The translations under genes were made by a program, and so were the position numbers. Shown here in pieces: positions 1 through 64,000 of a DNA stretch of 64,000 nucleotides. The DNA lies in NCBI GenBank assembly GCA_017522225.1, contig JAFWZR010000013.1, positions 1-64,000 of the forward strand, written 5' to 3'. Position 1 is the stretch's first letter. Each line of letters begins with the position of its first letter. The stretch comes from Clostridia bacterium. GTDB lineage: Bacteria; Bacillota; Clostridia; Oscillospirales; Acutalibacteraceae. Under the pieces are notes generated by a model, which worked only from the letters and a program-made list of their open reading frames with translations, searched no databases and was not told the origin of the DNA.

Positions 1-3000
1 ATCATACCAGCTGTCACCGTTTGTGTCACCGTAAACAAGGATTGTGTACTCACCTATTACGGTGTCGCCGTCCTTGAGGATTGCCTTTGAGCCTGTACCG
101 AGCTTACCGTTTGAGGTCTCGTACTCCCATATGTAATTTTCTTTTACGATAGTTGTATAACCGTCGAGTGATGTCTCACCTGAATTGAAGCCTGAGATTA
201 TGTTTTTCTTAAAGTCAACTGTAACACCATCTGCTGTCTCAAAGCCGATTGCAGGAATTGTTGCAGCTTCTGCTTTTCCGCAGACTGTACAGCTGTGTTC
301 TTTTGAACCGTCTTCGGTTGCAGTCGGGTCTCTGACAACAGTCCATTCACCGTAGGAATGGTCGAGCTTTGGCAGAATCACAAGATCTCCGACAAGATTT
401 CCGCAAACCTCGCATACATACTGCTCCGTACCAATTTTTGTACAGGTCGGTTCCTTGCGGATAGCAATAGTCTTATGCTCACCGACTGAGGGTATTGTTT
501 CAGAGTAACTGTCACCGCAGGCAGAACAGGTATATCGCTTCTCGCCATCGGTAATGCAGGTTGGCTCAGAAATAACGGTCTCTTCATATTCATGAGAAAG
601 CATCGGAATCTCTTCAGTTTCCTTAAGCTGTTCACCGCAAGCTTCGCATAAATACCGGATTGTGCCCTTTGAAGAGCATGTAGGCTCCGTTGTTATAGTA
701 ACACTGATATGCCCGACAGCCAAGATAGCTTCGTCATAGCTGTCACCGCAAGCAGAACAAGTATGACGCTTCAATCCGTCTTCGATACATGTCGGTTCTG
801 CTAGAGTTTCTACTGAATAGCTGTGGCCTGTTGCAGAAATCACTTCACGTTCAAGCTCAATTTCGCATACGGTACAAATTTTGAATCTGCAACCGTCCTG
901 AGTACAGGTGGCAGCTTTTTCTGTCTGCCATTCACCTGCACTGTGATCCAACGGTTCATAGAAGGTCTTGCCGTACTCTTTACCACAGTTGGTACACTTA
1001 TAGCATTCATAACCTATATCAATACAGGAAGTGGACGGGATTGAAATTTCTTCAAGATCATGTCCTGTAGCAAGGATTATTTCTGTATATGTATCACCAC
1101 AGGCACAAGTATAAGTTGTATAGCCGTTTTCTTCACAGGTGGACGGAGTTACCGTTGCTACATAGGTATGCTCTTCAATTTTTGCTATCACTTCTGTATA
1201 TGAGGCTCCGCAATCACAGGTAAAGGTCTCTACACCTTCGGCTGTATGAGTTGCGGGTGTTGTAATTTCCGACTTGTAGCTGTGCCCTGTCTTCGGCACA
1301 TAATCATCAATATAACTGTCACCGCAACGGCAGGTATAGGTAGTGTATCCGTCAGCCTCACAACCCGGAGGAGTTACAGTTCCCGAATAATTATGGATAT
1401 GTTCAAGAACAGGAATAGGCTGAATCATTGTTTCGCCACAACGCTCACAAGTATGAAGCATTTCACCTTCGGATGTTTCCGTTGCCGGAACTTGCTCGAC
1501 ACCTTCGTCCCAAGCGTGTCCCAAGCCTTCCTTGACAACAGTCTGACAGAAGTCGCATGTAACGCCGTCACAGTCTGTCTCTATTGTATCAGCAGGTACC
1601 ACAGTCTGAGCAGGCTCCCACTTGTGCTGTAATGAAACCCAGCCTCTATCATCGTTCTGATTCACGCTTTCGTCTTTCTGATAGCGTATTATAAGAACAT
1701 CGCCTGCTGTGAGCTTCAGCTCTATACTCTTATCGGTTACAAGACCGGAAATAGTTTGCTCTGTTGTTCCGTTAAGAATAATTATCAGCTTATCATAATT
1801 CGTTTCACTTGAAACGCCATAATTTAATGTCATTGTAAAATCGTGCAAAGCCTCAACCTTAAGATCCGAGGCGGAGCTTGATTCGTGGTTACTTGAATAG
1901 TATATACCATCTGTCAGCACAAACGGAGCTTCCGATGTATTAACAATTTCATACAGCTTTTCCGGTTCCTGCTGCTGAAGTATTACGCGGTGTCCCGCTG
2001 CCTCTTTGACAACTGTCTGACAGTACCTGCATACAACATCTTCCGTGCAAGTCGGCTCAGCAGTATCAGCAGGAACGTCGCCGATACCTTCAGCTGTTAC
2101 CCAGTCATAATCCAAAGACACCCAACCCATGTCAGATCCGCCGCTTTGGGAACTATCCTTACTATATCTGACCTGAACCGTATCTCCGGCAGCCAGTGTC
2201 AGGGTAAGTGTTTTACCGCTTACCTCACCCGAAATAGTATCAAGTGTACTATTGTTGCGAGAAATATACAGCTTATCATAACTACCTTCACTGGAAACTC
2301 CGTAATTCAATGTCAGAGTGCAATCGTATAAAGCGGTAATAGTAAGAAGAGACGAAGATCCGTGAGATTTATTGGTAGAATAATAAGTTCCATCTGTCAG
2401 AGAGAATGGATATGAAGAGGTGTTGTCGATTTCCAGAGGATCAGTCTCAACAAGTGTAACGCCGAGAACCCGGTGTCCCATTGCCGGCTTTGCAACCATA
2501 TTACAAACTGTACACATAATCGGATTGAAGCAATCACCGGCAAGAGTATCAACCGGCACCTCAGTATTATCCGGACCGATTGCATAATGGCCTCTTGCAG
2601 GAACCTTTTCCTGTGCCACAAGAACCTCGTTACACAAAGAGCAATACAAACCTTCTGTAAGACCATCGGTTGTACATGTAGGTGCTACTGCCGGAGCAAC
2701 CGTTTCATTATGTTTTACACAGAAAACCTCCCATGTGAGTGTGCCACCGTAATTCTGGCGTTTTGAAGAGGTCCACGTAGCATTAGCCACAGGATAATAC
2801 ACCGTTGCCGTAACCTGATTAAAAGCATTTGAGTATATGGTCGGTGCATTTCCCCTGAATGTAATTGATTTCAGGGCAGAACAATTTGAAAACGCCACTG
2901 AATCGATGCTTGTGACACCGGTGCCTATAGTAACAGTCTGAATTGCAGTACAGCTGCTGAACGCATAGTCAGCAATGCTTGTAATTTTGTCGCCAATTAC

Positions 3001-6000
3001 AACTGCTTTAATATTCGCAGCATTACTGTACCAGGGCTGGGATTTTATTGATGAAAACTCGTCCATTGAACCGGTTCCAAGAACTATAAGTGTACCTGTA
3101 CTATCCAATGCCCATAGTGCATTTAATCCGCAAGTACCTTTTGCCGTCACACTTCTCCAGGTAATTGTTCCGCCATAGTTCTTGCCGGTAACAGAAGCCC
3201 AACCGCTTGCCGTACTCGGATACCAGACTTCACAGGTAACACCTGAGAAAGCATCAGTTGCGAAGCTCGGATAAGAACTTTCAAATAAAACCGTCTGCAG
3301 TTGTGTACAACCGGCAAAGGCAGCATTTCTTACGCTTGAAACATTCCGTGCTATCACCGTAGCAACAGACGTACAGCCGCTGAAAGCATAGCTGCCGATA
3401 CTTGTCACGCCTAAGATCGTTATTTTTTTAATACTGTCACGGTAATCATACCAGGGAGCCTTGGAAGTCTCAGAATATGAATTCATATATCCGCTGCCGC
3501 AAATAAGCAGATTACCCGCTGTATCCAGTATCCATTCAGCAGAGGAGCCACAGGTTCCTTGCTCAGAAATTTCTCCCCACGTAATTGTTTTGCCATATAA
3601 AGAAAAACTTAAGGAGCCCCATCCCGTTTTCGATGAATGATAATATGCATTGCAGGTAACACCGCTGAAAACAAACGAATTAAGAGAAACTGTAGGTGCG
3701 TTACCCAAAAACTCCACGTATTGCAAATTCGTACAGTTGTGGAAAGCATAGGCGTCTATTCTTGTAACGCTTGCCGGTATAACTACTTTTTTAAGACTGC
3801 TGCATTCAGAAAACGCATACGCGCCCAGAGAAGAAACACTGCTTCCCAAATCTATTGCATTCAAAGCGGTGCAACCTTCAAACGCATACGAGCCTAAAGA
3901 AGTGACACTGCTTCCCAGTTCTAATGTATTCATTGCGGTACATTGGGAGAAAGCATAGTCACCAACACTTTTCACACCATTACCCAAAGTAACACTACGC
4001 AGACTTTTACAATATCTGAAAGCCTTCTGGCCAATAGATTTCAGGCTGTCCGGAAAAACAACTGAACTCAAACCGGAACTGAGAAATGCACTTTCACCAA
4101 TAGACTCTAATCCATTTCCTAAACCGACACTGTATAGGTTTGAACAGTAGCCAAATGCTGAAACACCAATAGATTTTACACTGTCCGCAAGTCTGACAGT
4201 TGTTAAACCTGAACTCGAAAATGCATAGGATCCAATGTGGGTAATACCATTTTCAACAACAAGAGTACGTATATATGAAGAATGAGCTTTCCACGGTTTT
4301 TCAGCACTTGAATAGTCAGGTATTGCACCGACACCGCTGATTGTCAATGTAGCATAGCCATTCTTATATATTAATTTCCACTGAACTCCGGTGCCGCAGG
4401 TACCGGTATTTGCATGCCAGGTAAGATCGCCACCGTAATTTATTAATTTATCCGGAGTCCATAAAGAATCTTCAAGGGGATAATACACATCAGCTGTAGT
4501 TTGCCAAAAGGCACTGCTATCAATAGTAGGTGCACTGCCCACGAATGTAATCTTATCTATATTATCATAATAAAATGCATTTTCATTTATAGAATTAACA
4601 TTGGCAGGAATCGTTATCTCTTTTAAATTGTTACAGTAACTAAAAGCATAATCAAAAATTGTTTTAACACTTGCGGGTATTGTGAATGCTGTATCAACTT
4701 TTCCGGCAGGATAGCAATACAACGTATTTTTATAACGGTCATACAAAACACCGTCGACGCTTGAATATGTTGAATTGCCGCTTGCCACATCAATCGAGGT
4801 CAAAGCGGTACAATTCAAGAAGGTAGAGTCTGCAATAAAGCTAACATTTTCAGGAATTGTGATCTGAGTCAGAGAAGAACATTTTACAAAGCTGCAGCCA
4901 CCCCGATATGAATTGCTTCCGATTTTTGTGACACTGTTTGCAATAGTAACAGAGGTGAGATTCTTACAGTCTCTGAAAGCGTTAGAACCAACGCTTGTAA
5001 CACCGTCACAGATTTCCGCTGACACAATATGATCTTTTATTGACGACCACGGAACATTACTACTATCGAACTCCTGCATTTCTCCTGTGCCGAAAATAGT
5101 AAGCTTGCCGCTGTAATCAACAATCCAATTGACAGAAGCCCCGCATGTGCCGCGTCCTATTGACCAACGCAGTGTACCTCCGTAATTCTTATTGATTACA
5201 GAATCCCAACTGCTGTCGTAATCCGGAGTAAAGCAATCTACAGCATTGCCGTAAAACGCCATTTCCGAAATTGCAGGTGCAGTTCCTAATATCGTTACCG
5301 TTTTCAGAGCAGAGCAATCCTTGAAAACATAATTTCCTATTGTTTCTACCGTTGAGGGAATTGTCACATCATCCAGTGCTGTTCCGGACAGGGCATAGGA
5401 GCCAATACTTTTCACTCCACTACCCAACCCGAACCAATCTAAAGCCGAGCAATTCATAAACGCGCCATTTCCCAATGTTATTACATTTGAAGGCAGTGAA
5501 ACATGGTTAAGACTCTCACATTTATAAAAAGCATAGTTTCCGATACTTTCTATTTGTTCACCAAGCTCCACATTTTTCAGAGCAGTACATAACGCGAACG
5601 CATAATCACCGATACGCACGACACCGTTCCCTATACTATAAGCAGTCAGACCGCTTAAACCATAGAAGGCATAATCTCCGATATCAGTAACTGTATCAGC
5701 AAGATTTATATCTGTTACATTGCTCAGTCCGTAAAAAGCGTAATTGCCGACATTCGTAATGTATTTATCAATCATTATGCTCTTAATATCAGAAGCATAT
5801 GCGTGCCACGGAACAGATTCCTGAGATGAATAATCATACATTCTTCCGCTGCCCGAAATTGTCAGCGTACCGCTATCTGATAAACTCCATACCGCAGCTT
5901 CACCGCAAGAACCTACAGCTTTATAAAAAACGCCTTCATTTCCGCAGTATGTACAGATACCGTCTACATATTTATGGTAACCTTTTGCCGTTAATGCATA

Positions 6001-7314
6001 GTCCCGTGTAATTGCTGTTGAGGTATCAAATTTGGAATCACCGTCAAAATACGCTGTACACGATGACAATTCCGGGAAATTTATCGTATCGCCGTAATTC
6101 ACATAGAAATCACGGTTAACTTCTCCTATAACCGTCACCTTGTAAACACGGTTATCCTCAGTACGAAGACACGGTGCTGAATCCACGCCGATTTTCTGAC
6201 CAATGTGATCTCCGAGTGCATAAGCTACAGAGCCTGACGTCAAGTTGTAGACCATTGTTGCCTTGCTTGTTTGCGGGCCGTCATAATAGTAACAATTAAC
6301 CATCAATCCCATACTATATATCAACGCTACACCATACCCGTCTGAACTATATGTAAGTTTGCCGGCATTCAGGCAGTTCTTTGCTATATTTGAAGACTGT
6401 GCTGACGAAATACCGCCTGCAAAAAATGTTGATATGTTACCATAATTGATACAGCCGTCAAATAACACATCAGCGGCCCAGCCTGCCACACCGCCAAGCC
6501 AGGAGGAGCCGTTGTCCTCAGAAAATGCATTGCCTCCTACATTACCGTAATTTATACAGCCTCTTAACTCCGCATCGTTAATGGAACCTGCAATACCGCC
6601 ACAGTAGTTACTGTTACTACCTGCGGAAATATGGGCGCGGTTAATACAATTAATCAATTTAAGACTGTAAGAGTTACATCTACCGTATCCGATGATACCT
6701 CCGGAATTACGAGAACATACAAATGTACCGTCATTTTCGCAATCAGAAATAGTGATTTTTCCGTTTTCTGCATTAGCATAACCTACAATACCCGCTAAGT
6801 ATTCACTTGAGTAACTGTTTTCTCTTACGGTGCCGTTTACATAACAGTTACTGATTTCAATGGTGCCTGTTCCGGCATTTGCGTAAGCAACCAAACCTGC
6901 AACATATGTTTTTCCTTCAACCGAAAAATCTGTCAGCCTGACATTTTTGATTGCGGCACCACTGCCTACATAAGCAAAAAGACCAACGTAATCTCCGCTA
7001 GCCGTCATACCTGAAAGGTTTTTTTCGTTACCGTCAAAAGTACCGCGGAATGCCGTTGAGGATGTTCCTATAGGCGTCCACGCGTCTTTCAACGCTATAT
7101 CAGATGAAATCAAAAAGTATTTTCCGCTGTATGAATTACCGTTTCTGACATTCGTAGCAAGCTGTCGGAGTCCGCTTTCATCCGATATACGGTACGGAGA
7201 GCTTTCCGTGCCTAAGCCACTCCATGTAGCAGCAAAAGCCACCGAACTATTCATTCCGACTATAATCAAAACGGCACTGATAAATGCAATAAGCTTTTTA
7301 AATATACACTTCAT
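1..7314 (-). CDS. Giant secreted BspA-type leucine-rich-repeat protein with CxxC array and dockerin-like end (partial)
   Basis: The frame is open from the ATG at 7314 to the left edge, 2438 codons without a stop, so the C-terminus lies outside. GGTGG just upstream supports the start. A signal peptide fills residues 1-28. Residues about 38-360 hold GLUG-like repeats (GLFAYVG, GGIAGSI, GGVAGWA). From about 465 to 1525 there are five blocks, each opening with G(T/S)CG, a short beta segment and W(Y/H/S)-type linker, followed by LRR_5/BspA repeats (SIGxYAFxxCxxL) and closing on YGGTLTW-like sequence. Then come CxxC knuckles, two copies of a beta domain (nt about 2440-2110 and 1960-1620, each ending GWVSL), about eleven CxxC units (nt about 1600-280), and a final YGDTNGDSWYD that looks like the first dockerin calcium loop. 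The role is inferred to be adhesion or surface assembly; the exact partner is unknown. Confidence 0.9.
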   Translation of the reverse strand, partial: MKCIFKKLIAFISAVLIIVGMNSSVAFAATWSGLGTESSPYRISDESGLRQLATNVRNGNSYSGKYFLISSDIALKDAWTPIGTSSTAFRGTFDGNEKNLSGMTASGDYVGLFAYVGSGAAIKNVRLTDFSVEGKTYVAGLVAYANAGTGTIEISNCYVNGTVRENSYSSEYLAGIVGYANAENGKITISDCENDGTFVCSRNSGGIIGYGRCNSYSLKLINCINRAHISAGSNSNYCGGIAGSINDAELRGCINYGNVGGNAFSEDNGSSWLGGVAGWAADVLFDGCINYGNISTFFAGGISSAQSSNIAKNCLNAGKLTYSSDGYGVALIYSMGLMVNCYYYDGPQTSKATMVYNLTSGSVAYALGDHIGQKIGVDSAPCLRTEDNRVYKVTVIGEVNRDFYVNYGDTINFPELSSCTAYFDGDSKFDTSTAITRDYALTAKGYHKYVDGICTYCGNEGVFYKAVGSCGEAAVWSLSDSGTLTISGSGRMYDYSSQESVPWHAYASDIKSIMIDKYITNVGNYAFYGLSNVTDINLADTVTDIGDYAFYGLSGLTAYSIGNGVVRIGDYAFALCTALKNVELGEQIESIGNYAFYKCESLNHVSLPSNVITLGNGAFMNCSALDWFGLGSGVKSIGSYALSGTALDDVTIPSTVETIGNYVFKDCSALKTVTILGTAPAISEMAFYGNAVDCFTPDYDSSWDSVINKNYGGTLRWSIGRGTCGASVNWIVDYSGKLTIFGTGEMQEFDSSNVPWSSIKDHIVSAEICDGVTSVGSNAFRDCKNLTSVTIANSVTKIGSNSYRGGCSFVKCSSLTQITIPENVSFIADSTFLNCTALTSIDVASGNSTYSSVDGVLYDRYKNTLYCYPAGKVDTAFTIPASVKTIFDYAFSYCNNLKEITIPANVNSINENAFYYDNIDKITFVGSAPTIDSSAFWQTTADVYYPLEDSLWTPDKLINYGGDLTWHANTGTCGTGVQWKLIYKNGYATLTISGVGAIPDYSSAEKPWKAHSSYIRTLVVENGITHIGSYAFSSSGLTTVRLADSVKSIGVSAFGYCSNLYSVGLGNGLESIGESAFLSSGLSSVVFPDSLKSIGQKAFRYCKSLRSVTLGNGVKSVGDYAFSQCTAMNTLELGSSVTSLGSYAFEGCTALNAIDLGSSVSSLGAYAFSECSSLKKVVIPASVTRIDAYAFHNCTNLQYVEFLGNAPTVSLNSFVFSGVTCNAYYHSSKTGWGSLSFSLYGKTITWGEISEQGTCGSSAEWILDTAGNLLICGSGYMNSYSETSKAPWYDYRDSIKKITILGVTSIGSYAFSGCTSVATVIARNVSSVRNAAFAGCTQLQTVLFESSYPSFATDAFSGVTCEVWYPSTASGWASVTGKNYGGTITWRSVTAKGTCGLNALWALDSTGTLIVLGTGSMDEFSSIKSQPWYSNAANIKAVVIGDKITSIADYAFSSCTAIQTVTIGTGVTSIDSVAFSNCSALKSITFRGNAPTIYSNAFNQVTATVYYPVANATWTSSKRQNYGGTLTWEVFCVKHNETVAPAVAPTCTTDGLTEGLYCSLCNEVLVAQEKVPARGHYAIGPDNTEVPVDTLAGDCFNPIMCTVCNMVAKPAMGHRVLGVTLVETDPLEIDNTSSYPFSLTDGTYYSTNKSHGSSSLLTITALYDCTLTLNYGVSSEGSYDKLYISRNNSTLDTISGEVSGKTLTLTLAAGDTVQVRYSKDSSQSGGSDMGWVSLDYDWVTAEGIGDVPADTAEPTCTEDVVCRYCQTVVKEAAGHRVILQQQEPEKLYEIVNTSEAPFVLTDGIYYSSNHESSSASDLKVEALHDFTMTLNYGVSSETNYDKLIIILNGTTEQTISGLVTDKSIELKLTAGDVLIIRYQKDESVNQNDDRGWVSLQHKWEPAQTVVPADTIETDCDGVTCDFCQTVVKEGLGHAWDEGVEQVPATETSEGEMLHTCERCGETMIQPIPVLEHIHNYSGTVTPPGCEADGYTTYTCRCGDSYIDDYVPKTGHSYKSEITTPATHTAEGVETFTCDCGASYTEVIAKIEEHTYVATVTPSTCEENGYTTYTCACGDTYTEIILATGHDLEEISIPSTSCIDIGYECYKCTNCGKEYGKTFYEPLDHSAGEWQTEKAATCTQDGCRFKICTVCEIELEREVISATGHSYSVETLAEPTCIEDGLKRHTCSACGDSYDEAILAVGHISVTITTEPTCSSKGTIRYLCEACGEQLKETEEIPMLSHEYEETVISEPTCITDGEKRYTCSACGDSYSETIPSVGEHKTIAIRKEPTCTKIGTEQYVCEVCGNLVGDLVILPKLDHSYGEWTVVRDPTATEDGSKEHSCTVCGKAEAATIPAIGFETADGVTVDFKKNIISGFNSGETSLDGYTTIVKENYIWEYETSNGKLGTGSKAILKDGDTVIGEYTILVYGDTNGDSWYD

Positions 7315-7359
7315 CAAATACCCACCTTTGTAAAAATTCAAATAAATTCGTTAACTTAT

Positions 7360-7388
7360 ATTATATTACTTTGTTGTAGGTATGTCAA
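7360..7388 (-). promoter_or_regulatory. Strong sigma-A promoter of the LRR protein
   Basis: On the minus strand TTGACA (7383-7388) and TATAAT (7360-7365) are separated by exactly 17 bases, a perfect consensus match about 45 bases before the LRR gene start. An inverted repeat, CCAATCA/TGATTGG (7397-7421), sits just upstream of the -35 box and could be an operator, which is speculative. Confidence 0.8.
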
Positions 7389-7579
7389 ACCGTACACCAA
7401 TCAAGCGACTAATCTGATTGGGTAACTTCAGCAGAAACAATAAAGCCATTACTATCTGCATTTACCGGGGTTGAGTTTAAACGATTAATATGATAAACTG
7501 AAATAAAAAAGCGAGTTGAATTATGCTAGGTCATTTGTAATAAAAAGATTTTTATTAACAATACGCGGAGGTTAAGATA

Positions 7580-8419
7580 ATGAAAAAAGAGTATTGTGGA
7601 ATGCCGATGAGAATCGTACACAAGGGAGTTACACAGTTTGCTCCGGAAAATTCGTTTGAAGCATTCCAAAAAGCTGCTGAATTGGGCTTTGAGGGCATCG
7701 AGATGGATATCCAACTCAGCGGAGACGGAGAAATCATCATAATTCACAACGGAAATATGGGTTATATGACCTTCGAAAAGCATTGCGATGCTCTTAAAGA
7801 TCTGACAGCTGAGCAGATAAAAGCGTTTGACATACCCTACCGCAACGCACTCAAGTTAAAGTATCCTCCCTATCCCTGGACAGAGCATTTCGGAGGCAGA
7901 CGAATGATTACGCCTCCGGATTACATCGAAGACAGAGTGACTCACCTGATTACCTTCCCTGAATTTGATGCCTGGTTATCTACTATTGACTATGACTTTA
8001 CAGTTGAGGTTGAATTCAAATGTAAGGGTATGTGTCCGCGCATGGATGAAATCCTTGCAAAATCGACAAACGTTTCACGGTACATATTTTTCTCGGGAGA
8101 TTGGGAGGTTCTTGAGGAAATGCAGGAGCATTACCGAAACCACGGAAAGCCTGACGGTCTTCGCTTCGGTGCAAATATCAGATTTATCAACGAACAAACA
8201 ATGGACTTTGTTAAACGCTCAGACCTGTGGGAGGTCGGACTCAATAACGAGGCATTTGCCAAAGCGGACGTTGATATGTTTGAAGCTATGGGCATCAAGA
8301 TTTTCTCAAACCTTGGTGATTACCCCGAGTGGTGGCAGCAGATTTGCGATATGGGTATCGCCGGCTTCAAAACCAATTATCCTGATGCATACACTGAATG
8401 GTGGTTAAGCAAATATTAA
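7580..8419 (+). CDS. Glycerophosphodiester phosphodiesterase-family protein
   Basis: A 279-residue protein with the GDPD barrel signature: H14-K-G, APEN (21-24), E41-x-D43 for metal binding, and H56-N in place of the usual His-Asp. It has no signal peptide, so it should act in the cytoplasm on glycerophosphodiesters or a related phosphodiester. CGGAGG lies 9 bases before the ATG. A stretch without genes (7315-7579) precedes it and holds the promoter of the divergent LRR gene. The C-terminal half departs from the classic family, so the substrate is uncertain and it may be an enzyme of altered specificity. Confidence 0.75.
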   Translation: MKKEYCGMPMRIVHKGVTQFAPENSFEAFQKAAELGFEGIEMDIQLSGDGEIIIIHNGNMGYMTFEKHCDALKDLTAEQIKAFDIPYRNALKLKYPPYPWTEHFGGRRMITPPDYIEDRVTHLITFPEFDAWLSTIDYDFTVEVEFKCKGMCPRMDEILAKSTNVSRYIFFSGDWEVLEEMQEHYRNHGKPDGLRFGANIRFINEQTMDFVKRSDLWEVGLNNEAFAKADVDMFEAMGIKIFSNLGDYPEWWQQICDMGIAGFKTNYPDAYTEWWLSKY

Positions 8420-8441
8420 TAAGGGAAACATATTAAAAAGT

Positions 8442-8482
8442 AAAAGCCTGTGATATCGGTTATACCGACTTCACAGGCTTTT
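8442..8482. terminator. Bidirectional hairpin terminator
   Basis: AAAAGCCTGTGA pairs with TCACAGGCTTTT, with an inner TCGGT/ACCGA helix. It lies between the convergent GDPD and inositol-phosphatase genes and has A/T tracts on both sides. Confidence 0.85.
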
Positions 8483-8491
8483 CGTTTAAAA

Positions 8492-9250
8492 TCAAAGCAA
8501 GGTCCTGAATTCTTTGTAAGCCTCGGGATTAGCAAAAACAACATCATTAGGAGTTGAAAAGCTGATGGCTTGGCCCTCGTAGTTTGAAACTATGCCGCCC
8601 GCCTCTGTTATAATCAGCGTTCCTGCTGCAATATCCCAGGGCTGTAAGCCTTTTTCAAAAAAGACTTCACATCTGCCGCACGCTACCATACATATATCGT
8701 ACGCTGCTGAACCGCTTCTGCGAATATCACGGGAAAAATCAAAAACTTTTCTCAGAAGAGCGAAGGTATCATCTGTATTTTCAGGATGATAGGGAGATGT
8801 TCCGAAAAGTGCAAGTCCGTCCGAAAGCGGTCGTTCGCTGACGGTTATTCTCTCGCCGTTAAGATATGCACCCTTGCCCTTTTCAGCACTGAAAATCTCA
8901 TTGGTATAAGGGTTATATACAACACCTGCAATAACATCGTTTTCATTGCAAAGAGCAACAGAAATACAGCTGCAGCGATAATCCTGCATAAAGTTTGTTG
9001 TTCCGTCAATCGGATCTATTATAAAGCGAAGACCATTGATTGAAAAATCGTTTTCGCCTTCTTCACCGACAAATTCGGCTTCAGGGAAAGCTTTGCCAAG
9101 CTCCTTAAACAAGAACTCCTGTACCGCTACATCATACTTTGTTACAAAGTTTTTCTTACCTTCCTTAGCGGTTATGCTGCTTTCCTGATTGTGTGCTGAA
9201 AGAATAATCTTGCCTGCTTCTTTTACTGTTTCAATGATTTTATTAACCAT
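8492..9250 (-). CDS. Inositol monophosphatase family protein
   Basis: Motifs of the Mg-dependent IMPase/FBPase superfamily are all present: GEE (62-64), DPIDGTTNF (79-87) and PWDIAAG near residue 200. Length (about 252) is normal. It should hydrolyse a sugar or polyol monophosphate such as inositol-1-phosphate in the cytosol. Three in-frame ATGs occur (9259, 9256, 9250). The AAAGG at 9260-9264 is nine bases from the 9250 ATG but touches the others, so the MVNKII start is preferred. The RBS lies in the tail of a decayed metallophosphoesterase remnant. Confidence 0.9.
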   Translation of the reverse strand: MVNKIIETVKEAGKIILSAHNQESSITAKEGKKNFVTKYDVAVQEFLFKELGKAFPEAEFVGEEGENDFSINGLRFIIDPIDGTTNFMQDYRCSCISVALCNENDVIAGVVYNPYTNEIFSAEKGKGAYLNGERITVSERPLSDGLALFGTSPYHPENTDDTFALLRKVFDFSRDIRRSGSAAYDICMVACGRCEVFFEKGLQPWDIAAGTLIITEAGGIVSNYEGQAISFSTPNDVVFANPEAYKEFRTLL

Positions 9251-9262
9251 AATCATCATCCT

Positions 9263-9379
9263 TTAAATAATTGTTATTTCTCATGCATTGCCTTGGTCAC
9301 CGCGGTTTGTTACACACTGCATTGTTCCGTTGGGAAGAACACTCTCAAAACCGAAATGCAGATGACCTGCAAGACCAGT
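9263..9379 (-). pseudogene. C-terminal remnant of a metallophosphoesterase
   Basis: Read leftward from 9379 the sequence encodes TGLAGHLHFGFES, then LPNGTMQCVTNRGDQGNA, a stop (TGA 9281-9283), and in the same frame EITII and TAA (9263-9265). The GHLH metal-binding motif and the following beta-strand pattern match the C-terminus of CpdA-like calcineurin phosphoesterases. The residues MR expected before EITI are lost by a small deletion, and a TAG (9380-9382) closes the frame upstream. This is a decayed gene end with no intact reading frame. The rest of the gap, 9383-9570, shows nothing recognisable. Confidence 0.65.
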
Positions 9380-9570
9380 CTATATGGTGTTTTTTCTGTT
9401 TTAAGCATCTGTTTCAATTTATTCCTTCACATAAGGTGATAGCCACAGTATATCCTGTTTTTATACTGGCAACAACATCTGCCGAGCATTTTATTTGGTT
9501 AATTTTAACACTTATTTATTCCTTTTTCAAGCAATTCAGTTGATAATTACAATTTGTTCGTGAATATCTA

Positions 9571-9599
9571 TTGTTTAAGGTTTTTGTTTATGATAAAAT
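9571..9599 (+). promoter_or_regulatory. Sigma-A promoter of the SGNH-metallophosphoesterase operon
   Basis: TTGTTT (9571-9576) and TAAAAT (9594-9599) with a 17-base spacer. The -35 box contains the TTG that would be an upstream alternative start of the next gene, which argues against that start. Confidence 0.65.
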
Positions 9600-9633
9600 A
9601 TTTGCAGTACAAAACATAAATGGGGGTGTCCAT

Positions 9634-10695
9634 ATGCAGAGTATTGAATTGATCGATTCCAATTTCAAGGTGGATACCGAATTAAAAATTGAAGGCATAA
9701 AATTTTACGATATTATTAATCCTCCGTTTAAAGTTTACGGTGTTTTTTACGATTCGGGGAAATACAGAAGAATGCCCGAAAGTATTGCAAAAACGGTTAA
9801 CGACGGTGTTCACGGCCTGCACGCCCATACTGCGGGCGGCAGAGTTCGGTTTAAAACAAACAGTCCGTATGTTGCCATACACGCAAAAATGCCGAGCATA
9901 GGTAAAATGCCGCACATTGCTTTAACGGGATCAGCAGGCTTTGACTTGTATATTGACGAAAACCCCAAAAAGTATTTTTCAACCTTTGTGCCTCCGTTCG
10001 ACATTCAGGAAGGCTATGAGAGTGTTGTGCATTTTGACTCTGCGCAAATGCGGGAAATTAATATCAATTTTCCCCTTTTCAGTGAGGTTTCCGCGCTCTA
10101 TATCGGTATAAGCGACGGTGCAGAGGTATGTTCTCCCGAACCGTACAAATATGAAAAGCCGATTGTATATTACGGTTCTTCCATTACACACGGCGGTTGT
10201 GCTTCCAGACCGGGAAGCTCATATGAAAGCATCATTTCACGAAGACTTGATGCTGATTATATCAATCTCGGATTTTCAGGCAGTGCGAGAGCTGAAGATG
10301 AAATTGCAGAATACATAAGTAAACTCCCGATGTCCGTATTTGTATACGATTATGACCATAATGCACCGACAGCAGAGCATCTGAACAAAACACATGAAAA
10401 AATGTTCAGAACAATACGCAACTCTGATCCCGATTTACCGATAGTATTGCTTTCAAGACCGAAATTCAGCTTATCGGAAGACGAGGAAATGCGTCTGGAT
10501 ATAATCAAAACAACTTATAATAACGCAGTTAATAACGGAGATACCAATGTGTATCTGATTGAAGGTAAAACGCTTATGCAAGCAGCGGAATATGAAGGAA
10601 CGGTTGACGGTTGCCATCCGAATGATCTCGGTTTTATGTCTATGGCTGAAGGGCTCACAGGCGTTTTGAAAGAAATATTACAGAAGGACAGCTGA
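9634..10695 (+). CDS. SGNH/GDSL hydrolase with N-terminal beta domain
   Basis: A 353-residue protein. Residues about 30-170 form the beta-sandwich domain common in SGNH_hydro_3 type esterases. The catalytic domain starts at IVYYGSSIT with nucleophile S183, and the distal D325-G-C-H328-P motif completes the triad; GFSG (213-216) supplies the oxyanion glycine. No signal peptide, so it is probably a cytoplasmic carbohydrate or acyl esterase. The ATG at 9634 is chosen because GGGGGTG lies 5 bases upstream and the in-frame TTG at 9571 falls in the promoter. It leads an operon with two metallophosphoesterases. Confidence 0.85.
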   Translation: MQSIELIDSNFKVDTELKIEGIKFYDIINPPFKVYGVFYDSGKYRRMPESIAKTVNDGVHGLHAHTAGGRVRFKTNSPYVAIHAKMPSIGKMPHIALTGSAGFDLYIDENPKKYFSTFVPPFDIQEGYESVVHFDSAQMREININFPLFSEVSALYIGISDGAEVCSPEPYKYEKPIVYYGSSITHGGCASRPGSSYESIISRRLDADYINLGFSGSARAEDEIAEYISKLPMSVFVYDYDHNAPTAEHLNKTHEKMFRTIRNSDPDLPIVLLSRPKFSLSEDEEMRLDIIKTTYNNAVNNGDTNVYLIEGKTLMQAAEYEGTVDGCHPNDLGFMSMAEGLTGVLKEILQKDS

Positions 10696-10713
10696 TTTCA
10701 AAGGAGAAATAGT

Positions 10714-12111
10714 ATGATTTACAGTTTCTATCACATTACGGATGTACATTACTACAGTAAAAGGAACTTTAAGTGTGACTGGCGAACCTTCCCCCAGCCG
10801 AACACTCAGATATGCATTTTAAGAAGTGAAGAGGCTTTTAAAAAAGCTCTTGAAATCGTCACTGAGGATAAGGACACCAGCACTGTCATTATTACGGGAG
10901 ATCTGACAGATCACGGTGAGTCCTACAGCCACGAAGAGGTCAGAGACATACTGCAGGAATTCACAGATAACGGCGGCAATCCCTTTGTTTATACCGACAA
11001 CCACGATTATCCTTATTTTTCTGTTCACGGATTTGATGAAAACGGTAAGAAATTTCCGATGGAGCATCTGCCTGAAGATGTCGTCAAGGAGATGTACTAC
11101 CCCTTCGCAAGAGGTAAGGCTTTTGACACCTTCGATGACGGTACAACCTACATTGCGGAGATTCTGCCCGGTCTTTATCACATAGCAATGGGCTACGATG
11201 CAAAGGACACAAAATCCCTGCTCTACCCGTATTTCTCCGATGAGCTTATGGACTGGGTGAAAATGCATGTGGAAAAAGCACAGCAAAAAGGGGCAACGGT
11301 TATCTGCAGTACACACCGTCCGGTTGTGGCACCGTCTCCTGCCTACGAAGTTGTGGGTAAAGGGCACAGCTTTATTGACGGAGATAAAAGAATCAAGCAA
11401 CTTGCTGATATGGGCATCCGTCTATTCTTCAGCGGACATTCCCATGCCCAGTGCCTGAAAGAAATCACAAGCGACAAGGGAAACAAGATTTACAGCGTAC
11501 AGACATCTTCAATTGCTGCCTTCCCTCCGAAAATGAGAAAAATTACAATCGATACAGAAAAGGGCACGGCATATATCCGTACAATAGACATCGAGCTTCC
11601 CGACCTCGGTATGTCATTCTCAGAATACGCAAAGAAAGGCTTTCTCGGTATCATTGAGAAGATACCTTACAATATGGAACACGATGTTGTAGCGTTTGCA
11701 AACACAGAGGGCGGAATATCGCTTCCGAAGGATCTGATTTTAAAGCATCCGAAAATTGTAATGTTCCTCGGCAGAAAGCTTAATGGTCTTACCTACAGTA
11801 AGGTTGCAAAATTTTCAAAAAAATACCACGATTTAACCGAAGCGGACTATGAATCGGTAAAGGATAAAAAGTTTGTAAATCTCGTTCTCGACCTTATAGC
11901 TAATCTTTACCGCGGCAATGCGCACTATTCGCCCGAAACGGTGGAATACAAAATAACAATGGGCAGCTTCAGAAAAATTGAAAAGCTTCTTTCCGTCTTA
12001 CATATAGATATCAAAAAAACACTCAACGGATATACATTAGCGGAATTTATTGAACCGCTTCTTTACAACAGCGGACCTGATGATGACAACACAACAGTAA
12101 AACTTGGTTAA
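10714..12111 (+). CDS. Calcineurin-like metallophosphoesterase
   Basis: A 465-residue cytosolic protein with the dimetal motifs in order: D10-x-H12, GDLTDHG (62-68), N96-H97-D98, STHRP and SGHSH. The glycine that normally precedes NHD is replaced by aspartate (TDNHD). The C-terminal 170 residues (after about 290) have no recognised domain. GGAG lies 8 bases before the ATG and the gene follows the SGNH hydrolase by 18 bases, so the two are surely co-transcribed. The substrate cannot be read from sequence; phosphodiesters are typical of the family. Confidence 0.85.
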   Translation: MIYSFYHITDVHYYSKRNFKCDWRTFPQPNTQICILRSEEAFKKALEIVTEDKDTSTVIITGDLTDHGESYSHEEVRDILQEFTDNGGNPFVYTDNHDYPYFSVHGFDENGKKFPMEHLPEDVVKEMYYPFARGKAFDTFDDGTTYIAEILPGLYHIAMGYDAKDTKSLLYPYFSDELMDWVKMHVEKAQQKGATVICSTHRPVVAPSPAYEVVGKGHSFIDGDKRIKQLADMGIRLFFSGHSHAQCLKEITSDKGNKIYSVQTSSIAAFPPKMRKITIDTEKGTAYIRTIDIELPDLGMSFSEYAKKGFLGIIEKIPYNMEHDVVAFANTEGGISLPKDLILKHPKIVMFLGRKLNGLTYSKVAKFSKKYHDLTEADYESVKDKKFVNLVLDLIANLYRGNAHYSPETVEYKITMGSFRKIEKLLSVLHIDIKKTLNGYTLAEFIEPLLYNSGPDDDNTTVKLG

Positions 12112-12208
12112 CAATCTCATTTTCAGGATGGCTTCAGATCATTACCGTATTATACAACAGTAATACCCGGTATATAATTTTATGCTTGCTTTGAAAGGAT
12201 GCATAAAT

Positions 12209-13321
12209 ATGCTCGATAATAATTCAGCAAACGAAAAACTGTCAATTGCTCCGTCCGTATTTGCCGTTAAAGATACATATCACATTATGGTAAGCATCAG
12301 ATATCCGTCTCTTGTTTTTGTAAGAATCGGTGACGAAGAGTATTATGATGAATCAAACGGAATTATGTGTTCTCAGTCATTGGTGCACAGAGTAATTGTT
12401 CCGATGGAAGAGCTTGACAAAGCAGGAAAATATAATATATGTGTGCGTCCTATTATTGAAAGGAAGCCTTATTTCAGCGAAACTGAGCCTCTCAGGGAAT
12501 ATGAATATAATTTCTATCCCGTACCCGACGGAGAAATCAGAGCTTATCATATTTCCGACGCGCACAACCTTATTGACGGTCCTCTTAAGGCCGCCAAAGG
12601 CTTTGGTGATATCGATTTTCTTATACTTAACGGTGATGTTATAAACCACAGCGGTGATCCGTCAAAGTTTGAAAACATTTACATCATCTGTTCTGAGCTT
12701 ATGGGCGGTACCAAGCCTGTGATTTTCAGCCGCGGTAATCACGATATGCGCGGAAATTATGCAGAAAAATTTGCAGAATACACACCGAATTCACACGGTA
12801 ACACATATTATACCTTCAGACTCGGTCGACTGTGGGGAGTTGTGCTCGACTGCGGTGAGGATAAGCCTGATGACCATCCCGAATACGGATTTACGGTTGC
12901 CTGTCACAGATTCCGCACACGACAGACAGAATTTTTAAAGCAAGTAATTTGCGAAAAAGAGAAAGAATATGAAGCTGATGGTGTTGATACGCGTCTTGTT
13001 ATCTGTCATAATCCGTTCACGCGAGTCATTGATCCGCCATTCAATATCGAACAGGGAGTATATTCTCAGTGGGCTGAGCTTCTAAGAGAATACATCAAGC
13101 CCGACCTGATGATATGCGGTCACTTTCACGATACTGCTGTTTGGGAGCCGGGCGGAGAACAAGACAGTCTGGGACAGCCGTGCAACATCGTAATTGGTTC
13201 CGATATTGATTTTGATTCAGGTGATTTTACAGGCTGCGGATACATATTCGGCAAAGAAAAAACTGAAATCATTTTCACTGACAGTAAGGGAAATATCGGC
13301 AGTCCCGTCAGAGTTATTTAA
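12209..13321 (+). CDS. Metallophosphoesterase with N-terminal beta-sandwich domain
   Basis: Residues 1-105 resemble the fibronectin-like N-domain of purple-acid-phosphatase-like enzymes. The catalytic domain carries D117-x-H119, NGD (141-143), RGNHD (175-179), CHNPF and GHFHD, all metal ligands intact. No signal peptide. The ATG at 12209 has AAAGGA nine bases upstream; an earlier in-frame ATG (12182) has none. It is the third gene of the hydrolase operon and ends at a strong hairpin. Substrate unknown. Confidence 0.8.
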   Translation: MLDNNSANEKLSIAPSVFAVKDTYHIMVSIRYPSLVFVRIGDEEYYDESNGIMCSQSLVHRVIVPMEELDKAGKYNICVRPIIERKPYFSETEPLREYEYNFYPVPDGEIRAYHISDAHNLIDGPLKAAKGFGDIDFLILNGDVINHSGDPSKFENIYIICSELMGGTKPVIFSRGNHDMRGNYAEKFAEYTPNSHGNTYYTFRLGRLWGVVLDCGEDKPDDHPEYGFTVACHRFRTRQTEFLKQVICEKEKEYEADGVDTRLVICHNPFTRVIDPPFNIEQGVYSQWAELLREYIKPDLMICGHFHDTAVWEPGGEQDSLGQPCNIVIGSDIDFDSGDFTGCGYIFGKEKTEIIFTDSKGNIGSPVRVI

Positions 13322-13346
13322 CCAACACTGTCACTGAACAGACTTT

Positions 13347-13387
13347 AAAAAGACACAGGAAACACTAAGCGTTTCCTGTGTCTTTTT
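13347..13387. terminator. Bidirectional terminator
   Basis: A 17-bp perfect stem (13347-13363 with 13371-13387; AAAAAGACACAGGAAAC) and a 7-base loop, ending in T runs on both strands. It serves the convergent metallophosphoesterase and radical SAM operons. Confidence 0.9.
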
Positions 13388-13388
13388 A

Positions 13389-15047
13389 TCAGATGATATT
13401 TCCCTCTTTATCAATATCGTACAATCTGCCTTCATATCTGTTATAAAGATTTTTTTCAGTACTGCGATCAACCGCAAAAACCTGATTCTTTGAATAAAGA
13501 ATTGTAAATTTTATGTTTTTGTCAACATTCTCCGCGAAATGCTTTTTAATTTTCTTGTATAAAGGGTCTTTGATTATAAGGGTATCGGGAATCTGTGCCG
13601 ACGATGAACAACAGAGCAAGTCACAAAGGATTTTTTCCCTTAATACTTCCCTGTCGCATTTGTCGCAAAAGAAGTTATAAAGACTTTCTGCATAGGCGCT
13701 CAGACTCATTTTGTTGCCGTTCACACTGTTGCCGAAGCTATTGAAAACATCGAACGGTGAAATGCCGATCTCATCCGTAAGATAACCGAGTGTCAGCAGA
13801 AAACGGCCGCTGTTATAAAGCCTGTCCAGAGCATCTTCACAGTTTTTAAGCATAGTTATCTCGTCTGAGGAGAGCCACGGAGTTGATGTAACCTCATAGG
13901 GCGGCTCGTCGGTAAATGTGCAAGGATATTTCGTCGCGTTTTCCCTCATTTCTGCACCGTAAAGAAGCTTTAAAAATCCCATCTGAAGCATATGTGCCTT
14001 TAGCGAATAACCGATATCAAAGCTTGCTTTAAAGCTCTCGAGATCTTCACCCGTAAGACCTGCGATAAGGTCAATATGAATGTGCATATTATTAAAGCTG
14101 ATAAGCCGTCTGATATTTTCTATAAGCTTTTTTGTGTTCGTCCTTCGGTTAATCAACCGAAGCGTTTCTTCGTTAAAGGACTGCATACCGATTTCAAGCT
14201 GAACGGCTCCGTATGGCATTGACGACAGAATTTCAAGTGTGCTTTCCTTTAAAATATCACCTGCAATTTCAAAATGGAAGCATACACTCTGCGGGATTTC
14301 TTTGCCGTAGTTTTCTTTTATAAAGGTAAGCATTTCGTTGGCGCGTTCTGCGTTTGCATTAAAGGTACGGTCAACAAATTTTACTGTCTGTGTACCGCTT
14401 TGTGACAGGCGGATTATATCTGTTTTGACCCTTTGAATGTCAAAAAAGCGAAGCTGTGAGCACCGTCCCGAAAGGCAGAATGCACAGCGGTAGGGGCATC
14501 CGCGGGCAGTTTCAATATAAGAAATTCTTCCGCCGAGATTTTCGAAAAATTCATCACAAAAGGGTGACGGTGGAGTATCGGTATATTCCTTTTCTTCAAC
14601 GTTTACAAAGCCGTCGTTACCTCTGTATGTAAGTCCTGAAACAGCAGACAGATCAGCATTAAGACTGTCAAGAAAATCCGGAAAGATCCATTCGCCCTCG
14701 CCTGAAAGCACATAATCCGCAAACTCATATTTTTCGAGAACATCCTTCGGTCGGTACGCAACCTCAGGTCCGCCAAGAACAATTATGCAGCCGCAATTTG
14801 CTTTTATAATACTGCAGATTTTAAGTGTTTTTGTAATATTCCAGATATAACACGAAAAAGCAACAACATCGGGTTTTTTATTTATGATTTTTTCCGCAAA
14901 GGCATTTACATCACCGTTGATTGTGCTTTCCATAACCGAAATGTCATAATCGTTTTTTGAAAATTCACGGACACCTGCAAGCAAGCACCAAGGAGAAAGC
15001 GAAGCGTGAACATATTTGGAATTTAAGCAAGCAATAATAACCTTCAT
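13389..15047 (-). CDS. B12-binding-domain radical SAM protein (DUF4080 type)
   Basis: Residues 1-130 form a cobalamin-binding-like Rossmann domain (LGGPEVAYRP, SGEGEW). The radical SAM core begins at TARGCPYRCAFC with C184, C188 and C191 as the 4Fe-4S ligands. A C-terminal DUF4080-like region follows. The canonical DxHxxG lower-ligand motif is absent, as is usual in this branch. The family is widespread in Clostridia and its reaction is not established; methyl or tRNA modification would be a guess. AAAGGAG precedes the ATG. It lies 26 bases after the putative glycosidase and is probably co-transcribed with it. Confidence 0.85.
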   Translation of the reverse strand: MKVIIACLNSKYVHASLSPWCLLAGVREFSKNDYDISVMESTINGDVNAFAEKIINKKPDVVAFSCYIWNITKTLKICSIIKANCGCIIVLGGPEVAYRPKDVLEKYEFADYVLSGEGEWIFPDFLDSLNADLSAVSGLTYRGNDGFVNVEEKEYTDTPPSPFCDEFFENLGGRISYIETARGCPYRCAFCLSGRCSQLRFFDIQRVKTDIIRLSQSGTQTVKFVDRTFNANAERANEMLTFIKENYGKEIPQSVCFHFEIAGDILKESTLEILSSMPYGAVQLEIGMQSFNEETLRLINRRTNTKKLIENIRRLISFNNMHIHIDLIAGLTGEDLESFKASFDIGYSLKAHMLQMGFLKLLYGAEMRENATKYPCTFTDEPPYEVTSTPWLSSDEITMLKNCEDALDRLYNSGRFLLTLGYLTDEIGISPFDVFNSFGNSVNGNKMSLSAYAESLYNFFCDKCDREVLREKILCDLLCCSSSAQIPDTLIIKDPLYKKIKKHFAENVDKNIKFTILYSKNQVFAVDRSTEKNLYNRYEGRLYDIDKEGNII

Positions 15048-15073
15048 ATTTTCTCCTTTCTTCGGAATGCTGT

Positions 15074-17569
15074 TTATCTTGATTTTATCTGAGTGATAAT
15101 TATATGGCCTATAGCCCTTGCTCCCTTGGTTATGTAGTTAACGATATTACCTGAAACGCCTGTAAGAACAGGGTTTTTCAGGTCTTTTTCGTTTATTCCG
15201 TCTGCCGTACTCTCCCTTACGGTTATGTTGTCACCGCTAAAGGGCTGAACATCTGAGGTTTTCGGAGCCGAGACTACCGCACCGTCAGCAAAGGCACATA
15301 TCTGTGTTTTTTCCTGCTCAGATAATCCCTCTTTTGCAAGAGGATAGATACCGAAAACTGCAGTTTCCGTGCTTCCGTTATATGACGGTGCAATGCTTTT
15401 GCCCTGTGATGCAACAAGGGTGTAAACATCTAGAATCTGATCCTTCGCTCTGCCGAAATGGTGGCGTTGCTTGCCGTAGTATGTGCCGAACGGATTCATA
15501 CGCACAGTTTTATCTTTTTCAAGACGCATCGGACAATGAGCCATTGAATTGAGCACCTGGCGGGCATTGGCAATAATGATACCGCCGTTTTCATCGTACA
15601 GACCGACAAAGCCACCCGTGAGCTGATGGTTAAATGAGGCAATATATCTGTTCTTTTCATCACATTCGGGAAAGGACTGTGTCCTGAACGAGGACACATC
15701 GTCCATAAAGTTTCTTTTGATAACAGATATATCACCGTCAAGCATGGGCGTTAGTTCAAACGGCGCCGTCTGAGTCCATTTCATATCAGTGAATCTGCCC
15801 AGAGCTGAGTTCTCGGTTGAGATTGAGGTAGTTTCTGCCGTATAAGGATAATTCACAGTTGTTCTGACAAAAACCGCATCGGAAAAATCAGCCTTAAAGA
15901 AATCATAAGTAAAGCTTCCGCTGTTTATTTCTTCGGGCAGATGGATTTCACCATGAATCCTTATTCCGTTACCGTCACCCGCAAGCTCGAGACGAGAGAT
16001 CTTTGTTTTTTCAAAATCATATCTTTTGTTACTGTATGTAATGAATGACTGCAGAAAATCGCTCGTTCCGATAACTCTTTCGTCACATTTTACAAACTCG
16101 ATATTCCCCTCGGGTGAGAACATAATTGAAAGCCTGTCTGTTTTAAGAAGATTGCCGAAGACAGGAGGTTCTTTTTTGCCGTCGAAGCCCACTTCGATTT
16201 CGTATTTATCCATGATTTCCCCGAATTTCATCATAAGGAAAACAGAAGAACAGTCATCTGCCGTCGGTACGGCTACAAAGCTTATAAGCTTGTCTGCAGT
16301 TATGGTTAAACAGGAAAGGTCGGATATTTTCTTTTTAATCTCAAGCTGAACACATTGAAAATCTGTTTTGCTTGTATTGTATACCGTGATATTTTCGGTT
16401 TCGGGCAAGGCAGAAGCTTCACTGCTGATAACCTCGTCACTCAGGGCGAGTGCTGTCTTTTCCCGTTGTATATTCAGCACAGGTGTAGCAAGACCGAAAT
16501 GCGTGGTTGACAGAAGGAGTATTCGTGAATCGAATGAGGGTGAAAGCTTATCGTCATTACTGTTTACCTTTGCCATCATTCTTGCGCGTTCAATGCGAGT
16601 CCATATCTTACGGTTGAACGGTTTTTCACCCCAGGAAGCATAACCTGTAAAGTTTCCGTCAGCAGTATCGTGCGTGAAATTGATTTCGTTTATGGGTTTA
16701 TGATTTTTAAGATATCCTCCCGGTGTGTCAAAAACGATGTACGGAAGATCAGCGATTTCTTCCACGAGACCGTGAATGCCGTCTGTATTGGCAATTTTGC
16801 CTGTAAGAGGACCGATATCAAGAGTTTCCCAGAAAATGGCATCTGCATCCATATTGATAAAGAGAAACAAGTCCCTGTTAATCTCTCCGCTTTCCTGCTT
16901 TTTACGCAAATCTTTGACCCACGCTCGCAGACATCCCGCATCGCATACATCAGAGTTACTGTAGGTTGGTATGACGGTAAGGCTTTCGCCTTTGTATGAA
17001 TATGTAACCGGATTAAACGCAGCCTCATCAGGAAGCCTTGGTATTATTGTTCTGAAAGCATCAAACGGCACACAGCTGTAATAAAGGCAAAGCGCTTTAA
17101 TGCCGAGCTTATTGTATAAGGTGACCTGTGACGGGGTGAACATAACCTCCTGCGGACGTACAATTTTTTCGCATTTGCCGAATATGTCCTCGAGGCCGCT
17201 TCCGTGTTTATTTGTAACTGCAAGGTTTATGCTTTCGCAGAATTCATCCTCTGACATTGCAGAAAGAGCACCGTTATTGAAACCCATAATGATATTTTCG
17301 TCGCCGTATTTTTCAACACGTTCTTTCATTTTTTCAATTATGTCGGGTGCATATCGGGGCAGAATTTTCTGAAGTGAAAAGAAGTTTTCGGTATCCCACG
17401 TACCCTTTACAGGTATGCCTTTTTTGTTAAATTCGGTAAGCGTATCGAGAATTTTCCTGATGATTCTGATATCCGAGCCGAAACCGAGATTGTCATTAGT
17501 GTCTCCCCTGTAAGAATGATAACAATTGACGTGAAAGCCGTAGGCAATATGAATCTTATTATCGGTCAT
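15074..17569 (-). CDS. Large putative glycoside hydrolase (GH38/GH57-like fold)
   Basis: An 831-residue protein without a signal peptide. The first 300 residues look like a 7-stranded alpha/beta barrel of the GH38/GH57 type: an early His-rich strand (AYGFHVNCYHS), VKGTWDTEN, and FLFINMDADAIFW as a possible catalytic Asp region. The remaining 500 residues are beta-rich, like mannosidase C-terminal domains. I do not recognise a defined family; assignment rests on pattern only. The ATG at 17569 has GGGGGAG 5 bases upstream; the longer frame from 17623 would begin with a Cys/Val-rich stretch overlapping the promoter. Confidence 0.5.
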   Translation of the reverse strand: MTDNKIHIAYGFHVNCYHSYRGDTNDNLGFGSDIRIIRKILDTLTEFNKKGIPVKGTWDTENFFSLQKILPRYAPDIIEKMKERVEKYGDENIIMGFNNGALSAMSEDEFCESINLAVTNKHGSGLEDIFGKCEKIVRPQEVMFTPSQVTLYNKLGIKALCLYYSCVPFDAFRTIIPRLPDEAAFNPVTYSYKGESLTVIPTYSNSDVCDAGCLRAWVKDLRKKQESGEINRDLFLFINMDADAIFWETLDIGPLTGKIANTDGIHGLVEEIADLPYIVFDTPGGYLKNHKPINEINFTHDTADGNFTGYASWGEKPFNRKIWTRIERARMMAKVNSNDDKLSPSFDSRILLLSTTHFGLATPVLNIQREKTALALSDEVISSEASALPETENITVYNTSKTDFQCVQLEIKKKISDLSCLTITADKLISFVAVPTADDCSSVFLMMKFGEIMDKYEIEVGFDGKKEPPVFGNLLKTDRLSIMFSPEGNIEFVKCDERVIGTSDFLQSFITYSNKRYDFEKTKISRLELAGDGNGIRIHGEIHLPEEINSGSFTYDFFKADFSDAVFVRTTVNYPYTAETTSISTENSALGRFTDMKWTQTAPFELTPMLDGDISVIKRNFMDDVSSFRTQSFPECDEKNRYIASFNHQLTGGFVGLYDENGGIIIANARQVLNSMAHCPMRLEKDKTVRMNPFGTYYGKQRHHFGRAKDQILDVYTLVASQGKSIAPSYNGSTETAVFGIYPLAKEGLSEQEKTQICAFADGAVVSAPKTSDVQPFSGDNITVRESTADGINEKDLKNPVLTGVSGNIVNYITKGARAIGHIIITQIKSR

Positions 17570-17594
17570 ACGCTTCTCCCCCTTTTTAATTTTA

Positions 17595-17623
17595 ATTCTA
17601 ACACATACACAAAAGCAAAACAA
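17595..17623 (-). promoter_or_regulatory. Sigma-A promoter of the glycosidase-radical SAM operon
   Basis: TTGTTT (17618-17623) and TAGAAT (17595-17600) on the minus strand, 17-base spacer. Confidence 0.55.
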
Positions 17624-17705
17624 TCTTTTCGGAAATTTTATTATTCTTCTGAAGAAATTTCTGTCAGAAAAAGATAATTAAGCAATCACCAATCGGATAT
17701 AAATC

Positions 17706-17734
17706 TTCACAAATAAACATTTTTGTGCTATATT
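17706..17734 (+). promoter_or_regulatory. Putative promoter of the 5'-nucleotidase
   Basis: TTCACA (17706-17711) and TATATT (17729-17734) with a 17-base spacer, about 45 bases upstream of the start. The -35 match is weak. Confidence 0.45.
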
Positions 17735-17780
17735 ATTTAAGATGAAATGATTTGCATTTGCATCCAAAGGAGGTACAAAT

Positions 17781-19577
17781 ATGAAAAAAACAAACAGATT
17801 CATAAGCATAATACTTACTGTTGCAATGCTTTTTACTACAGTATCCGTTTTGTCTTATGCCTCATCAACAGAAACTGTTGTTCTTTACACAAACGACGTT
17901 CACTGTGCAATCGACGACTATCCTCTTCTTGCGGCGTACAGAGCAGAGCTTATCGCACAGGGTAAGAATGTTGTCGTTGTCGATGCGGGTGATGCCATTC
18001 AGGGTGAGGTTATCGGCTCAACAACCAAGGGTGAAGCTGTTGTTGATATTATGGGCGCTGTCGGCTACGATTACGCTGTACCCGGTAACCACGAGTTTGA
18101 TTACGGTATGGATGTTTTTCTTGACCTTGCACAAAACAAGGCTTCATATGACTATATAAGCTCCAATTTCTACAGCCTTACAACGGTTTCGCCCGTGCTT
18201 AAGCCTTATGCGGTGGAAGACTTTGGCGAATATCAGGTAGCATTTGTCGGAATTTCAACTCCAGATACAATCACTTCGTCAACACCTGAATATTTTAAGA
18301 ATGAGAACGGCAATTACATTTACGGCTTCCCCACATATCCCGCTACGCTGACCAACGCAGATCTTTATGACAACATTCAGAAAAGCGTTGACAATGCGAT
18401 TGATGACGGTGCTGACTTTGTTGTTGCTGTCGGCCACGCAGGTATTGAGGGTTCAAATGACGGTTGGAAGTCCATTGATATAATCGCAAACACAGACGGT
18501 ATCAACTGCTTTATTGATGCTCATTCACACGAAACTATCGAAAAAGCTGTTTACAAGAATAAGGATAACGAGGATGTTTATGTTACATCAACAGGCACAA
18601 AGCTTACAAACATCGGTATGATGACAATTGACGGTGACGATGTAAGCTTTGAACTGATAAGTACCGACAGCATCGATGTTGAAACTATGTCTTCGGATGC
18701 ACAACAGGCTTACAGCACCGTAAAAGAAAAGGTTGACGATTATAACGATGACATCTCATATCTTTATGAAGAGTTGGGCACATCTGAAGCAAAGCTTGTG
18801 ATTTATGATTCTGACGGAAGCAGAGCTGTCAGGAAGAGAGAAACCAACACAGGTGATTTTGTTGCTGACGCTTACCGTGCGGTTACAGGCGCAGACATCG
18901 CAATTGCTAACGGTGGCGGAATCCGTGCTGAAATTGAAGCCGGCAGTGTATCCAGAAAGAACCTTATGGATGTTAATGCATTCAATAACAGTATGTGCGT
19001 TGTTGAGGTTACGGGTCAGCAGATGATTGACATTCTCGAACACGGTGCTCGTAAATGTCCGGAAACGCTCGGCAGCTTTTTCCAGGTTTCGGGCATATCC
19101 TTTGAGATACACACCTACAGAGAATCCCCTGTCATCACTGACCAGCTCGACCGTTTTATCGGAATTGACGAAACAAAAGAAAGACGCGTTCAGAACGTCC
19201 GCGTCGGCGGTGAGCCCATAGACCTAAACAAGACATACACGCTCGCGGGCAGTGCCTATGTTCTGCTTCAGGGCGGTGACGGACTGACGATGCTTGAGGG
19301 AGTAAAGATTCTTCAGCAGGAAGGCTTACCTTGTGATTCACAGATGCTTATAGAGTATTTTACTGAAATTCTTAACGGTAAAATCACAGCGGATCAATAC
19401 GGAAACCCTGCGGGCGACGGCAGAATCAGAATTGTTGATATTGATCCCATAAGCGTTTGCGAGCATATTTGCCACAACGATTGCTTCCTTGTTCGCTTCG
19501 TATGGAAGATTGTGAACTTTATTTTCAGAATTATAGATGTACAGCAGTATTGTGATTGCGGAATAACACATTATTAA
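17781..19577 (+). CDS. Secreted 5'-nucleotidase/UshA-family phosphatase with Cys/His C-terminal motif
   Basis: A 598-residue exported enzyme. A signal peptide (MKKTNRF then a hydrophobic run to about residue 27) precedes the metallophosphoesterase domain with YTNDVH, DAGDAIQG, GNHEFDYG, GHAG and DAHSH. The 5'-nucleotidase C-domain follows (NGGGIR, then GGDGL near residue 500). It would dephosphorylate extracellular nucleotides for salvage. The last 40 residues are unusual: a CEH-x-CH pair, a hydrophobic WKIVNFIF segment and a terminal CDCGITHY. This tail is outside the enzymatic fold and resembles a tag shared by other Clostridia secreted proteins. AAAGGAGGT precedes the ATG. Confidence 0.9.
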   Translation: MKKTNRFISIILTVAMLFTTVSVLSYASSTETVVLYTNDVHCAIDDYPLLAAYRAELIAQGKNVVVVDAGDAIQGEVIGSTTKGEAVVDIMGAVGYDYAVPGNHEFDYGMDVFLDLAQNKASYDYISSNFYSLTTVSPVLKPYAVEDFGEYQVAFVGISTPDTITSSTPEYFKNENGNYIYGFPTYPATLTNADLYDNIQKSVDNAIDDGADFVVAVGHAGIEGSNDGWKSIDIIANTDGINCFIDAHSHETIEKAVYKNKDNEDVYVTSTGTKLTNIGMMTIDGDDVSFELISTDSIDVETMSSDAQQAYSTVKEKVDDYNDDISYLYEELGTSEAKLVIYDSDGSRAVRKRETNTGDFVADAYRAVTGADIAIANGGGIRAEIEAGSVSRKNLMDVNAFNNSMCVVEVTGQQMIDILEHGARKCPETLGSFFQVSGISFEIHTYRESPVITDQLDRFIGIDETKERRVQNVRVGGEPIDLNKTYTLAGSAYVLLQGGDGLTMLEGVKILQQEGLPCDSQMLIEYFTEILNGKITADQYGNPAGDGRIRIVDIDPISVCEHICHNDCFLVRFVWKIVNFIFRIIDVQQYCDCGITHY

Positions 19578-19598
19578 TCAGCTTATTCTGTTTACAAT

Positions 19599-19629
19599 AA
19601 CGGACCTGAGAATGAATCTCAGGTCCGTT
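19599..19629. terminator. Bidirectional terminator
   Basis: AACGGACCTGAGA (19599-19611) pairs with TCTCAGGTCCGTT (19617-19629), loop of 5, T-rich on the plus side. It separates the nucleotidase from the convergent GH99-like gene. Confidence 0.85.
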
Positions 19630-19647
19630 TTGATTTTGATTGATTCA

Positions 19648-21522
19648 TCAGAATGCGAACATAAATCTTCCACCGGGTGCAACATCACCAAACTGATAGA
19701 AGTCCATAATATCTCCGTCAGTCTGCATATTGTCCGAGAGCTTGAAGTTAAAGTGAATCTCAGCACCCGATTGAAGTCCGAGTGCTTTTCTCGGTACGGC
19801 TAACTGCATAACATTGCCATTTACGGTATACTGTGCCGTTCCCGTGTTTTCAAAGCTCCAACCGCCTGTTGAACACTCGATGCTGACCGTGTTTTCGGTT
19901 GCGTTTTCACGGTTTATTATGTACTCGAAGCCCTCCCAGTTTGCTGTTTTCCCTGAAGAGTCGGTATCGATGAGAATACGCATCCACGCAGGTTCAGTAT
20001 ACGGTGTTATGCCTTCAACAGTTTCAATTCTGAAATAGATGTTTTTGTTATCGTATGTCACCTTTACACTTTTGAAGTCGTTACGCATTGTATCGCTTTT
20101 ATAATGAAGTCCGAGCCAGCCTGCAGCGTCTCTTGCTTTTGTGCTGCCTGTATAATGAATATATTCGTTATTCACCCACTGCCATTGCTTGTCGGAGCCG
20201 CAGATATTTATCGTCTGACCGCCTTCGGTTTTCATCGGCTCGGTAACGCCCTTGAATCGGCGGATATTTGCACACAGCTGATAGTAATAATGATCCTTAA
20301 GCACACCTGCAGCAGGCTCAATATCACGGCTGTATTCATCGCTGAACTGATCAGGGAAAGCGTTCTGCGTTCCTTGCCATTCTTTCCATCTGCCTGCAAT
20401 CCATTCGTTCCAGCCCGTCACAAATATAAAATCAGGATCACATTCAATTGCATAATCCCACTGCTGCTGAAAGTTAAGGCCGTAAAGCATACTGTTCTCG
20501 GTGGATGAGTCGACGGTCACAAGCTCGTCTCCCTTTTTGAAACTGTAGGAGTAATTGCCGTGTGTAAAGCTTCTGCCCTGAACATTTTTACCGCTGTTCA
20601 TTGCTACGAGCTCACCGTCAGCGGCATTCTGTGCAACCGAAACGCACATCTGCTCAACACCGCCGAAAAGTGATGTACCGAACTTAGTCTGAGGATATGA
20701 GCTGCACCAGCCCCACCTGTTCTCTGTTACAAAATTGTTGCTTTCAAAATATGTCGGGCTGTTTATCCTGAAGGTAAAAAAGTCGATTATTTCCTTTTCG
20801 TAATCATCGTACTTATCAAGTGAGTTATTGTGCGCCATTATAAGAGGCTTGTCGTCCCACATAAACCACAGATGCTGATATCTGCCCTTTGAATAAACTC
20901 TTTCGTAAAGATTGCGAAGAGATGTTCTTGTATTTTCACCGTCACTGAAAGGAAGGATAAATGCAATCTGAGGAACATTCACACCCTCCCTGATAGCTTC
21001 ATCAAAAACCCTAAAGAGGGCCTCATAAGCGGAGTCCCATGTGTCTGTTCCGTTTGTGCAGTCAAAAATTATTACATCAACACCCGCATCAGCAATAAGC
21101 TCAGCGTGTTTTCTGACAACATATTCGTCAAGGTTCTGATAGTATCCGTAAAGCGGCTCGTTCCAATAGTAGGGCTTGCCGTCAGGTCTCTCACCCCATG
21201 CGGGATGGTTAAAATCATTTATTGCTTCGGGATATTTTGAAAGAATTTCCGTTGCGTTTTCAGCCTCAAAGCCTGATGCAAAGTTTGTGTGCCATATCCA
21301 ATAAAACATTCCGACAAACTTTTCATCATCTCTGTCTCCGACCTCTTCGTATGTCGGCAGACTTCTGCCGAGGCCGTCAACCGCTACCCAGGTGTCAGGT
21401 CTTACTTCGCCATAGTAATTCTCATTTACATTATGCGTACCGAAAAGACCGATGCCTATAATTGACGGCAGCATAAAAATTGTTGTGAGCACGGAAATTA
21501 TTGCCTTGAACGCAGTTGACAT
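19648..21522 (-). CDS. Secreted glycoside hydrolase, GH71/GH99-like, with C-terminal CBM9-like domain
   Basis: A 624-residue protein with a hydrophobic N-terminal export segment (residues 5-27). The barrel shows FVGMFYWIWH, VIIFDCTNG and VTGWNEWIAGRW, features of GH71/GH99 and related proteins where the Asn-Glu dyad is close to the active site. From about residue 455 a beta-sandwich of the CBM9/DOMON type follows, ending APGGRFMFAF. It likely cleaves an alpha-linked glycan outside the cell or acts on material at the membrane. It is last in the operon after the oxidoreductase and sulfatase genes, 18 bases behind the sulfatase. Confidence 0.7.
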   Translation of the reverse strand: MSTAFKAIISVLTTIFMLPSIIGIGLFGTHNVNENYYGEVRPDTWVAVDGLGRSLPTYEEVGDRDDEKFVGMFYWIWHTNFASGFEAENATEILSKYPEAINDFNHPAWGERPDGKPYYWNEPLYGYYQNLDEYVVRKHAELIADAGVDVIIFDCTNGTDTWDSAYEALFRVFDEAIREGVNVPQIAFILPFSDGENTRTSLRNLYERVYSKGRYQHLWFMWDDKPLIMAHNNSLDKYDDYEKEIIDFFTFRINSPTYFESNNFVTENRWGWCSSYPQTKFGTSLFGGVEQMCVSVAQNAADGELVAMNSGKNVQGRSFTHGNYSYSFKKGDELVTVDSSTENSMLYGLNFQQQWDYAIECDPDFIFVTGWNEWIAGRWKEWQGTQNAFPDQFSDEYSRDIEPAAGVLKDHYYYQLCANIRRFKGVTEPMKTEGGQTINICGSDKQWQWVNNEYIHYTGSTKARDAAGWLGLHYKSDTMRNDFKSVKVTYDNKNIYFRIETVEGITPYTEPAWMRILIDTDSSGKTANWEGFEYIINRENATENTVSIECSTGGWSFENTGTAQYTVNGNVMQLAVPRKALGLQSGAEIHFNFKLSDNMQTDGDIMDFYQFGDVAPGGRFMFAF

Positions 21523-21540
21523 ACCGCAAAACCTCCCATT

Positions 21541-22947
21541 TTAAAATCTGTTCCAAAAATCCACACCCCACGGATGAGACTGCTCCTCCCATTCGTCACG
21601 GTGTCGGATGATCATTTCACGCATTTCGTCTATCTTGCCCTTATAGTTTTCGTCCCCGGCAAGATTTTTTGTTTCCCACGGATCATTTTTTATGTCGTAA
21701 AGAAATGTCCATTTATCCTCTTCGCTGTCACCGTTACGGTATTCAATGAGCTTATAGTTTTCGTCCTTTACTCCACGCACAAACTGATCAAAAATAAGGT
21801 AAAGCTCGTCACGGAAGCTTTCTCCGTGTTCACCGTCAAGCAGATATGCAAAGCTTTTGCCGTCAACTGAAGACGGAATTTCAATACCCGTCATTTCGCA
21901 AAGTGTCGGGAAAACATCATAAAGATATACATAGGCATCATTACGCTTATTTTCGGCAACCCCGGGTCCTGCCATAATGAGCGGAATACGCACTCCGTGC
22001 TCGTAAATATCCTCCTTACCGAGCCAACCGTGCTGACCAACCGCAAGACCGTTATCACCTGTAAACACGATGATGGTGTTGTCCTCCTCGCCCGATTCGT
22101 GAAGTGCATCAAGCAGTCTGCCGATTTCGTAATCGAGGTGGGTTATCATCGCAAAATATTCTGCAATATGGCGTCTGATTTCTTTTTCATCACGCGGATA
22201 TGCTGCAAGACTCTCGTCACGGTGCACCATAAGAGGATAATTTGTATCAATAATCTCCTGAAAATTCGGCGGAAGAGTTATCTTTTCGGGATCATACATC
22301 TGACGGAAGCTGTCAGGCATTGTTCTGGGGTCGTGGGGCGCCAGAAAAGCAAGATACATAAAGAACGGATTTTCCTTATGCACATTCTTCTTCAGTAAAT
22401 CAATTGCAGCATCCGTAAGCAAAGTGCTTGAATGCTTACCCGGGTCAAACTCGTCACAGTGCTGCAGCTGAGGATGATTGTCGCTGTAGAAATCCACCAC
22501 AAAATTGATTGTATTGTCATATTTACCTGTAGGGTCAAATCGGCACGTGGGCACATTCCAATGGTCCCACATTCCGCCAAAGAAAATCTTTGCTCCCTGC
22601 GTAAAGCTTCTAGCATAGGCAGGGCAACCGTTATGCCATTTGCCAAGTCCGATTGTTTCATATCCGTTATTCTTGAAGGTCTCAGCAAGGGTCTTATGCT
22701 CGGCAGGAATGTTTCCGCCAAGCTCCTCAAGATGGAAGGGATTTCTGCCCGATAAAATCATCGCACGGCTTGGCATGCACACCGCCCCGCAGGTGCCGCC
22801 CGCAATATGAGCACGGACAAACGACGTGCCTCGGGAGGTAAGCTTATCAAGATTTGGTGTGATAATCTCGTTATTACCGAGAGCGTGTATGGTGTCAAAG
22901 CGTTGATCGTCGGTTACGATAAACAATACATTTGGTTTTTTATTCAT
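21541..22947 (-). CDS. Sulfatase, Cys-type
   Basis: A 468-residue alkaline-phosphatase-superfamily sulfatase: TDDQR (12-16) binds calcium, C57-x-P59-S-R61 with following GR is the maturation motif in which Cys57 becomes formylglycine, and TGDNGLAVGQHG is the downstream metal site. No signal peptide is visible, so it would act on imported sulfated sugars or lipid-linked material. Neighbouring glycosidase and sugar-type oxidoreductase genes suggest sulfated glycan use. A maturase (anaerobic SME or FGE) is needed and none is encoded in this window. Confidence 0.9.
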   Translation of the reverse strand: MNKKPNVLFIVTDDQRFDTIHALGNNEIITPNLDKLTSRGTSFVRAHIAGGTCGAVCMPSRAMILSGRNPFHLEELGGNIPAEHKTLAETFKNNGYETIGLGKWHNGCPAYARSFTQGAKIFFGGMWDHWNVPTCRFDPTGKYDNTINFVVDFYSDNHPQLQHCDEFDPGKHSSTLLTDAAIDLLKKNVHKENPFFMYLAFLAPHDPRTMPDSFRQMYDPEKITLPPNFQEIIDTNYPLMVHRDESLAAYPRDEKEIRRHIAEYFAMITHLDYEIGRLLDALHESGEEDNTIIVFTGDNGLAVGQHGWLGKEDIYEHGVRIPLIMAGPGVAENKRNDAYVYLYDVFPTLCEMTGIEIPSSVDGKSFAYLLDGEHGESFRDELYLIFDQFVRGVKDENYKLIEYRNGDSEEDKWTFLYDIKNDPWETKNLAGDENYKGKIDEMREMIIRHRDEWEEQSHPWGVDFWNRF

Positions 22948-22953
22948 ACAGCA

Positions 22954-23970
22954 TCACCTGCGTTTAAAAGTTTTTCTGTTAATCTTATCCTGCGGATAGA
23001 CAATTCCTGTCATTTTTCTGATTTCGTCCATCTGACGGGTTATATAAAGTGTCTGTTCGGGTGTTACGACAGGGCTTTGTGTCAGCCCCTGAGAAACGCA
23101 TTCGCTGAAGTGCTTTATCTGCTCCTCAAAGCCGTTACCTGCATAAGGAACGGGAATTGAACGCGATGTTCCGTCGTTCAGACGAAGCTCAATATTCTGC
23201 GGAGCATAGAAACGCTGCAGATACGCATAACCCTTTGTGCCGTAAACATAACCCTCGTTCGGCTTACGAAGGAGGATTGCACTTGAAAGGTCTGCAATAG
23301 CACCGTTTTTGTACTTAAGCAAAACACAGGTATGACTGTCTACATCATTATAAAAGGCTGACTGAGCGTTGACCTCTTCAACATCCTTGCCGAGATACCA
23401 GCTTGCAAAATTGAGACCGTAGACGCCGACATCCAGAAGTGAGCCGCCTCCGTTTTCGGGATTGAAAACGTGATGGTCCATCTCGTCCTCATCCATTGTG
23501 TAACAGAATTTGCCCTCAACACCGAGAATGTCACCAAGCACTCCGCTTCTGACAATTTCGAGCATTTCGAGTGTACCCGGTACGAGTCTTGCCCACATTG
23601 CCTCCATAAGCAGGACATTGTTTTGCTTTGCACAGTCGAACATCTCCTGCGCTTCAGCCAGATTGACCGCCATTGGCTTTTCACACAGAACGTGTTTGCC
23701 GTTATTCATCATAAGGCAAGAGCAGTCAATATGTCCCGAATGAGGAACAGCGATGTATGCGACATCAATAACATCGGACTGTGCCATTTTTTCATAGCTG
23801 TCAAAACGCACGGGGATATTGAACTCGTCACCGAATTTTTCAGCATTCTCTTTTGTTCTTGACGCAACAGCCACAAGCTCTGCTTCCGGTACATTGCAGA
23901 TTGCCTGTGCAAATCTGTGCGCGATTGTTCCTGTACCGACTATTCCGAATCTGATTTTCTTTGATGACAT
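22954..23970 (-). CDS. Gfo/Idh/MocA-family oxidoreductase
   Basis: Rossmann motif GIVGTGTIAHRFA at the N-terminus, CEKPMAVN (the catalytic Glu-Lys-Pro of the family), and a C-terminal alpha/beta domain with GGGSLLDVGVYGL. It oxidises or reduces a sugar or polyol with NAD(P). First gene of the operon with sulfatase (6-base gap) and GH99-like gene. The ATG at 23970 is nine bases from GAGG; the ATG at 23976 (two residues longer) is only three bases away. Confidence 0.9.
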   Translation of the reverse strand: MSSKKIRFGIVGTGTIAHRFAQAICNVPEAELVAVASRTKENAEKFGDEFNIPVRFDSYEKMAQSDVIDVAYIAVPHSGHIDCSCLMMNNGKHVLCEKPMAVNLAEAQEMFDCAKQNNVLLMEAMWARLVPGTLEMLEIVRSGVLGDILGVEGKFCYTMDEDEMDHHVFNPENGGGSLLDVGVYGLNFASWYLGKDVEEVNAQSAFYNDVDSHTCVLLKYKNGAIADLSSAILLRKPNEGYVYGTKGYAYLQRFYAPQNIELRLNDGTSRSIPVPYAGNGFEEQIKHFSECVSQGLTQSPVVTPEQTLYITRQMDEIRKMTGIVYPQDKINRKTFKRR

Positions 23971-24006
23971 ACGCATATACCTCAACAGTCTTTTTTCCCT
24001 ATTTGT

Positions 24007-24035
24007 ATTATAGCGTGTATAAAGGAATAATTCAA
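24007..24035 (-). promoter_or_regulatory. Sigma-A promoter of the oxidoreductase-sulfatase-GH operon
   Basis: TTGAAT (24030-24035) and TATAAT (24007-24012) on the minus strand, spacer 17. Confidence 0.7.
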
Positions 24036-24069
24036 TCACATTTTATTTTCGGCATCATTATCGTTGCGT

Positions 24070-24098
24070 TTGACTCTTACTATACAATCTGCTATACT
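24070..24098 (+). promoter_or_regulatory. Sigma-A promoter of the DUF1349-GH31 operon
   Basis: TTGACT (24070-24075) and TATACT (24093-24098), spacer 17. The two divergent promoters lie 34 bases apart, so one regulator could control both. Confidence 0.7.
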
Positions 24099-24139
24099 TT
24101 TTTATAACAATTACCTCTGCCAAAAGGATAGGTGTTATT

Positions 24140-24748
24140 ATGGTTTTTGATATAAGCAAACTGAGTTGGACAAGAGAGCCTGCGGACTACTCGATATCCG
24201 CTGACAAAATTGAGATCGTCACAAAGCCTCACACAGATTTGTGGCAGAGAACATATTACCATTTCAGAAATGACAATGCTCCTGTTTTGCAGATGGAAAC
24301 TGAGGAAAAGTATTTTTCTTTTACGGTAAAAACAGATTTTCAAAGCAAGCACAGATTTGACCAGTGCGGTATCGTGATGTATCTTGACAGTGAAAACTGG
24401 ATTAAAGGCTCGATTGAGTACGAAAATGAAAGCTTTCAGCATCTTGGCAGTGTTGTTACCAACAACGGCTATTCCGACTGGGCAACAACTGAAATTGACG
24501 CTGATATAAAATCAATGTGGTACAGATTCAGCCGCCGTGAGGATGACTACTGTATTGAGTGCTCAGAAGACGGTGTTACATTCAGGCAGATGCGTGTATG
24601 CCATATGTGGAACGGGGCAGGAAAGATTCAGTTCGGCATCTATGCCTGCAGTCCCGAGGATTCATCGTTCAGGGCGATATTTACAAATATGGAAATTACC
24701 GAGTGCAAATGGTTGGCACACGACGGACAGCAGCCCGATAAAGAATAA
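24140..24748 (+). CDS. DUF1349 (concanavalin-like) protein
   Basis: A 202-residue protein with the DUF1349 pattern: WTREPADYS, F(T/K)VKTDFQSKHRFDQCGIVMY, WIKGSIEYE and IQFGIYACSP. The family has a lectin-like beta sandwich and often sits beside glycan utilisation genes; catalytic function is not established. No signal peptide. First gene of the operon with GH31, 18 bases before it. Confidence 0.85.
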   Translation: MVFDISKLSWTREPADYSISADKIEIVTKPHTDLWQRTYYHFRNDNAPVLQMETEEKYFSFTVKTDFQSKHRFDQCGIVMYLDSENWIKGSIEYENESFQHLGSVVTNNGYSDWATTEIDADIKSMWYRFSRREDDYCIECSEDGVTFRQMRVCHMWNGAGKIQFGIYACSPEDSSFRAIFTNMEITECKWLAHDGQQPDKE

Positions 24749-24766
24749 CAAGCAGGAGGTCACATT

Positions 24767-26719
24767 ATGGACAACCTAATTATTAAAGAGAATGAAATAC
24801 TCTTGATGCGGTACACGGAGCTTATCCGTATAAGTGCGTGTGGCAAAAATGCAATACGCTTCCAATCTTTCCCCGACTGTCAGGTAATTGACGAAAACTA
24901 TACACTGATGCCTCAGAAGGCTGATGCTCAGATTGAGGAAATTGACAAATATGTTACACTCACCTGCGGTACGCTGAAGGTAAAGCTTGAGCCTAACGGA
25001 AAGCTTACATTCTTTGCAGACGGTAAGAAGATTATTGAAGAAAAGCCTGAGCTTACATTTGAGAGCAATTACCGCCACTTTGACAACAAAGGCAGCGGGC
25101 TTTGGTCGGCAAGAGTAATGTTTGAGCCGAACAAGGACGAGCATTTCTTCGGTCTCGGTCACAGCTGGGATAATGAATTTGACCTCAAGGGTTCATCGAT
25201 TGATATCCGTAACGTGAATGCAAAATGTACAATTCCTTATGTTTATTCATCCTTGGGCTACGGCTTTATATGGAACAATCCGTCAACAGGACTTTGTGAG
25301 CTTTCAAATAACCGCACGCGCTGGAGCTGTGACTGTTGCAGATTTATGGACTTCGTTGTTATGGCAGGCAGTCCGAAAGAGGTTTGCACAACGCTATCTG
25401 ACCTGACAGGCTACGCACCCAAAATGCCTGAGTGGGCAACAGGCTTCTGGCAGAGCCGTCTTCGATATGAGACACAGGATGAGCTGTTGTCTGTTGCGAG
25501 AAAATATAAGGAAATCGGCATTCCCCTTTCCGTAATTATTGCAGACTATTTCCATTGGACAGAGCAGGGTGATTATAAATTTGACCCGAAATACTGGCCC
25601 GATGTGAAGGCAATGAGTGACGAGCTTCACGATATGAACACAAAGCTTGTTGTTTCCGTATGGCCTACCGTCAACGGAGGAAGCGAGAATTATCACTATA
25701 TGCGCAGCAACAATATGCTAATGCGTACTGCACGAGGCTGTGACAGAGTTTTTGATTTTTACGGTTGGCAGGGCGAGATTGATGCAACCAACCCTGCAAC
25801 AAGGGATTATGTGTGGAGCAAGCTTAAGGAAAACTACATCGACAACGGTGTTGATGCACTTTGGTTTGACGAGGCTGAGCCTGAGATTCATCCCGAGCAT
25901 TTTGATAACCTGATATGGTACAAGGGCAGAGCGGATATGGTCGGACTTCTGTATTCCTACTACTATTCCAAAATGGCGTATGACGGATTCAAGTCAATCG
26001 GCAGAGATGACATTATCACACTCACCCGTTGCGCTTATCTGGGAAGTCAGAAATTCGGCTCACTTGTATGGTCAGGCGATATCCCCTCAACCTTTGAAAG
26101 TCTTGCACATCAGGTTAAGGCGGGACTTAACATATCAATGTGCGGTATACCGTGGTGGAACACTGATATCGGCGGCTTTTACGGAGCTGACATCAAAAGT
26201 GATTACTTCAAGGAGCTGATTGTGCGTTGGTTCCAGTTTGGTCTTTTCAGCCCTGTAATGAGACTGCACGGATCGAGAATACGACACTTTGAGCCGACAC
26301 CCGGTCTTAAAGAGCCTAGCGGTGACCCGAACGAAATATGGAGCTTTGGTTACGAGAATTTTGAAACGCTTAAAAAGCTGATACTGATACGAGAGAAGCT
26401 CAGACCGTATATCAGTGCACAAATGAACATCGCGAGTGAAAAAGGTTACCCCGTTATGCGTCCGATGTTCTTTGAGTATCCTGACGACGAAACCTGCTAT
26501 ACACTCGACAGCCAATATATGTTTGGTGACGATATCATTTTTGCTCCGATTGTGAATCAGGGACAGACCGTTAAAACTGTTTACATACCTGACGGTGAGT
26601 GGGTACTGACTAAAGACAATAAGGTATACACAAAGGGCACTTATGAGATTACGGCTGAAATTGATGAATTTATTGCTTTTGTAAAATCAGGCTCGGACAC
26701 AATCAAATGCTTTGAATAA
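24767..26719 (+). CDS. GH31 alpha-glycosidase (alpha-xylosidase or alpha-glucosidase)
   Basis: A 650-residue GH31 enzyme with N-terminal beta-sandwich, barrel and C-terminal beta domains. Nucleophile D368 lies in LWFDEAEPE and acid/base D438 in VWSGDIPST. The motif WWNTDIGGF follows. The barrel start PEWATGFWQSRLRYETQDEL resembles the YicI/alpha-xylosidase branch more than maltase enzymes, so alpha-xylosidase is favoured but not proven. It is cytosolic. AGGAGGT precedes the start. Confidence 0.92.
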   Translation: MDNLIIKENEILLMRYTELIRISACGKNAIRFQSFPDCQVIDENYTLMPQKADAQIEEIDKYVTLTCGTLKVKLEPNGKLTFFADGKKIIEEKPELTFESNYRHFDNKGSGLWSARVMFEPNKDEHFFGLGHSWDNEFDLKGSSIDIRNVNAKCTIPYVYSSLGYGFIWNNPSTGLCELSNNRTRWSCDCCRFMDFVVMAGSPKEVCTTLSDLTGYAPKMPEWATGFWQSRLRYETQDELLSVARKYKEIGIPLSVIIADYFHWTEQGDYKFDPKYWPDVKAMSDELHDMNTKLVVSVWPTVNGGSENYHYMRSNNMLMRTARGCDRVFDFYGWQGEIDATNPATRDYVWSKLKENYIDNGVDALWFDEAEPEIHPEHFDNLIWYKGRADMVGLLYSYYYSKMAYDGFKSIGRDDIITLTRCAYLGSQKFGSLVWSGDIPSTFESLAHQVKAGLNISMCGIPWWNTDIGGFYGADIKSDYFKELIVRWFQFGLFSPVMRLHGSRIRHFEPTPGLKEPSGDPNEIWSFGYENFETLKKLILIREKLRPYISAQMNIASEKGYPVMRPMFFEYPDDETCYTLDSQYMFGDDIIFAPIVNQGQTVKTVYIPDGEWVLTKDNKVYTKGTYEITAEIDEFIAFVKSGSDTIKCFE

Positions 26720-26737
26720 GCTGTTTTGAATAACATA

Positions 26738-26774
26738 AAAGAGAGATTACAGTACAATACCGTAATCTCTCTTT
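26738..26774 (+). terminator. Terminator after GH31
   Basis: AAAGAGAGATTAC (26738-26750) pairs with GTAATCTCTCTTT (26762-26774), then CTTTTT. Confidence 0.85.
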
Positions 26775-26802
26775 CTTTTTGCCTTTATTATAAAAAGGAA
26801 AA

Positions 26803-26828
26803 GGGGTTGCGTGTTTCCACGCAACCCC
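26803..26828 (-). terminator. Terminator of the three-gene surface operon
   Basis: GGGGTTGCGTG (26803-26813) pairs with CACGCAACCCC (26818-26828), loop of 4. Read on the minus strand it is followed by a T-rich run, so it ends the operon descending from 36037. Confidence 0.85.
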
Positions 26829-26849
26829 GGGGATTAATAAGTATAAGGA

Positions 26850-29800
26850 TTATTCAACTGTGTATTCAACTACTGCGTCAGTTGCTACCCAAGCGTTGTT
26901 TACACGTACGTATACTGCTACAACGTTTGCGCCTTCGTTGTTCATCCAAGCCTTACCTGTGAACTGAAGTTTGCCGTCATCAAGAACAACAGCCTTGTCA
27001 GCATAGTAAGTTGCTGTTGTGCCGTTATCCATGCGGAACTGGATACCCTGTGCATCAGGACCAGTTACAACTGTAGTAACAACTGCACCCTTCTTACCTG
27101 ATGTTGCAGCAGGTGTTACTGAGTAAACTTCTGCATCAACTACAGGCTTAATTGTTTCAACTGTAAAGTTGTACTTCTCTGTTTCCCAAACATATCTTGT
27201 GCCTTCGATATACTTAGCACGAGCCTTTACTTCGGGACCGATGAGGTTAGTGTTGATTGTCCAGATTTCGTAAGCAACGTCACGATCAAGAGAATTAACC
27301 TTTTCGCCAGCTGCATTGTAGCTTTCGATTGTTACATTCTTGTTGTATCTGTCATAAGTTCTTGTACCGCCATCTTCTTCGATGAACTGGATCATAGCAA
27401 CTCTGCCGATAACAGAAACTGTGAATGTATTGTGTGTATCCTCTGCCGGAGTCCAATTGATTGAACTGATGAGTGAAGTAACGGGCTTACGCTCCATCTT
27501 TGAGATAGCGTCAAGGATATCAGCTGTAGCCTTATCAACGTTAGCCTGATCGTCTTCTGAGAGATCCTGGTCAAGAAGTTCTCTACCAGCTGCTACTGCT
27601 GCTGCAAGAACATCGTATGTTTCCTTTGTCCATACGTTCGGGTCATAGCCGTCGCCTTCAGCGATAGCTGCCTTAAGTGCTGTGAGATCAGCAACCTTCT
27701 TAAGGCCTTCGATAGCTGCTACGATAGCGTTTGCTGCTGCGTCAACGATATCCTGATCGTCTGCAAGAAGATCTCTTGCTACGTCGTTACCGTCTGCAAC
27801 TGCATCAGCAAGAACTGCGTATGTAGCTGCTGTGTAATCTTCTGCTGCATAGTCAGCTGCATCTGCAAGAGCCTTATCGAGTGCTGTGTAATCAGCATAC
27901 TCAACCTTAACTTCTACCATGTTAGCTGTTGCTTCACGGATAGCTGCTGCATAAGCATCAACTGTAGCCTGGAAGTTTTCGTTAAGATCATAGTTAACCT
28001 TAGCGATCTCAGCGTCTACTGCTTCGATAGAATCAGTTGTGTAGTCAGCTGCTGCCTTCTTAGCTTCGTACTCAGCGATAGCTGCATCAACATCTGTATA
28101 GTCAGCTGCATCTGCAAGTGCAAGTGCTGCCCATGCTCTGTTGAACTTAACATCCTGAAGCTTAGCCTGAGCAAAGAACTCATATGTGTAATCAGGAACA
28201 TAAGTTTCGATAAGAGCAGCTACTGCATCATAAGTATCATACTTATAATCGTCTCTGTTGTATGACTTGAACTCTTCGATCTTTTCAAGAACATCTGAGT
28301 TGTCATAATCTCTGTATGTTGCGTTTGCAACAGCTTCATTGATAGCTGCTGCCATAGCGTCAACCTCAGCCTGCTTTGACTTCTTGAGACCTTCAACAAC
28401 ATTAGCAAGAGCTGCGTTGATTGCATCAAGAGTAGCGTCGTCATAGCTGTTTACGCCTTCATCCTTCTTATCAAGGATTGCCTGTGCTGCAGCCTTAGCT
28501 GCGATAACTGCTGAATAGTCAGCTGCTGCTTCTTCGAGTTCGCCCATAGCCTTTACAAGAGCTGCTGTAGCTTCGTCGATGATAGCCTGATCCTCAGATG
28601 TGAGGTCACGTGCAACGTTTTCTGCATTTGCAAGAGCAGTTTCAACTGCTGCAAATGATACATAGTTGTCAGCTACGAGAGCCTTAGCGTCTGCGATAGC
28701 CTTATCAAGTGCTGTGTAGTCAGCGCCTGAAGCAGGAACAAGAGCCTGGATCTTTGCGTTAAGTTCGTCAGCAGCTGCAGTAACTGTAGCCTGAGCTGAG
28801 ATCTTAAGGTCACGAGCAACTGCCTTAGCTGCTTCGTAAGCTTCATTAGCAGCGTTGTAAGATGCTGTTGTCCAATCCTTAGCTGTAAGAGCTTCGAAAT
28901 CTTCGATAGCCTTATCGAGTGCTGTGTAATCAGCAGCCTTCTCTGTAAGACCTGTGTAAGCTGTTGTAAGCTCTGCAAGAGCTGCATCGATTTCATTCTG
29001 ATCAGCTGCGTTCTTGTTAGCAACAAGGCCTTCAGCTACGCTGAGAGCTGCTGTAAACTGAGCTGCTGAATCATCTGTGTAATTGTCAAGAGCTGTATCA
29101 GCTACTTGGTTTACATAAGCTTCGAGAGCTGAGTAATCAAGAGCTGCTACGAGATTATTGATTGCTGTGTTAAGAGCTGCTGTAGCTGCGTCAACTGCAC
29201 CCTGATCAGCTGTGTTCTTCTGATCGATAGCTGTTGCATCATTGTACTTAGCTGTTGCTTCTGCAAATGATGTTGCATCCCAATCAGCTGCGTCAAGGCC
29301 TTCATACTTAGCGATAGCATTATTGAGTTCTGTGAAGTCTGCAAGATACTCTACGTCTGCAATAGCATCTGTAAGAGTAGCAACTGCTGCGTCGATTGTA
29401 CCCTGATTGTCTGATGTAAGAGCTGCATTACCAGCCTCAATAGCTGTGTTAAGAGCTGCGATTGAATCAGTTGTGATGTCAGCCTGAAGAAGCGCTGCTG
29501 CTTCTGCAATCTTTGCCTCAAGAGCTGATGTATCTACGCCTGCTTCACCGGGAACCTTGATTGTGATTCTAGCTTCTGAAAGATCGAAGTACTGGTTGTC
29601 GTCACCGTACTGCATATTCGGATAGTTCTGTGCATTTGTATCGATATCGCCTGTAACCTCAGACTCACCGTCACAAATACCAACTTCAGCAAGTCTCAAA
29701 GAGCCGCCCTTCTTAGCTGAACGCTGCTCAAGACCTTCCGGAATCATAACTGTGTATGTTGAACCGGGTGCTGCATCTGCAGGAACCTTAACGGGCATCA

Positions 29801-30425
29801 TGATAAGATGAGTTGAATCATCTTCCCAGATGAATGTATAACCTACGTCTGCTGTAGCAAGGTTATAGATACGGTTCCACTTCCACTCTGACTGAGTGAG
29901 GAGTTCGTTACCAGCGTCATCTGTCGGCCAGTTCTCACTTACGAGAACCTGAGCGTCAGGAGACTGAAGTGACCATGCGTTCTGCTGAGCGTTTGTTACG
30001 CCGTGTTCAGCAACCCACTCGTGGTCTGTGTTCCACACGTGAATCTTTCTGAGGTTTGCACCTGTGATTACACGGTTTCTCTGTGACTGATAGTCTTCAG
30101 CAGCATCAATAAGAGCTGATGAATAGAAAAGGTTTGTCTGGAATGAGTGAACAAAGTAGTTGTTTGTTACATACATTTTAACAAAAACAACTTCACCGGG
30201 CTGTGCTTCAACAACGCCACCGGGTTCACTTTCGTCACCGGTTTCTGTCTTTGTAACAGCACTGTTTGATGTCCACTTAACCGTACCTGCAGTACCTGTG
30301 AGCCAGATTTTAACCCGGTACTCAGCTGTGTCGGGATTACCGTTAGCTGATGCTGCAACTACGAAAGCGCCGAGTGCGATTGCAACTGCAAGAACAACAC
30401 TCAAAACTTTTTTTGCGAGTTTCAT
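26850..30425 (-). CDS. Large secreted protein: cohesin-like N-domain, about ten FIVAR-like helical repeats, C-terminal Ig-like domain
   Basis: A 1191-residue protein. Signal peptide to about residue 28 (cleaved after ASA). Residues about 60-290 look like a cohesin-type beta sandwich (PGEVVFVKMYVTNN, FQTNLFYSSALID). Residues about 295-980 contain about ten 65-75 residue helical repeats of FIVAR type, each with YTALDKAIxxA, DxxSxxAxxxAxxxA and AxxAIxxAI patterns. A beta domain fills the rest. No LPXTG, SLH or membrane anchor is visible. The start at 30425 has AAGGAGG 7 bases upstream. The Ala/Lys/Leu codon choice is narrow (GCT/GCA, AAG), suggesting high expression. Third gene of the operon. 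Role inferred: long extended surface spacer. Confidence 0.85.
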   Translation of the reverse strand: MKLAKKVLSVVLAVAIALGAFVVAASANGNPDTAEYRVKIWLTGTAGTVKWTSNSAVTKTETGDESEPGGVVEAQPGEVVFVKMYVTNNYFVHSFQTNLFYSSALIDAAEDYQSQRNRVITGANLRKIHVWNTDHEWVAEHGVTNAQQNAWSLQSPDAQVLVSENWPTDDAGNELLTQSEWKWNRIYNLATADVGYTFIWEDDSTHLIMMPVKVPADAAPGSTYTVMIPEGLEQRSAKKGGSLRLAEVGICDGESEVTGDIDTNAQNYPNMQYGDDNQYFDLSEARITIKVPGEAGVDTSALEAKIAEAAALLQADITTDSIAALNTAIEAGNAALTSDNQGTIDAAVATLTDAIADVEYLADFTELNNAIAKYEGLDAADWDATSFAEATAKYNDATAIDQKNTADQGAVDAATAALNTAINNLVAALDYSALEAYVNQVADTALDNYTDDSAAQFTAALSVAEGLVANKNAADQNEIDAALAELTTAYTGLTEKAADYTALDKAIEDFEALTAKDWTTASYNAANEAYEAAKAVARDLKISAQATVTAAADELNAKIQALVPASGADYTALDKAIADAKALVADNYVSFAAVETALANAENVARDLTSEDQAIIDEATAALVKAMGELEEAAADYSAVIAAKAAAQAILDKKDEGVNSYDDATLDAINAALANVVEGLKKSKQAEVDAMAAAINEAVANATYRDYDNSDVLEKIEEFKSYNRDDYKYDTYDAVAALIETYVPDYTYEFFAQAKLQDVKFNRAWAALALADAADYTDVDAAIAEYEAKKAAADYTTDSIEAVDAEIAKVNYDLNENFQATVDAYAAAIREATANMVEVKVEYADYTALDKALADAADYAAEDYTAATYAVLADAVADGNDVARDLLADDQDIVDAAANAIVAAIEGLKKVADLTALKAAIAEGDGYDPNVWTKETYDVLAAAVAAGRELLDQDLSEDDQANVDKATADILDAISKMERKPVTSLISSINWTPAEDTHNTFTVSVIGRVAMIQFIEEDGGTRTYDRYNKNVTIESYNAAGEKVNSLDRDVAYEIWTINTNLIGPEVKARAKYIEGTRYVWETEKYNFTVETIKPVVDAEVYSVTPAATSGKKGAVVTTVVTGPDAQGIQFRMDNGTTATYYADKAVVLDDGKLQFTGKAWMNNEGANVVAVYVRVNNAWVATDAVVEYTVE

Positions 30426-30473
30426 TGAATAATCCTCCTTAAAATATTTCCAAATAATCAATTTTTCAATTGA

Positions 30474-31550
30474 TTAGTATGGGTTTCTCTGATCGATGAC
30501 CGTTGAGGCACCAACAACAGAAAGGTAAATCGGGAAATCAAGTCCGTCTACCATACCGTCATTTGTAAGGTCACCGGCATAGATAATTGTGGGGTCTGTA
30601 CAGACCTCACTTGCTGAAACGTAAGAAACTACGAACGGCAAGTCATAGCCATCAGTGTAAGCATCACCGTTGATATCACCAAAGATGATAAGTGTATAGC
30701 TCTTTACAGGAACAGCGTCAATATTGAGGCTGATCACAGTACCTGTACCAAAACCAAGGTCAGTCGGTGTTGTACGGATAACTGCATCACCTGTAGCCTT
30801 TACATACTCTTTGATTTCTGACGGGCCGGAAAGGCCAAGACCAAAACCATAGATACGGCGATTTTCTTCATCAATGATAGCGGGTGTTCCGTAATCCTCG
30901 TTAGGAACCAAGGAAACCTGCTCACCAACTACCATAGCATTTGCAGGAACAAATGTCATGGCGCAAGTTGTTGAATCGAGGTAATAGAATGTTGTTGCAT
31001 CTGCAGGATTTTCGATAGCCTGGTAGTAGAAAAGGTCTGACTCTTCAGGAATGAAGATTGTACCTGTCTTACCAACTGCAGATGACTTTGTCTTGAGCTC
31101 GAATGTGAATGCAAGCTCGCCTGCTTCGTTATTGATGTGACCTACTTCACCGTTTGAAACAGATGCAGTCCACTGAACAAGAATGCAACCGAATGCTGAG
31201 GGGTCATAAGCCTCAGGAATAAACTGAGCAGTATCAATTGTGTTGGAGTTGAGTGTACCTGATGTAGCACAGGTATTCTGACCAACAAGACCGATGATTG
31301 TGGGAAGCTCATAAACTGAACTGTCGAACATAATCGGGAAACGGAATGACGGAACATTGTAGTTGGAAGCGATTGTTACACGAACCTGTACTGCAGATTC
31401 TGCTTCATATGTTTCGTTATCCGTTGTGATTGTTACTGTCATTGCTTCTGTTCCCGTCGGAGTGCCTGCAGCAGAAGCGCTGATTGCAAAGAGGGAACAA
31501 GCAAGAGTTACAGCAAGAAGAATAGCAAGAATTCTTTTAGAAATTTTCAC
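30474..31550 (-). CDS. Secreted protein with cohesin-like N-domain and C-terminal dockerin
   Basis: A 358-residue protein started by GTG at 31550, with AGGAGG 8 bases before it and a signal peptide beginning VKISKRI. The mature N-half follows the cohesin pattern (VQVRVTIASN, FRFPIMFDSSVYEL, a later GELAFTFELKTKSSAVG). Then a short beta module with GFGTGTVISL and YTLIIFGDINGD leads into two calcium loops: DINGDAYTDGYD and DLTNDGMVDGLD, a type I dockerin. A protein with both partners could bridge other assembly members. The cohesin call is pattern-based only. Confidence 0.75.
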   Translation of the reverse strand: MKISKRILAILLAVTLACSLFAISASAAGTPTGTEAMTVTITTDNETYEAESAVQVRVTIASNYNVPSFRFPIMFDSSVYELPTIIGLVGQNTCATSGTLNSNTIDTAQFIPEAYDPSAFGCILVQWTASVSNGEVGHINNEAGELAFTFELKTKSSAVGKTGTIFIPEESDLFYYQAIENPADATTFYYLDSTTCAMTFVPANAMVVGEQVSLVPNEDYGTPAIIDEENRRIYGFGLGLSGPSEIKEYVKATGDAVIRTTPTDLGFGTGTVISLNIDAVPVKSYTLIIFGDINGDAYTDGYDLPFVVSYVSASEVCTDPTIIYAGDLTNDGMVDGLDFPIYLSVVGASTVIDQRNPY

Positions 31551-31580
31551 TTTATATTCCTCCTGTTCGTTTCTCAGAAT

Positions 31581-31636
31581 ACGGCATAGAGCTGACCTCT
31601 CGCCGTTTCCCGACAGAGGCTTTCGCCTCCACCGGG
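31581..31636 (-). promoter_or_regulatory. Two tandem RNA hairpins between surface genes 1 and 2
   Basis: In the 108-base gap TCCCG/CGGGA (31608-31612, 31632-31636) encloses GAGGC-GAAA-GCCTC, and ACGGC/GCCGT (31581-31585, 31602-31606) encloses AGAG/CTCT. No T run follows, so it is not an ordinary terminator. Processing or stabilising structures between cellulosome-type genes are a plausible role, as is a cis-regulatory element. Confidence 0.55.
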
Positions 31637-31658
31637 ATAGCATTTAATTTAGGGTTAA

Positions 31659-34600
31659 TTAGCCGACAACGATCTCTCTTGCGATTGAATCAGCAACTGC
31701 AGATGCAGCTGTGATTGAAACGAAGAAAGGATAGTCTGATGAGTCAGCCATATTGTCAAGGTTAACGTCAACTGCTATTGACTGAACATCGTCAGGAACA
31801 AGTGCTGCAGCGTTAACCAACTGAACAACTGCCATGTCTGATGAGTCAACGAATGTGTCGCCATTTACATCACCGTATGTAGCGATTACATAAGTGTCGA
31901 TAACAGCGTCTGTTGCAGAATTCTTAACTGTAACAACAGCTCTTGTTGAGAATTCGCCCATATCGTTTGTTTCAACTTCTACATAGCAGCCTTCGCATGC
32001 GAAGTACTCTTCTGCAGCAAAGCCGCCGTCGTTAGCGTTACCGATACCTGTAAGGATCTTTGTACCGTCCTCAGCTTCGATAACAACGAGCTCAGCGTCT
32101 GTGCCTGCCGGGTTAACGAACTCGAATGTGGGCTCGTCACCAGGCTCTTCGCCGCCCTCTGTCGGAGGAACAAGTCTCTTCTCAGCCTCAAGAAGCTCAC
32201 GATAAGCTGTCTTGATCTTTGTCTGGTTCGGAGCTGCCTCGTTAGCTGTAGCTGTAGCGAATGTAAGAGCGTTCTGGTAATTTGTCCATGATTCGTCTGA
32301 ATACTCAGATGCTGCGCCGATCGCTCTTGTCGGGTTAGCAAGCTCTGCCTCAAGGTGAGCCTTGTATGAAGGAGCCTTGAGAAGTCTGCCGAAGTAAAGT
32401 GAGAATCTGTGCTCATTATAAGCCTTGTCAAGCTCGTTGATAACGGCTACGTTACCTTCTTCATCAGGAATTGTAGCTGCATCGATCATGCCTTCAAGAG
32501 TTCTCAATTCATCACGGAAGTTGTAGTATGTGTAAGCAACATAGTCTGATACGCCCATGTGGATGTATGCAGGATCATAATACGGAAGGTCTTCCGGATT
32601 TGACGGATAGCAAGCTTCGATAAGTGCGATTGATGAATCAACACCTGCTGAAAGAACCTGTGCTTCAAGCTCTTCGATAGCTGCTGAAAGGTTGTTGTAT
32701 GCGGGCTCGTAGTAAGTGAACTTACCTGTCGGAGTTGAGAAGCTCGACTGAAGGAATGAGCTGTAAACTGCCTTAGCAGCCTCTTCCATAGCCTGGTTGT
32801 ATGCTTCCCAAACTGTCTTGCCAGCGTATACAGTTGAAGCAGCTGTACCGTAAGCTGACGGCTGACGGTGCTTGCCCATTTCGCTGTCAAGCATTCCGGG
32901 AAGGCCGTAATCCTTGTAGCAGAAGATAAGAGCACCTGCGTTAGAAACCTTTGATGAACCGTTAACCATAGCACCAAATTCCATCTGGATCTTCGGTGTA
33001 CGAACAACAGCGCCGTTTCTCGGGTTGTAAACCATACCAGCTTCAATAATTTCGTCCCAAACAGCTTCCTTCTCTTCACCTGAAAGTGCGTCGTATTCTG
33101 CTGTTGTTTCGTAAAGCTTGATGTTAGCGATACCTGCAGTATCTTCAACCTGCTGCATGATTGTTGTCTCATCTGTAAGAACCTGGAGATACTCAGCAGT
33201 CTTTGTTGCACCGGGGAGCATGTTGTTAGTAGAGATGTTTTTCACTGCATAAGGAACAGCTGTTGCCTGTGAAGCATTTGTGTTCTGTACTGTAACTGTG
33301 ATGTCTGTAAGGTCGCCCATTCCGCTAGCATAGAGGTAACGAGGACCGTCTACGATTGAGAAGCCACCTACTGTATTAGATGTAAGCGGTGTATCTGAGT
33401 CATCAGATTCGTTGTAAGCAATGTATGAGTACATTGTCTCTGTGATGGGTTCATCTGTAAGCGGTGAACCGTCCTCAGTAAGAACGTCATAAGTCATTGT
33501 AACAACGAGCGGAGTTGATTCCTTAACAGAACCGTTGAATGTAACTTCAACTGTCTGACCACCGGCAATCTGATCTACCGCAGAAATGCTCAAAGTGGAA
33601 ATGTTTGATGTGATTGACTTAACATCATAAGTGTAAAGCTGATCCTGATGGAATACGCCGTTAGCATCTGTGTAACCTGTGTTGATACCTGTTGAACCGT
33701 TACGGATCATAAGCTTAACCAAAACAGAACCGGGAGTGCTGATTTTGTTACCATCAACAGCTTCGTTTGTCGGGTCCCAAGTAAGCTCGGGGAACTCGAA
33801 TTCCTGATCGTTTGTGAGGTTAAGGATGTTACATACAATAGGAAGGATAGCCTGTGCAAGGTTCTCTTTGTAGTTCCAGAGAGCATCGAAGATAGCTCTT
33901 ACTGTACCTGCGAGAGCCTGGTTTGTAACAAGAGCATCAATTGTTGTAGCAGACCTAAAAGCACCCGGGAAGATGATGTTAATAACTCTGGATACAAGAT
34001 TGATGATTACCTGCTTCGGAGTACTCTGAAGTTCTGAATCTGCACGATACTCGAACAGTGCGAAGAGTGCATCGAAGTCAAGTGCTGCGATTGTATCAAT
34101 CAATGTGAAGAGGAAGTTCTGCAAGCTGCCGTTAGCTGATGCCGGAAGCCAGTTTTCAGGAATGATTGAGAAGATAACTGTATCGATTGTTTCCCAACCT
34201 GAAGCACCGTCATTGAATGTGATGCCGTTGAGAACACCTGAGTAATTGTCTACTGCGTAGTCAGCAGCCTTCTTGAGCTGAGCGTCAACGCCATCCATAT
34301 CGTAAACGAACTCAAGGCCCATATCGATCTCTGAGCTTAAAGCGTGGATAGCATAGTCGATACCCATGATAACAAGAGAGTCTGTGTTGTTCGGATCAAG
34401 AGCTGAGAAGTCAAGCTCCGGAACGTCTGTTGCAAGAACCTGCTTGAGAGCATAGAATGCAAACTCAGGAAGTGTATCTGCTTCAGGAACGTACATACCG
34501 TAAGCTGAGCTGTTAACGATAGCGCGAGCTGCATAGATAACGAGCTCGTTAGCGTCCATAGCTTCAATCTCTTCGGGAGTAGCCAATTCAACATAATCAG

Positions 34601-35747
34601 CAAAGAGTTCGTCGCCTGCATTGATAAAGAGCTGCTTAGCAACATTTACAAGGTTCGGCTTGAACTGTGTCTTGTCGCCTGCCTGCCATACCAAAATTTC
34701 AGGATTGATAACTACATCAAATACTGACTTAACAACATTGTTGATCTGTGAAACCAATGTATCAGATGTGAATTCATAAGTGGGAACAACGTAGTTGATG
34801 TCGAAAATATCAGCATACTTATTGAGGTTTGATGCGTCTGATGTTTCTTCACCAGTCTCTTCGTTTGTTGTATAAACAACACCGCAGAGTTCCTGAATTG
34901 TTCTCTTAAGCTCGCTGTTGAGAAGCGGAACAAGAAGTTCGTTGTAGAGAACCTTGAGTACGTTATCAAGGAGTGTGTACATTGTACCTGTTGAGATGTT
35001 TGTCTTGCCTGCAAGTGCGGGAACAAGGCCGTCAACATGTTCAATTACGCCTTCATCGTTCTCTTCGTCGTAACCTTCAACAACATACTTGTCGATAAGG
35101 TCCTGAGCCATTGTGTCTACTGAAGAAGCAGCCACCTGTGCATCTGTACCTTCAACACCGTAAGTAAACTCATAAAGGAGACCCTTGAGGAGCTTATTAA
35201 CGTCCATAAACTCGCTGAGGTCGATGAGTGAGCTGAGGATTGAACCTGTGTCAAGGGTACCTTCTACGAATGATACGAGAAGATCTGTGTTGTCATGCAG
35301 GAACTGGAATACTGCGTAGAGGATATCTGCGTCAGTCTTACCTGCTGTAGCTCTTCTTACACCACCCTTTGCTTCAGGAGCGAATGCGTCAGCATTCAAG
35401 TACTGAAGGTCACCGAGCATACCCTTCAATGATGAGAAGAGAGCACCGTTAACGATAGTGTAAACAGAGTCCATTGCTGCGTCAACAGATGTAAGATCGA
35501 TATCACCAACGATGATGTCCTCACGTGTGAACTTAAGCTGTTCTTTTGTGAGCATACGATCGATTTCATCTATTGCTGCTGATGCATACTGTTCTGTTGT
35601 AAGAACTGCCTTATCAAGCTTGTTGTACTGGCCGATAATTGCAGAATCCTTATAAGCAGTGTATGCAGCGTTTGCACCGATTACGAGTGTTGAGCACAAC
35701 ATAACAATTGCGAGGATAACACTCAGAAATCTTTTTGCATTACTCAT
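31659..35747 (-). CDS. Large secreted protein of unknown function with C-terminal dockerin
   Basis: A 1362-residue protein with a signal peptide (cleavage near NA-A, residue 27). Residues 30-650 are helical with no domain I recognise. Residues 670-850 look like beta sandwiches (VLVKLMIRNGS, VTFNGSVKES). A helical region to about 1190 precedes a Pro/Glu linker (EGGEEPGDEP). The end has the same pre-dockerin beta module as the next gene (YVIATYGDVNGD) and two loops, DVNGDTFVDSSD and DVNLDNMADSSD. GGAGGTG lies before the ATG. First gene of the operon; likely an abundant surface component given its biased codon use. Function unknown. Confidence 0.8.
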   Translation of the reverse strand: MSNAKRFLSVILAIVMLCSTLVIGANAAYTAYKDSAIIGQYNKLDKAVLTTEQYASAAIDEIDRMLTKEQLKFTREDIIVGDIDLTSVDAAMDSVYTIVNGALFSSLKGMLGDLQYLNADAFAPEAKGGVRRATAGKTDADILYAVFQFLHDNTDLLVSFVEGTLDTGSILSSLIDLSEFMDVNKLLKGLLYEFTYGVEGTDAQVAASSVDTMAQDLIDKYVVEGYDEENDEGVIEHVDGLVPALAGKTNISTGTMYTLLDNVLKVLYNELLVPLLNSELKRTIQELCGVVYTTNEETGEETSDASNLNKYADIFDINYVVPTYEFTSDTLVSQINNVVKSVFDVVINPEILVWQAGDKTQFKPNLVNVAKQLFINAGDELFADYVELATPEEIEAMDANELVIYAARAIVNSSAYGMYVPEADTLPEFAFYALKQVLATDVPELDFSALDPNNTDSLVIMGIDYAIHALSSEIDMGLEFVYDMDGVDAQLKKAADYAVDNYSGVLNGITFNDGASGWETIDTVIFSIIPENWLPASANGSLQNFLFTLIDTIAALDFDALFALFEYRADSELQSTPKQVIINLVSRVINIIFPGAFRSATTIDALVTNQALAGTVRAIFDALWNYKENLAQAILPIVCNILNLTNDQEFEFPELTWDPTNEAVDGNKISTPGSVLVKLMIRNGSTGINTGYTDANGVFHQDQLYTYDVKSITSNISTLSISAVDQIAGGQTVEVTFNGSVKESTPLVVTMTYDVLTEDGSPLTDEPITETMYSYIAYNESDDSDTPLTSNTVGGFSIVDGPRYLYASGMGDLTDITVTVQNTNASQATAVPYAVKNISTNNMLPGATKTAEYLQVLTDETTIMQQVEDTAGIANIKLYETTAEYDALSGEEKEAVWDEIIEAGMVYNPRNGAVVRTPKIQMEFGAMVNGSSKVSNAGALIFCYKDYGLPGMLDSEMGKHRQPSAYGTAASTVYAGKTVWEAYNQAMEEAAKAVYSSFLQSSFSTPTGKFTYYEPAYNNLSAAIEELEAQVLSAGVDSSIALIEACYPSNPEDLPYYDPAYIHMGVSDYVAYTYYNFRDELRTLEGMIDAATIPDEEGNVAVINELDKAYNEHRFSLYFGRLLKAPSYKAHLEAELANPTRAIGAASEYSDESWTNYQNALTFATATANEAAPNQTKIKTAYRELLEAEKRLVPPTEGGEEPGDEPTFEFVNPAGTDAELVVIEAEDGTKILTGIGNANDGGFAAEEYFACEGCYVEVETNDMGEFSTRAVVTVKNSATDAVIDTYVIATYGDVNGDTFVDSSDMAVVQLVNAAALVPDDVQSIAVDVNLDNMADSSDYPFFVSITAASAVADSIAREIVVG

Positions 35748-35825
35748 TTGGATTGCACCTCCATTAAATTTTATACTATATCAAATAGTATTGGTTTTGC
35801 ACGCTTTTAGTCAGCTGTGCACCGC

Positions 35826-36037
35826 TGATGCGACATTATTACGTTGAATAATCTCCCCTTTCGAATCGAACCGTCGTCCGCCACCTAAACCTTCCCGCTT
35901 CAGCAGCGTTAAACAGGCTCGTGCCGATGGTCGCGATTACCGCCGTAAATACGACGCAAATTAAACCAGACGGGTGTCACAGCATAGCGTTGCTGACATC
36001 AAGGCATAATGACCCCAATGACACCACTCTTATGGTT
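35826..36037 (-). ncRNA. Structured RNA upstream of the surface operon, raiA-motif-like
   Basis: About 210 nt downstream of the promoter fold into several helices: GGTGTCA/TGACACC (36019-36025 with 35973-35979) enclosing CAGCA/TGCTG, a long-range CCGTC/GACGG pair (35969-35973 with 35871-35875), GTCGT-ATTT-ACGGC, GGC-ACGA-GCC, and ATTATT/AATAAT (35835-35852). A T-loop-like GGTTCGATTC (35863-35872) is present. Size, G-rich conserved-looking blocks and the T-loop recall the raiA RNA motif of Firmicutes; this is memory of the motif, not a model hit. It could be a free-standing RNA or a leader of the surface mRNA. Confidence 0.5.
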
Positions 36038-36043
36038 AGTTTA

Positions 36044-36072
36044 AATATAAACTATTCTGCTTGTAAAGTCAA
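36044..36072 (-). promoter_or_regulatory. Sigma-A promoter of the structured RNA and surface operon
   Basis: TTGACT (36067-36072) and TATATT (36044-36049) on the minus strand with a 17-base spacer, placing the start near 36037 and giving a roughly 290-nt leader before the first gene. Confidence 0.7.
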
Positions 36073-36211
36073 TAAATTTTCAAGGAATATTTTTAATTTG
36101 TACATATTTCACAGTATTTCACATTCTTTTTTTACCTTCTGAAAAGCAGACTTTTCATAACGCCTATTTTCTTCGTTCAGAACCTATAACCTTTAGTTCT
36201 TTTTATACAAA

Positions 36212-36239
36212 AAGCGACACAAAAAATTCCGTGTCGCTT
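36212..36239 (-). terminator. Terminator after truB
   Basis: AAGCGACAC (36212-36220) pairs with GTGTCGCTT (36231-36239); on the minus strand a run of five T follows. Next to it a 14-base unit TTCCGTCTGTTATA is repeated in tandem (36242-36269). The rest of 36073-36294 shows nothing else. Confidence 0.75.
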
Positions 36240-36294
36240 ACTTCCGTCTGTTATATTCCGTCTGTTATATATATAAATGTATACGATTTTTAGC

Positions 36295-37194
36295 TTATTT
36301 CTGCTGATAAACAAGGATTCTTTCCACTTTTAATTCCCCTGCTTCACGGTCAATGTTACCAAGTCCCATCAGTTTGCCCGAAGGAGAATAAACAAGGCAA
36401 AGACCAACCGTAGTTTTATCCTTAACTCTGTTAAGGTCAAGTGCACCTCCGTTTGAAAAGTACACTGCCTGTTTTTCGCTCACCCGGACTGACGGATACG
36501 CAGAAAGCATCTCGTCGCAAGGTGCAATCAGATTCTCAACCATACCTGCCTCGACCGCTTTTTCAAGCTCTTCGAAGGTGACTGTCTTATCAATGCTGAT
36601 GCCGTTGGCTTTTGTTCGTCTCAAGGCTGAAATTACTGCACCGCACCCAAGCTTTTCACCGATATCTGCCGCTAACGAGCGGATATAGGTACCCGCTGAG
36701 CAAGAAACGTCTATTTCAAACTCATTGTTTTCAAGCTCAGTAATAATTTCTATAGAATGAATTGTAACATCCCTTGCTTCACGCTCGATTTCGATTCCCT
36801 GACGAGCAAGCTTGTAAAGGCGCACACCGTTTTTTGATACAGCGGAATACATAGGCGGCAGCTGCTTGATGTCTCCGACAAAAGACATAACCGCTGAATG
36901 TAGCTCTTCACTTGCTACATTCACCTCACGCGTTTCAAGCACCTCGCCTGTTGTGTCAAGTGTGTCTGTCACCGTTCCGAGCAGAATTCTGGCACGGTAT
37001 GATTTGTCGTGTGTGGGAAGATATTGAGAAAAACGGGTGGCTCCGCCAAGCATAATCGGTAAAACTCCCGTCGCCATCGGGTCCAGCGTTCCTGTATGTC
37101 CCGCTTTTTTAATTCCGAGAATCCGGCGTGTTTTATTGACCGCCGTAAACGAGGTTATACCCTCGGGCTTGTCGAGAAAAATGAAGCCTGTCAT
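36295..37194 (-). CDS. truB: tRNA pseudouridine-55 synthase
   Basis: A 299-residue TruB with the catalytic HTGTLDPMATGVLP motif (Asp nucleophile near residue 38), KSYRA, and CSAGTYIRSLAADIG, followed by a C-terminal PUA-like region. It forms pseudouridine 55 in the tRNA T-loop. The ATG at 37194 is six to seven bases from GGGAGG; a GTG just before it is too close. The usual rbfA and ribF neighbours are absent; the gene is transcribed alone. Confidence 0.95.
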   Translation of the reverse strand: MTGFIFLDKPEGITSFTAVNKTRRILGIKKAGHTGTLDPMATGVLPIMLGGATRFSQYLPTHDKSYRARILLGTVTDTLDTTGEVLETREVNVASEELHSAVMSFVGDIKQLPPMYSAVSKNGVRLYKLARQGIEIEREARDVTIHSIEIITELENNEFEIDVSCSAGTYIRSLAADIGEKLGCGAVISALRRTKANGISIDKTVTFEELEKAVEAGMVENLIAPCDEMLSAYPSVRVSEKQAVYFSNGGALDLNRVKDKTTVGLCLVYSPSGKLMGLGNIDREAGELKVERILVYQQK

Positions 37195-37388
37195 CACATT
37201 ACCTCCCTGAAAAATCTAACTAATTATACATTAATTATGACATAATTTCAAGCCGTAAAAATCGGCAACGTTTTTGTAATGTTTGTGCAAAAAATATATT
37301 TTTTTGTAATTTGGTGAAAAATTGTCTGTGTAATTACACAAAAACGCGAGGGTTAATTTGGTGTAAATGGAGAAATAGGAAAAATCGA

Positions 37389-37417
37389 TTGACTTTAAAT
37401 TTCTAATAGGATATGAT
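37389..37417 (+). promoter_or_regulatory. Sigma-A promoter of the sigma-factor gene
   Basis: TTGACT (37389-37394) and TATGAT (37412-37417), spacer 17. The rest of the 37198-37449 gap is A/T-rich and shows nothing else. Confidence 0.65.
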
Positions 37418-37449
37418 AATAGCGTATCTTAGTCCTGTGAGGTGTCCGT

Positions 37450-38007
37450 ATGGGTAAATTCTCAATAAAAGAGGATCTGCTTGATGCGGCACGCAACGGC
37501 GATAACGACGCGATGAACAAACTTGTTGAGACCTTTGCACCAACTGTTGAGAGCATTGCTGCGGCTTATATAGGGCGCTCCCCTCTGACGCACAGTGACC
37601 TGATTCAGGAAGGTATGATCGGTCTTCTGAGTTCCGTTTACAGTTATTCGTCATCGGGAGGTGCAGAGTTTCACACATACTCTGTTAAATGCATTTCCAA
37701 CCGTATAATGACTGCGGTTAGAAATCAACTGCGTAATAAACACACACCACTGAACTCTTACGTGCTTATCGACAGTATTGACCTGACCGACGGTCAGGCA
37801 AACCCCCAGACTGTAGTTGAAATGCAGGAAAGAATGAATGTTTTGCATCACAAAATCAAGACCGAGCTTACCGATCTTGAACGCGATGTGTTACAGCTTC
37901 ATATTTCCGGTCACAACTACAATTCTATTGCCGAAATCCTTTCTGTCAGCGCGAAAACCGTTGACAACGCTTTGCAAAGAGCAAGAAAAAAACTCAAGGA
38001 AAAATGA
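37450..38007 (+). CDS. Sigma-70 family RNA polymerase sigma factor, SigH-like
   Basis: A 185-residue sigma factor with region 2 (DLIQEGMIGLLSSVYSY and EFHTYSVKCISNRI) and region 4 (LTDLERDVLQLHISGHNYNSIAEIL, ending in a recognition helix VSAKTVDNALQRARKKL). Architecture and motifs match the SigH/stationary-phase branch of Firmicutes rather than ECF factors, and no anti-sigma gene is next to it. GAGGTG lies 7 bases before the ATG. Confidence 0.85.
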   Translation: MGKFSIKEDLLDAARNGDNDAMNKLVETFAPTVESIAAAYIGRSPLTHSDLIQEGMIGLLSSVYSYSSSGGAEFHTYSVKCISNRIMTAVRNQLRNKHTPLNSYVLIDSIDLTDGQANPQTVVEMQERMNVLHHKIKTELTDLERDVLQLHISGHNYNSIAEILSVSAKTVDNALQRARKKLKEK

Positions 38008-38081
38008 TACCTTTCACTTGCGGAATACGCAGGTGTCGCGGCCCGTACAGGCTGCAAATAAAATTAAGTGAGGTAAAAATC

Positions 38082-38360
38082 ATGTACGAAGACAAAACAT
38101 TAATTTGCAAGGATTGTGGTGAGGAGTTCATTTTCTCTGCAGGCGAGCAGGAGTTCTATGCTGAAAAAGGCTTTGTAAACGAGCCTCAGCGTTGTAAGAG
38201 CTGCCGTGATGCAAGAAAGAACGCAGTTCGTGGTGAGCGTGAGCTTTTCGAAGCAACATGTGCTAACTGTGGCGGCGTTGCTAAGGTTCCCTTCCGTCCC
38301 CGTGAAGACCGTCCTGTTTACTGCAGTGAGTGCTTCGCAGCAATGAAGGAAGAGGCATAA
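38082..38360 (+). CDS. Small double zinc-ribbon protein
   Basis: A 92-residue protein with C-x2-C-G-x-E-F and RCKSCRDARK, the zf-trcl signature, followed by a second ribbon, TCANCGG and VYCSECF. Function is not known; such proteins are common in Clostridia and may bind RNA or ribosomes (inference). GTGAGG 7 bases upstream fixes the start at 38082. It follows the sigma factor by 74 bases and may share its transcript. Confidence 0.8.
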   Translation: MYEDKTLICKDCGEEFIFSAGEQEFYAEKGFVNEPQRCKSCRDARKNAVRGERELFEATCANCGGVAKVPFRPREDRPVYCSECFAAMKEEA

Positions 38361-38377
38361 TTACATAGCATAAAACC

Positions 38378-38411
38378 AAAAGAGGTTATCTCGTTGGAGA
38401 TAACCTCTTTT
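38378..38411. terminator. Bidirectional terminator
   Basis: AAAAGAGGTTATCTC pairs with GAGATAACCTCTTTT around a GTTG loop, with T runs; shared by the zinc-ribbon gene and the convergent CPBP-like gene. Confidence 0.9.
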
Positions 38412-38414
38412 TTA

Positions 38415-39821
38415 TTATATCAGATCATTTGATGACGAATCATCTATACCGCCAAGGCTCTGCAGCTTCTGTGCAAAAGTGAGCTTCGGCTTTTTGGCAA
38501 CCTGTTTTTTGGGCTGCACCTTGCCGGACTTTTTATCAACAGATTCAGTCTTGTGTTTTTCAGGCTCGCTGCGGTGGTGACGGTGCTTTTTGCCACTGTC
38601 CTTACCGTAGGAGCTGAGATACTCATCAGCATCAAAATCCGCTGTGATTTCTCTTGAGCGGTGTTTCTTGTGTCCTGACATTTCTTTTGTCAGTTTTTTA
38701 AGCAAATCGTCAACATCTTCGGACGAAGTAACTTCAATATGATTAGTAAGCGTTTGTTCAATCGTCTTTTTACCTTGAAGCATTTCTTCATCGGACAGAC
38801 TTCTGCCTGCTGAATGATGGCTGTGACGGGCAATTTTTTTGAAGCTTTCGGGGCTTATCTCTTCAATACCTTCAGTTTTATCATTGATTGAACTTTCTTT
38901 TCCGGTCTTACGCCGTGCTTCAGATTCTTTCGATATAGCTTCTTCTCTTGCTTTTCTTTGTGCTTTTTTGGCATTGATTTTTTTCATAGCTGTTTTGTAA
39001 TAAATCAAAGCAAGCAAAAATGAAAGCACCTGAATTGATAGCATATGCGGCATAAAGGTCCATAGCTTATAATCCGGTATTACCAGAATACAGGTTGAAA
39101 AGTATGTATAGACAAAATTATCCATTAAAGCGATATACGTTGAACCTGAAACACGTGTCATCATACCACGTTTGATACCCGCGAGCATCTCTTTGATTAT
39201 GCCGAACGCCACAATGAAAATAACAAATCGTTTTGCATTACTGTCATAAACACCTAAGAGATAATCGCGCAGAACAATTACAAGAGTTAAAGACATACAC
39301 AGCCCTGACTGTATCAGGTTTGCTCGTGCAAAGGATGTGCTTTTAACAAGAGTTTTGAGAACAAATCCCCTGAAGAAGAACTCCTTAAACAGTGATGTCA
39401 GGAGAACCGAAACCGAATAAACCAAAGCAATTGTAAAAGGTCTTATATTTGCATTCTCGTCAACAAACCGTGAGTTGGGAGAGGAAAATACTATATCAAG
39501 GCTACCCGGACTCGTAAGTGAAAGATATACACACTCGGCACCGACAACAACCGCAATAGGGATAGCCGCAAGGCATACACCGTAAATCAAGCCTGCTTTG
39601 ATTTTCTCTTCATTAAGACTTATGCCGAGCAATTTGTAAGACGATCTTGACGCGCGGACATACATTATAAGCACTGCAAAGCCCATAAGCCAAGCAAAAA
39701 TCGGTGTTCCGATGATGGTAAGGTCGGTTTTAAACAAGAAAACATCAATGCAGTAAAAAGCCAGAACTGCAAAAAACATTGAAAAAATATCAGGCAATGC
39801 TCTTGCCTTCGGATTGCTCAT
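38415..39821 (-). CDS. CPBP-family membrane protein with lost catalytic residues and basic cytoplasmic tail
   Basis: A 468-residue protein. About eight membrane segments occupy residues 10-290. The CPBP (CAAX protease/Abi) EExxxR motif reads K146-E147-FFF-R151, the expected His after the second motif is absent, and the GSxxxAxxxHxxxN region reads GSTYIALMD with Asp234 in place of His. It is therefore likely a pseudoprotease. Residues 290-468 form a charged Lys/His/Ser-rich tail (SGHKKHRS, GKKHRHHRSE) that is predicted cytoplasmic. GGAGGGAG precedes the ATG. It follows the FkbM gene by 56 bases. Role unknown. Confidence 0.65.
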   Translation of the reverse strand: MSNPKARALPDIFSMFFAVLAFYCIDVFLFKTDLTIIGTPIFAWLMGFAVLIMYVRASRSSYKLLGISLNEEKIKAGLIYGVCLAAIPIAVVVGAECVYLSLTSPGSLDIVFSSPNSRFVDENANIRPFTIALVYSVSVLLTSLFKEFFFRGFVLKTLVKSTSFARANLIQSGLCMSLTLVIVLRDYLLGVYDSNAKRFVIFIVAFGIIKEMLAGIKRGMMTRVSGSTYIALMDNFVYTYFSTCILVIPDYKLWTFMPHMLSIQVLSFLLALIYYKTAMKKINAKKAQRKAREEAISKESEARRKTGKESSINDKTEGIEEISPESFKKIARHSHHSAGRSLSDEEMLQGKKTIEQTLTNHIEVTSSEDVDDLLKKLTKEMSGHKKHRSREITADFDADEYLSSYGKDSGKKHRHHRSEPEKHKTESVDKKSGKVQPKKQVAKKPKLTFAQKLQSLGGIDDSSSNDLI

Positions 39822-39877
39822 TCTCTCCCTCCTTTACATAAGTTTATAACTTATACAGTATAGCATAACTGTATATA

Positions 39878-40942
39878 CTAATCAATAGTACAATAAAAAT
39901 TTGATTCCCACGCGGGTACATACGGATGATGGCAGAAATATATTTTATATTCCGGACAAAGCTCATTGATTTTCAGCGGTAAGCGGAACATATCGGAGTT
40001 GCGGTGGTAGGCACAGACATAGAGCTTCGGGCGATGCTTTTTAATTGTATTTTTTGCACCGTCAAGCGCTTTTTCCTCACTGCCCTCAATGTCCATTTTA
40101 AGCACGGTGATTTTTTCACCGTTCAGGATATTGTCAACGCTGTCCGCCTGCACTTCAACCTTACCTGCAGTAGAAAGCTTAGAGTTTCTGCCCTTCTTCT
40201 TTTCAAAGAAGAGGGTTTCTTTTGTATCCCAGGCAGCAAGGTTGTAGGTGGTAATATTTTTAAGTTCCGAAGTTTTATCCGTCAGCTTACGGTAATTCTT
40301 TTCGTCAGGCTCAACTGCAATGATTTTTTCATATTCTCCACCCGTTGCCTGTAAGAACTCACGCACGGTGTCTCCGTCATACGCACCGAGATCCATAAAA
40401 ATCTCATCATTGCCGAGTGCCAGATACTGAGAGTAGATTTCTTCCTTCTGCTTTTCGCATTTAAAAAGATATTCGGTCTTTCCGCTGACCTTAAAATTGA
40501 GAATATCAATAAAGCTCTGACGCGAAAAATCATCAGACAAAAGATTATATGCACGCTCGAACTCCCCATCGTGCTCCTCAATAAATTCGCGTGTAAAAAC
40601 ACCGTCATCGACAATCGGTACATTCGGAGCAAAAAGAGTGTGCTTCTCTGACAAAGATTTTATTCTTTTAAGCATCGCTTCATCGTGCACTGCGAAGCAG
40701 ACTACAATTACAAAATCGTCATACTTCAGGCAGAGGTCAGAGTATTTTACCACCTTATAGCCACGGAAGGAATGACCTCTGACAAATTCGTCAGATGCAA
40801 AAATTTCAGCAACACTTACACCGATTTCATTAAGCTTTTCGATTACCATATCCGTGCCGTTACCCATACCGTAAAGTGCAATCGGCAGGTTTGTTTCCTT
40901 AAGGTAATCCCAAACGTTTTTTTCTTTTATTCTTTCAATCAT
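39878..40942 (-). CDS. FkbM-family methyltransferase
   Basis: A 354-residue protein. The N-terminal 150 residues hold a Rossmann-like region (IALYGMGNGTDMV) typical of clostridial FkbM proteins. The methyltransferase core has FMDLGAYDGDTV, AVEPDEKN and VLKMDIEGSEEKAL, the SAM-binding and FkbM signatures. It probably O-methylates a sugar in a surface glycan. The RBS is weak. Its start region faces the promoter of the next, divergent gene. Confidence 0.88.
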   Translation of the reverse strand: MIERIKEKNVWDYLKETNLPIALYGMGNGTDMVIEKLNEIGVSVAEIFASDEFVRGHSFRGYKVVKYSDLCLKYDDFVIVVCFAVHDEAMLKRIKSLSEKHTLFAPNVPIVDDGVFTREFIEEHDGEFERAYNLLSDDFSRQSFIDILNFKVSGKTEYLFKCEKQKEEIYSQYLALGNDEIFMDLGAYDGDTVREFLQATGGEYEKIIAVEPDEKNYRKLTDKTSELKNITTYNLAAWDTKETLFFEKKKGRNSKLSTAGKVEVQADSVDNILNGEKITVLKMDIEGSEEKALDGAKNTIKKHRPKLYVCAYHRNSDMFRLPLKINELCPEYKIYFCHHPYVPAWESNFYCTID

Positions 40943-40958
40943 AATTTTACGCTTTCTG

Positions 40959-40988
40959 TTGTTTTTTGTTACGGGAATATGATATACT
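40959..40988 (+). promoter_or_regulatory. Promoter of the glycosidase-like gene
   Basis: TTGTTT (40959-40964) and TATACT (40983-40988), spacer 18. This promoter overlaps the longer in-frame start at 40966, so the coding start is placed downstream. Confidence 0.55.
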
Positions 40989-41019
40989 AAATTATCTTAA
41001 TAATCAAGGTTGTGATTTG

Positions 41020-43203
41020 ATGAAATATGATTTCAGCAATTTTAAAATCGTTGCTGTCAGTGACATCGAACTGCGCGCTGCAGAAATGTTTGCAGAGGAG
41101 ATTGAAATCCGTGCCGGCTACAAGCCCGAAATCTGTGCCGATTGCGACGATAATTATGTTGTGCTGTGCATCAAGGATGAGAGCGACAGCGAAGAATACT
41201 GCATTGATCACTGCGACAAAAAAGTCGTTATAACCGCTCACCGTCTGCGCAGTCTTATATACGGCTTCGGCGAGTTTATCAGAAAAGCTGTTTTTGACGG
41301 TGAAAGCATCTGTCTTATCAAAAATATCAGCCTTAAAAGAGTGCCGTCAATGAAAATCCGCGGTCATCAGCTCAGCTATACCGATATGAATAACACAGTT
41401 GATGCGTGGGATAAGGCACAGTATGAGCGTTATATCCGCGACCTTATGCTTTTCGGTATGAACACGGTTGAGGCAGACTCGGGTGTGCGTGAAGAAACAA
41501 GCTTCCTGATGAGATTTTCACAAAAGGAAATGCTTATGGCAATGTCTGAAATCTGCGTAAAGCTTGACATTGACCTTTCCGTATGGCACGAATTATGGAC
41601 CAAGGACTCCGACGAGGAGACAATGGAAAAAATGCACCGTCTTTATGACGATCTGCCGAAGCTTGACATTCTTTTCCCTCCCGGAGGTGACCCCGGTGAT
41701 ATGCAGGGTGATGCTTTTGTTCAGCGTTGCGTAAAAATGAAACGCGAAATGCAGAAGGTTTTCCCGAAAATTCAGATGTGGCCGTCAGCACAGGCACCGC
41801 ACGAATACCCTGATTGGGGCAAAAGATTTGTAAAAGAAATGGCAAAGTGTCCTGAAGAAATTGACGGTATTATCTACGGTCCTAACCACGCAATGCCGCT
41901 TGACGAATTACGCAGAAAGATTGACAGCCGTTACCCGTTCAGACTTTATCCCGACATCGGTCACAACGTACGCTGTGAAACTCCCGTTCACTTTGACCGC
42001 GACGACTGGCACTATTCCCTTGCCGCAACGCTCAGCCGTGAGGCAGTCAACCCGCGTCCGTCCGAATACAGACTGTATCACAGACAGACAAGACAGTATG
42101 TTGACGGCAGCGTTACATATTCCGAGGGTGTCAACGATGACCTTAACAAATTCGAGTGGAGCGCAATGGACCTTGACTGCGACAGCGATATGAGAGAAAA
42201 TGTGCTTGATTACTGCCGTGCATTTTTCATCGGCGCTGATGCTGAAGCACTAGCAGACATGATCATCGCATTTGAGCACAGCTGGAACGGTGACCCTGTA
42301 GAAAACAGAAATATTCAGACAAGCTTTGACGCATTCACAAATATGGCACAGGAAAAGCCCAATCTTATGAACAACTGGCGGTTTGTGCTTCATCTTTTCA
42401 GAGCATACTGCGACAAGCTCGTGCGTGACAGACGAATCTTTGAACTCGGATTGATTGATGAGGCAAAAATCCTTGTTTATAAGGGCGAAACAGAAAAGGC
42501 ATTGGAAATTCTCAAGACTGATTTCTGTGACGAATACAAGAAAAACCGCCAAAAGATTGATGAGTTGGCAGAAATACTTTTCAATCTTATCGGTATACAG
42601 CTTGACGTTGAACGTTACCATGGTATGAAGTGGGAAAGAGGTTGTACGCTGATGACAATCGATAACCCCATTACAGACAGACGTTATCTTGTAAATAAAT
42701 TTACCGAAAACCCCGAAAATGCAATTAAATATTTCGACAGAAACATTGTTGACAGTGACGAGTATTATTTCTCCTTTGCTGAGCACGGCTTTGAGGTCTG
42801 CGGCAAACAGAAGGGCGAATATTATATGAATTTCCGCGGTGATATGAACTTTGATGCCGAATTGCCGATGTGTATAACAAAGGTTTATGATCACTTTAAC
42901 TTTGATTGCCGTGTTTCGGGACTGATTTCAGGCGATTACAAGCTCCGCATCACATACAAGAACAACCAGAATGACGAAATTATTCATCATAAGGTGACAA
43001 TCAACGGAAATGTCATCCATGACGGTGCTCAGTACGGCGGTGTAAGAGACGAGGAGTACGAAAAGCTCTTCCTTGCTGACGGATTTTCAAGTATTGTTTA
43101 TGATATCCCCGAAAAATATCTTGAAAACGGCTGTGCCGTGCTTGAAATCACAGAGCCTATTGACGGATTTATGATAAGTGAATTCCGATTTACAAAGGCG
43201 TAA
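41020..43203 (+). CDS. Uncharacterised glycosidase-like protein (GH20/GH67-like barrel)
   Basis: A 727-residue protein without a signal peptide. Residues 1-115 resemble the N-domain that precedes GH20/GH67 barrels; the barrel begins at PSMKIRGHQLSYTDMNN, followed by AWDKAQYERYIRDLMLFGMNTVE, LSVWHELW and IYGPNHA. The C-terminal 130 residues are beta-rich. The family is seen in Clostridia and Bacteroidetes without an established activity, so the catalytic residues are not assigned. The ATG at 41020 has AAGG 10 bases upstream. Two secreted dockerin proteins follow on the same strand. Confidence 0.6.
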   Translation: MKYDFSNFKIVAVSDIELRAAEMFAEEIEIRAGYKPEICADCDDNYVVLCIKDESDSEEYCIDHCDKKVVITAHRLRSLIYGFGEFIRKAVFDGESICLIKNISLKRVPSMKIRGHQLSYTDMNNTVDAWDKAQYERYIRDLMLFGMNTVEADSGVREETSFLMRFSQKEMLMAMSEICVKLDIDLSVWHELWTKDSDEETMEKMHRLYDDLPKLDILFPPGGDPGDMQGDAFVQRCVKMKREMQKVFPKIQMWPSAQAPHEYPDWGKRFVKEMAKCPEEIDGIIYGPNHAMPLDELRRKIDSRYPFRLYPDIGHNVRCETPVHFDRDDWHYSLAATLSREAVNPRPSEYRLYHRQTRQYVDGSVTYSEGVNDDLNKFEWSAMDLDCDSDMRENVLDYCRAFFIGADAEALADMIIAFEHSWNGDPVENRNIQTSFDAFTNMAQEKPNLMNNWRFVLHLFRAYCDKLVRDRRIFELGLIDEAKILVYKGETEKALEILKTDFCDEYKKNRQKIDELAEILFNLIGIQLDVERYHGMKWERGCTLMTIDNPITDRRYLVNKFTENPENAIKYFDRNIVDSDEYYFSFAEHGFEVCGKQKGEYYMNFRGDMNFDAELPMCITKVYDHFNFDCRVSGLISGDYKLRITYKNNQNDEIIHHKVTINGNVIHDGAQYGGVRDEEYEKLFLADGFSSIVYDIPEKYLENGCAVLEITEPIDGFMISEFRFTKA

Positions 43204-43256
43204 ATGTAATCGGACTGCTTATTGTGAACAAAACCAAATCTAAGGAGGAAAACGAA

Positions 43257-44096
43257 ATGAAACAAACGGTAAAAAACTTTCTTTGCGCATTACTTGTTAT
43301 TTGTATTGTGCTGACATCGTCGGTGATGGCTTTTGCTGCTGTTACAGGTGACATCAACTCCGACGGTAAGGTGAATTCAACAGATGCGCTCGGTATCCTT
43401 AAGTATACCGTCGGTGCAACACCGTCAAAGTTTGAAAAAAGCGTTGCCGATGTTAACGCTGACGGAAAGATCAACTCAACAGATGCTCTTGCTGTGCTCA
43501 GAATCGCGGTGGGTATCGGTAACTCAACAGAATTAAGCAAGGATGAAATTGTCAAGCTTTATAATAACGGTCTTGCAAAAGTCAGTGAACAGCTTACCTG
43601 TAACCTTACAATTTCTACTGATATTTCAGGAACTGTTAATAAGTTCCTGATGAACGGCGAGAAAAATCCTATGTTTGAAAGTCTATTAGAAAACACGCTT
43701 AATTCGGATTATGAAGACGAAAAATACAGATTTTTCAACGGAAAAACAACTGACGGACAAAAAGCCAAGGACATTCTTGCTTCAATCAACTTAACAGCAA
43801 ACAGAGTTAAATCCGCAAAAGCAGTAAAACAAGGTAACGGATATAAACTCAATATTGTGCTTGTCGAAGAAACTGTAACCTTGGATGAGCTTTTGCCTGA
43901 TATGATAGATTTCGACTACTGTGAGGTTACTTATCCCGGAACAAATATAACCGCCATAATTGATAACGAGGGCAGAATTGAACGCGTTGATTATGTTTCA
44001 GACGGTCATATGAAAGCTTCCGGCCACATAAACGACTCTTCTGTATATATTGATGTGTTAATCGCCGAGGAAAGCACATACACATTCTCATACTAA
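43257..44096 (+). CDS. Secreted protein with N-terminal dockerin (paralog A)
   Basis: A 279-residue protein: signal peptide (ends AFA, residue 27), then directly a dockerin with two calcium loops, DINSDGKVNSTD and DVNADGKINSTD, and a C-terminal domain starting DEIVKLYNNGLAKV and ending ITAIIDNEGRI-type sequence. The N-terminal position of the dockerin is unusual. TAAGGAGG lies 9 bases before the ATG. It is 54 bases after the glycosidase-like gene and probably in its transcript. The C-domain function is unknown. Confidence 0.85.
   Translation: MKQTVKNFLCALLVICIVLTSSVMAFAAVTGDINSDGKVNSTDALGILKYTVGATPSKFEKSVADVNADGKINSTDALAVLRIAVGIGNSTELSKDEIVKLYNNGLAKVSEQLTCNLTISTDISGTVNKFLMNGEKNPMFESLLENTLNSDYEDEKYRFFNGKTTDGQKAKDILASINLTANRVKSAKAVKQGNGYKLNIVLVEETVTLDELLPDMIDFDYCEVTYPGTNITAIIDNEGRIERVDYVSDGHMKASGHINDSSVYIDVLIAEESTYTFSY
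43329..43515 (+). repeat. 187-bp dockerin-coding repeat, copy A
   Basis: Compared base by base with 44252-44438, only five positions differ in 187. The copy covers the end of the signal peptide and the complete dockerin. Confidence 0.95.
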
Positions 44097-44191
44097 AGTT
44101 AAGTAAAATTTTGTCGGAGGTTATATGATAGTATAACTTTCTTTTAAACATTACACGAAATTTTCATACCCTAATCAAGGAGGAAACGATA

Positions 44192-45103
44192 ATGAAAAAA
44201 GCATTCAGCGCACTACTTACTCTGGCATTGCTCTTTACTTCAACCGTTTTTGCTTTTGCTGCTGTTACAGGTGACATCAACTCCGACGGTAAGGTGAATT
44301 CAACAGATGCACTCGGCATTCTTAAGTATACCGTCGGTGCAACACCGTCAAAGTTTGACAAAAGCGTTGCCGATGTCAACGCTGACGGAAAGATCAACTC
44401 AACAGATGCTCTTGCTGTGCTCAGAATCGCGGTGGGTACTGTTAATCCTCCGTCATCATCTGCTGAAATCATAAATCTCTATAACAACGCTGTCAATAAG
44501 GCTGTTTCTTCAAAGGCAGGCTTCAAAAAAAGCAGAGTAACTGTATTGCACAACCTCGAAGGCGGTGCTCTGCTCAAAATTCAGCTTGTTGTTGATATGG
44601 TTAACGATTTCCTCGGTGTCGGAACAACACAGTGGGATAATAAGAAGGGCAAGCAGGATAACCTCAGTAAGGCTTCACTTACAGCATCTGACATCAAGCA
44701 TGCTTACTGCACAGAAAATAACGGTTTATACACCGTAACTCTGAGTCTGAAGGACGGTAGCAGTTCAGCTAATATTTCAGGCAACTCTGACACATCACCG
44801 CTTCAGAGAGCAGGCGTATTCGCAGGTAAGGGCGACAAGAGAGCTTATGACTATAAGAATTCCGAGAACATATACGCAGCTATCAACGGTGTTGATGAGT
44901 GTACAGCAGAGTCAGCACTTGAGAAGGTAACAAACACAAAGATCACAGCTGTTATCGACTCAAAGACAGGTAACCTTCAGTCACTCACAGCTTCATGGGA
45001 TTGGTACGTTGAGCTTACAAATGTTAAGTACACGGTCGTTGGCATCAAGCAGGCTAAGGGTAACGCTACAACAACAGTCAAGATAACTGACTTTAATTAT
45101 TAA
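44192..45103 (+). CDS. Secreted protein with N-terminal dockerin (paralog B)
   Basis: A 303-residue relative of the preceding gene. Signal peptide, dockerin loops DINSDGKVNSTD and DVNADGKINSTD, a Pro/Ser linker, then a C-domain opening EIINLYNNAVNKAV and containing ITAVIDSKTGNL and a YTVVGIK strand. The dockerin is almost identical to copy A while the C-domains have diverged far. CAAGGAGG precedes the ATG; a weak promoter (TTGTCG 44111, TATAAC 44132, spacer 15) may exist in the 95-base gap. Function of the C-domain unknown. Confidence 0.85.
   Translation: MKKAFSALLTLALLFTSTVFAFAAVTGDINSDGKVNSTDALGILKYTVGATPSKFDKSVADVNADGKINSTDALAVLRIAVGTVNPPSSSAEIINLYNNAVNKAVSSKAGFKKSRVTVLHNLEGGALLKIQLVVDMVNDFLGVGTTQWDNKKGKQDNLSKASLTASDIKHAYCTENNGLYTVTLSLKDGSSSANISGNSDTSPLQRAGVFAGKGDKRAYDYKNSENIYAAINGVDECTAESALEKVTNTKITAVIDSKTGNLQSLTASWDWYVELTNVKYTVVGIKQAKGNATTTVKITDFNY
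44252..44438 (+). repeat. 187-bp dockerin-coding repeat, copy B
   Basis: Partner of 43329-43515, with 182 of 187 bases identical; four of the five differences are synonymous. Confidence 0.95.
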
Positions 45104-45115
45104 TATCGACTTAAC

Positions 45116-45152
45116 AAAAAGGACGATGCAGTTCAAAATGCATCGTCCTTTT
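45116..45152. terminator. Bidirectional terminator
   Basis: AAAAGGACGATGCA (45117-45130) pairs with TGCATCGTCCTTTT (45139-45152); shared by paralog B and the convergent rsmA. Confidence 0.9.
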
Positions 45153-45153
45153 C

Positions 45154-46014
45154 TTATCTCAGCTTATAAAGCTCTTCGCAAAGTGTACCAAGCTGTTCCA
45201 TAGTCAGGCTTTCAGCTCTGACAGTTGACGGAAGACCTGCGTTTTCAATTGCGGTGATGACCGTCTGCTTCGGCATTCCCATTCCTGCGCTGATACCGTT
45301 TGAAGCCGTTTTTCTGCGTTGACTGAACGCTGAACGCACCATTGAGAAGAAGAATTTTTCATCCGTAACCTCGACGGGCACTTCCTTTCTTACATCAAGG
45401 CGGATAACCGCGCTGTCAACATTCGGTGCAGGCATAAACGAGCCCCTTGAAACATCAAAAAGCTTCTGTGCATCCGAATAAAAGTCAACCGCAACCGTTA
45501 CTGCACCTGAATCTCTGCTGCCGACATCGGCACAAAGGCGTACGGCTGCCTCCTTCTGCACCATTACGGTGATTGACTCGATATTGAGCCTTTCCTCAAG
45601 CAGACGCATAATAACAGGAGAAGTGATATAATACGGCAGATTTGCACACACTATTACAGGCATATCACCGAATTCTTCTTTAAGAATCTGATGCAAATCA
45701 ACCTTAAGAATATCACCGTTGATGATTTTTATATTGTCAAAATCCGCAAGGGTTTCATCGAGCACGGGAAGAAGCCTTGTGTCAAGCTCAACACAGACCA
45801 CCTTTTCTGCACGCTTTGCAAGCTCAGCAGTAAGGACACCGATTCCCGCGCCGACCTCAAGCACTCCGACACCCTCACGCGCTCCGCCCTCCTCCGCAAT
45901 ACGCGGACACACTGACGGATTGATGATAAAATTCTGTCCGAGTGCCTTTGAAAACGTAAATCCGTGGCGCTGAAGTACACTTTTTATAACACCGATATCT
46001 GATAAATTACTCAT
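45154..46014 (-). CDS. rsmA: 16S rRNA (adenine1518/1519-N6) dimethyltransferase
   Basis: A 286-residue KsgA/RsmA with LGQNFIINP, VLEVGAGIGVLT (SAM site), VCVELD, and the catalytic NLPYYITSP motif, plus SAFSQRRKT near the C-terminus. It dimethylates two adenines in helix 45 of 16S rRNA. The ATG at 46014 has GAGGC 5 bases upstream and gives MSNLSD; a longer frame to 46053 lacks an RBS. Confidence 0.95.
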   Translation of the reverse strand: MSNLSDIGVIKSVLQRHGFTFSKALGQNFIINPSVCPRIAEEGGAREGVGVLEVGAGIGVLTAELAKRAEKVVCVELDTRLLPVLDETLADFDNIKIINGDILKVDLHQILKEEFGDMPVIVCANLPYYITSPVIMRLLEERLNIESITVMVQKEAAVRLCADVGSRDSGAVTVAVDFYSDAQKLFDVSRGSFMPAPNVDSAVIRLDVRKEVPVEVTDEKFFFSMVRSAFSQRRKTASNGISAGMGMPKQTVITAIENAGLPSTVRAESLTMEQLGTLCEELYKLR

Positions 46015-46031
46015 AATAGCCTCATTTATTA

Positions 46032-46060
46032 TTGCAATTTGGTTTGAAAACAACTATAAT
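46032..46060 (+). promoter_or_regulatory. Sigma-A promoter of galE-hflX
   Basis: TTGCAA (46032-46037) and TATAAT (46055-46060), spacer 17. Confidence 0.7.
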
Positions 46061-46101
46061 AATACAGTATAGGTAAAAATTTGTCAATTGGAGTGAATGA
46101 A

Positions 46102-47112
46102 ATGAAAATTTTAGTTACAGGCGGTGCCGGCTACATCGGCTCACACACTTGCGTTGAGATGCTTGATGCAGGTCACGAAATCGTTATCGTAGATAACTTC
46201 TACAACAGCTGTCCCGAAGCTCTTAACAGAATCAAGGAGCTTTCAGGTAAGGATTTTCAGTTTTACGAGTGCGATATCCGTGACAGAGCAGGTCTTGATA
46301 AGATTTTTGCAGAAAACAAGATTGATGCAGTCATCCATTTCGCAGGTCTTAAGGCTGTAGGCGAAAGCTGTGCAAAGCCTCTTGAATACTACGAAAATAA
46401 CATCGGCGGCACAATCACACTTTGCGAAGCTATGCGTGATGCAGGCTGTAAGAAGATCGTTTTCAGCTCATCTGCAACTGTTTACGGTGAAAACAACCCC
46501 TCACCTCTTAAGGAAACAATGCAGATCGGCGGTACAACTAATCCCTACGGCACAACAAAGTATATGATAGAGCTTATTCTCCGTGATATCTGGGCATCTG
46601 ACAACGATTGGAGCATTGCAATCCTGCGTTACTTCAACCCCATCGGTGCACACAAGAGCGGAAGAATCGGTGAAAATCCGAACGGCATTCCAAACAACCT
46701 TATGCCGTACATCACACAGGTTGCTGTCGGCAAGCTCCCCTGCCTGAGTGTTTTCGGTGACGATTACGATACACACGACGGTACAGGTGTGCGCGACTAC
46801 ATCCACGTTGTTGACCTTGCTCTCGGCCACGTTAAGGCTGTTGAAAAGGTGCTTTCAGGCACAGGCGTTGATGCTTACAACCTTGGTACAGGCATCGGAT
46901 ACAGCGTTCTTGATATTGTTCACACATTTGAGAAGGCTTGCGGTAAGCCGCTTAACTATAAAATTGTTGACCGTCGTCCCGGTGACCTTGCAACCTGCTA
47001 TTCTGACCCGTCAAAGGCTCTTGAGGTGCTCGGTTGGAAGGCTGAAAGAGGTCTTGACGAAATGTGCGAGGACTCCTGGAGATGGCAGAAGAATAATCCC
47101 GAAGGATATTGA
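46102..47112 (+). CDS. galE: UDP-glucose 4-epimerase
   Basis: A 336-residue extended [13 protein letters not shown] (NAD site), [19 protein letters not shown], catalytic Tyr in YGTTK, and [10 protein letters not shown] near the end. It interconverts UDP-glucose and UDP-galactose (Leloir pathway, surface glycan precursors). Start at 46102: GGAG eight bases upstream; the earlier frame start has no RBS. hflX follows after 3 bases. Confidence 0.93.
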
Positions 47113-47115
47113 TTT

Positions 47116-48366
47116 ATGGAACTTTATGAAAACAGTCAGTCACCCGAGGTGGCTATGCTTATCGGCATAGATACGGATACTTATGACGCTGAGGTGTCGA
47201 TTGACGAGCTTGAAGAGCTTGCACGCACTGCGGGTGCAGTTGTTTGTGCAAAAACCCTGCAAAAACGCGACCGACCTGACTCGGCAACGTATATCGGCAG
47301 CGGTAAGCTTGAGGAAATCAAGGAATTCGCCGAAAACAACGATGTTGATCTGTTGATTTTTGATGGTGAGCTTACTCCCTCACAGCAGAGAAACATCGAA
47401 AACGAAACCGATATCCGTGTTATTGACAGAACAACACTTATCCTTGATATTTTTGCCGCAAGAGCGAGAAGCGGTGAGGGTAAAATTCAGGTTGAGCTTG
47501 CTCAGCTTAAGTATTCTCTTCCCCGTCTCGGCGGTAAGGGTACACAGCTTTCACGACTCGGCGGCGGTATCGGTACAAGAGGCCCCGGTGAAACAAAGCT
47601 TGAAAGCGACCGCCGTCACATCCGCAGACGAATCCAGAGCCTTGAAGAGGACCTCAAGGAAATCGCAAAGCGCCGTGAGCAGCTGCGTTCAAGAAGAGAA
47701 AAAGACGGTGTCGAAACCGTTGCGATTGTCGGATACACTAACGCAGGCAAGTCAACACTGATGAACGCGCTTACAGATGCAGGTGTGCTTGCCGAAAACA
47801 AGCTTTTTGCAACACTTGACCCGACGTCCAGAGCACTCATTCTGCCCGACGGCAGAAGCGTTATGCTGATTGATACGGTTGGTCTTGTGCGCAGACTTCC
47901 GCATCACCTTGTTGAGGCTTTCCGCTCAACACTTGAGGAGGCGGCATCGGCTTCGGTTATCCTTAACGTGTGTGATGCATCCGATGACTGCTGTGCGGAG
48001 CATCTTGCAGTTACCACAAATCTTTTGAACTCTCTCGGCTGTGAGAATAAACCGATAATTTCCGTGCTTAACAAATGTGATCTTTGCGACAACTCGTTCA
48101 TACTTCCTGCGCAGGGTAAATTTGTTATGATTTCAGCCCTTAACAACAGAGGTCTCGACAATCTTCTTGCACAGATTCAGCTGTCACTTCCGCTGACAAG
48201 AAAAAAGGCAGAGCTTCTTATTCCGTACAACGATGCAGGACTTGTAAATTACATCCGCGAAGACGGTGTTCTTCTTGAAGAGGAATACCGCGGAGACGGA
48301 GTTTATATCAAAGCAATCGTTGACATCAGATTCCTTGAGAAGCACAAGGATTATATCATTGGTTAA
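47116..48366 (+). CDS. hflX: Ribosome-associated GTPase HflX
   Basis: A 416-residue HflX: N-terminal domain with TYIGSGKLEEI and LSRLGGGIGTRGPGETKLE (ribosome-facing loop), a coiled helix RRIQSLEEDL, then the G domain with GYTNAGKST (about 205-213), DTVGLVRRLP and NKCD. It splits or rescues stalled ribosomes under stress. It is translationally tied to galE by a 3-base gap. Confidence 0.94.
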   Translation: MELYENSQSPEVAMLIGIDTDTYDAEVSIDELEELARTAGAVVCAKTLQKRDRPDSATYIGSGKLEEIKEFAENNDVDLLIFDGELTPSQQRNIENETDIRVIDRTTLILDIFAARARSGEGKIQVELAQLKYSLPRLGGKGTQLSRLGGGIGTRGPGETKLESDRRHIRRRIQSLEEDLKEIAKRREQLRSRREKDGVETVAIVGYTNAGKSTLMNALTDAGVLAENKLFATLDPTSRALILPDGRSVMLIDTVGLVRRLPHHLVEAFRSTLEEAASASVILNVCDASDDCCAEHLAVTTNLLNSLGCENKPIISVLNKCDLCDNSFILPAQGKFVMISALNNRGLDNLLAQIQLSLPLTRKKAELLIPYNDAGLVNYIREDGVLLEEEYRGDGVYIKAIVDIRFLEKHKDYIIG

Positions 48367-48384
48367 AATATATTTTACAAGCAA

Positions 48385-48423
48385 AAAGTGTCTTACAGGA
48401 TTTTCATTCCTGCAAGACACTTT
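48385..48423. terminator. Bidirectional terminator
   Basis: AAAGTGTCTT-x-CAGGA pairs with TCCTG-x-AAGACACTTT, loop of 7, T-rich downstream; shared by hflX and the convergent heat-shock operon. Confidence 0.88.
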
Positions 48424-48427
48424 ATTT

Positions 48428-49069
48428 TTATATATTCAGAATTTCGTTCGGTGTGTTCGCAATATATTCCGCACCGCTTGCGATGAGCACATCCTCATCA
48501 CGGTTGCCCCACGTTACGCCTATGCAGGGAAGTCCTGCATTGTGTGCCGTAAGCACATCAACGTCCGAGTCACCGATATAAACACATTCTTCGGCTGTGA
48601 CACCGAGGGTTCTGATTGTGTAAAACAGTGAATCAGGCTCGGGCTTTGACGGAAATTCGTCCATTTTTCCGACAACGATATCGAAAATATCACCAAAAAA
48701 GTCTTTAACGACTGCCTGCGCAGCAACATGCGCCTTGTTTGAAAGCACAGCAACCTTACAACCGCGTTCTGTGAGTGTTTTTACAACATCAATCATACCG
48801 TCATACGGCTTTGTGTAGTCCGCGATATGCTCAAGGTAGTATTTTGTGAAAAGTTCAAGTGCCTCAGCATAGTCATCTTCACTTGTTCCGTCGGGAACGG
48901 AGCGTTTAATCAGCACCTTGATTCCGTTGCCGATAAAGTTTCTGACTTCTGCGACGGTTCTTTCGGGATAGCCTTTCTCACGCATCGCAAAATTAACCGC
49001 ATTCGCAAGGTCAAGAAGTGTATCAAGAAGTGTACCGTCAAGGTCAAAAATGTATGCCTTATATTTCAT
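48428..49069 (-). CDS. HAD phosphatase, phosphoglycolate-phosphatase-like
   Basis: A 213-residue HAD hydrolase with DLDGTLLDT (nucleophile Asp), VLSNKAHVAA (motif II), a Lys in SKPEPDS, and GDSDVDVLTAHNAG (motif IV). Length and cap fit the Gph/PgmB group. It starts one base after the dnaJ stop, so it is the fifth gene of the heat-shock operon, an uncommon neighbour. The substrate could be phosphoglycolate or another small phosphate ester. Confidence 0.85.
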   Translation of the reverse strand: MKYKAYIFDLDGTLLDTLLDLANAVNFAMREKGYPERTVAEVRNFIGNGIKVLIKRSVPDGTSEDDYAEALELFTKYYLEHIADYTKPYDGMIDVVKTLTERGCKVAVLSNKAHVAAQAVVKDFFGDIFDIVVGKMDEFPSKPEPDSLFYTIRTLGVTAEECVYIGDSDVDVLTAHNAGLPCIGVTWGNRDEDVLIASGAEYIANTPNEILNI

Positions 49070-50230
49070 TTATCTTCGCTTCTTTCCGAAAAAGCCTTTT
49101 TTGTCGTCCATATCGGGTTTGCTGCCACCCATAGTCTCGTTGAACTTAAGCAAAGCTTCTCTCTGCTCAGCGTTAAGCTTTGTCGGCACATCAACAATAA
49201 TACGGACAAGCTGATTGCCGCGTACCTTTGTGTGTATGTTCTGTATGCCTTTACCCTTAAGCACAAAAACCGCACCCGGCTGTGTACCTGCGGGAATATC
49301 ATACTTAACCTTGCCGTCGAGTGTCGGAACAAGAAGAGTGTCACCGAGAGCTGCCTGAACGTATGTTACATGAACCTCGCACCATACATTAAAGCCGTCA
49401 CGCTCGAAGAACGGATGAGGACGGACATTAACATTAACATGAAGGTCGCCTGAAGGACCGCCGTTGATGCCCTTGTTTCCCTCGCCTCTTACATTGAGAA
49501 TCTGACGGTCATCAATACCTGCGGGAATGTTGACCTCAAGTGTGCTGTGCTTTGACACTCTGCCTCTGCCGCGGCATTTCTGACACGGATTTTCTACAAT
49601 CTTACCTTTACCGCCGCATCGTGAACAAGCGCGCTGTGTCTGAATGACACCGAAGGGTGTTCTCTGCTGAGCCATTACCTGACCTGAGCCGTGACATTCG
49701 GGACAAGTTGTGGGTGATGTGCCCTTCTCAGCACCGCTTCCGTTACATTCGGGGCAGACATCAACACGGTTGACATCAACCTTACGTTTACAGCCCTTTG
49801 CAGCCTCTTCAAACGAAATGGTTACAGTTGACTGAAGGTCTTCTCCGCGTCGGGGTGCATTGGGATTCGCACGGCGTCCGCCGCCACCGAATCCGCCGCC
49901 TCCGCCAAAGAAGCTTGAGAAAATGTCGCCAAGGTCGATATCGTCACCGAATCCGCCGAAGCCACCTCCGAATCCTCCACCGCCTGCACCGTAATTCGGG
50001 TCAACACCTGCGTGACCGAACTGGTCGTAGCGTGCTTTCTTCTGATCGTCACTAAGGACTTCGTAAGCTTCGTTTGCTTCCTTGAACTTTGCTTCTGCTT
50101 CTGCATTGCCGGGATTAAGGTCGGGGTGGTACTGCTTTGCTTTTTTTCTGTATGCTTTTTTTATTTCATCAGCACTCGCACTTTTTTCAACGCCGAGCAC
50201 CTCGTAATAGTCTCTTTTATTATCAGCCAT
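49070..50230 (-). CDS. dnaJ: Co-chaperone DnaJ
   Basis: A 386-residue type I DnaJ: J domain with HPD (35-37), a long Gly/Phe linker (about 75-125), four CxxCxGxG zinc repeats ([32 protein letters not shown]), and the C-terminal substrate domain. It activates DnaK ATPase and delivers clients. GGGGCTG lies upstream; the gene is 70 bases after dnaK with a long hairpin in the gap. Confidence 0.97.
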
Positions 50231-50246
50231 AATTCAGCCCCTGACT

Positions 50247-50292
50247 TTGAAACAGGGCTTGCGACAAAGCTGTCGCAATCCCTTTGTTTCAA
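50247..50292. other. Long interrupted hairpin between dnaK and dnaJ
   Basis: TTGAAAC-AGGG-CTTGCGACA pairs with TGTCGCAA-TCCCT-GTTTCAA around a short AAGC loop. No T run follows on the minus strand, so it is more likely a mRNA processing or stability element, or a repetitive palindrome, than a terminator. Confidence 0.6.
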
Positions 50293-50300
50293 TAAAATCC

Positions 50301-52148
50301 TTATTCGTCGTCTGTTACGTCTGTGTAATCAGCCTCGTAGAAGCCGTCATTACCACCGTTGGGTGCACCACCCATGTCACCCATATCAGGAGCACCCTGT
50401 GCACCTGCTGCAGCCTGAGCTGCCTTGTAAATCTTCTCAGAAACCTCGTAGAACTTAGCCTGAAGTGCTTCCTGCTTGTTCTTGATAAGGTTGATGTCTT
50501 CACCCTTAAGAGCTTCCTTGAGGCCTTCGATTTCTGTTGTGAGAGCTGCCTTATCCTCTTCTGAGAACTTGTCGCCCTCTTCTGAAAGCATCTTTTCGCA
50601 CTGGTAAACCATCTGGTCAGCGTTGTTTCTTGTGTCAACCTCTTCACGGCGCTGCTTATCTTCCTGTGCAAACTGCTCTGCCTCGTGAACAGCCTTCTCA
50701 ATGTCTTCCTTAGACATATTTGTTGAAGATGTGATTGAAATTGACTGCTCCTTGTTTGTGCCGAGATCCTTTGCTGAAACGTGAACGATACCGTTAGCGT
50801 CGATGTCGAATGTTACTTCAATCTGCGGAACACCGCGGCGTGCCGGCATAATGCCGTCAAGGTGGAAGATACCGAGAGTCTTGTTATCCTTTGCAAACTC
50901 TCTTTCACCCTGAAGAACGTGAACCTCAACAGAAGGCTGATTGTCAACTGCAGTTGAGAAGATCTGGCTCTTCTTTACGGGGATTGTTGTATTTCTTTCG
51001 ATAATCTTTGTGTTGATTCCGCCCATTGTCTCGATACCGAGTGAAAGCGGAGTAACGTCAAGAAGAAGGAGACCCTTAACCTCACCGCCGAGAACACCTG
51101 CCTGAAGTGATGCACCGATTGCAACACACTCGTCGGGGTTGATACCCTTGAACGGATCCTTACCGATAAACTTCTTGATTGCGTCCTGAACTGCAGGAAT
51201 TCTTGAAGAACCGCCGACCATAAGAACCTTGTCAATCTCGTTAGCTGAAAGACCTGAATCCTTCATAGCCTGACGAACGGGTCCCATTGTAGCCTCAACA
51301 AGGTCTGCTGTAAGCTCGTTGAACTTTGCTCTTGTAAGAGTCATCTCAAGGTGCTTAGGACCTGTTGCATCAACTGTGATGTAGGGAAGGTTGATATCTG
51401 ATGTTGTAACACCTGAAAGCTCAATCTTTGCCTTTTCTGCAGCTTCCTTGAGTCTCTGCATAGCCATCTTGTCTGCGCGAAGGTCGATGCCACTTGACTG
51501 CTTGTATTCGTTAACCATCCAGTCCATTACTCTCTGGTCGAAGTCGTCACCGCCGAGACGGTTGTTACCTGCTGTTGCAAGAACCTCCTGAACACCGTCG
51601 CCCATTTCGATGATTGAAACGTCGAATGTTCCGCCACCAAGATCATAAACCATAACCTTCTGATCTTCTTCCTTATCAATACCGTAAGCAAGAGCTGCAG
51701 CTGTGGGCTCGTTGATGATTCTCTTAACCTCAAGACCTGCAATCTTACCTGCGTCCTTTGTAGCCTGACGCTGTGCGTCTGTGAAGTATGCGGGAACTGT
51801 GATAACAGCCTCTGTTACTGTGTCACCGAGATATGCCTCAGCGTCTGTCTTAAGCTTCTGAAGAATCATTGCAGAAATTTCCTGCGGTGTGAACTTCTTG
51901 CCGTCGATTGTAACCTTGTAATCTGTACCCATCTGACGCTTGATTGAAGAAACAGTCTTTTCGGGGTTTGTGATAGCCTGTCTCTTTGCAACCTGGCCTA
52001 CCATTCTTTCACCGTTTTTGCCGAAAGCAACAACTGACGGAGTTGTTCTTGCACCCTCAGCGTTTGCGATAACCACAGGCTCGCCACCTTCAATAACTGA
52101 TACACATGAGTTTGTTGTGCCCAAGTCAATACCGATAATCTTTGCCAT
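50301..52148 (-). CDS. dnaK: Chaperone DnaK (Hsp70)
   Basis: A 615-residue Dna[13 protein letters not shown] at the N-terminus, [23 protein letters not shown] and VGGSSRIP of the ATPase domain, the linker [12 protein letters not shown], and an acidic C-terminal tail ending TDDE. The ATG at 52148 has GGAGGAAA upstream; a longer frame to 52193 runs into grpE. It lies between grpE and dnaJ under HrcA/CIRCE control. Confidence 0.98.
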
Positions 52149-52182
52149 AATAAATTTCCTCCAATATGTTTTTTTGTGATTT

Positions 52183-52704
52183 TTAGTTTGCAACCGCTAC
52201 CATAGCGGGACGGATGATCTTGTCGCCGAGCTTATAGCCCTTGACAATTACTGTTGTGATTGTATTCTCGCTTACCGAGTCATCTTCCGTGTGCATTACT
52301 GCGTTGTGGATATTCGGGTCAAACTCTTCGCCGACCTCGCCGAATGATTCGATGCCGAGATTTTTTAACACATCGCTGAACTGCTTAAATGTCATCTCAA
52401 CGCCCTTTTTGTAATCCTCAAGTGTGCCGTCTGGATTAGCAAAAATTCTGTCAAAGTTATCTGCAACCGGTAAAAGTGCATTGATAACCGATGCCTTGCA
52501 TTCAGCGTAAAGTGCTTCCTTCTCTCTTTGTGAACGCTTACGGAAATTGTCGTATTCTGCAAGTGTTCTTAAAAGCTGATCATTTTTTTCGTCGAGCTGC
52601 TTCTGAAGCTCCTCTTCCTTTGAAGGCTCTGCCGCAACTTCCTTTTCTTCAATTACTTCCTCTTCGGCAATTTTTTCTTTCTTATCCTTTGCCAAAAATC
52701 TCAT
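52183..52704 (-). CDS. grpE: Nucleotide exchange factor GrpE
   Basis: A 173-residue GrpE: acidic Glu-rich N-terminus, the coiled-coil dimer region ([16 protein letters not shown]) and the beta-wing end ([17 protein letters not shown]). It exchanges nucleotide on DnaK. The AAAGGA directly touches the ATG at 52704, too close; a TTG at 52695, nine bases away, may be the real start and would remove three residues. Confidence 0.95.
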
Positions 52705-52748
52705 TCCTTTCAGTTAGAGTAACGGAATACTGAACCGTGTTTTTATTG

Positions 52749-53780
52749 TCACTCCTCATTGAGTGTCTGTGTAAGAAGCTCTCCTACCAGGTCGGTAAGG
52801 TATCTTACACTTGGTATAAGACTTGCATAGTCAATCCGCGTCGGTCCGATTATACCGATCGAGCCGCGGTTGTCACCGTCTATGTTGTAGTGTGCCATTA
52901 TAACGCTGGAATTTTCAAGCTGCTTGAACTTGTTTTCTCCACCGATTTTTACATCGAAGTCCGCTTTACTGTTTGCAAGAAGCTGGCTTATCGGCTCACC
53001 CCGTCTTAAAAAATCCATAAGCTCGTAAGCAGTTGTTCCGTAATCTTCACGGTAACGCAGGATGTTTGACTGACCGCCAAGCATAACCATTGTCCGCATT
53101 GCTTCCTGTGCAAGCTCTGAAACTGCAGAAACAAAAGGAATCATTGTCAGCGCGTCCGCACCCATTGAAGCAACAAGCGTCTGGAGTGTTGCCGTATCAA
53201 TTTCATCAAGCGGTAAGCCGATGAAGGAAGCCTTAACGATGTTATAAAACTTTTCAATCATTGAAGAGTTGAGGTCAACATCGCTTCTGCAAACCTTGCT
53301 TTTGATAACTCCCGTTGAAGTCAGCAGAACTATCATTCCCGTTCTTGTTCCGACAGGGACAAATTCGATACGCTTGATTGTTGCGTTTTCACCCGACGGA
53401 GTGGTTGATACTGCCGCACAGTCCGTCATATCTGCAAGAAACTCACTTGCCTTTGCAAGAATTGCTTCGGGACTTGCATTTTTTAAGGACACACCCGCTT
53501 CAATCTGCCGTTTGACAGATTCGTCAAGCGGTCGGACACCCATAAGATTATCGACATAATACCGATAACCCTCGTTTGTGGGGATTCTGCCCGCTGAGGT
53601 GTGGGGCTGTTCGAGGTAACCGAGAGCCGCAAGCTCTGCCATCTCGTTGCGGATTGTTGCACTTGAAACTGTAATATCAAGCGCCGACAACAGAGTTTTG
53701 GAACCGACAGGCTCACCCGTTCTGATATAATGCTCTACAACAGCAGCGAGTATTTTTTCTTTTCTCTGACTGAGTTCCAA
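52749..53780 (-). CDS. hrcA: Heat-shock repressor HrcA
   Basis: A 343-residue HrcA: winged-helix DNA-binding domain (EPVGSKTL, SSATIRNEMAELAALGYLEQPHTSAGRIPT), GAF-like middle, and the C-terminal GSIGIIGPTRIDYA signature. It binds the CIRCE element to repress this operon, with folding dependent on GroE in known cases. First gene of hrcA-grpE-dnaK-dnaJ. Confidence 0.97.
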   Translation of the reverse strand: MELSQRKEKILAAVVEHYIRTGEPVGSKTLLSALDITVSSATIRNEMAELAALGYLEQPHTSAGRIPTNEGYRYYVDNLMGVRPLDESVKRQIEAGVSLKNASPEAILAKASEFLADMTDCAAVSTTPSGENATIKRIEFVPVGTRTGMIVLLTSTGVIKSKVCRSDVDLNSSMIEKFYNIVKASFIGLPLDEIDTATLQTLVASMGADALTMIPFVSAVSELAQEAMRTMVMLGGQSNILRYREDYGTTAYELMDFLRRGEPISQLLANSKADFDVKIGGENKFKQLENSSVIMAHYNIDGDNRGSIGIIGPTRIDYASLIPSVRYLTDLVGELLTQTLNEE

Positions 53781-53808
53781 TCTCTCACCGCCTTTATTTT
53801 TAGCACCG

Positions 53809-53835
53809 TTAGCACTCTTTTGTCGCGAGTGCTAA
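53809..53835. promoter_or_regulatory. CIRCE operator
   Basis: TTAGCACTC, nine bases, GAGTGCTAA: a perfect match to the HrcA binding site, 29 bases before hrcA and just downstream of its -10 box. Confidence 0.98.
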
Positions 53836-53846
53836 CTACAGTTATT

Positions 53847-53875
53847 ACTATACAACTGACGGAAGAATTTGTCAA
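53847..53875 (-). promoter_or_regulatory. Sigma-A promoter of the heat-shock operon
   Basis: TTGACA (53870-53875) and TATAGT (53847-53852) on the minus strand, spacer 17; CIRCE covers the expected transcription start. Confidence 0.88.
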
Positions 53876-53957
53876 CAGTTTATTTGTTAATTCTTTATGA
53901 ACTTGCCGTGATTTTTTCTTAAATTTATATTTCGCAATTATTATTGTCTTCAAATTG

Positions 53958-53986
53958 TTGAATAAACCGGGTTGTTGTGTTAAAAT
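53958..53986 (+). promoter_or_regulatory. Sigma-A promoter of the sugar-nucleotide operon
   Basis: TTGAAT (53958-53963) and TAAAAT (53981-53986), spacer 17, just before the first gene of the polysaccharide operon. Confidence 0.6.
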
Positions 53987-54013
53987 GTAATATATATGCT
54001 CAGAGGTGGAAGT

Positions 54014-54895
54014 ATGTACATAGTTGTCGGCGCAAACGGTTTTTTGGGATCGTACGTTGTGAAAAGTCTTGTCAGCAACACTGACGAAGAAATAATTGCA
54101 ACATATCACGGTAAAAAAGAGAGTCTTTACAGTCCCAGAGTGAATTGGGTGCACCTTGATGTTACCGATAATGAAAGTGTGCGAAGGCTCGCAGAGTTCG
54201 CAGGGAATATCGAAGAATGTCGAATTTTCTATTTTTCCGCCTGTCATAACCTCGATCTCGTCAAGCGTGACCCAAACCTTGCAAAAGGCATCAACATAAC
54301 GGCACTTGAAAGCTTTCTTGAGTTTTTCAGCGACGCTGACGGCTTATGGTTTTCATCAACAGACTGTGTTTACGGTGAGAATACCGCTGAAATTCCGCTA
54401 TTCAAAGAGAGTGACCCCACTTGCCCCGTAAGTGAGTACGGAAGACAGAAGCTTGAAGCAGAAAAGATTGTGAACACGTACGGCTTTAATGCAGTCAGGC
54501 TTCCGTATATGATCGGACCTTCTCTGCTTGAAAACAAAAAGCATTTCTATGACAATATTGTCGAAAAAACTGCAGACGGGCAGGACTTCACCCTCGCAGA
54601 CGGTCTGTGGAGATCTGCACTTGACTATCAAAGTGTTGCGGATATTCTTGTAAAGCTGAGTATGATGAAAAACACTCCGCAAGTCCTTAACCTCTGCGGT
54701 GATGACAGCTTAAGCAAATACGATGTCGGCATTATGATTGCAGAAAAGCATAATCTGCCGACGGAACATATCATAAAAACACCCGAAGAGGAAATAATGA
54801 AGCTTTTTGATGAAAGACGCACATCTTCAACTGCGATGGACAATTCGCTTCTTAAATCCGTATTGGGTACGGACGAAATCAAAATCAAATTCTGA
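54014..54895 (+). CDS. NAD(P)-dependent sugar reductase/epimerase, RmlD-like
   Basis: A 293-residue SDR: GANGFLGSYVV at the N-terminus (cofactor site), SSTDCVYGE, and YGRQKLEAEK with the catalytic Tyr-Lys pair. The pattern resembles dTDP-4-dehydrorhamnose reductase and related 4-reductases. In this operon it could reduce a keto-sugar nucleotide in a 6-deoxy-heptose or related pathway. GAGGTGG sits 5 bases before the ATG at 54014. First gene of seven. Confidence 0.8.
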   Translation: MYIVVGANGFLGSYVVKSLVSNTDEEIIATYHGKKESLYSPRVNWVHLDVTDNESVRRLAEFAGNIEECRIFYFSACHNLDLVKRDPNLAKGINITALESFLEFFSDADGLWFSSTDCVYGENTAEIPLFKESDPTCPVSEYGRQKLEAEKIVNTYGFNAVRLPYMIGPSLLENKKHFYDNIVEKTADGQDFTLADGLWRSALDYQSVADILVKLSMMKNTPQVLNLCGDDSLSKYDVGIMIAEKHNLPTEHIIKTPEEEIMKLFDERRTSSTAMDNSLLKSVLGTDEIKIKF

Positions 54896-54909
54896 CGGCG
54901 GTGAAACGC

Positions 54910-56181
54910 ATGAAAGCAGTTATTATGGCGGGTGGCTTCGGCACGAGATTGCAGAAGCTTTCCGGAGACAGACCGAAGCCGATGATGGAAATATGCGGTC
55001 GTCCCGTTCTTGAATATCAGATTGAAAACCTGCGTAAATGCGGTATAACAGACATTATTATTGTTGTGCATCATCTGAAAGATAAGATTATGCGTTATTT
55101 CGGTGACGGCTCATTTTTCGGAGTGAGTATCAGCTATTACGAAGAAGATAAGCCTCTCGGCACTGCGGGTGCGCTTTTTAAAATAAAGGATCGGCTGACG
55201 GATGATTTTCTGCTTATCAACGGGGATCTTGTTTTCAGCGTTGATTTCGGCAGAATGATTGATTTTCACATTGTGAAGAACGCTCTTGCTACTCTTTTTG
55301 TTCACCCTAACTCCCACCCGTACGACAGTGAGCTTATAGTTTGCGATAAAGATAATGTTGTAACGGATTGGTTTAAAAACGACGGGCACGGAAACTGCAA
55401 AAACTGCGTTAATGCAGGTATTCATATACTTTCAAAAAAGGTGCTTGACTGTCCCCGTACGCAAAGCAAGCTCAATCTTCGCACGGACGTGCTTGAGCCC
55501 ATTATCGGAACAGGCAGAGTATTTGCTTATCACTCGGCAGAATATGTCAAGGATATGGGCACATCGGACAGGCTCCGCCACGTAACCGCCGATGTAGAAA
55601 ACGGTGTGGTTGACGCTAAACGCTCCGACAGAAAGCAGAAGGCAATTTTCCTTGACCGTGACGGCACGATAAACAAATATAAAGGCTATATCACATCGCC
55701 AAAACAGCTTGAGCTTATCAGCGGTGCGGCTGATGCGATAAAGAAAATAAACCGCAGCGGTTACCTTGCAATTATAATAACAAATCAACCGTCAATCGCG
55801 ATGGGGCGTATGAGCTTTGCCGTGCTTGACGAAATTCACGCGAAGCTCGACACACTTCTGGGCGAAAGCGGTGCTTATGTTGATGCACTCTATTTCTGTC
55901 CGCATCATCCCGACAGCGGCTTTGAAGGTGAAGTGAGTGAGCTTAAGAAAAAATGCGACTGCCGTAAGCCCTCGGGCGGTATGATAAGACAAGCAGCAGA
56001 GGATTTTAACATTGACCTTTCACGCTCGTTTATGGTCGGTGATTCCGAAAGAGACGTGCTTGCAGGACTTGATGCGGGCTGCACTCCGATTTTTCTTACA
56101 GGCAGCGACAACACCCTGAATGTGCGTGATGTAAGAAAATACAAATCACTTGCAGATTTTATAAAGGAAGAGATTGATTAA
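54910..56181 (+). CDS. Fusion of sugar-phosphate nucleotidyltransferase and heptose-bisphosphate phosphatase (HddC-GmhB type)
   Basis: The first 230 residues are a nucleotidyltransferase: MAGGFGTRLQKLSGDRPKPM, LINGDLVF, GIHILSKK. From about residue 240 a HAD domain of GmhB type follows: FLDRDGTINKYKGY, ITNQPSIAMGR, the zinc ligands CPHHP and CDCRKPSGGM, and GDSERDVLAG. One polypeptide would dephosphorylate D-glycero-D-manno-heptose 1,7-bisphosphate and activate the 1-phosphate with GTP. The ATG at 54910 is seven bases from GGTG; a GTG at 54901 is part of that site. The next gene starts on the following base. Confidence 0.85.
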   Translation: MKAVIMAGGFGTRLQKLSGDRPKPMMEICGRPVLEYQIENLRKCGITDIIIVVHHLKDKIMRYFGDGSFFGVSISYYEEDKPLGTAGALFKIKDRLTDDFLLINGDLVFSVDFGRMIDFHIVKNALATLFVHPNSHPYDSELIVCDKDNVVTDWFKNDGHGNCKNCVNAGIHILSKKVLDCPRTQSKLNLRTDVLEPIIGTGRVFAYHSAEYVKDMGTSDRLRHVTADVENGVVDAKRSDRKQKAIFLDRDGTINKYKGYITSPKQLELISGAADAIKKINRSGYLAIIITNQPSIAMGRMSFAVLDEIHAKLDTLLGESGAYVDALYFCPHHPDSGFEGEVSELKKKCDCRKPSGGMIRQAAEDFNIDLSRSFMVGDSERDVLAGLDAGCTPIFLTGSDNTLNVRDVRKYKSLADFIKEEID

Positions 56182-57162
56182 ATGTTTACAACCAGAACAC
56201 CCTTCAGAATGTCTTTCCTCGGCGGAGGAACGGATTTTCCTGCGTATTTCAACGAATACGGCGGGTGTGTTCTGTCTGCAACCTTTAACAAGTATTCGTA
56301 TGTTACGGTACGAAATCTTCCTGCACTTTTTGATTATAAGAATCAGTTTACATATTCAAAAATTGAGCGTTTCAACTCCCCTGACGAGCTTGAGCATCCG
56401 CTTGTGAGGGAAGCGTTGAAATATATAGACATTGACCGTATTCAGATTGCATACGATGCCGACCTTCCCGCAAGATCGGGTATCGGCTCGAGCTCGTCCT
56501 TTGCCGTCGGTCTGCTTAACGAGCTGCATCTTCTTAAGGGAGAGACACTGAGCAAAATGGAGCTTGCAAAGGAAGCTATTTACCTTGAGCGTGTGCTTTG
56601 CAACGAGGCGGGCGGTGTTCAGGATCAGCTTGCAGTTGCCTTCGGCGGTCTTAACCGTATTGATTTTGACGCTGACGGTTACAAGGTCAGACCGATTGTA
56701 ATATCTGAAGAAAGAAAAAATAATTTTAATAAAAATCTTTTGCTTGTGTTTACGGGATTCTCTCATTTTTCAGGTGAGGTTGCCGTCACTCAGCAGAATA
56801 ATATTCCACACAGAACAGCTGAGCTTCATGAAATGAAGAGTCTTGTTTATGAGGGAGAAAAAATCCTCTCATCTGATACAAGCCTTGATGAATTCGGCAG
56901 ATTGCTTGATTACGCCTGGCAATTAAAGCGTTCTCTTTCTGACAAAATAAGCACCTCGGAGATTGACAGCATTTACAGCAATGCCGTCAGAGCGGGTGCT
57001 CTCGGCGGAAAAATCCTTGGTGCGGGAAGCGGCGGATTTATGCTTTTGTATGTCCCCGAAGAAAAACGCAAAAGTGTTTGCGATTTATTTGAGCCGTCAC
57101 GCATTATCCCGTTTGAGTTTGAAAATGACGGAACAAAACTGATTTACGGCGGAGGTAAATAA
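56182..57162 (+). CDS. hddA: D-glycero-D-manno-heptose 7-phosphate kinase
   Basis: A 326-residue GHMP kinase: RTPFRMSFLGGGTDFP at the N-terminus is characteristic of HddA, LPARSGIGSSSSFAVGLL is the ATP loop, GVQDQLAVAFGGLN and GGKILGAGSGGFMLLY complete the family motifs. It phosphorylates heptose 7-phosphate at O-1, the step before GmhB. Starts one base after the fusion gene. Confidence 0.88.
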   Translation: MFTTRTPFRMSFLGGGTDFPAYFNEYGGCVLSATFNKYSYVTVRNLPALFDYKNQFTYSKIERFNSPDELEHPLVREALKYIDIDRIQIAYDADLPARSGIGSSSSFAVGLLNELHLLKGETLSKMELAKEAIYLERVLCNEAGGVQDQLAVAFGGLNRIDFDADGYKVRPIVISEERKNNFNKNLLLVFTGFSHFSGEVAVTQQNNIPHRTAELHEMKSLVYEGEKILSSDTSLDEFGRLLDYAWQLKRSLSDKISTSEIDSIYSNAVRAGALGGKILGAGSGGFMLLYVPEEKRKSVCDLFEPSRIIPFEFENDGTKLIYGGGK

Positions 57163-57165
57163 ACT

Positions 57166-58098
57166 ATGAAAATTTCAATAACAGGCGGTGCAGGCTACAT
57201 CGGCAGTGTGCTTGTACCCGAGCTTCTTCGCCTCGGTCACGAGGTAAGTGTGCTTGATAATTTTTATTTTAACCAGACATCTCTGCTTGACTGCTGCGCT
57301 GATAAAAGCTTCCGTATTGTCCGTGGCGATGCGCGTGACAGAGATACTGTTGCAAGATTTATTGAGGGTGCGGATTTTATCATCCCCCTTGCTGCTCTTG
57401 TTGGCTTTCCGCTTTGTGATTACGATAAAATTGCGGCAAAAAGCACCAACCTGGATGCGGTACTGATGCTGCTTGAATTAAGAAAACCCGAGCAGAAGAT
57501 TATCTTCCCCTGTACGAACAGCGGTTACGGTACATCTGACGGCAGTATCTACTGCACGGAGGACACACCGTTGAATCCCATTTCACTTTACGGCAAAACC
57601 AAGGTTGAAGCGGAAAAAGCTGTGCTTGACAGCGGTAACTCTCTTACATTCCGTTTTGCAACCGTTTTCGGTGCATCCCCGAGAATGAGGCTTGACCTTC
57701 TTGTAAACGATTTTGTTTACCGTGCAGTGAATGACAAAACGATGATAATTTTTGAAGGAAGCTTTAAGAGAAACTTTATTCATATCCGCGACGTTGTGGG
57801 GGCTTATGTTCACGCTATCAACAACTTCGAGAACATGAAGGGTAAGACATATAACTGCGGACTTTCGGATGCTAACCTTTCAAAAATTGAGCTTTGTGAA
57901 AAAATTCAGAAGCATCTTCCGCAGTTTACTTTCTTTGAGTCCGAATTCAATATGGATCCTGACAAGAGAAACTACATCGTTTCCAATGAAAGACTTGAGA
58001 GCACAGGTTGGAAACCGCAGTACTCTCTTGATGACGGAATTGAGGAGCTTATCAAGACCTATTCTGTTATCAAAAATAATTCTTACGCTAATTTTTAA
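57166..58098 (+). CDS. NAD-dependent epimerase/dehydratase
   Basis: A 310-residue extended [31 protein letters not shown] and a catalytic YGKTKVEAEK. The family includes dehydratases and epimerases for sugar nucleotides. Place in the operon suggests action on GDP-heptose or a derivative. 3-base gap from hddA. Confidence 0.82.
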   Translation: MKISITGGAGYIGSVLVPELLRLGHEVSVLDNFYFNQTSLLDCCADKSFRIVRGDARDRDTVARFIEGADFIIPLAALVGFPLCDYDKIAAKSTNLDAVLMLLELRKPEQKIIFPCTNSGYGTSDGSIYCTEDTPLNPISLYGKTKVEAEKAVLDSGNSLTFRFATVFGASPRMRLDLLVNDFVYRAVNDKTMIIFEGSFKRNFIHIRDVVGAYVHAINNFENMKGKTYNCGLSDANLSKIELCEKIQKHLPQFTFFESEFNMDPDKRNYIVSNERLESTGWKPQYSLDDGIEELIKTYSVIKNNSYANF

Positions 58099-58110
58099 GG
58101 TGAACAGCTT

Positions 58111-58476
58111 ATGTTAACGATTCTGAAACCCGATTTTGAATTCAACGATGAGCGCGGCAGACTGATGCAGCTTATGCACGGTGACTGTGCTCAGGTGAAT
58201 TTTGTTGAGTCAAAGCCGTCCAGTCTGCGCGGAGGTCACTTTCACAAATTGAATAAAGAAACCTTTTTTATAATCGACGGCGAGGTTGAGGTAACCGTTA
58301 AAAAAGACCGAGAAGAAAAAACATATCTTTTTAAAAACGGAGATATGTTTTCAATTGACAAAAACGTCGTTCACTATTTTGATTATAAAAAAGAATCTTC
58401 ACTTATTGTTGTTTACGATAAGGGTGTCGAATTGCCTGACGGCACAAAAGATATTTATCCCGAGCAAGGAGAGTAA
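58111..58476 (+). CDS. RmlC-like cupin protein
   Basis: A 121-residue single cupin: GGHFHKLNKETFFIIDGE (metal-binding His-x-His and Glu) and MFSIDKNVVHYF. Such proteins act as sugar-nucleotide 3,4-ketoisomerases or epimerases, or bind sugars. Probably a further modifying enzyme of the same sugar. Confidence 0.75.
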   Translation: MLTILKPDFEFNDERGRLMQLMHGDCAQVNFVESKPSSLRGGHFHKLNKETFFIIDGEVEVTVKKDREEKTYLFKNGDMFSIDKNVVHYFDYKKESSLIVVYDKGVELPDGTKDIYPEQGE

Positions 58477-58479
58477 CCA

Positions 58480-59628
58480 ATGCTTAAAAAGTTTTTTGAA
58501 AAAACTAAATATGAAGCGTGTATACTTATTTTTCTTGTTGTTGAGCTTGTTACTTTTGCTCCGTCAACAGAAAGAGCGACAATCTGGCAATGGCTGCTCT
58601 ACCTCGGAGACTACAGCCACGGTTATATGCCGCGCGCATTCCTGGGAGAAGTGTTGTCGTGGTTTTCAGACACACTCTCAGTCAGTTTGTTATACAATCT
58701 TTCCTATGTCGTGTGTACAATTATGTGTTTTGCAATAGCTGTCATCGGAGGTCAGATAATAAAAAAAGCAGAAAACAAAGTTCCTGCAATCGGCATTACC
58801 GCAATTATGGTATCGTCACCGATTTTTATGCCGGTTATGGCAGGCTGGCTCGGAATAACCGATATTTATCTTATTCTGCTGACGCTTGTCGCCTTTGCTT
58901 TTAATGAAAATAAAATTATGCGATATCTGATACCTGCAATCACTCTCCTGTGTGTTGCAATTCACCACGCATATATGTTTCTTTATATGGTGCCCATCGC
59001 GATTGCTTTGCTTTACGATTTTTTCAAAAACAAAAAGTATGTGCGTGACGGACTGCTGTGCGGTGTGACCTATGCTTCACTGATTGCATTTGCCCTGTTT
59101 ACGGTAAGCTCACGTAATTTAATCGGTTTTGATTCCATCGATGATATGATTGCTTTTATGAAGCAAAAAGCAGAGTTTGATTTTGATGCCGAATGGTTAA
59201 AATCAATTATGGGTAATGAATACTTCACAGGAGTGGATTATCTCAGTAATAACGTCACATCGAGTATGTCTGCTTCTAACCTGCTGGGACTCGCTGTGAT
59301 TTTTGCTCCGCTTTTTGTTTTGTTCGCCTACGGCTGGATTTCTGCAATCAAGACAAGTGAAAAGAAAGAGGAAAAATTTGTATTTTTTCTGTGCCTTATT
59401 CACCCGCTTTCCACAATCCCCGCTTATATCTTCGGCCTTAACTGGAACAGATGGACATCGGCTATTATTACAAGCCAGTGTATTCTGTATCTCTTTATGC
59501 TTTACCGAAAAAATAAGACCGTGACCTGTATTGCAGACAAAACAGCTGAGTTATTTAAAAGGAATTTTATTCCGGTTATATTTTATTTTATTTATTACGT
59601 TTCGTTTGCGAAACTTTTGGGAAATTAA
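58480..59628 (+). CDS. Polytopic membrane protein, possible GT-C glycosyltransferase
   Basis: A 382-residue protein with about ten membrane helices. Between helix 1 and 2 it has YLGDYSHGYMPRAFLGE, like the GYxxRxxLG motif in membrane proteins of polysaccharide clusters that use polyprenyl-linked sugars. AAGGAGAG precedes the start. Its function as polymerase or glycosyltransferase is inferred from context. Confidence 0.6.
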   Translation: MLKKFFEKTKYEACILIFLVVELVTFAPSTERATIWQWLLYLGDYSHGYMPRAFLGEVLSWFSDTLSVSLLYNLSYVVCTIMCFAIAVIGGQIIKKAENKVPAIGITAIMVSSPIFMPVMAGWLGITDIYLILLTLVAFAFNENKIMRYLIPAITLLCVAIHHAYMFLYMVPIAIALLYDFFKNKKYVRDGLLCGVTYASLIAFALFTVSSRNLIGFDSIDDMIAFMKQKAEFDFDAEWLKSIMGNEYFTGVDYLSNNVTSSMSASNLLGLAVIFAPLFVLFAYGWISAIKTSEKKEEKFVFFLCLIHPLSTIPAYIFGLNWNRWTSAIITSQCILYLFMLYRKNKTVTCIADKTAELFKRNFIPVIFYFIYYVSFAKLLGN

Positions 59629-59629
59629 A

Positions 59630-60583
59630 ATGGATATTAAAAAGCTTATTAATAAAACAAAATATTCGCTATTTGCTTTCATTTTACTTGCTATGCCGTC
59701 TTTGATTTTTGACGGCTTCAAAAGTATCCCTGTTTTGGCGTGCAGACTTTTGCTGTGCGTCGGTGTTGCGTTGTTTTTATCGCTTCACATCGGGAAGGAG
59801 TCTTCTGTAAAAGCAGCAGTTCTGCCGACATTTCTGATGCTTGGTCTGATGAGCTGTAATGTCATTTTTCTGACCGACGATGTGCATATATTGCTCTCGT
59901 TGCTTTCGTTTTTCCTTGCACTCTTTTTCAGTGAAAAGCTGATGTGGCTGACTCCTGTTTTTGCAGGCCTGTGCGTTGCGGCGCAGCCTCTTACCATTCT
60001 TTTGCTTGTTCCCGCAATTATCGTCATTCAGCTGATTAAAAAGCAGAATATACCTGCTGTGGTAAGTGTCGGTGTGAGCATTGCGGCATTTGTTCTGACA
60101 AAGCTGTTGGCAGATAACGCTGAGTTTTATGCCGAGCAGGGTGAAGCATATTATCTGTGGCTGCATCCCGTTTTCTTTACCGTAACACATACGGAGTATC
60201 TGTTAAACTATTTACTGTTCAGCCTTCCGCTCATAGCAGTTTTGTTGTGTTATGCTGTCAGTCTGATACTCAAAAAAAATATATTCGCAGGAGTATCCCT
60301 GCCGGTAATAACAATACTTTCTGTTTATGGCTTTTCGCTAAGCAAAAATGTCCATACCGTATTTATGATTCTTATTCCTGCTTTTGCCGTTTTACTTTCA
60401 TTCAACGGCATCGATACACTTAAGAAGGCAACCGATAAAGTTTCGGACTTTTTCGCAAGCCATCTGTTTGTATTTTTACTGACAGTTGCGTTGATTGCAT
60501 CAATGCCGATGATTGTCGGCAATCTGCCGTTCGGGTCTGATTTTTTTGACACATCAACATTTATAATTTTCAGAGAAGAATAG
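59630..60583 (+). CDS. Polytopic membrane protein
   Basis: A 317-residue hydrophobic protein with roughly nine helices. It starts at 59630, one base after the preceding stop; a longer frame from 59531 overlaps the previous gene. The N-terminus, INKTKYSLFAF, resembles that of the preceding protein (FEKTKYEACIL), so they may be distant paralogs. No catalytic motif recognised. Last gene of the polysaccharide operon. Confidence 0.6.
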   Translation: MDIKKLINKTKYSLFAFILLAMPSLIFDGFKSIPVLACRLLLCVGVALFLSLHIGKESSVKAAVLPTFLMLGLMSCNVIFLTDDVHILLSLLSFFLALFFSEKLMWLTPVFAGLCVAAQPLTILLLVPAIIVIQLIKKQNIPAVVSVGVSIAAFVLTKLLADNAEFYAEQGEAYYLWLHPVFFTVTHTEYLLNYLLFSLPLIAVLLCYAVSLILKKNIFAGVSLPVITILSVYGFSLSKNVHTVFMILIPAFAVLLSFNGIDTLKKATDKVSDFFASHLFVFLLTVALIASMPMIVGNLPFGSDFFDTSTFIIFREE

Positions 60584-60584
60584 T

Positions 60585-60612
60585 AAGAGCCGTGAGTCAA
60601 CTCACGGCTCTT
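60585..60612. terminator. Bidirectional terminator
   Basis: AAGAGCCGTGAG (60585-60596) pairs with CTCACGGCTCTT, loop TCAA, then T run; shared by the polysaccharide operon and convergent clpC. Confidence 0.92.
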
Positions 60613-60617
60613 TTTAT

Positions 60618-63056
60618 TCAGAATATAAACTTTTCTCCGTCATAGCTGCAGGTGTGCTTTTCACCTGCTTTTATTTTGCCTTCAAGGATTTCTTCACTCA
60701 GCTTATCTTCAATCTGTGACTGAATTGCACGCTTAAGTGGTCTTGCACCGTAAACAGGATCAAAGCCCTCGTCTGCAATTTTTTCAACCGCACTCTCGTC
60801 AAAATCGAGTTCAATATCCATATCCTTGATTCTGTGAGAAAGCTTTGACAGAAGTCTCTTTGCAATTTCCTTGATATCATCCTTCTTGAGCTGTTCAAAG
60901 ACAATGATGTCATCAACTCTGTTAAGGAATTCAGGACGGAAGCACTTCTTAAGCTCACCCATAACAGCCTCTCGGATAGCAGTCTGACTCATCACACCGC
61001 CATTATCGTCTCCGCTGAAGCCGAGTGCCTTACTGCCCGTATTGCTGATAAGCTTGGCACCGACGTTCGAGGTCATTATGATGATACTGTTCTTGAAATC
61101 GACCTTTCTGCCCTGAGAATCGGTCAGTACACCGTCATCAAGAATCTGCAGAAGCATATTAAAAACATCGGGATGTGCTTTTTCAATTTCGTCAAAGAGA
61201 ACAACGCTGTATGGCTTACGGCGGATTTTTTCAGTAAGCTGACCGCCCTCATCGTATCCGACATAGCCCGGAGGTGAGCCGACAAGTCTTGAGGTGTTAT
61301 GCTTTTCCATATACTCAGACATATCAAGGCGGATCATCGCATTTTCATCACCGAAGAGTGTTGCAGCAAGAGTTTTGCAAAGCTCTGTTTTACCTACGCC
61401 TGTTGGACCGAGGAAGATGAAGGAGCCTGTCGGTCTGTTTGGATCTTTAAGTCCGACTCTGCCTCGTCTTATTGCCCTTGCAACTGCAGAAACAGCCGTA
61501 TCCTGACCGACAATTCTGCTATGCAGTTCGTCTTCCATATTAAGAAGTCTCTGACTTTCCTCCTGTGTCAGCTGAACAACTGGAATGTGTGTCCATTCGG
61601 AAACAATTGCGGCAATTTCATCGGGAGTAACCTCACCGTTTGTTTCGGTTGTCTGCTTTTTCCACGAGTCTTTGAGGTCAAGAAGCTTTTTCTGAAGATA
61701 TTTTTCCTCATCGCGCAATGCAGCAGCGTTTTCAAAATCCTGACTGTTGACTGCGTTATTCTTTTCTTCAGTAATATGCTTGAGCTCTTCCTCAAGCTCA
61801 CGGATATCCTCAGGCGGGGTGTATGCACGGAGTCTTACCTTGGATGCCGCCTCGTCGATTAAGTCGATCGCTTTATCGGGAAGAAATCTGTCTGCGATGT
61901 ATCTTGCAGACATCCTGACCGCTGCCGTAATTGCATCGTCTGTGATTTTAACCTTGTGATGCGCCTCGTATTTATCACGCAGTCCCTTGAGAATTTCAAC
62001 AGCCTCCTCCTGAGTCGGCTCACCGACCGTAACAGGCTGAAAGCGTCTTTCGAGTGCAGAATCCTTTTCGATGTTCTTTCGGTACTCCTCAAGCGTTGTT
62101 GCACCTATTACCTGCATTTCTCCGCGGGCAAGTGCGGGTTTGAGGATGTTTGCCGCATCGACAGCACCCTCAGCTGAGCCTGCACCGATGAGATTGTGCA
62201 CCTCATCAATGAAAAGGATCACATTTTCTGACTTCGCCACTTCGTCCATGGCAGCCTTGATGCGTTCCTCAAAATCACCGCGGTACTTTGTGCCTGCAAC
62301 CATACCTGTGATATCAAGCGCGACAATTCGTTTATCCCGCAGAAGCTCGGGAACCTCGCCTGAAGAAATTTTGAGCGCAAGCCCCTCTGCTATTGCGGTT
62401 TTACCGACTCCCGGTTCACCGACAAGGCAAGGGTTGTTCTTTGTTCATCTGCTGAGAATCTGGATAACACGGTCAATTTCCTTCTGTCTGCCGATAACAG
62501 GGTCGATTTTACCCTCTTTCGCAACCGCGGTAAGGTCTCTGCCGAATTTGTCAAGCGTAGGTGTCGATGCTGCAGCTTTTGGCTTTTGTGCTGACTTAGG
62601 CGATACAATTGACTTGCTGCTGAAAAAATTACGAGTAAGATCTGTTGCAAAGCCGTTTGCACCGACGCCGAGTTTTTCCAGCACATCAACGGCATAACAG
62701 CTGGTATCCTTTACAATCGCAAGCAGAATGTGTTCGGTTCCGACATAATTCTGTTCCATACTTTTTGCCACTGCAACTGCATTTTCAATAATTCTTTTGC
62801 TTCTTGGCGTGAAATCGTTCGGTGACAAAACAGTAGGAGAACCCACACCGACATTTTCCTTGATTTCTTTTTCTATTTTTTCAGATGTTATCGACTCAGC
62901 CTTGAGTGAGCTTTCCGCAACGCTGCCTTCTGTTACTGCGAGGCCGTAGAGCAGATGCTCGGAACCGATATAAGTATGGCCAAGTCGTTCAGCAAAGCTG
63001 ATAGCTGAGTTAAGCGCAGCGTTTGCCTTCTGTGAAAAACCTGTGAATTTGTACAT
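60618..63056 (-). pseudogene. clpC: AAA+ unfoldase ClpC interrupted by an in-frame TGA
   Basis: The frame is a complete ClpC of 812 codons apart from a stop at codon 204 (TGA, 62445-62447). Before it are two Clp_N repeats (FSQKANAALNSAI, SFAERLGHTYIGSEHLLY, MEQNYVGTEHILLAI), and after it Walker A of D1 (GEPGVGKTA), a UVR region, D2 Walker A (GPTGVGKTE) and the C-terminal domain. The stop replaces the second Arg of the conserved SRRTKNNP, so a single C-to-T change (CGA to TGA) explains it. GGGAGG precedes the ATG. The longest downstream restart (62303) begins after Walker A and has no RBS. A base-call error is possible. Confidence 0.9.
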
Positions 63057-63082
63057 TTTATTTTCCTCCCTTAATCCGTTTT

Positions 63083-63111
63083 AAAAAGCTCCGTCAGATA
63101 CGGAGCTTTTT
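63083..63111 (-). promoter_or_regulatory. Hairpin between mcsB and clpC
   Basis: AAAAAGCTCCGT (63083-63094) pairs with ACGGAGCTTTTT (63100-63111), loop of 5. Read on the minus strand a T run follows, so it may terminate or attenuate transcription from mcsB into clpC. Confidence 0.65.
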
Positions 63112-63113
63112 GT

Positions 63114-64000
63114 TTATTCAAGAGCTTCTCTTACCCACTTTGCACGAAGAATATCCCTCTGTTGTGAGGTGAACTCCTTACCCTCTGCAGCATTGATTGT
63201 TGCCGGCTGAACCCTGATGGTAAGCTCGTTGAGCTTCGTGATATCGTAATCGATAGCTTTATTTGAGATACCCATTCTTACAAGTGACGAAAGCTCCATA
63301 AATTCGTCACCGCTGAGCACTCTTGCGTTTTGGAGTATACCCCATGCACGGAAGATTCTGTCCTCCTCGACGGGATTCTCAATAAGCTTTTCAGCCGCTG
63401 CTCTTTCCTGTGCAATGAGCTGAAGTGTGATTGACTGAAGGTTGTTGAGCGCAGATTCCTCGGAGATACCGAGAGTTATCTGATTGCTCAGCTGATAGAT
63501 GTCACCGCGCGGACTGCTGCCCTCTCCGTATGCACCGCGGATAACAAGACCGAGCTTTGAAACAGTTGAGGCAAGCTTGCCGATCTGACCGCATCGGGTA
63601 AGTGCGGGCAAGTGAAGCATAACTGATGCTCTCATTGCAGTGCCGAGATTTGTCGGGCACTGTGTAAGATAGCCGATTCTGTCATCGTAAGCATAGTTGA
63701 GCTTTGAAGAAATAATGTTGTCGATTTTATCCGCAACACTGTATGCCTCTTTGAGAGCAAGACCTGACATCATAACCTGAAGACGGATATGATCCTCTTC
63801 GCAAAGCATAATGCTTACTGCTTCATCATCAGTCAGAAGCAACGCTCTGCCTGCACGGTCGGATGCAAACTCGGGGCTTATGAGATGTCTTTCTGCAAGA
63901 GAGACCGCCTGTGCTCGGGTAAAGTCCTTCATCTGAGTGTAGCCAAAGCCCCAGCTGTCATCTGAAAGAATGGCATTCTTGATTTCTTCGCAGACCTTCT
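63114..64000 (-). CDS. mcsB: Protein-arginine kinase McsB (partial, N-terminus outside window)
   Basis: The frame is open to the right edge, so residues before the visible ones are missing. Guanidino-kinase motifs are present: SWGFGYTQMKDF near the right end, CEEDHIRLQVM and GYLTQCPTNLGTAMRASVMLHLPAL (active site Cys). The C-terminal RDILRAKWVREAL is typical of McsB. It phosphorylates Arg on proteins and repressors such as CtsR, marking them for ClpC. The next gene is clpC, which is broken here. Confidence 0.92.
   Translation of the reverse strand, partial: KVCEEIKNAILSDDSWGFGYTQMKDFTRAQAVSLAERHLISPEFASDRAGRALLLTDDEAVSIMLCEEDHIRLQVMMSGLALKEAYSVADKIDNIISSKLNYAYDDRIGYLTQCPTNLGTAMRASVMLHLPALTRCGQIGKLASTVSKLGLVIRGAYGEGSSPRGDIYQLSNQITLGISEESALNNLQSITLQLIAQERAAAEKLIENPVEEDRIFRAWGILQNARVLSGDEFMELSSLVRMGISNKAIDYDITKLNELTIRVQPATINAAEGKEFTSQQRDILRAKWVREALE

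Follow-up and report, generated by a model that had tools for sequence, protein, structure and literature searches.

A conserved three-gene operon for secreted cohesin- and dockerin-type proteins in a ruminant gut bacterium of the Clostridia, and its species-specific dockerin code

Introduction

Cohesin-dockerin biology is mostly known from enzyme complexes, and the FIVAR-repeat surface proteins of Gram-positive cocci are anchored adhesins. The tandem FIVAR repeats of the latter are helical spacers (Pfam PF07554). In the sca cluster of Ruminococcus flavefaciens, as presented in the part of PMC5301203 considered here, two X-dockerin proteins (i.e., ScaB and CttA) with one dockerin type share one single-cohesin receptor (i.e., ScaE). 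The mucinolysome receptor cSca5 of Limousia, according to the part of PMC12997984 considered, has an N-terminal cohesin and is very highly expressed, and single-cohesin proteins of unknown function appear in cellulosome surveys (PMC11557425, in part). We found no paper in the open-licence literature describing the three-gene operon analyzed below.

Results

Organization and occurrence of the operon

The window, which is the whole 64,000-nucleotide stretch analyzed (contig JAFWZR010000013.1, from position 1), is from a ruminant gut bacterium whose genome is 69% complete. An earlier, sequence-only reading of the window described genes 1–3 (Table 1) as encoding three secreted proteins with signal peptides. 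Their sizes and coordinates were right. All three encode a hydrophobic N-terminus of the signal type and are preceded by a GGAGG-like site; from an alternative upstream ATG, gene 2 would encode 389 aa. The single promoter proposed for the three genes is plausible: a terminator-like site follows gene 3 and none is found between genes 1, 2 and 3, but the gap between genes 2 and 3 contains a weak promoter-like site, and neither promoter-like sites (21 vs. 16.6, sd 4.0) nor terminator-like sites (9 vs. 6.9, sd 2.6) were enriched over shuffles. Genes 1–3 likely form one operon.

Table 1. Features of the three-gene operon in the window.
Feature	Position	Strand	Description or basis
Promoter-like site 5' of gene 1	36044..36072	minus	TTGACT-17-TATATT; consensus match only
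Gene 1	35747-31659	minus	1362 aa, predicted secreted; head, one FIVAR, X-like module, C-terminal dockerin
Gene 1 signal peptide	35667..35747	minus	hydropathy and sequence only, without predictor
Gene 1 X-like module	31875..32135	minus	directly before dockerin; alignment
Gene 1 dockerin	31689..31874	minus	operon-private code; Pfam, alignment
Gene 2	31550-30474	minus	358 aa from GTG, predicted secreted; cohesin-type domain, X-like module, dockerin
Gene 2 cohesin-type domain	30915..31463	minus	slow-evolving; PDB profile matches, hhalign
Gene 2 X-like module	30681..30914	minus	alignment
Gene 2 dockerin	30495..30680	minus	code in common with gene 1; profile, alignment
Gene 3	30425-26850	minus	1191 aa, predicted secreted; cohesin, 10 FIVAR, Ig-like C-terminal region; without dockerin
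Gene 3 cohesin-type domain	29511..30338	minus	fast-evolving and with an insertion; both dockerins proposed to dock here; PDB profile matches, hhalign, code tracking
Gene 3 ten FIVAR repeats	27501..29534	minus	Pfam
Gene 3 C-terminal Ig-like region	26853..27458	minus	common to h3 of second operon; alignment, profile matches
Intrinsic-terminator-like hairpin 3' of gene 3	26803..26828	minus	11 pairs, T tail

The biased codon use noticed earlier was borne out: the codon adaptation indices of genes 3, 1 and 2 (0.834, 0.805, and 0.707) rank 2, 3, and 5 among the 39 window genes and fall within the range (0.593–0.841) of the 17 frames of the ribosomal-protein cluster that served as reference. Within the genus, 14 of 18 genomes have all three genes, which also occur in other genera. 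No relatives were found among viral contigs. A paralogous operon (genes h1–h3) is located on another contig. Domain and motif scans of the proteins of genes 1–3 identified no catalytic domain, SLH domain or anchor motif, in agreement with the earlier view of a structural, non-enzymatic system that lacks SLH and LPXTG anchors. A cellulosome would combine a scaffoldin of several cohesins with dockerin-bearing polysaccharidases; in the operon, the scans gave no enzyme domain and a single cohesin per protein.

Domains of the three proteins

The cohesin-like N-terminal domains proposed for genes 2 and 3 were recovered by profile matches to the PDB and by hhalign. The gene 2 domain matched the Pfam cohesin at E 0.036 alone, and 7 of 15 members of its alignment matched (best 6.9e-4). 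Five of the six PDB matches of its profile were "scaffoldin adaptor protein B" chains (best E 0.0012), which we take to be cohesin modules. The gene 3 domain gave no match to the Pfam cohesin. Its first profile (15 sequences) had six PDB matches, of which ScaE was the best (E 0.052) and the other five were unrelated; a wider profile of 30 sequences, which included five h3 sequences from the second operon, matched only cohesin or scaffoldin chains at E<=10 (7/7), each weakly (E 0.0035–0.62) and over stretches of 25–50 positions. In hhalign comparisons, repeated with a set of 21 canonical cohesin rows, canonical cohesins gave 91–95% with the gene 2 domain and 18–51% with the gene 3 domain directly, the two domains gave 97.8% with each other, and control domains gave at most 2.9%. 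Thus, we assign the gene 2 domain to the cohesins by profile comparison, and the gene 3 assignment, weak when taken alone, becomes firm through gene 2.

The dockerins read earlier at the C-termini of genes 1 and 2 scored 20.1 and 19.2 bits in single-protein scans, below the curated Pfam cut-off of 22.9, and 26.8 (above) and 21.7 (below) in a whole-genome search. The profile of 15 gene-2 proteins matched dockerins of solved structure, one of them at 6.4e-7, and calmodulins at lower significance. Every one of the 30 sequences has Asp at loop columns 2 and 37, and columns 13 and 48 are Asp or Glu. From this residue pattern and the profile matches the C-termini are assigned as dockerins with two predicted Ca-binding loop-helix repeats and conserved Asp positions. 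Repeats 1 and 2 have common recognition residues (0.62 and 0.48 vs. 0.23 and 0.20).

In gene 3, tandem FIVAR scored above the Pfam cut-off (42.2 vs. 29.2 bits), and 10 repeats were counted where about ten had been proposed. A match of the FIVAR stretch to ZmpB (NCBIfam) was rejected, as it scored 33 bits where the cut-off is 3000. The label "Ig-like" for the gene 3 C-terminus is our reading of the alignment. Neither an LPXTG signal nor a C-terminal membrane helix was found in 17 complete gene-3 proteins, including that of the window; an IPATG string occurs in one cut gene-3 frame (G232), away from a true end. Gene 1 has a conserved head with a fold that is not recognized by sequence: its profile had zero matches to PDB sequences, and 70 of the 398 genomes of the family have the head or paralogs of it (E<=1e-10). 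The single FIVAR of gene 1 spans residues 1129–1189 (E 2e-6).

A recognition code common to both dockerins

Recognition residues of the two dockerins are alike within species and different between species. Across 30 of the 31 operons (G430, with weak dockerins, was left out), own-genome agreement was 0.44 vs. 0.14 for other genomes, a difference that was reached in 0 of 20,000 shuffles, which do not model phylogeny. The recognition columns were chosen after a first test of 15 operons (gene 1 vs. gene 2 dockerins, own 0.453 vs. other 0.296; 0/20,000); the 27-residue and whole-dockerin tests are independent of that choice, and in the 15 operons outside it the recognition columns gave 0.407 vs. 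0.161 (0/20,000). After random thinning by gene-1 distance to 21, 17–18 or 9–13 operons (50 draws each), mean values remained at 0.45–0.46 (own) and 0.13–0.14 (other), and no draw had a shuffle as high in 2000. The module just before the dockerin showed no own-genome excess in 15 operons (0.194 vs. 0.197). In the window's genome, only 2 of the 10 recognition columns of the first repeat agree between genes 1 and 2, although over the whole dockerin the own gene-2 partner is the best-ranked one. The within-genome excess is not confined to the recognition set: it is also seen in loop columns outside the set (0.539 vs. 0.417; 0/20,000) and, to a smaller extent, in other columns when the two repeats of gene 1 are compared (0.244 vs. 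0.159; 96/20,000).

Such sharing could arise without a common partner if gene conversion had acted on the two dockerin segments. Genes 1 and 2 adjoin, and the excess in loop columns outside the recognition set would fit conversion. However, codons for the same residue are barely more alike within a genome (200/378, 0.529) than between genomes (3371/6836, 0.493), the segment immediately upstream has no excess, and conversion would not cause the gene-3 cohesin to follow the code, as it does (see below). We consider this explanation highly improbable.

Code sharing was lower in operons with a further cohesin (mean 0.22, n = 6) than in those without (0.50, n = 18; p 0.006), by our own grouping into 18 single, 6 extra and 6 unknown; a contig end cuts gene 3 in three of the 18 (G011, G005, and G002). 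The second operon is a useful negative control, as it lacks code sharing: h1 and h2 share no code (0.06 own vs. 0.08 other), and the h2 code does not match those of genes 2 and 1 (0.14 and 0.15 own vs. 0.17 and 0.16). For G007, the h1 segment used was erroneously that of repeat 2, which affects the 10-genome comparisons involving h1.

The cohesin that follows the code

Code distance tracks the gene-3 cohesin in 15 operons (partial r 0.40; 3/5000), in 7 close genomes (0.74; 4/5000) and in 24 operons (0.38; 0/5000), the last set excluding the fragments G126 and G161 and operons without gene 3. No tracking of the gene-2 cohesin was observed in the same sets (-0.06, 0.15, and -0.11, respectively), nor did FIVAR repeats track the dockerin code. 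Raw r values for other regions in the 7 close genomes were 0.11–0.34, except for the gene-1 X module (0.61). Since the code is tracked by this module as well (partial r 0.62; 13/5040), the gene-3 cohesin is not alone in showing tracking, which might reflect linkage or contact. In the second operon, the h2 code compared with the h3 cohesin gave a partial r of 0.12 in 7 genomes (1518/5040) and 0.27 in 10 genomes (228/5000), and other parts of h3 did equally well or better (N-extension 0.48, 115/5040; Ig 0.41, 117/5000). The h2–h3 test does not single out the cohesin and supports nothing.

The sequence-only reading had linked the proteins in a chain, with the gene 1 dockerin bound to the cohesin of gene 2 and the gene 2 dockerin to that of gene 3. 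Such a chain is permitted by domain order, genes 1 and 2 have different codes in G329 and G378 (0.1 and 0.0 of recognition columns alike), and G378 has an extra adaptor gene. Across 30 operons, however, both dockerins have a common code, which does not track the gene-2 cohesin. Furthermore, in five of the six stretches of genus g16 the next gene after gene 1 is a gene-3-like one or the cut start of it, gene 2 being absent from between them. The chain is thus not favored and appears quite unlikely. Very unlikely, in our judgment, is that both dockerins bind the gene-2 cohesin, so that gene 2 would polymerize head to tail, gene 1 would cap the polymer and gene 3 would have another partner. Gene 2 does contain both a cohesin and a dockerin, and the ScaH dockerin of R. 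flavefaciens is reported to recognize the cohesin of its own protein (PMC5301203, in the part considered). Yet the gene-2 cohesin varies by only 0.15 in 7 genomes, in which the mean code distance is 0.61, and the 0.15 partial r given above for it was reached in 1422/5000. Because the code is common to both dockerins, the gene-3 and not the gene-2 cohesin tracks it, and g16 has the gene order described, gene 3 is the most likely docking partner of both dockerins.

Discussion

Proposed assembly

The best explanation, to which we give a probability of roughly 0.7, is a self-contained cohesin-dockerin assembly, built from abundant secreted proteins, in which gene 3 is the receptor and genes 1 and 2 are alternative ligands. 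The N-terminal cohesin of gene 3 would be extended on the ten-FIVAR stalk, and the Ig-like domains at the far end would probably hold the protein to the cell or matrix. The X-module-dockerins of genes 1 and 2, with one recognition code, would dock as alternatives on the gene-3 cohesin at the cell surface: docking of gene 1 would display its large head, and docking of gene 2 a second, conserved cohesin able to recruit proteins with a different dockerin code. Given that the dockerin code and the gene-3 cohesin change jointly by species, each species would have a private lock and key. The assembly may function in adhesion or as a matrix.

Candidate clients of the gene-2 cohesin

The conserved gene-2 cohesin looks free for another dockerin. 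Among 26 dockerins read, of 30 places in the genome, nine belong to class b, the classes being assigned by eye. A dockerin was obtained from 15 of 20 stretches of relatives, with DGQD in 8 of the 15, and the code distance of h1 is 0.05 in 7 close genomes. This fits the conserved gene-2 cohesin as a putative partner. Reasoning by elimination from three cohesins and three classes of dockerin was abandoned once two more cohesins had been found. In an R. flavefaciens assay, most LRR-type dockerins bound no tested cohesin, some binders being listed in table 1 of that paper (PMC5301203, in the part considered); the operon offers possible receptors for such dockerins.

An alternative is that the operon is the ordinary anchoring part of a cellulosome, the enzymes of which use the gene-2 cohesin. 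The genome has 27 further Dockerin_1 matches and five cohesins were found in it, several canonical cohesins lie together on a contig of the relative G011, and the enzyme scan covered 2 of 15 NSTDAL-type dockerin proteins, i.e., those in the window. The class-b proteins scanned (5 of 9), however, show LRR, F5/8 type C and Ig-type domains or the dockerin alone, with no glycosidase among them, and the Pfam search of the incomplete (69%) genome gave one canonical cohesin. We regard this alternative as unlikely. Somewhat speculatively, the operon and its paralog may form an abundant non-enzymatic coat or matrix, whose fast-changing, species-private code bars incorporation of shared parts by neighbors. 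If that tentative reading is true, this would be a self-recognition system for extracellular assembly among species of the same gut.

Comparison with known systems

The surface assembly, proposed earlier as possibly new, is less new than supposed, as it resembles ScaB and CttA on ScaE (PMC5301203, in the part considered), and ScaE is among the PDB matches of the gene 3 domain. Unlike gene 3, in which no sortase motif was found, ScaE has an LPXTG motif; ScaB of strain FD-1 has nine cohesins, whereas gene 2 has one; and CttA has CBMs, while neither a CBM nor an enzyme was found in the operon. Gene 3 further differs by its FIVAR stalk and Ig-like region, and the operon by a code that differs between species. 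The cSca5 of Limousia resembles gene 3 as described above, but has an LPXTG motif, and its predicted partners are enzymes that degrade mucin and scaffoldins with multiple cohesins (PMC12997984, in the part considered). In contrast to the FIVAR proteins of Gram-positive cocci, the gene 3 stalk is topped by a cohesin and no anchor motif was found. Within the part of PMC11557425 considered, neither such an operon nor code covariation is described, and FIVAR is absent from the text.

The operon would be a non-enzymatic relative of the cellulosome surface anchor. What is new, judging from the sequence comparisons, is the sharing of a dockerin code within species that differs between species and is followed by the gene-3 cohesin. 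An enzyme-free, conserved operon with high-expression codon use, in which the dockerin code differs between close species and one cohesin follows it, makes receptor-ligand co-evolution accessible to testing and supplies some two dozen candidate pairs from nature with which orthogonality could be examined.

Operon layout and domain composition

Genes 1, 2 and 3 (see table) lie on contig C11 of a 1.58 Mb genome (69% complete), whose six named relatives are Clostridia genomes with ruminant caecum, colon or rectum as assembly sources. Spacers of 108 bases (genes 1 and 2) and 48 bases (genes 2 and 3) separate them, with truB upstream and a convergent GH31 gene downstream. A terminator-like hairpin of 11 pairs was found 3' of gene 3 and none between the genes, such sites being no commoner in the region than in shuffled sequences. 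All three genes show codon usage typical of high expression, with CAI-type scores of 0.834 (gene 3), 0.805 (gene 1) and 0.707 (gene 2), compared to 0.593-0.841 for 17 ribosomal-protein cluster frames (L2 was identified in the analysis; the other names are our assignments) and 0.851 for the Hsp70 gene of the window.

Coordinates and contents of the features described
Feature	Location	Strand	Length	Content
Gene 1	window 31659-35747	minus	1362 aa	head, X-like module, dockerin
Gene 2	window 30474-31550	minus	358 aa	cohesin, X-like module, dockerin
Gene 3	window 26850-30425	minus	1191 aa	cohesin-type domain, ten FIVAR repeats, putative Ig-like region
Second operon	contig C26, L230:1512-12836			h1, h2, h3
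h1			1215 aa	gene-1-paralogous head, dockerin
h2			1911 aa	many FIVAR repeats, dockerin
h3			569 aa	cohesin, gene-3-type (putative Ig-like) C-terminal region
Giant frame, off window edge	window 1-7341	minus	at least 2447 aa	BspA-type leucine-rich repeats
Adjoining proteins	window 43224-44096 and 44192-45103	plus	~300 aa each	near-identical N-terminal NSTDAL dockerins; no other Pfam domain found
Open frame (L229)	C33:42469-43272		335 residues	N-terminal NSTDAL-like dockerin, then gene-3-like cohesin

Searches with the head of gene 1 found no family in Pfam or NCBIfam, and a profile of the head found no PDB sequence. At the N-terminus of gene 2, Pfam matched a cohesin in 7 of the 15 alignment members, and five of the six PDB matches of the profile were scaffoldin chains. 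The N-terminal domain of gene 3 is longer and faster-changing than the gene-2 cohesin and had no Pfam match; the repeats that follow it lead to a C-terminal region read from sequence as Ig-like. With a profile of 15 sequences, ScaE was the top of six PDB matches (E 0.052) and the remaining matches were unrelated, while all seven matches of the 30-sequence gene-3 family profile, which includes five h3 domains, were cohesins or scaffoldins, including ScaE (E 0.0035-0.62). In hhalign comparisons, gene 2 matched canonical cohesins at 91-95% and gene 3 at 98%; canonical cohesins matched gene 3 directly only weakly (18-51%; controls ≤2.9%).

Conservation and paralogs

The complete gene set was found in the window genome and in 13 of 17 other genomes of its genus, although among the genus genomes with the three genes gene 3 is truncated by a contig end in three. 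Gene 1 reaches the contig end in G008 and G017, G003 (68% complete) gave no match, and G006 (61% complete) matched only via the h1 paralog. All three genes also occur in G035, a genome of a different genus. The gene-1 head or a paralog was found in 70 of 398 genomes and 23 of 135 genera of the family, and gene 2 adjoins gene 1 in 16 of the 34 gene-1-head stretches read; several assemblies terminate within or beside genes 1-3. In genus g16, a gene resembling gene 3, or the truncated start of one, lies no more than 180 bases past gene 1 in five of six stretches (L170, L172, L185, L186 and L187), and the contig ends in the sixth (L173). Four of these five genes match a cohesin profile, and in L185 the match is confined to the C-terminal region; an additional cohesin-like frame lies downstream in L172. 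The operon at L155 of G378 contains an extra 556-aa adaptor gene (cohesin, X module and dockerin), whose dockerin is like that of gene 2 and unlike that of gene 1, and its gene 3 has two gene-3-type cohesins.

The genes of the second, paralogous operon occur together in six of seven close genomes and are split over two contigs in G002. The h2 dockerin was not detected by Pfam, the dockerins of this operon have no common code, and a covariation test between h2 and h3 supported nothing.

We read 26 of 30 dockerin places in the genome and sorted them by eye: 15 were NSTDAL-like, 9 DGQD-like (class b, on mostly large proteins) and 2, those of genes 1 and 2, had their own code. Five of the nine class-b proteins were scanned and contained LRR, F5/8 type C or Ig-type domains, or the dockerin alone. 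Large LRR, F5/8C or uncharacterised-domain proteins at L063, L064, L065 and L066 have in common a DGQDA...AADCNHDG X-module dockerin, after which come an acidic tail and a hydrophobic C-terminus (four of the five class-b proteins inspected). Further cohesins found in the genome were one canonical domain, one in the second operon and one in the L229 frame, a possible adaptor; similar short frames are present in other genomes of the genus.

A dockerin code shared by genes 1 and 2

The dockerins of genes 1 and 2 are alike inside one genome and different among species. Over the whole dockerin, the shared fraction in 15 operons was 0.453 for pairs from one genome versus 0.296 for pairs from different genomes (0 of 20,000 shuffles as high; our permutation tests ignore phylogeny), and the own partner ranked best in 13 of the 15, while the module directly before the dockerin gave 0.194 versus 0.197. 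For the recognition columns, 15 operons of other genera, which took no part in choosing these columns, gave 0.407 versus 0.161 (0 of 20,000), compared to 0.247 versus 0.216 for the upstream control (1580 of 20,000). Values for all 30 operons were 0.443 and 0.139, and the sharing persisted under random thinning of operons. The strongest columns (11, 12, 18, 19, 23 and 24, with their second-repeat equivalents) lie on the helix-1 side. According to PMC5429695, helix 1, including positions 11 and 15, dominates the contacts in solved R. flavefaciens complexes, our column numbering being possibly one off from theirs. Other loop columns likewise agree more inside genomes (0.539 versus 0.417). Codon agreement is hardly higher inside genomes (0.529) than between them (0.493), which argues against gene conversion. 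Both halves of each dockerin have recognition residues in common, as in dual-binding dockerins.

The probable receptor

In the seven close genomes, code distance correlated with gene-3 cohesin distance (r = 0.74; 0.72 when partialled on the gene-1 head, 14 of 5040 permutations). Values were far lower for the head and middle of gene 1 (0.25 and 0.28), the cohesin and X module of gene 2 (0.14 and 0.11) and FIVAR repeats within gene 3 itself (0.23 and 0.34); the gene-1 X module also correlated (0.61). In sets of 15 and 24 operons, the gene-3 cohesin kept partial correlations of 0.40 and 0.38, and the gene-2 cohesin had none in either set. Code sharing was lower where an additional cohesin was present (0.22 in 6 operons versus 0.50 in 18). 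This tracking and the reduced sharing point to the gene-3 cohesin as the most likely receptor for the dockerins of both genes 1 and 2.

Comparison with known systems

In the closest known arrangement, from R. flavefaciens (PMC5301203), two X-dockerin proteins of one cluster, ScaB and CttA, pair with one anchoring cohesin, that of ScaE, and, as far as sequence can tell, the operon would work in a similar way. It differs in that a search of 17 complete gene-3 proteins gave no LPXTG signal and the three-gene operon showed no enzyme, and we therefore did not class it as a member of the ScaE system. A further receptor that resembles gene 3, Limousia cSca5, is highly expressed and carries its cohesin at the N-terminus, but it is anchored by sortase (PMC12997984).
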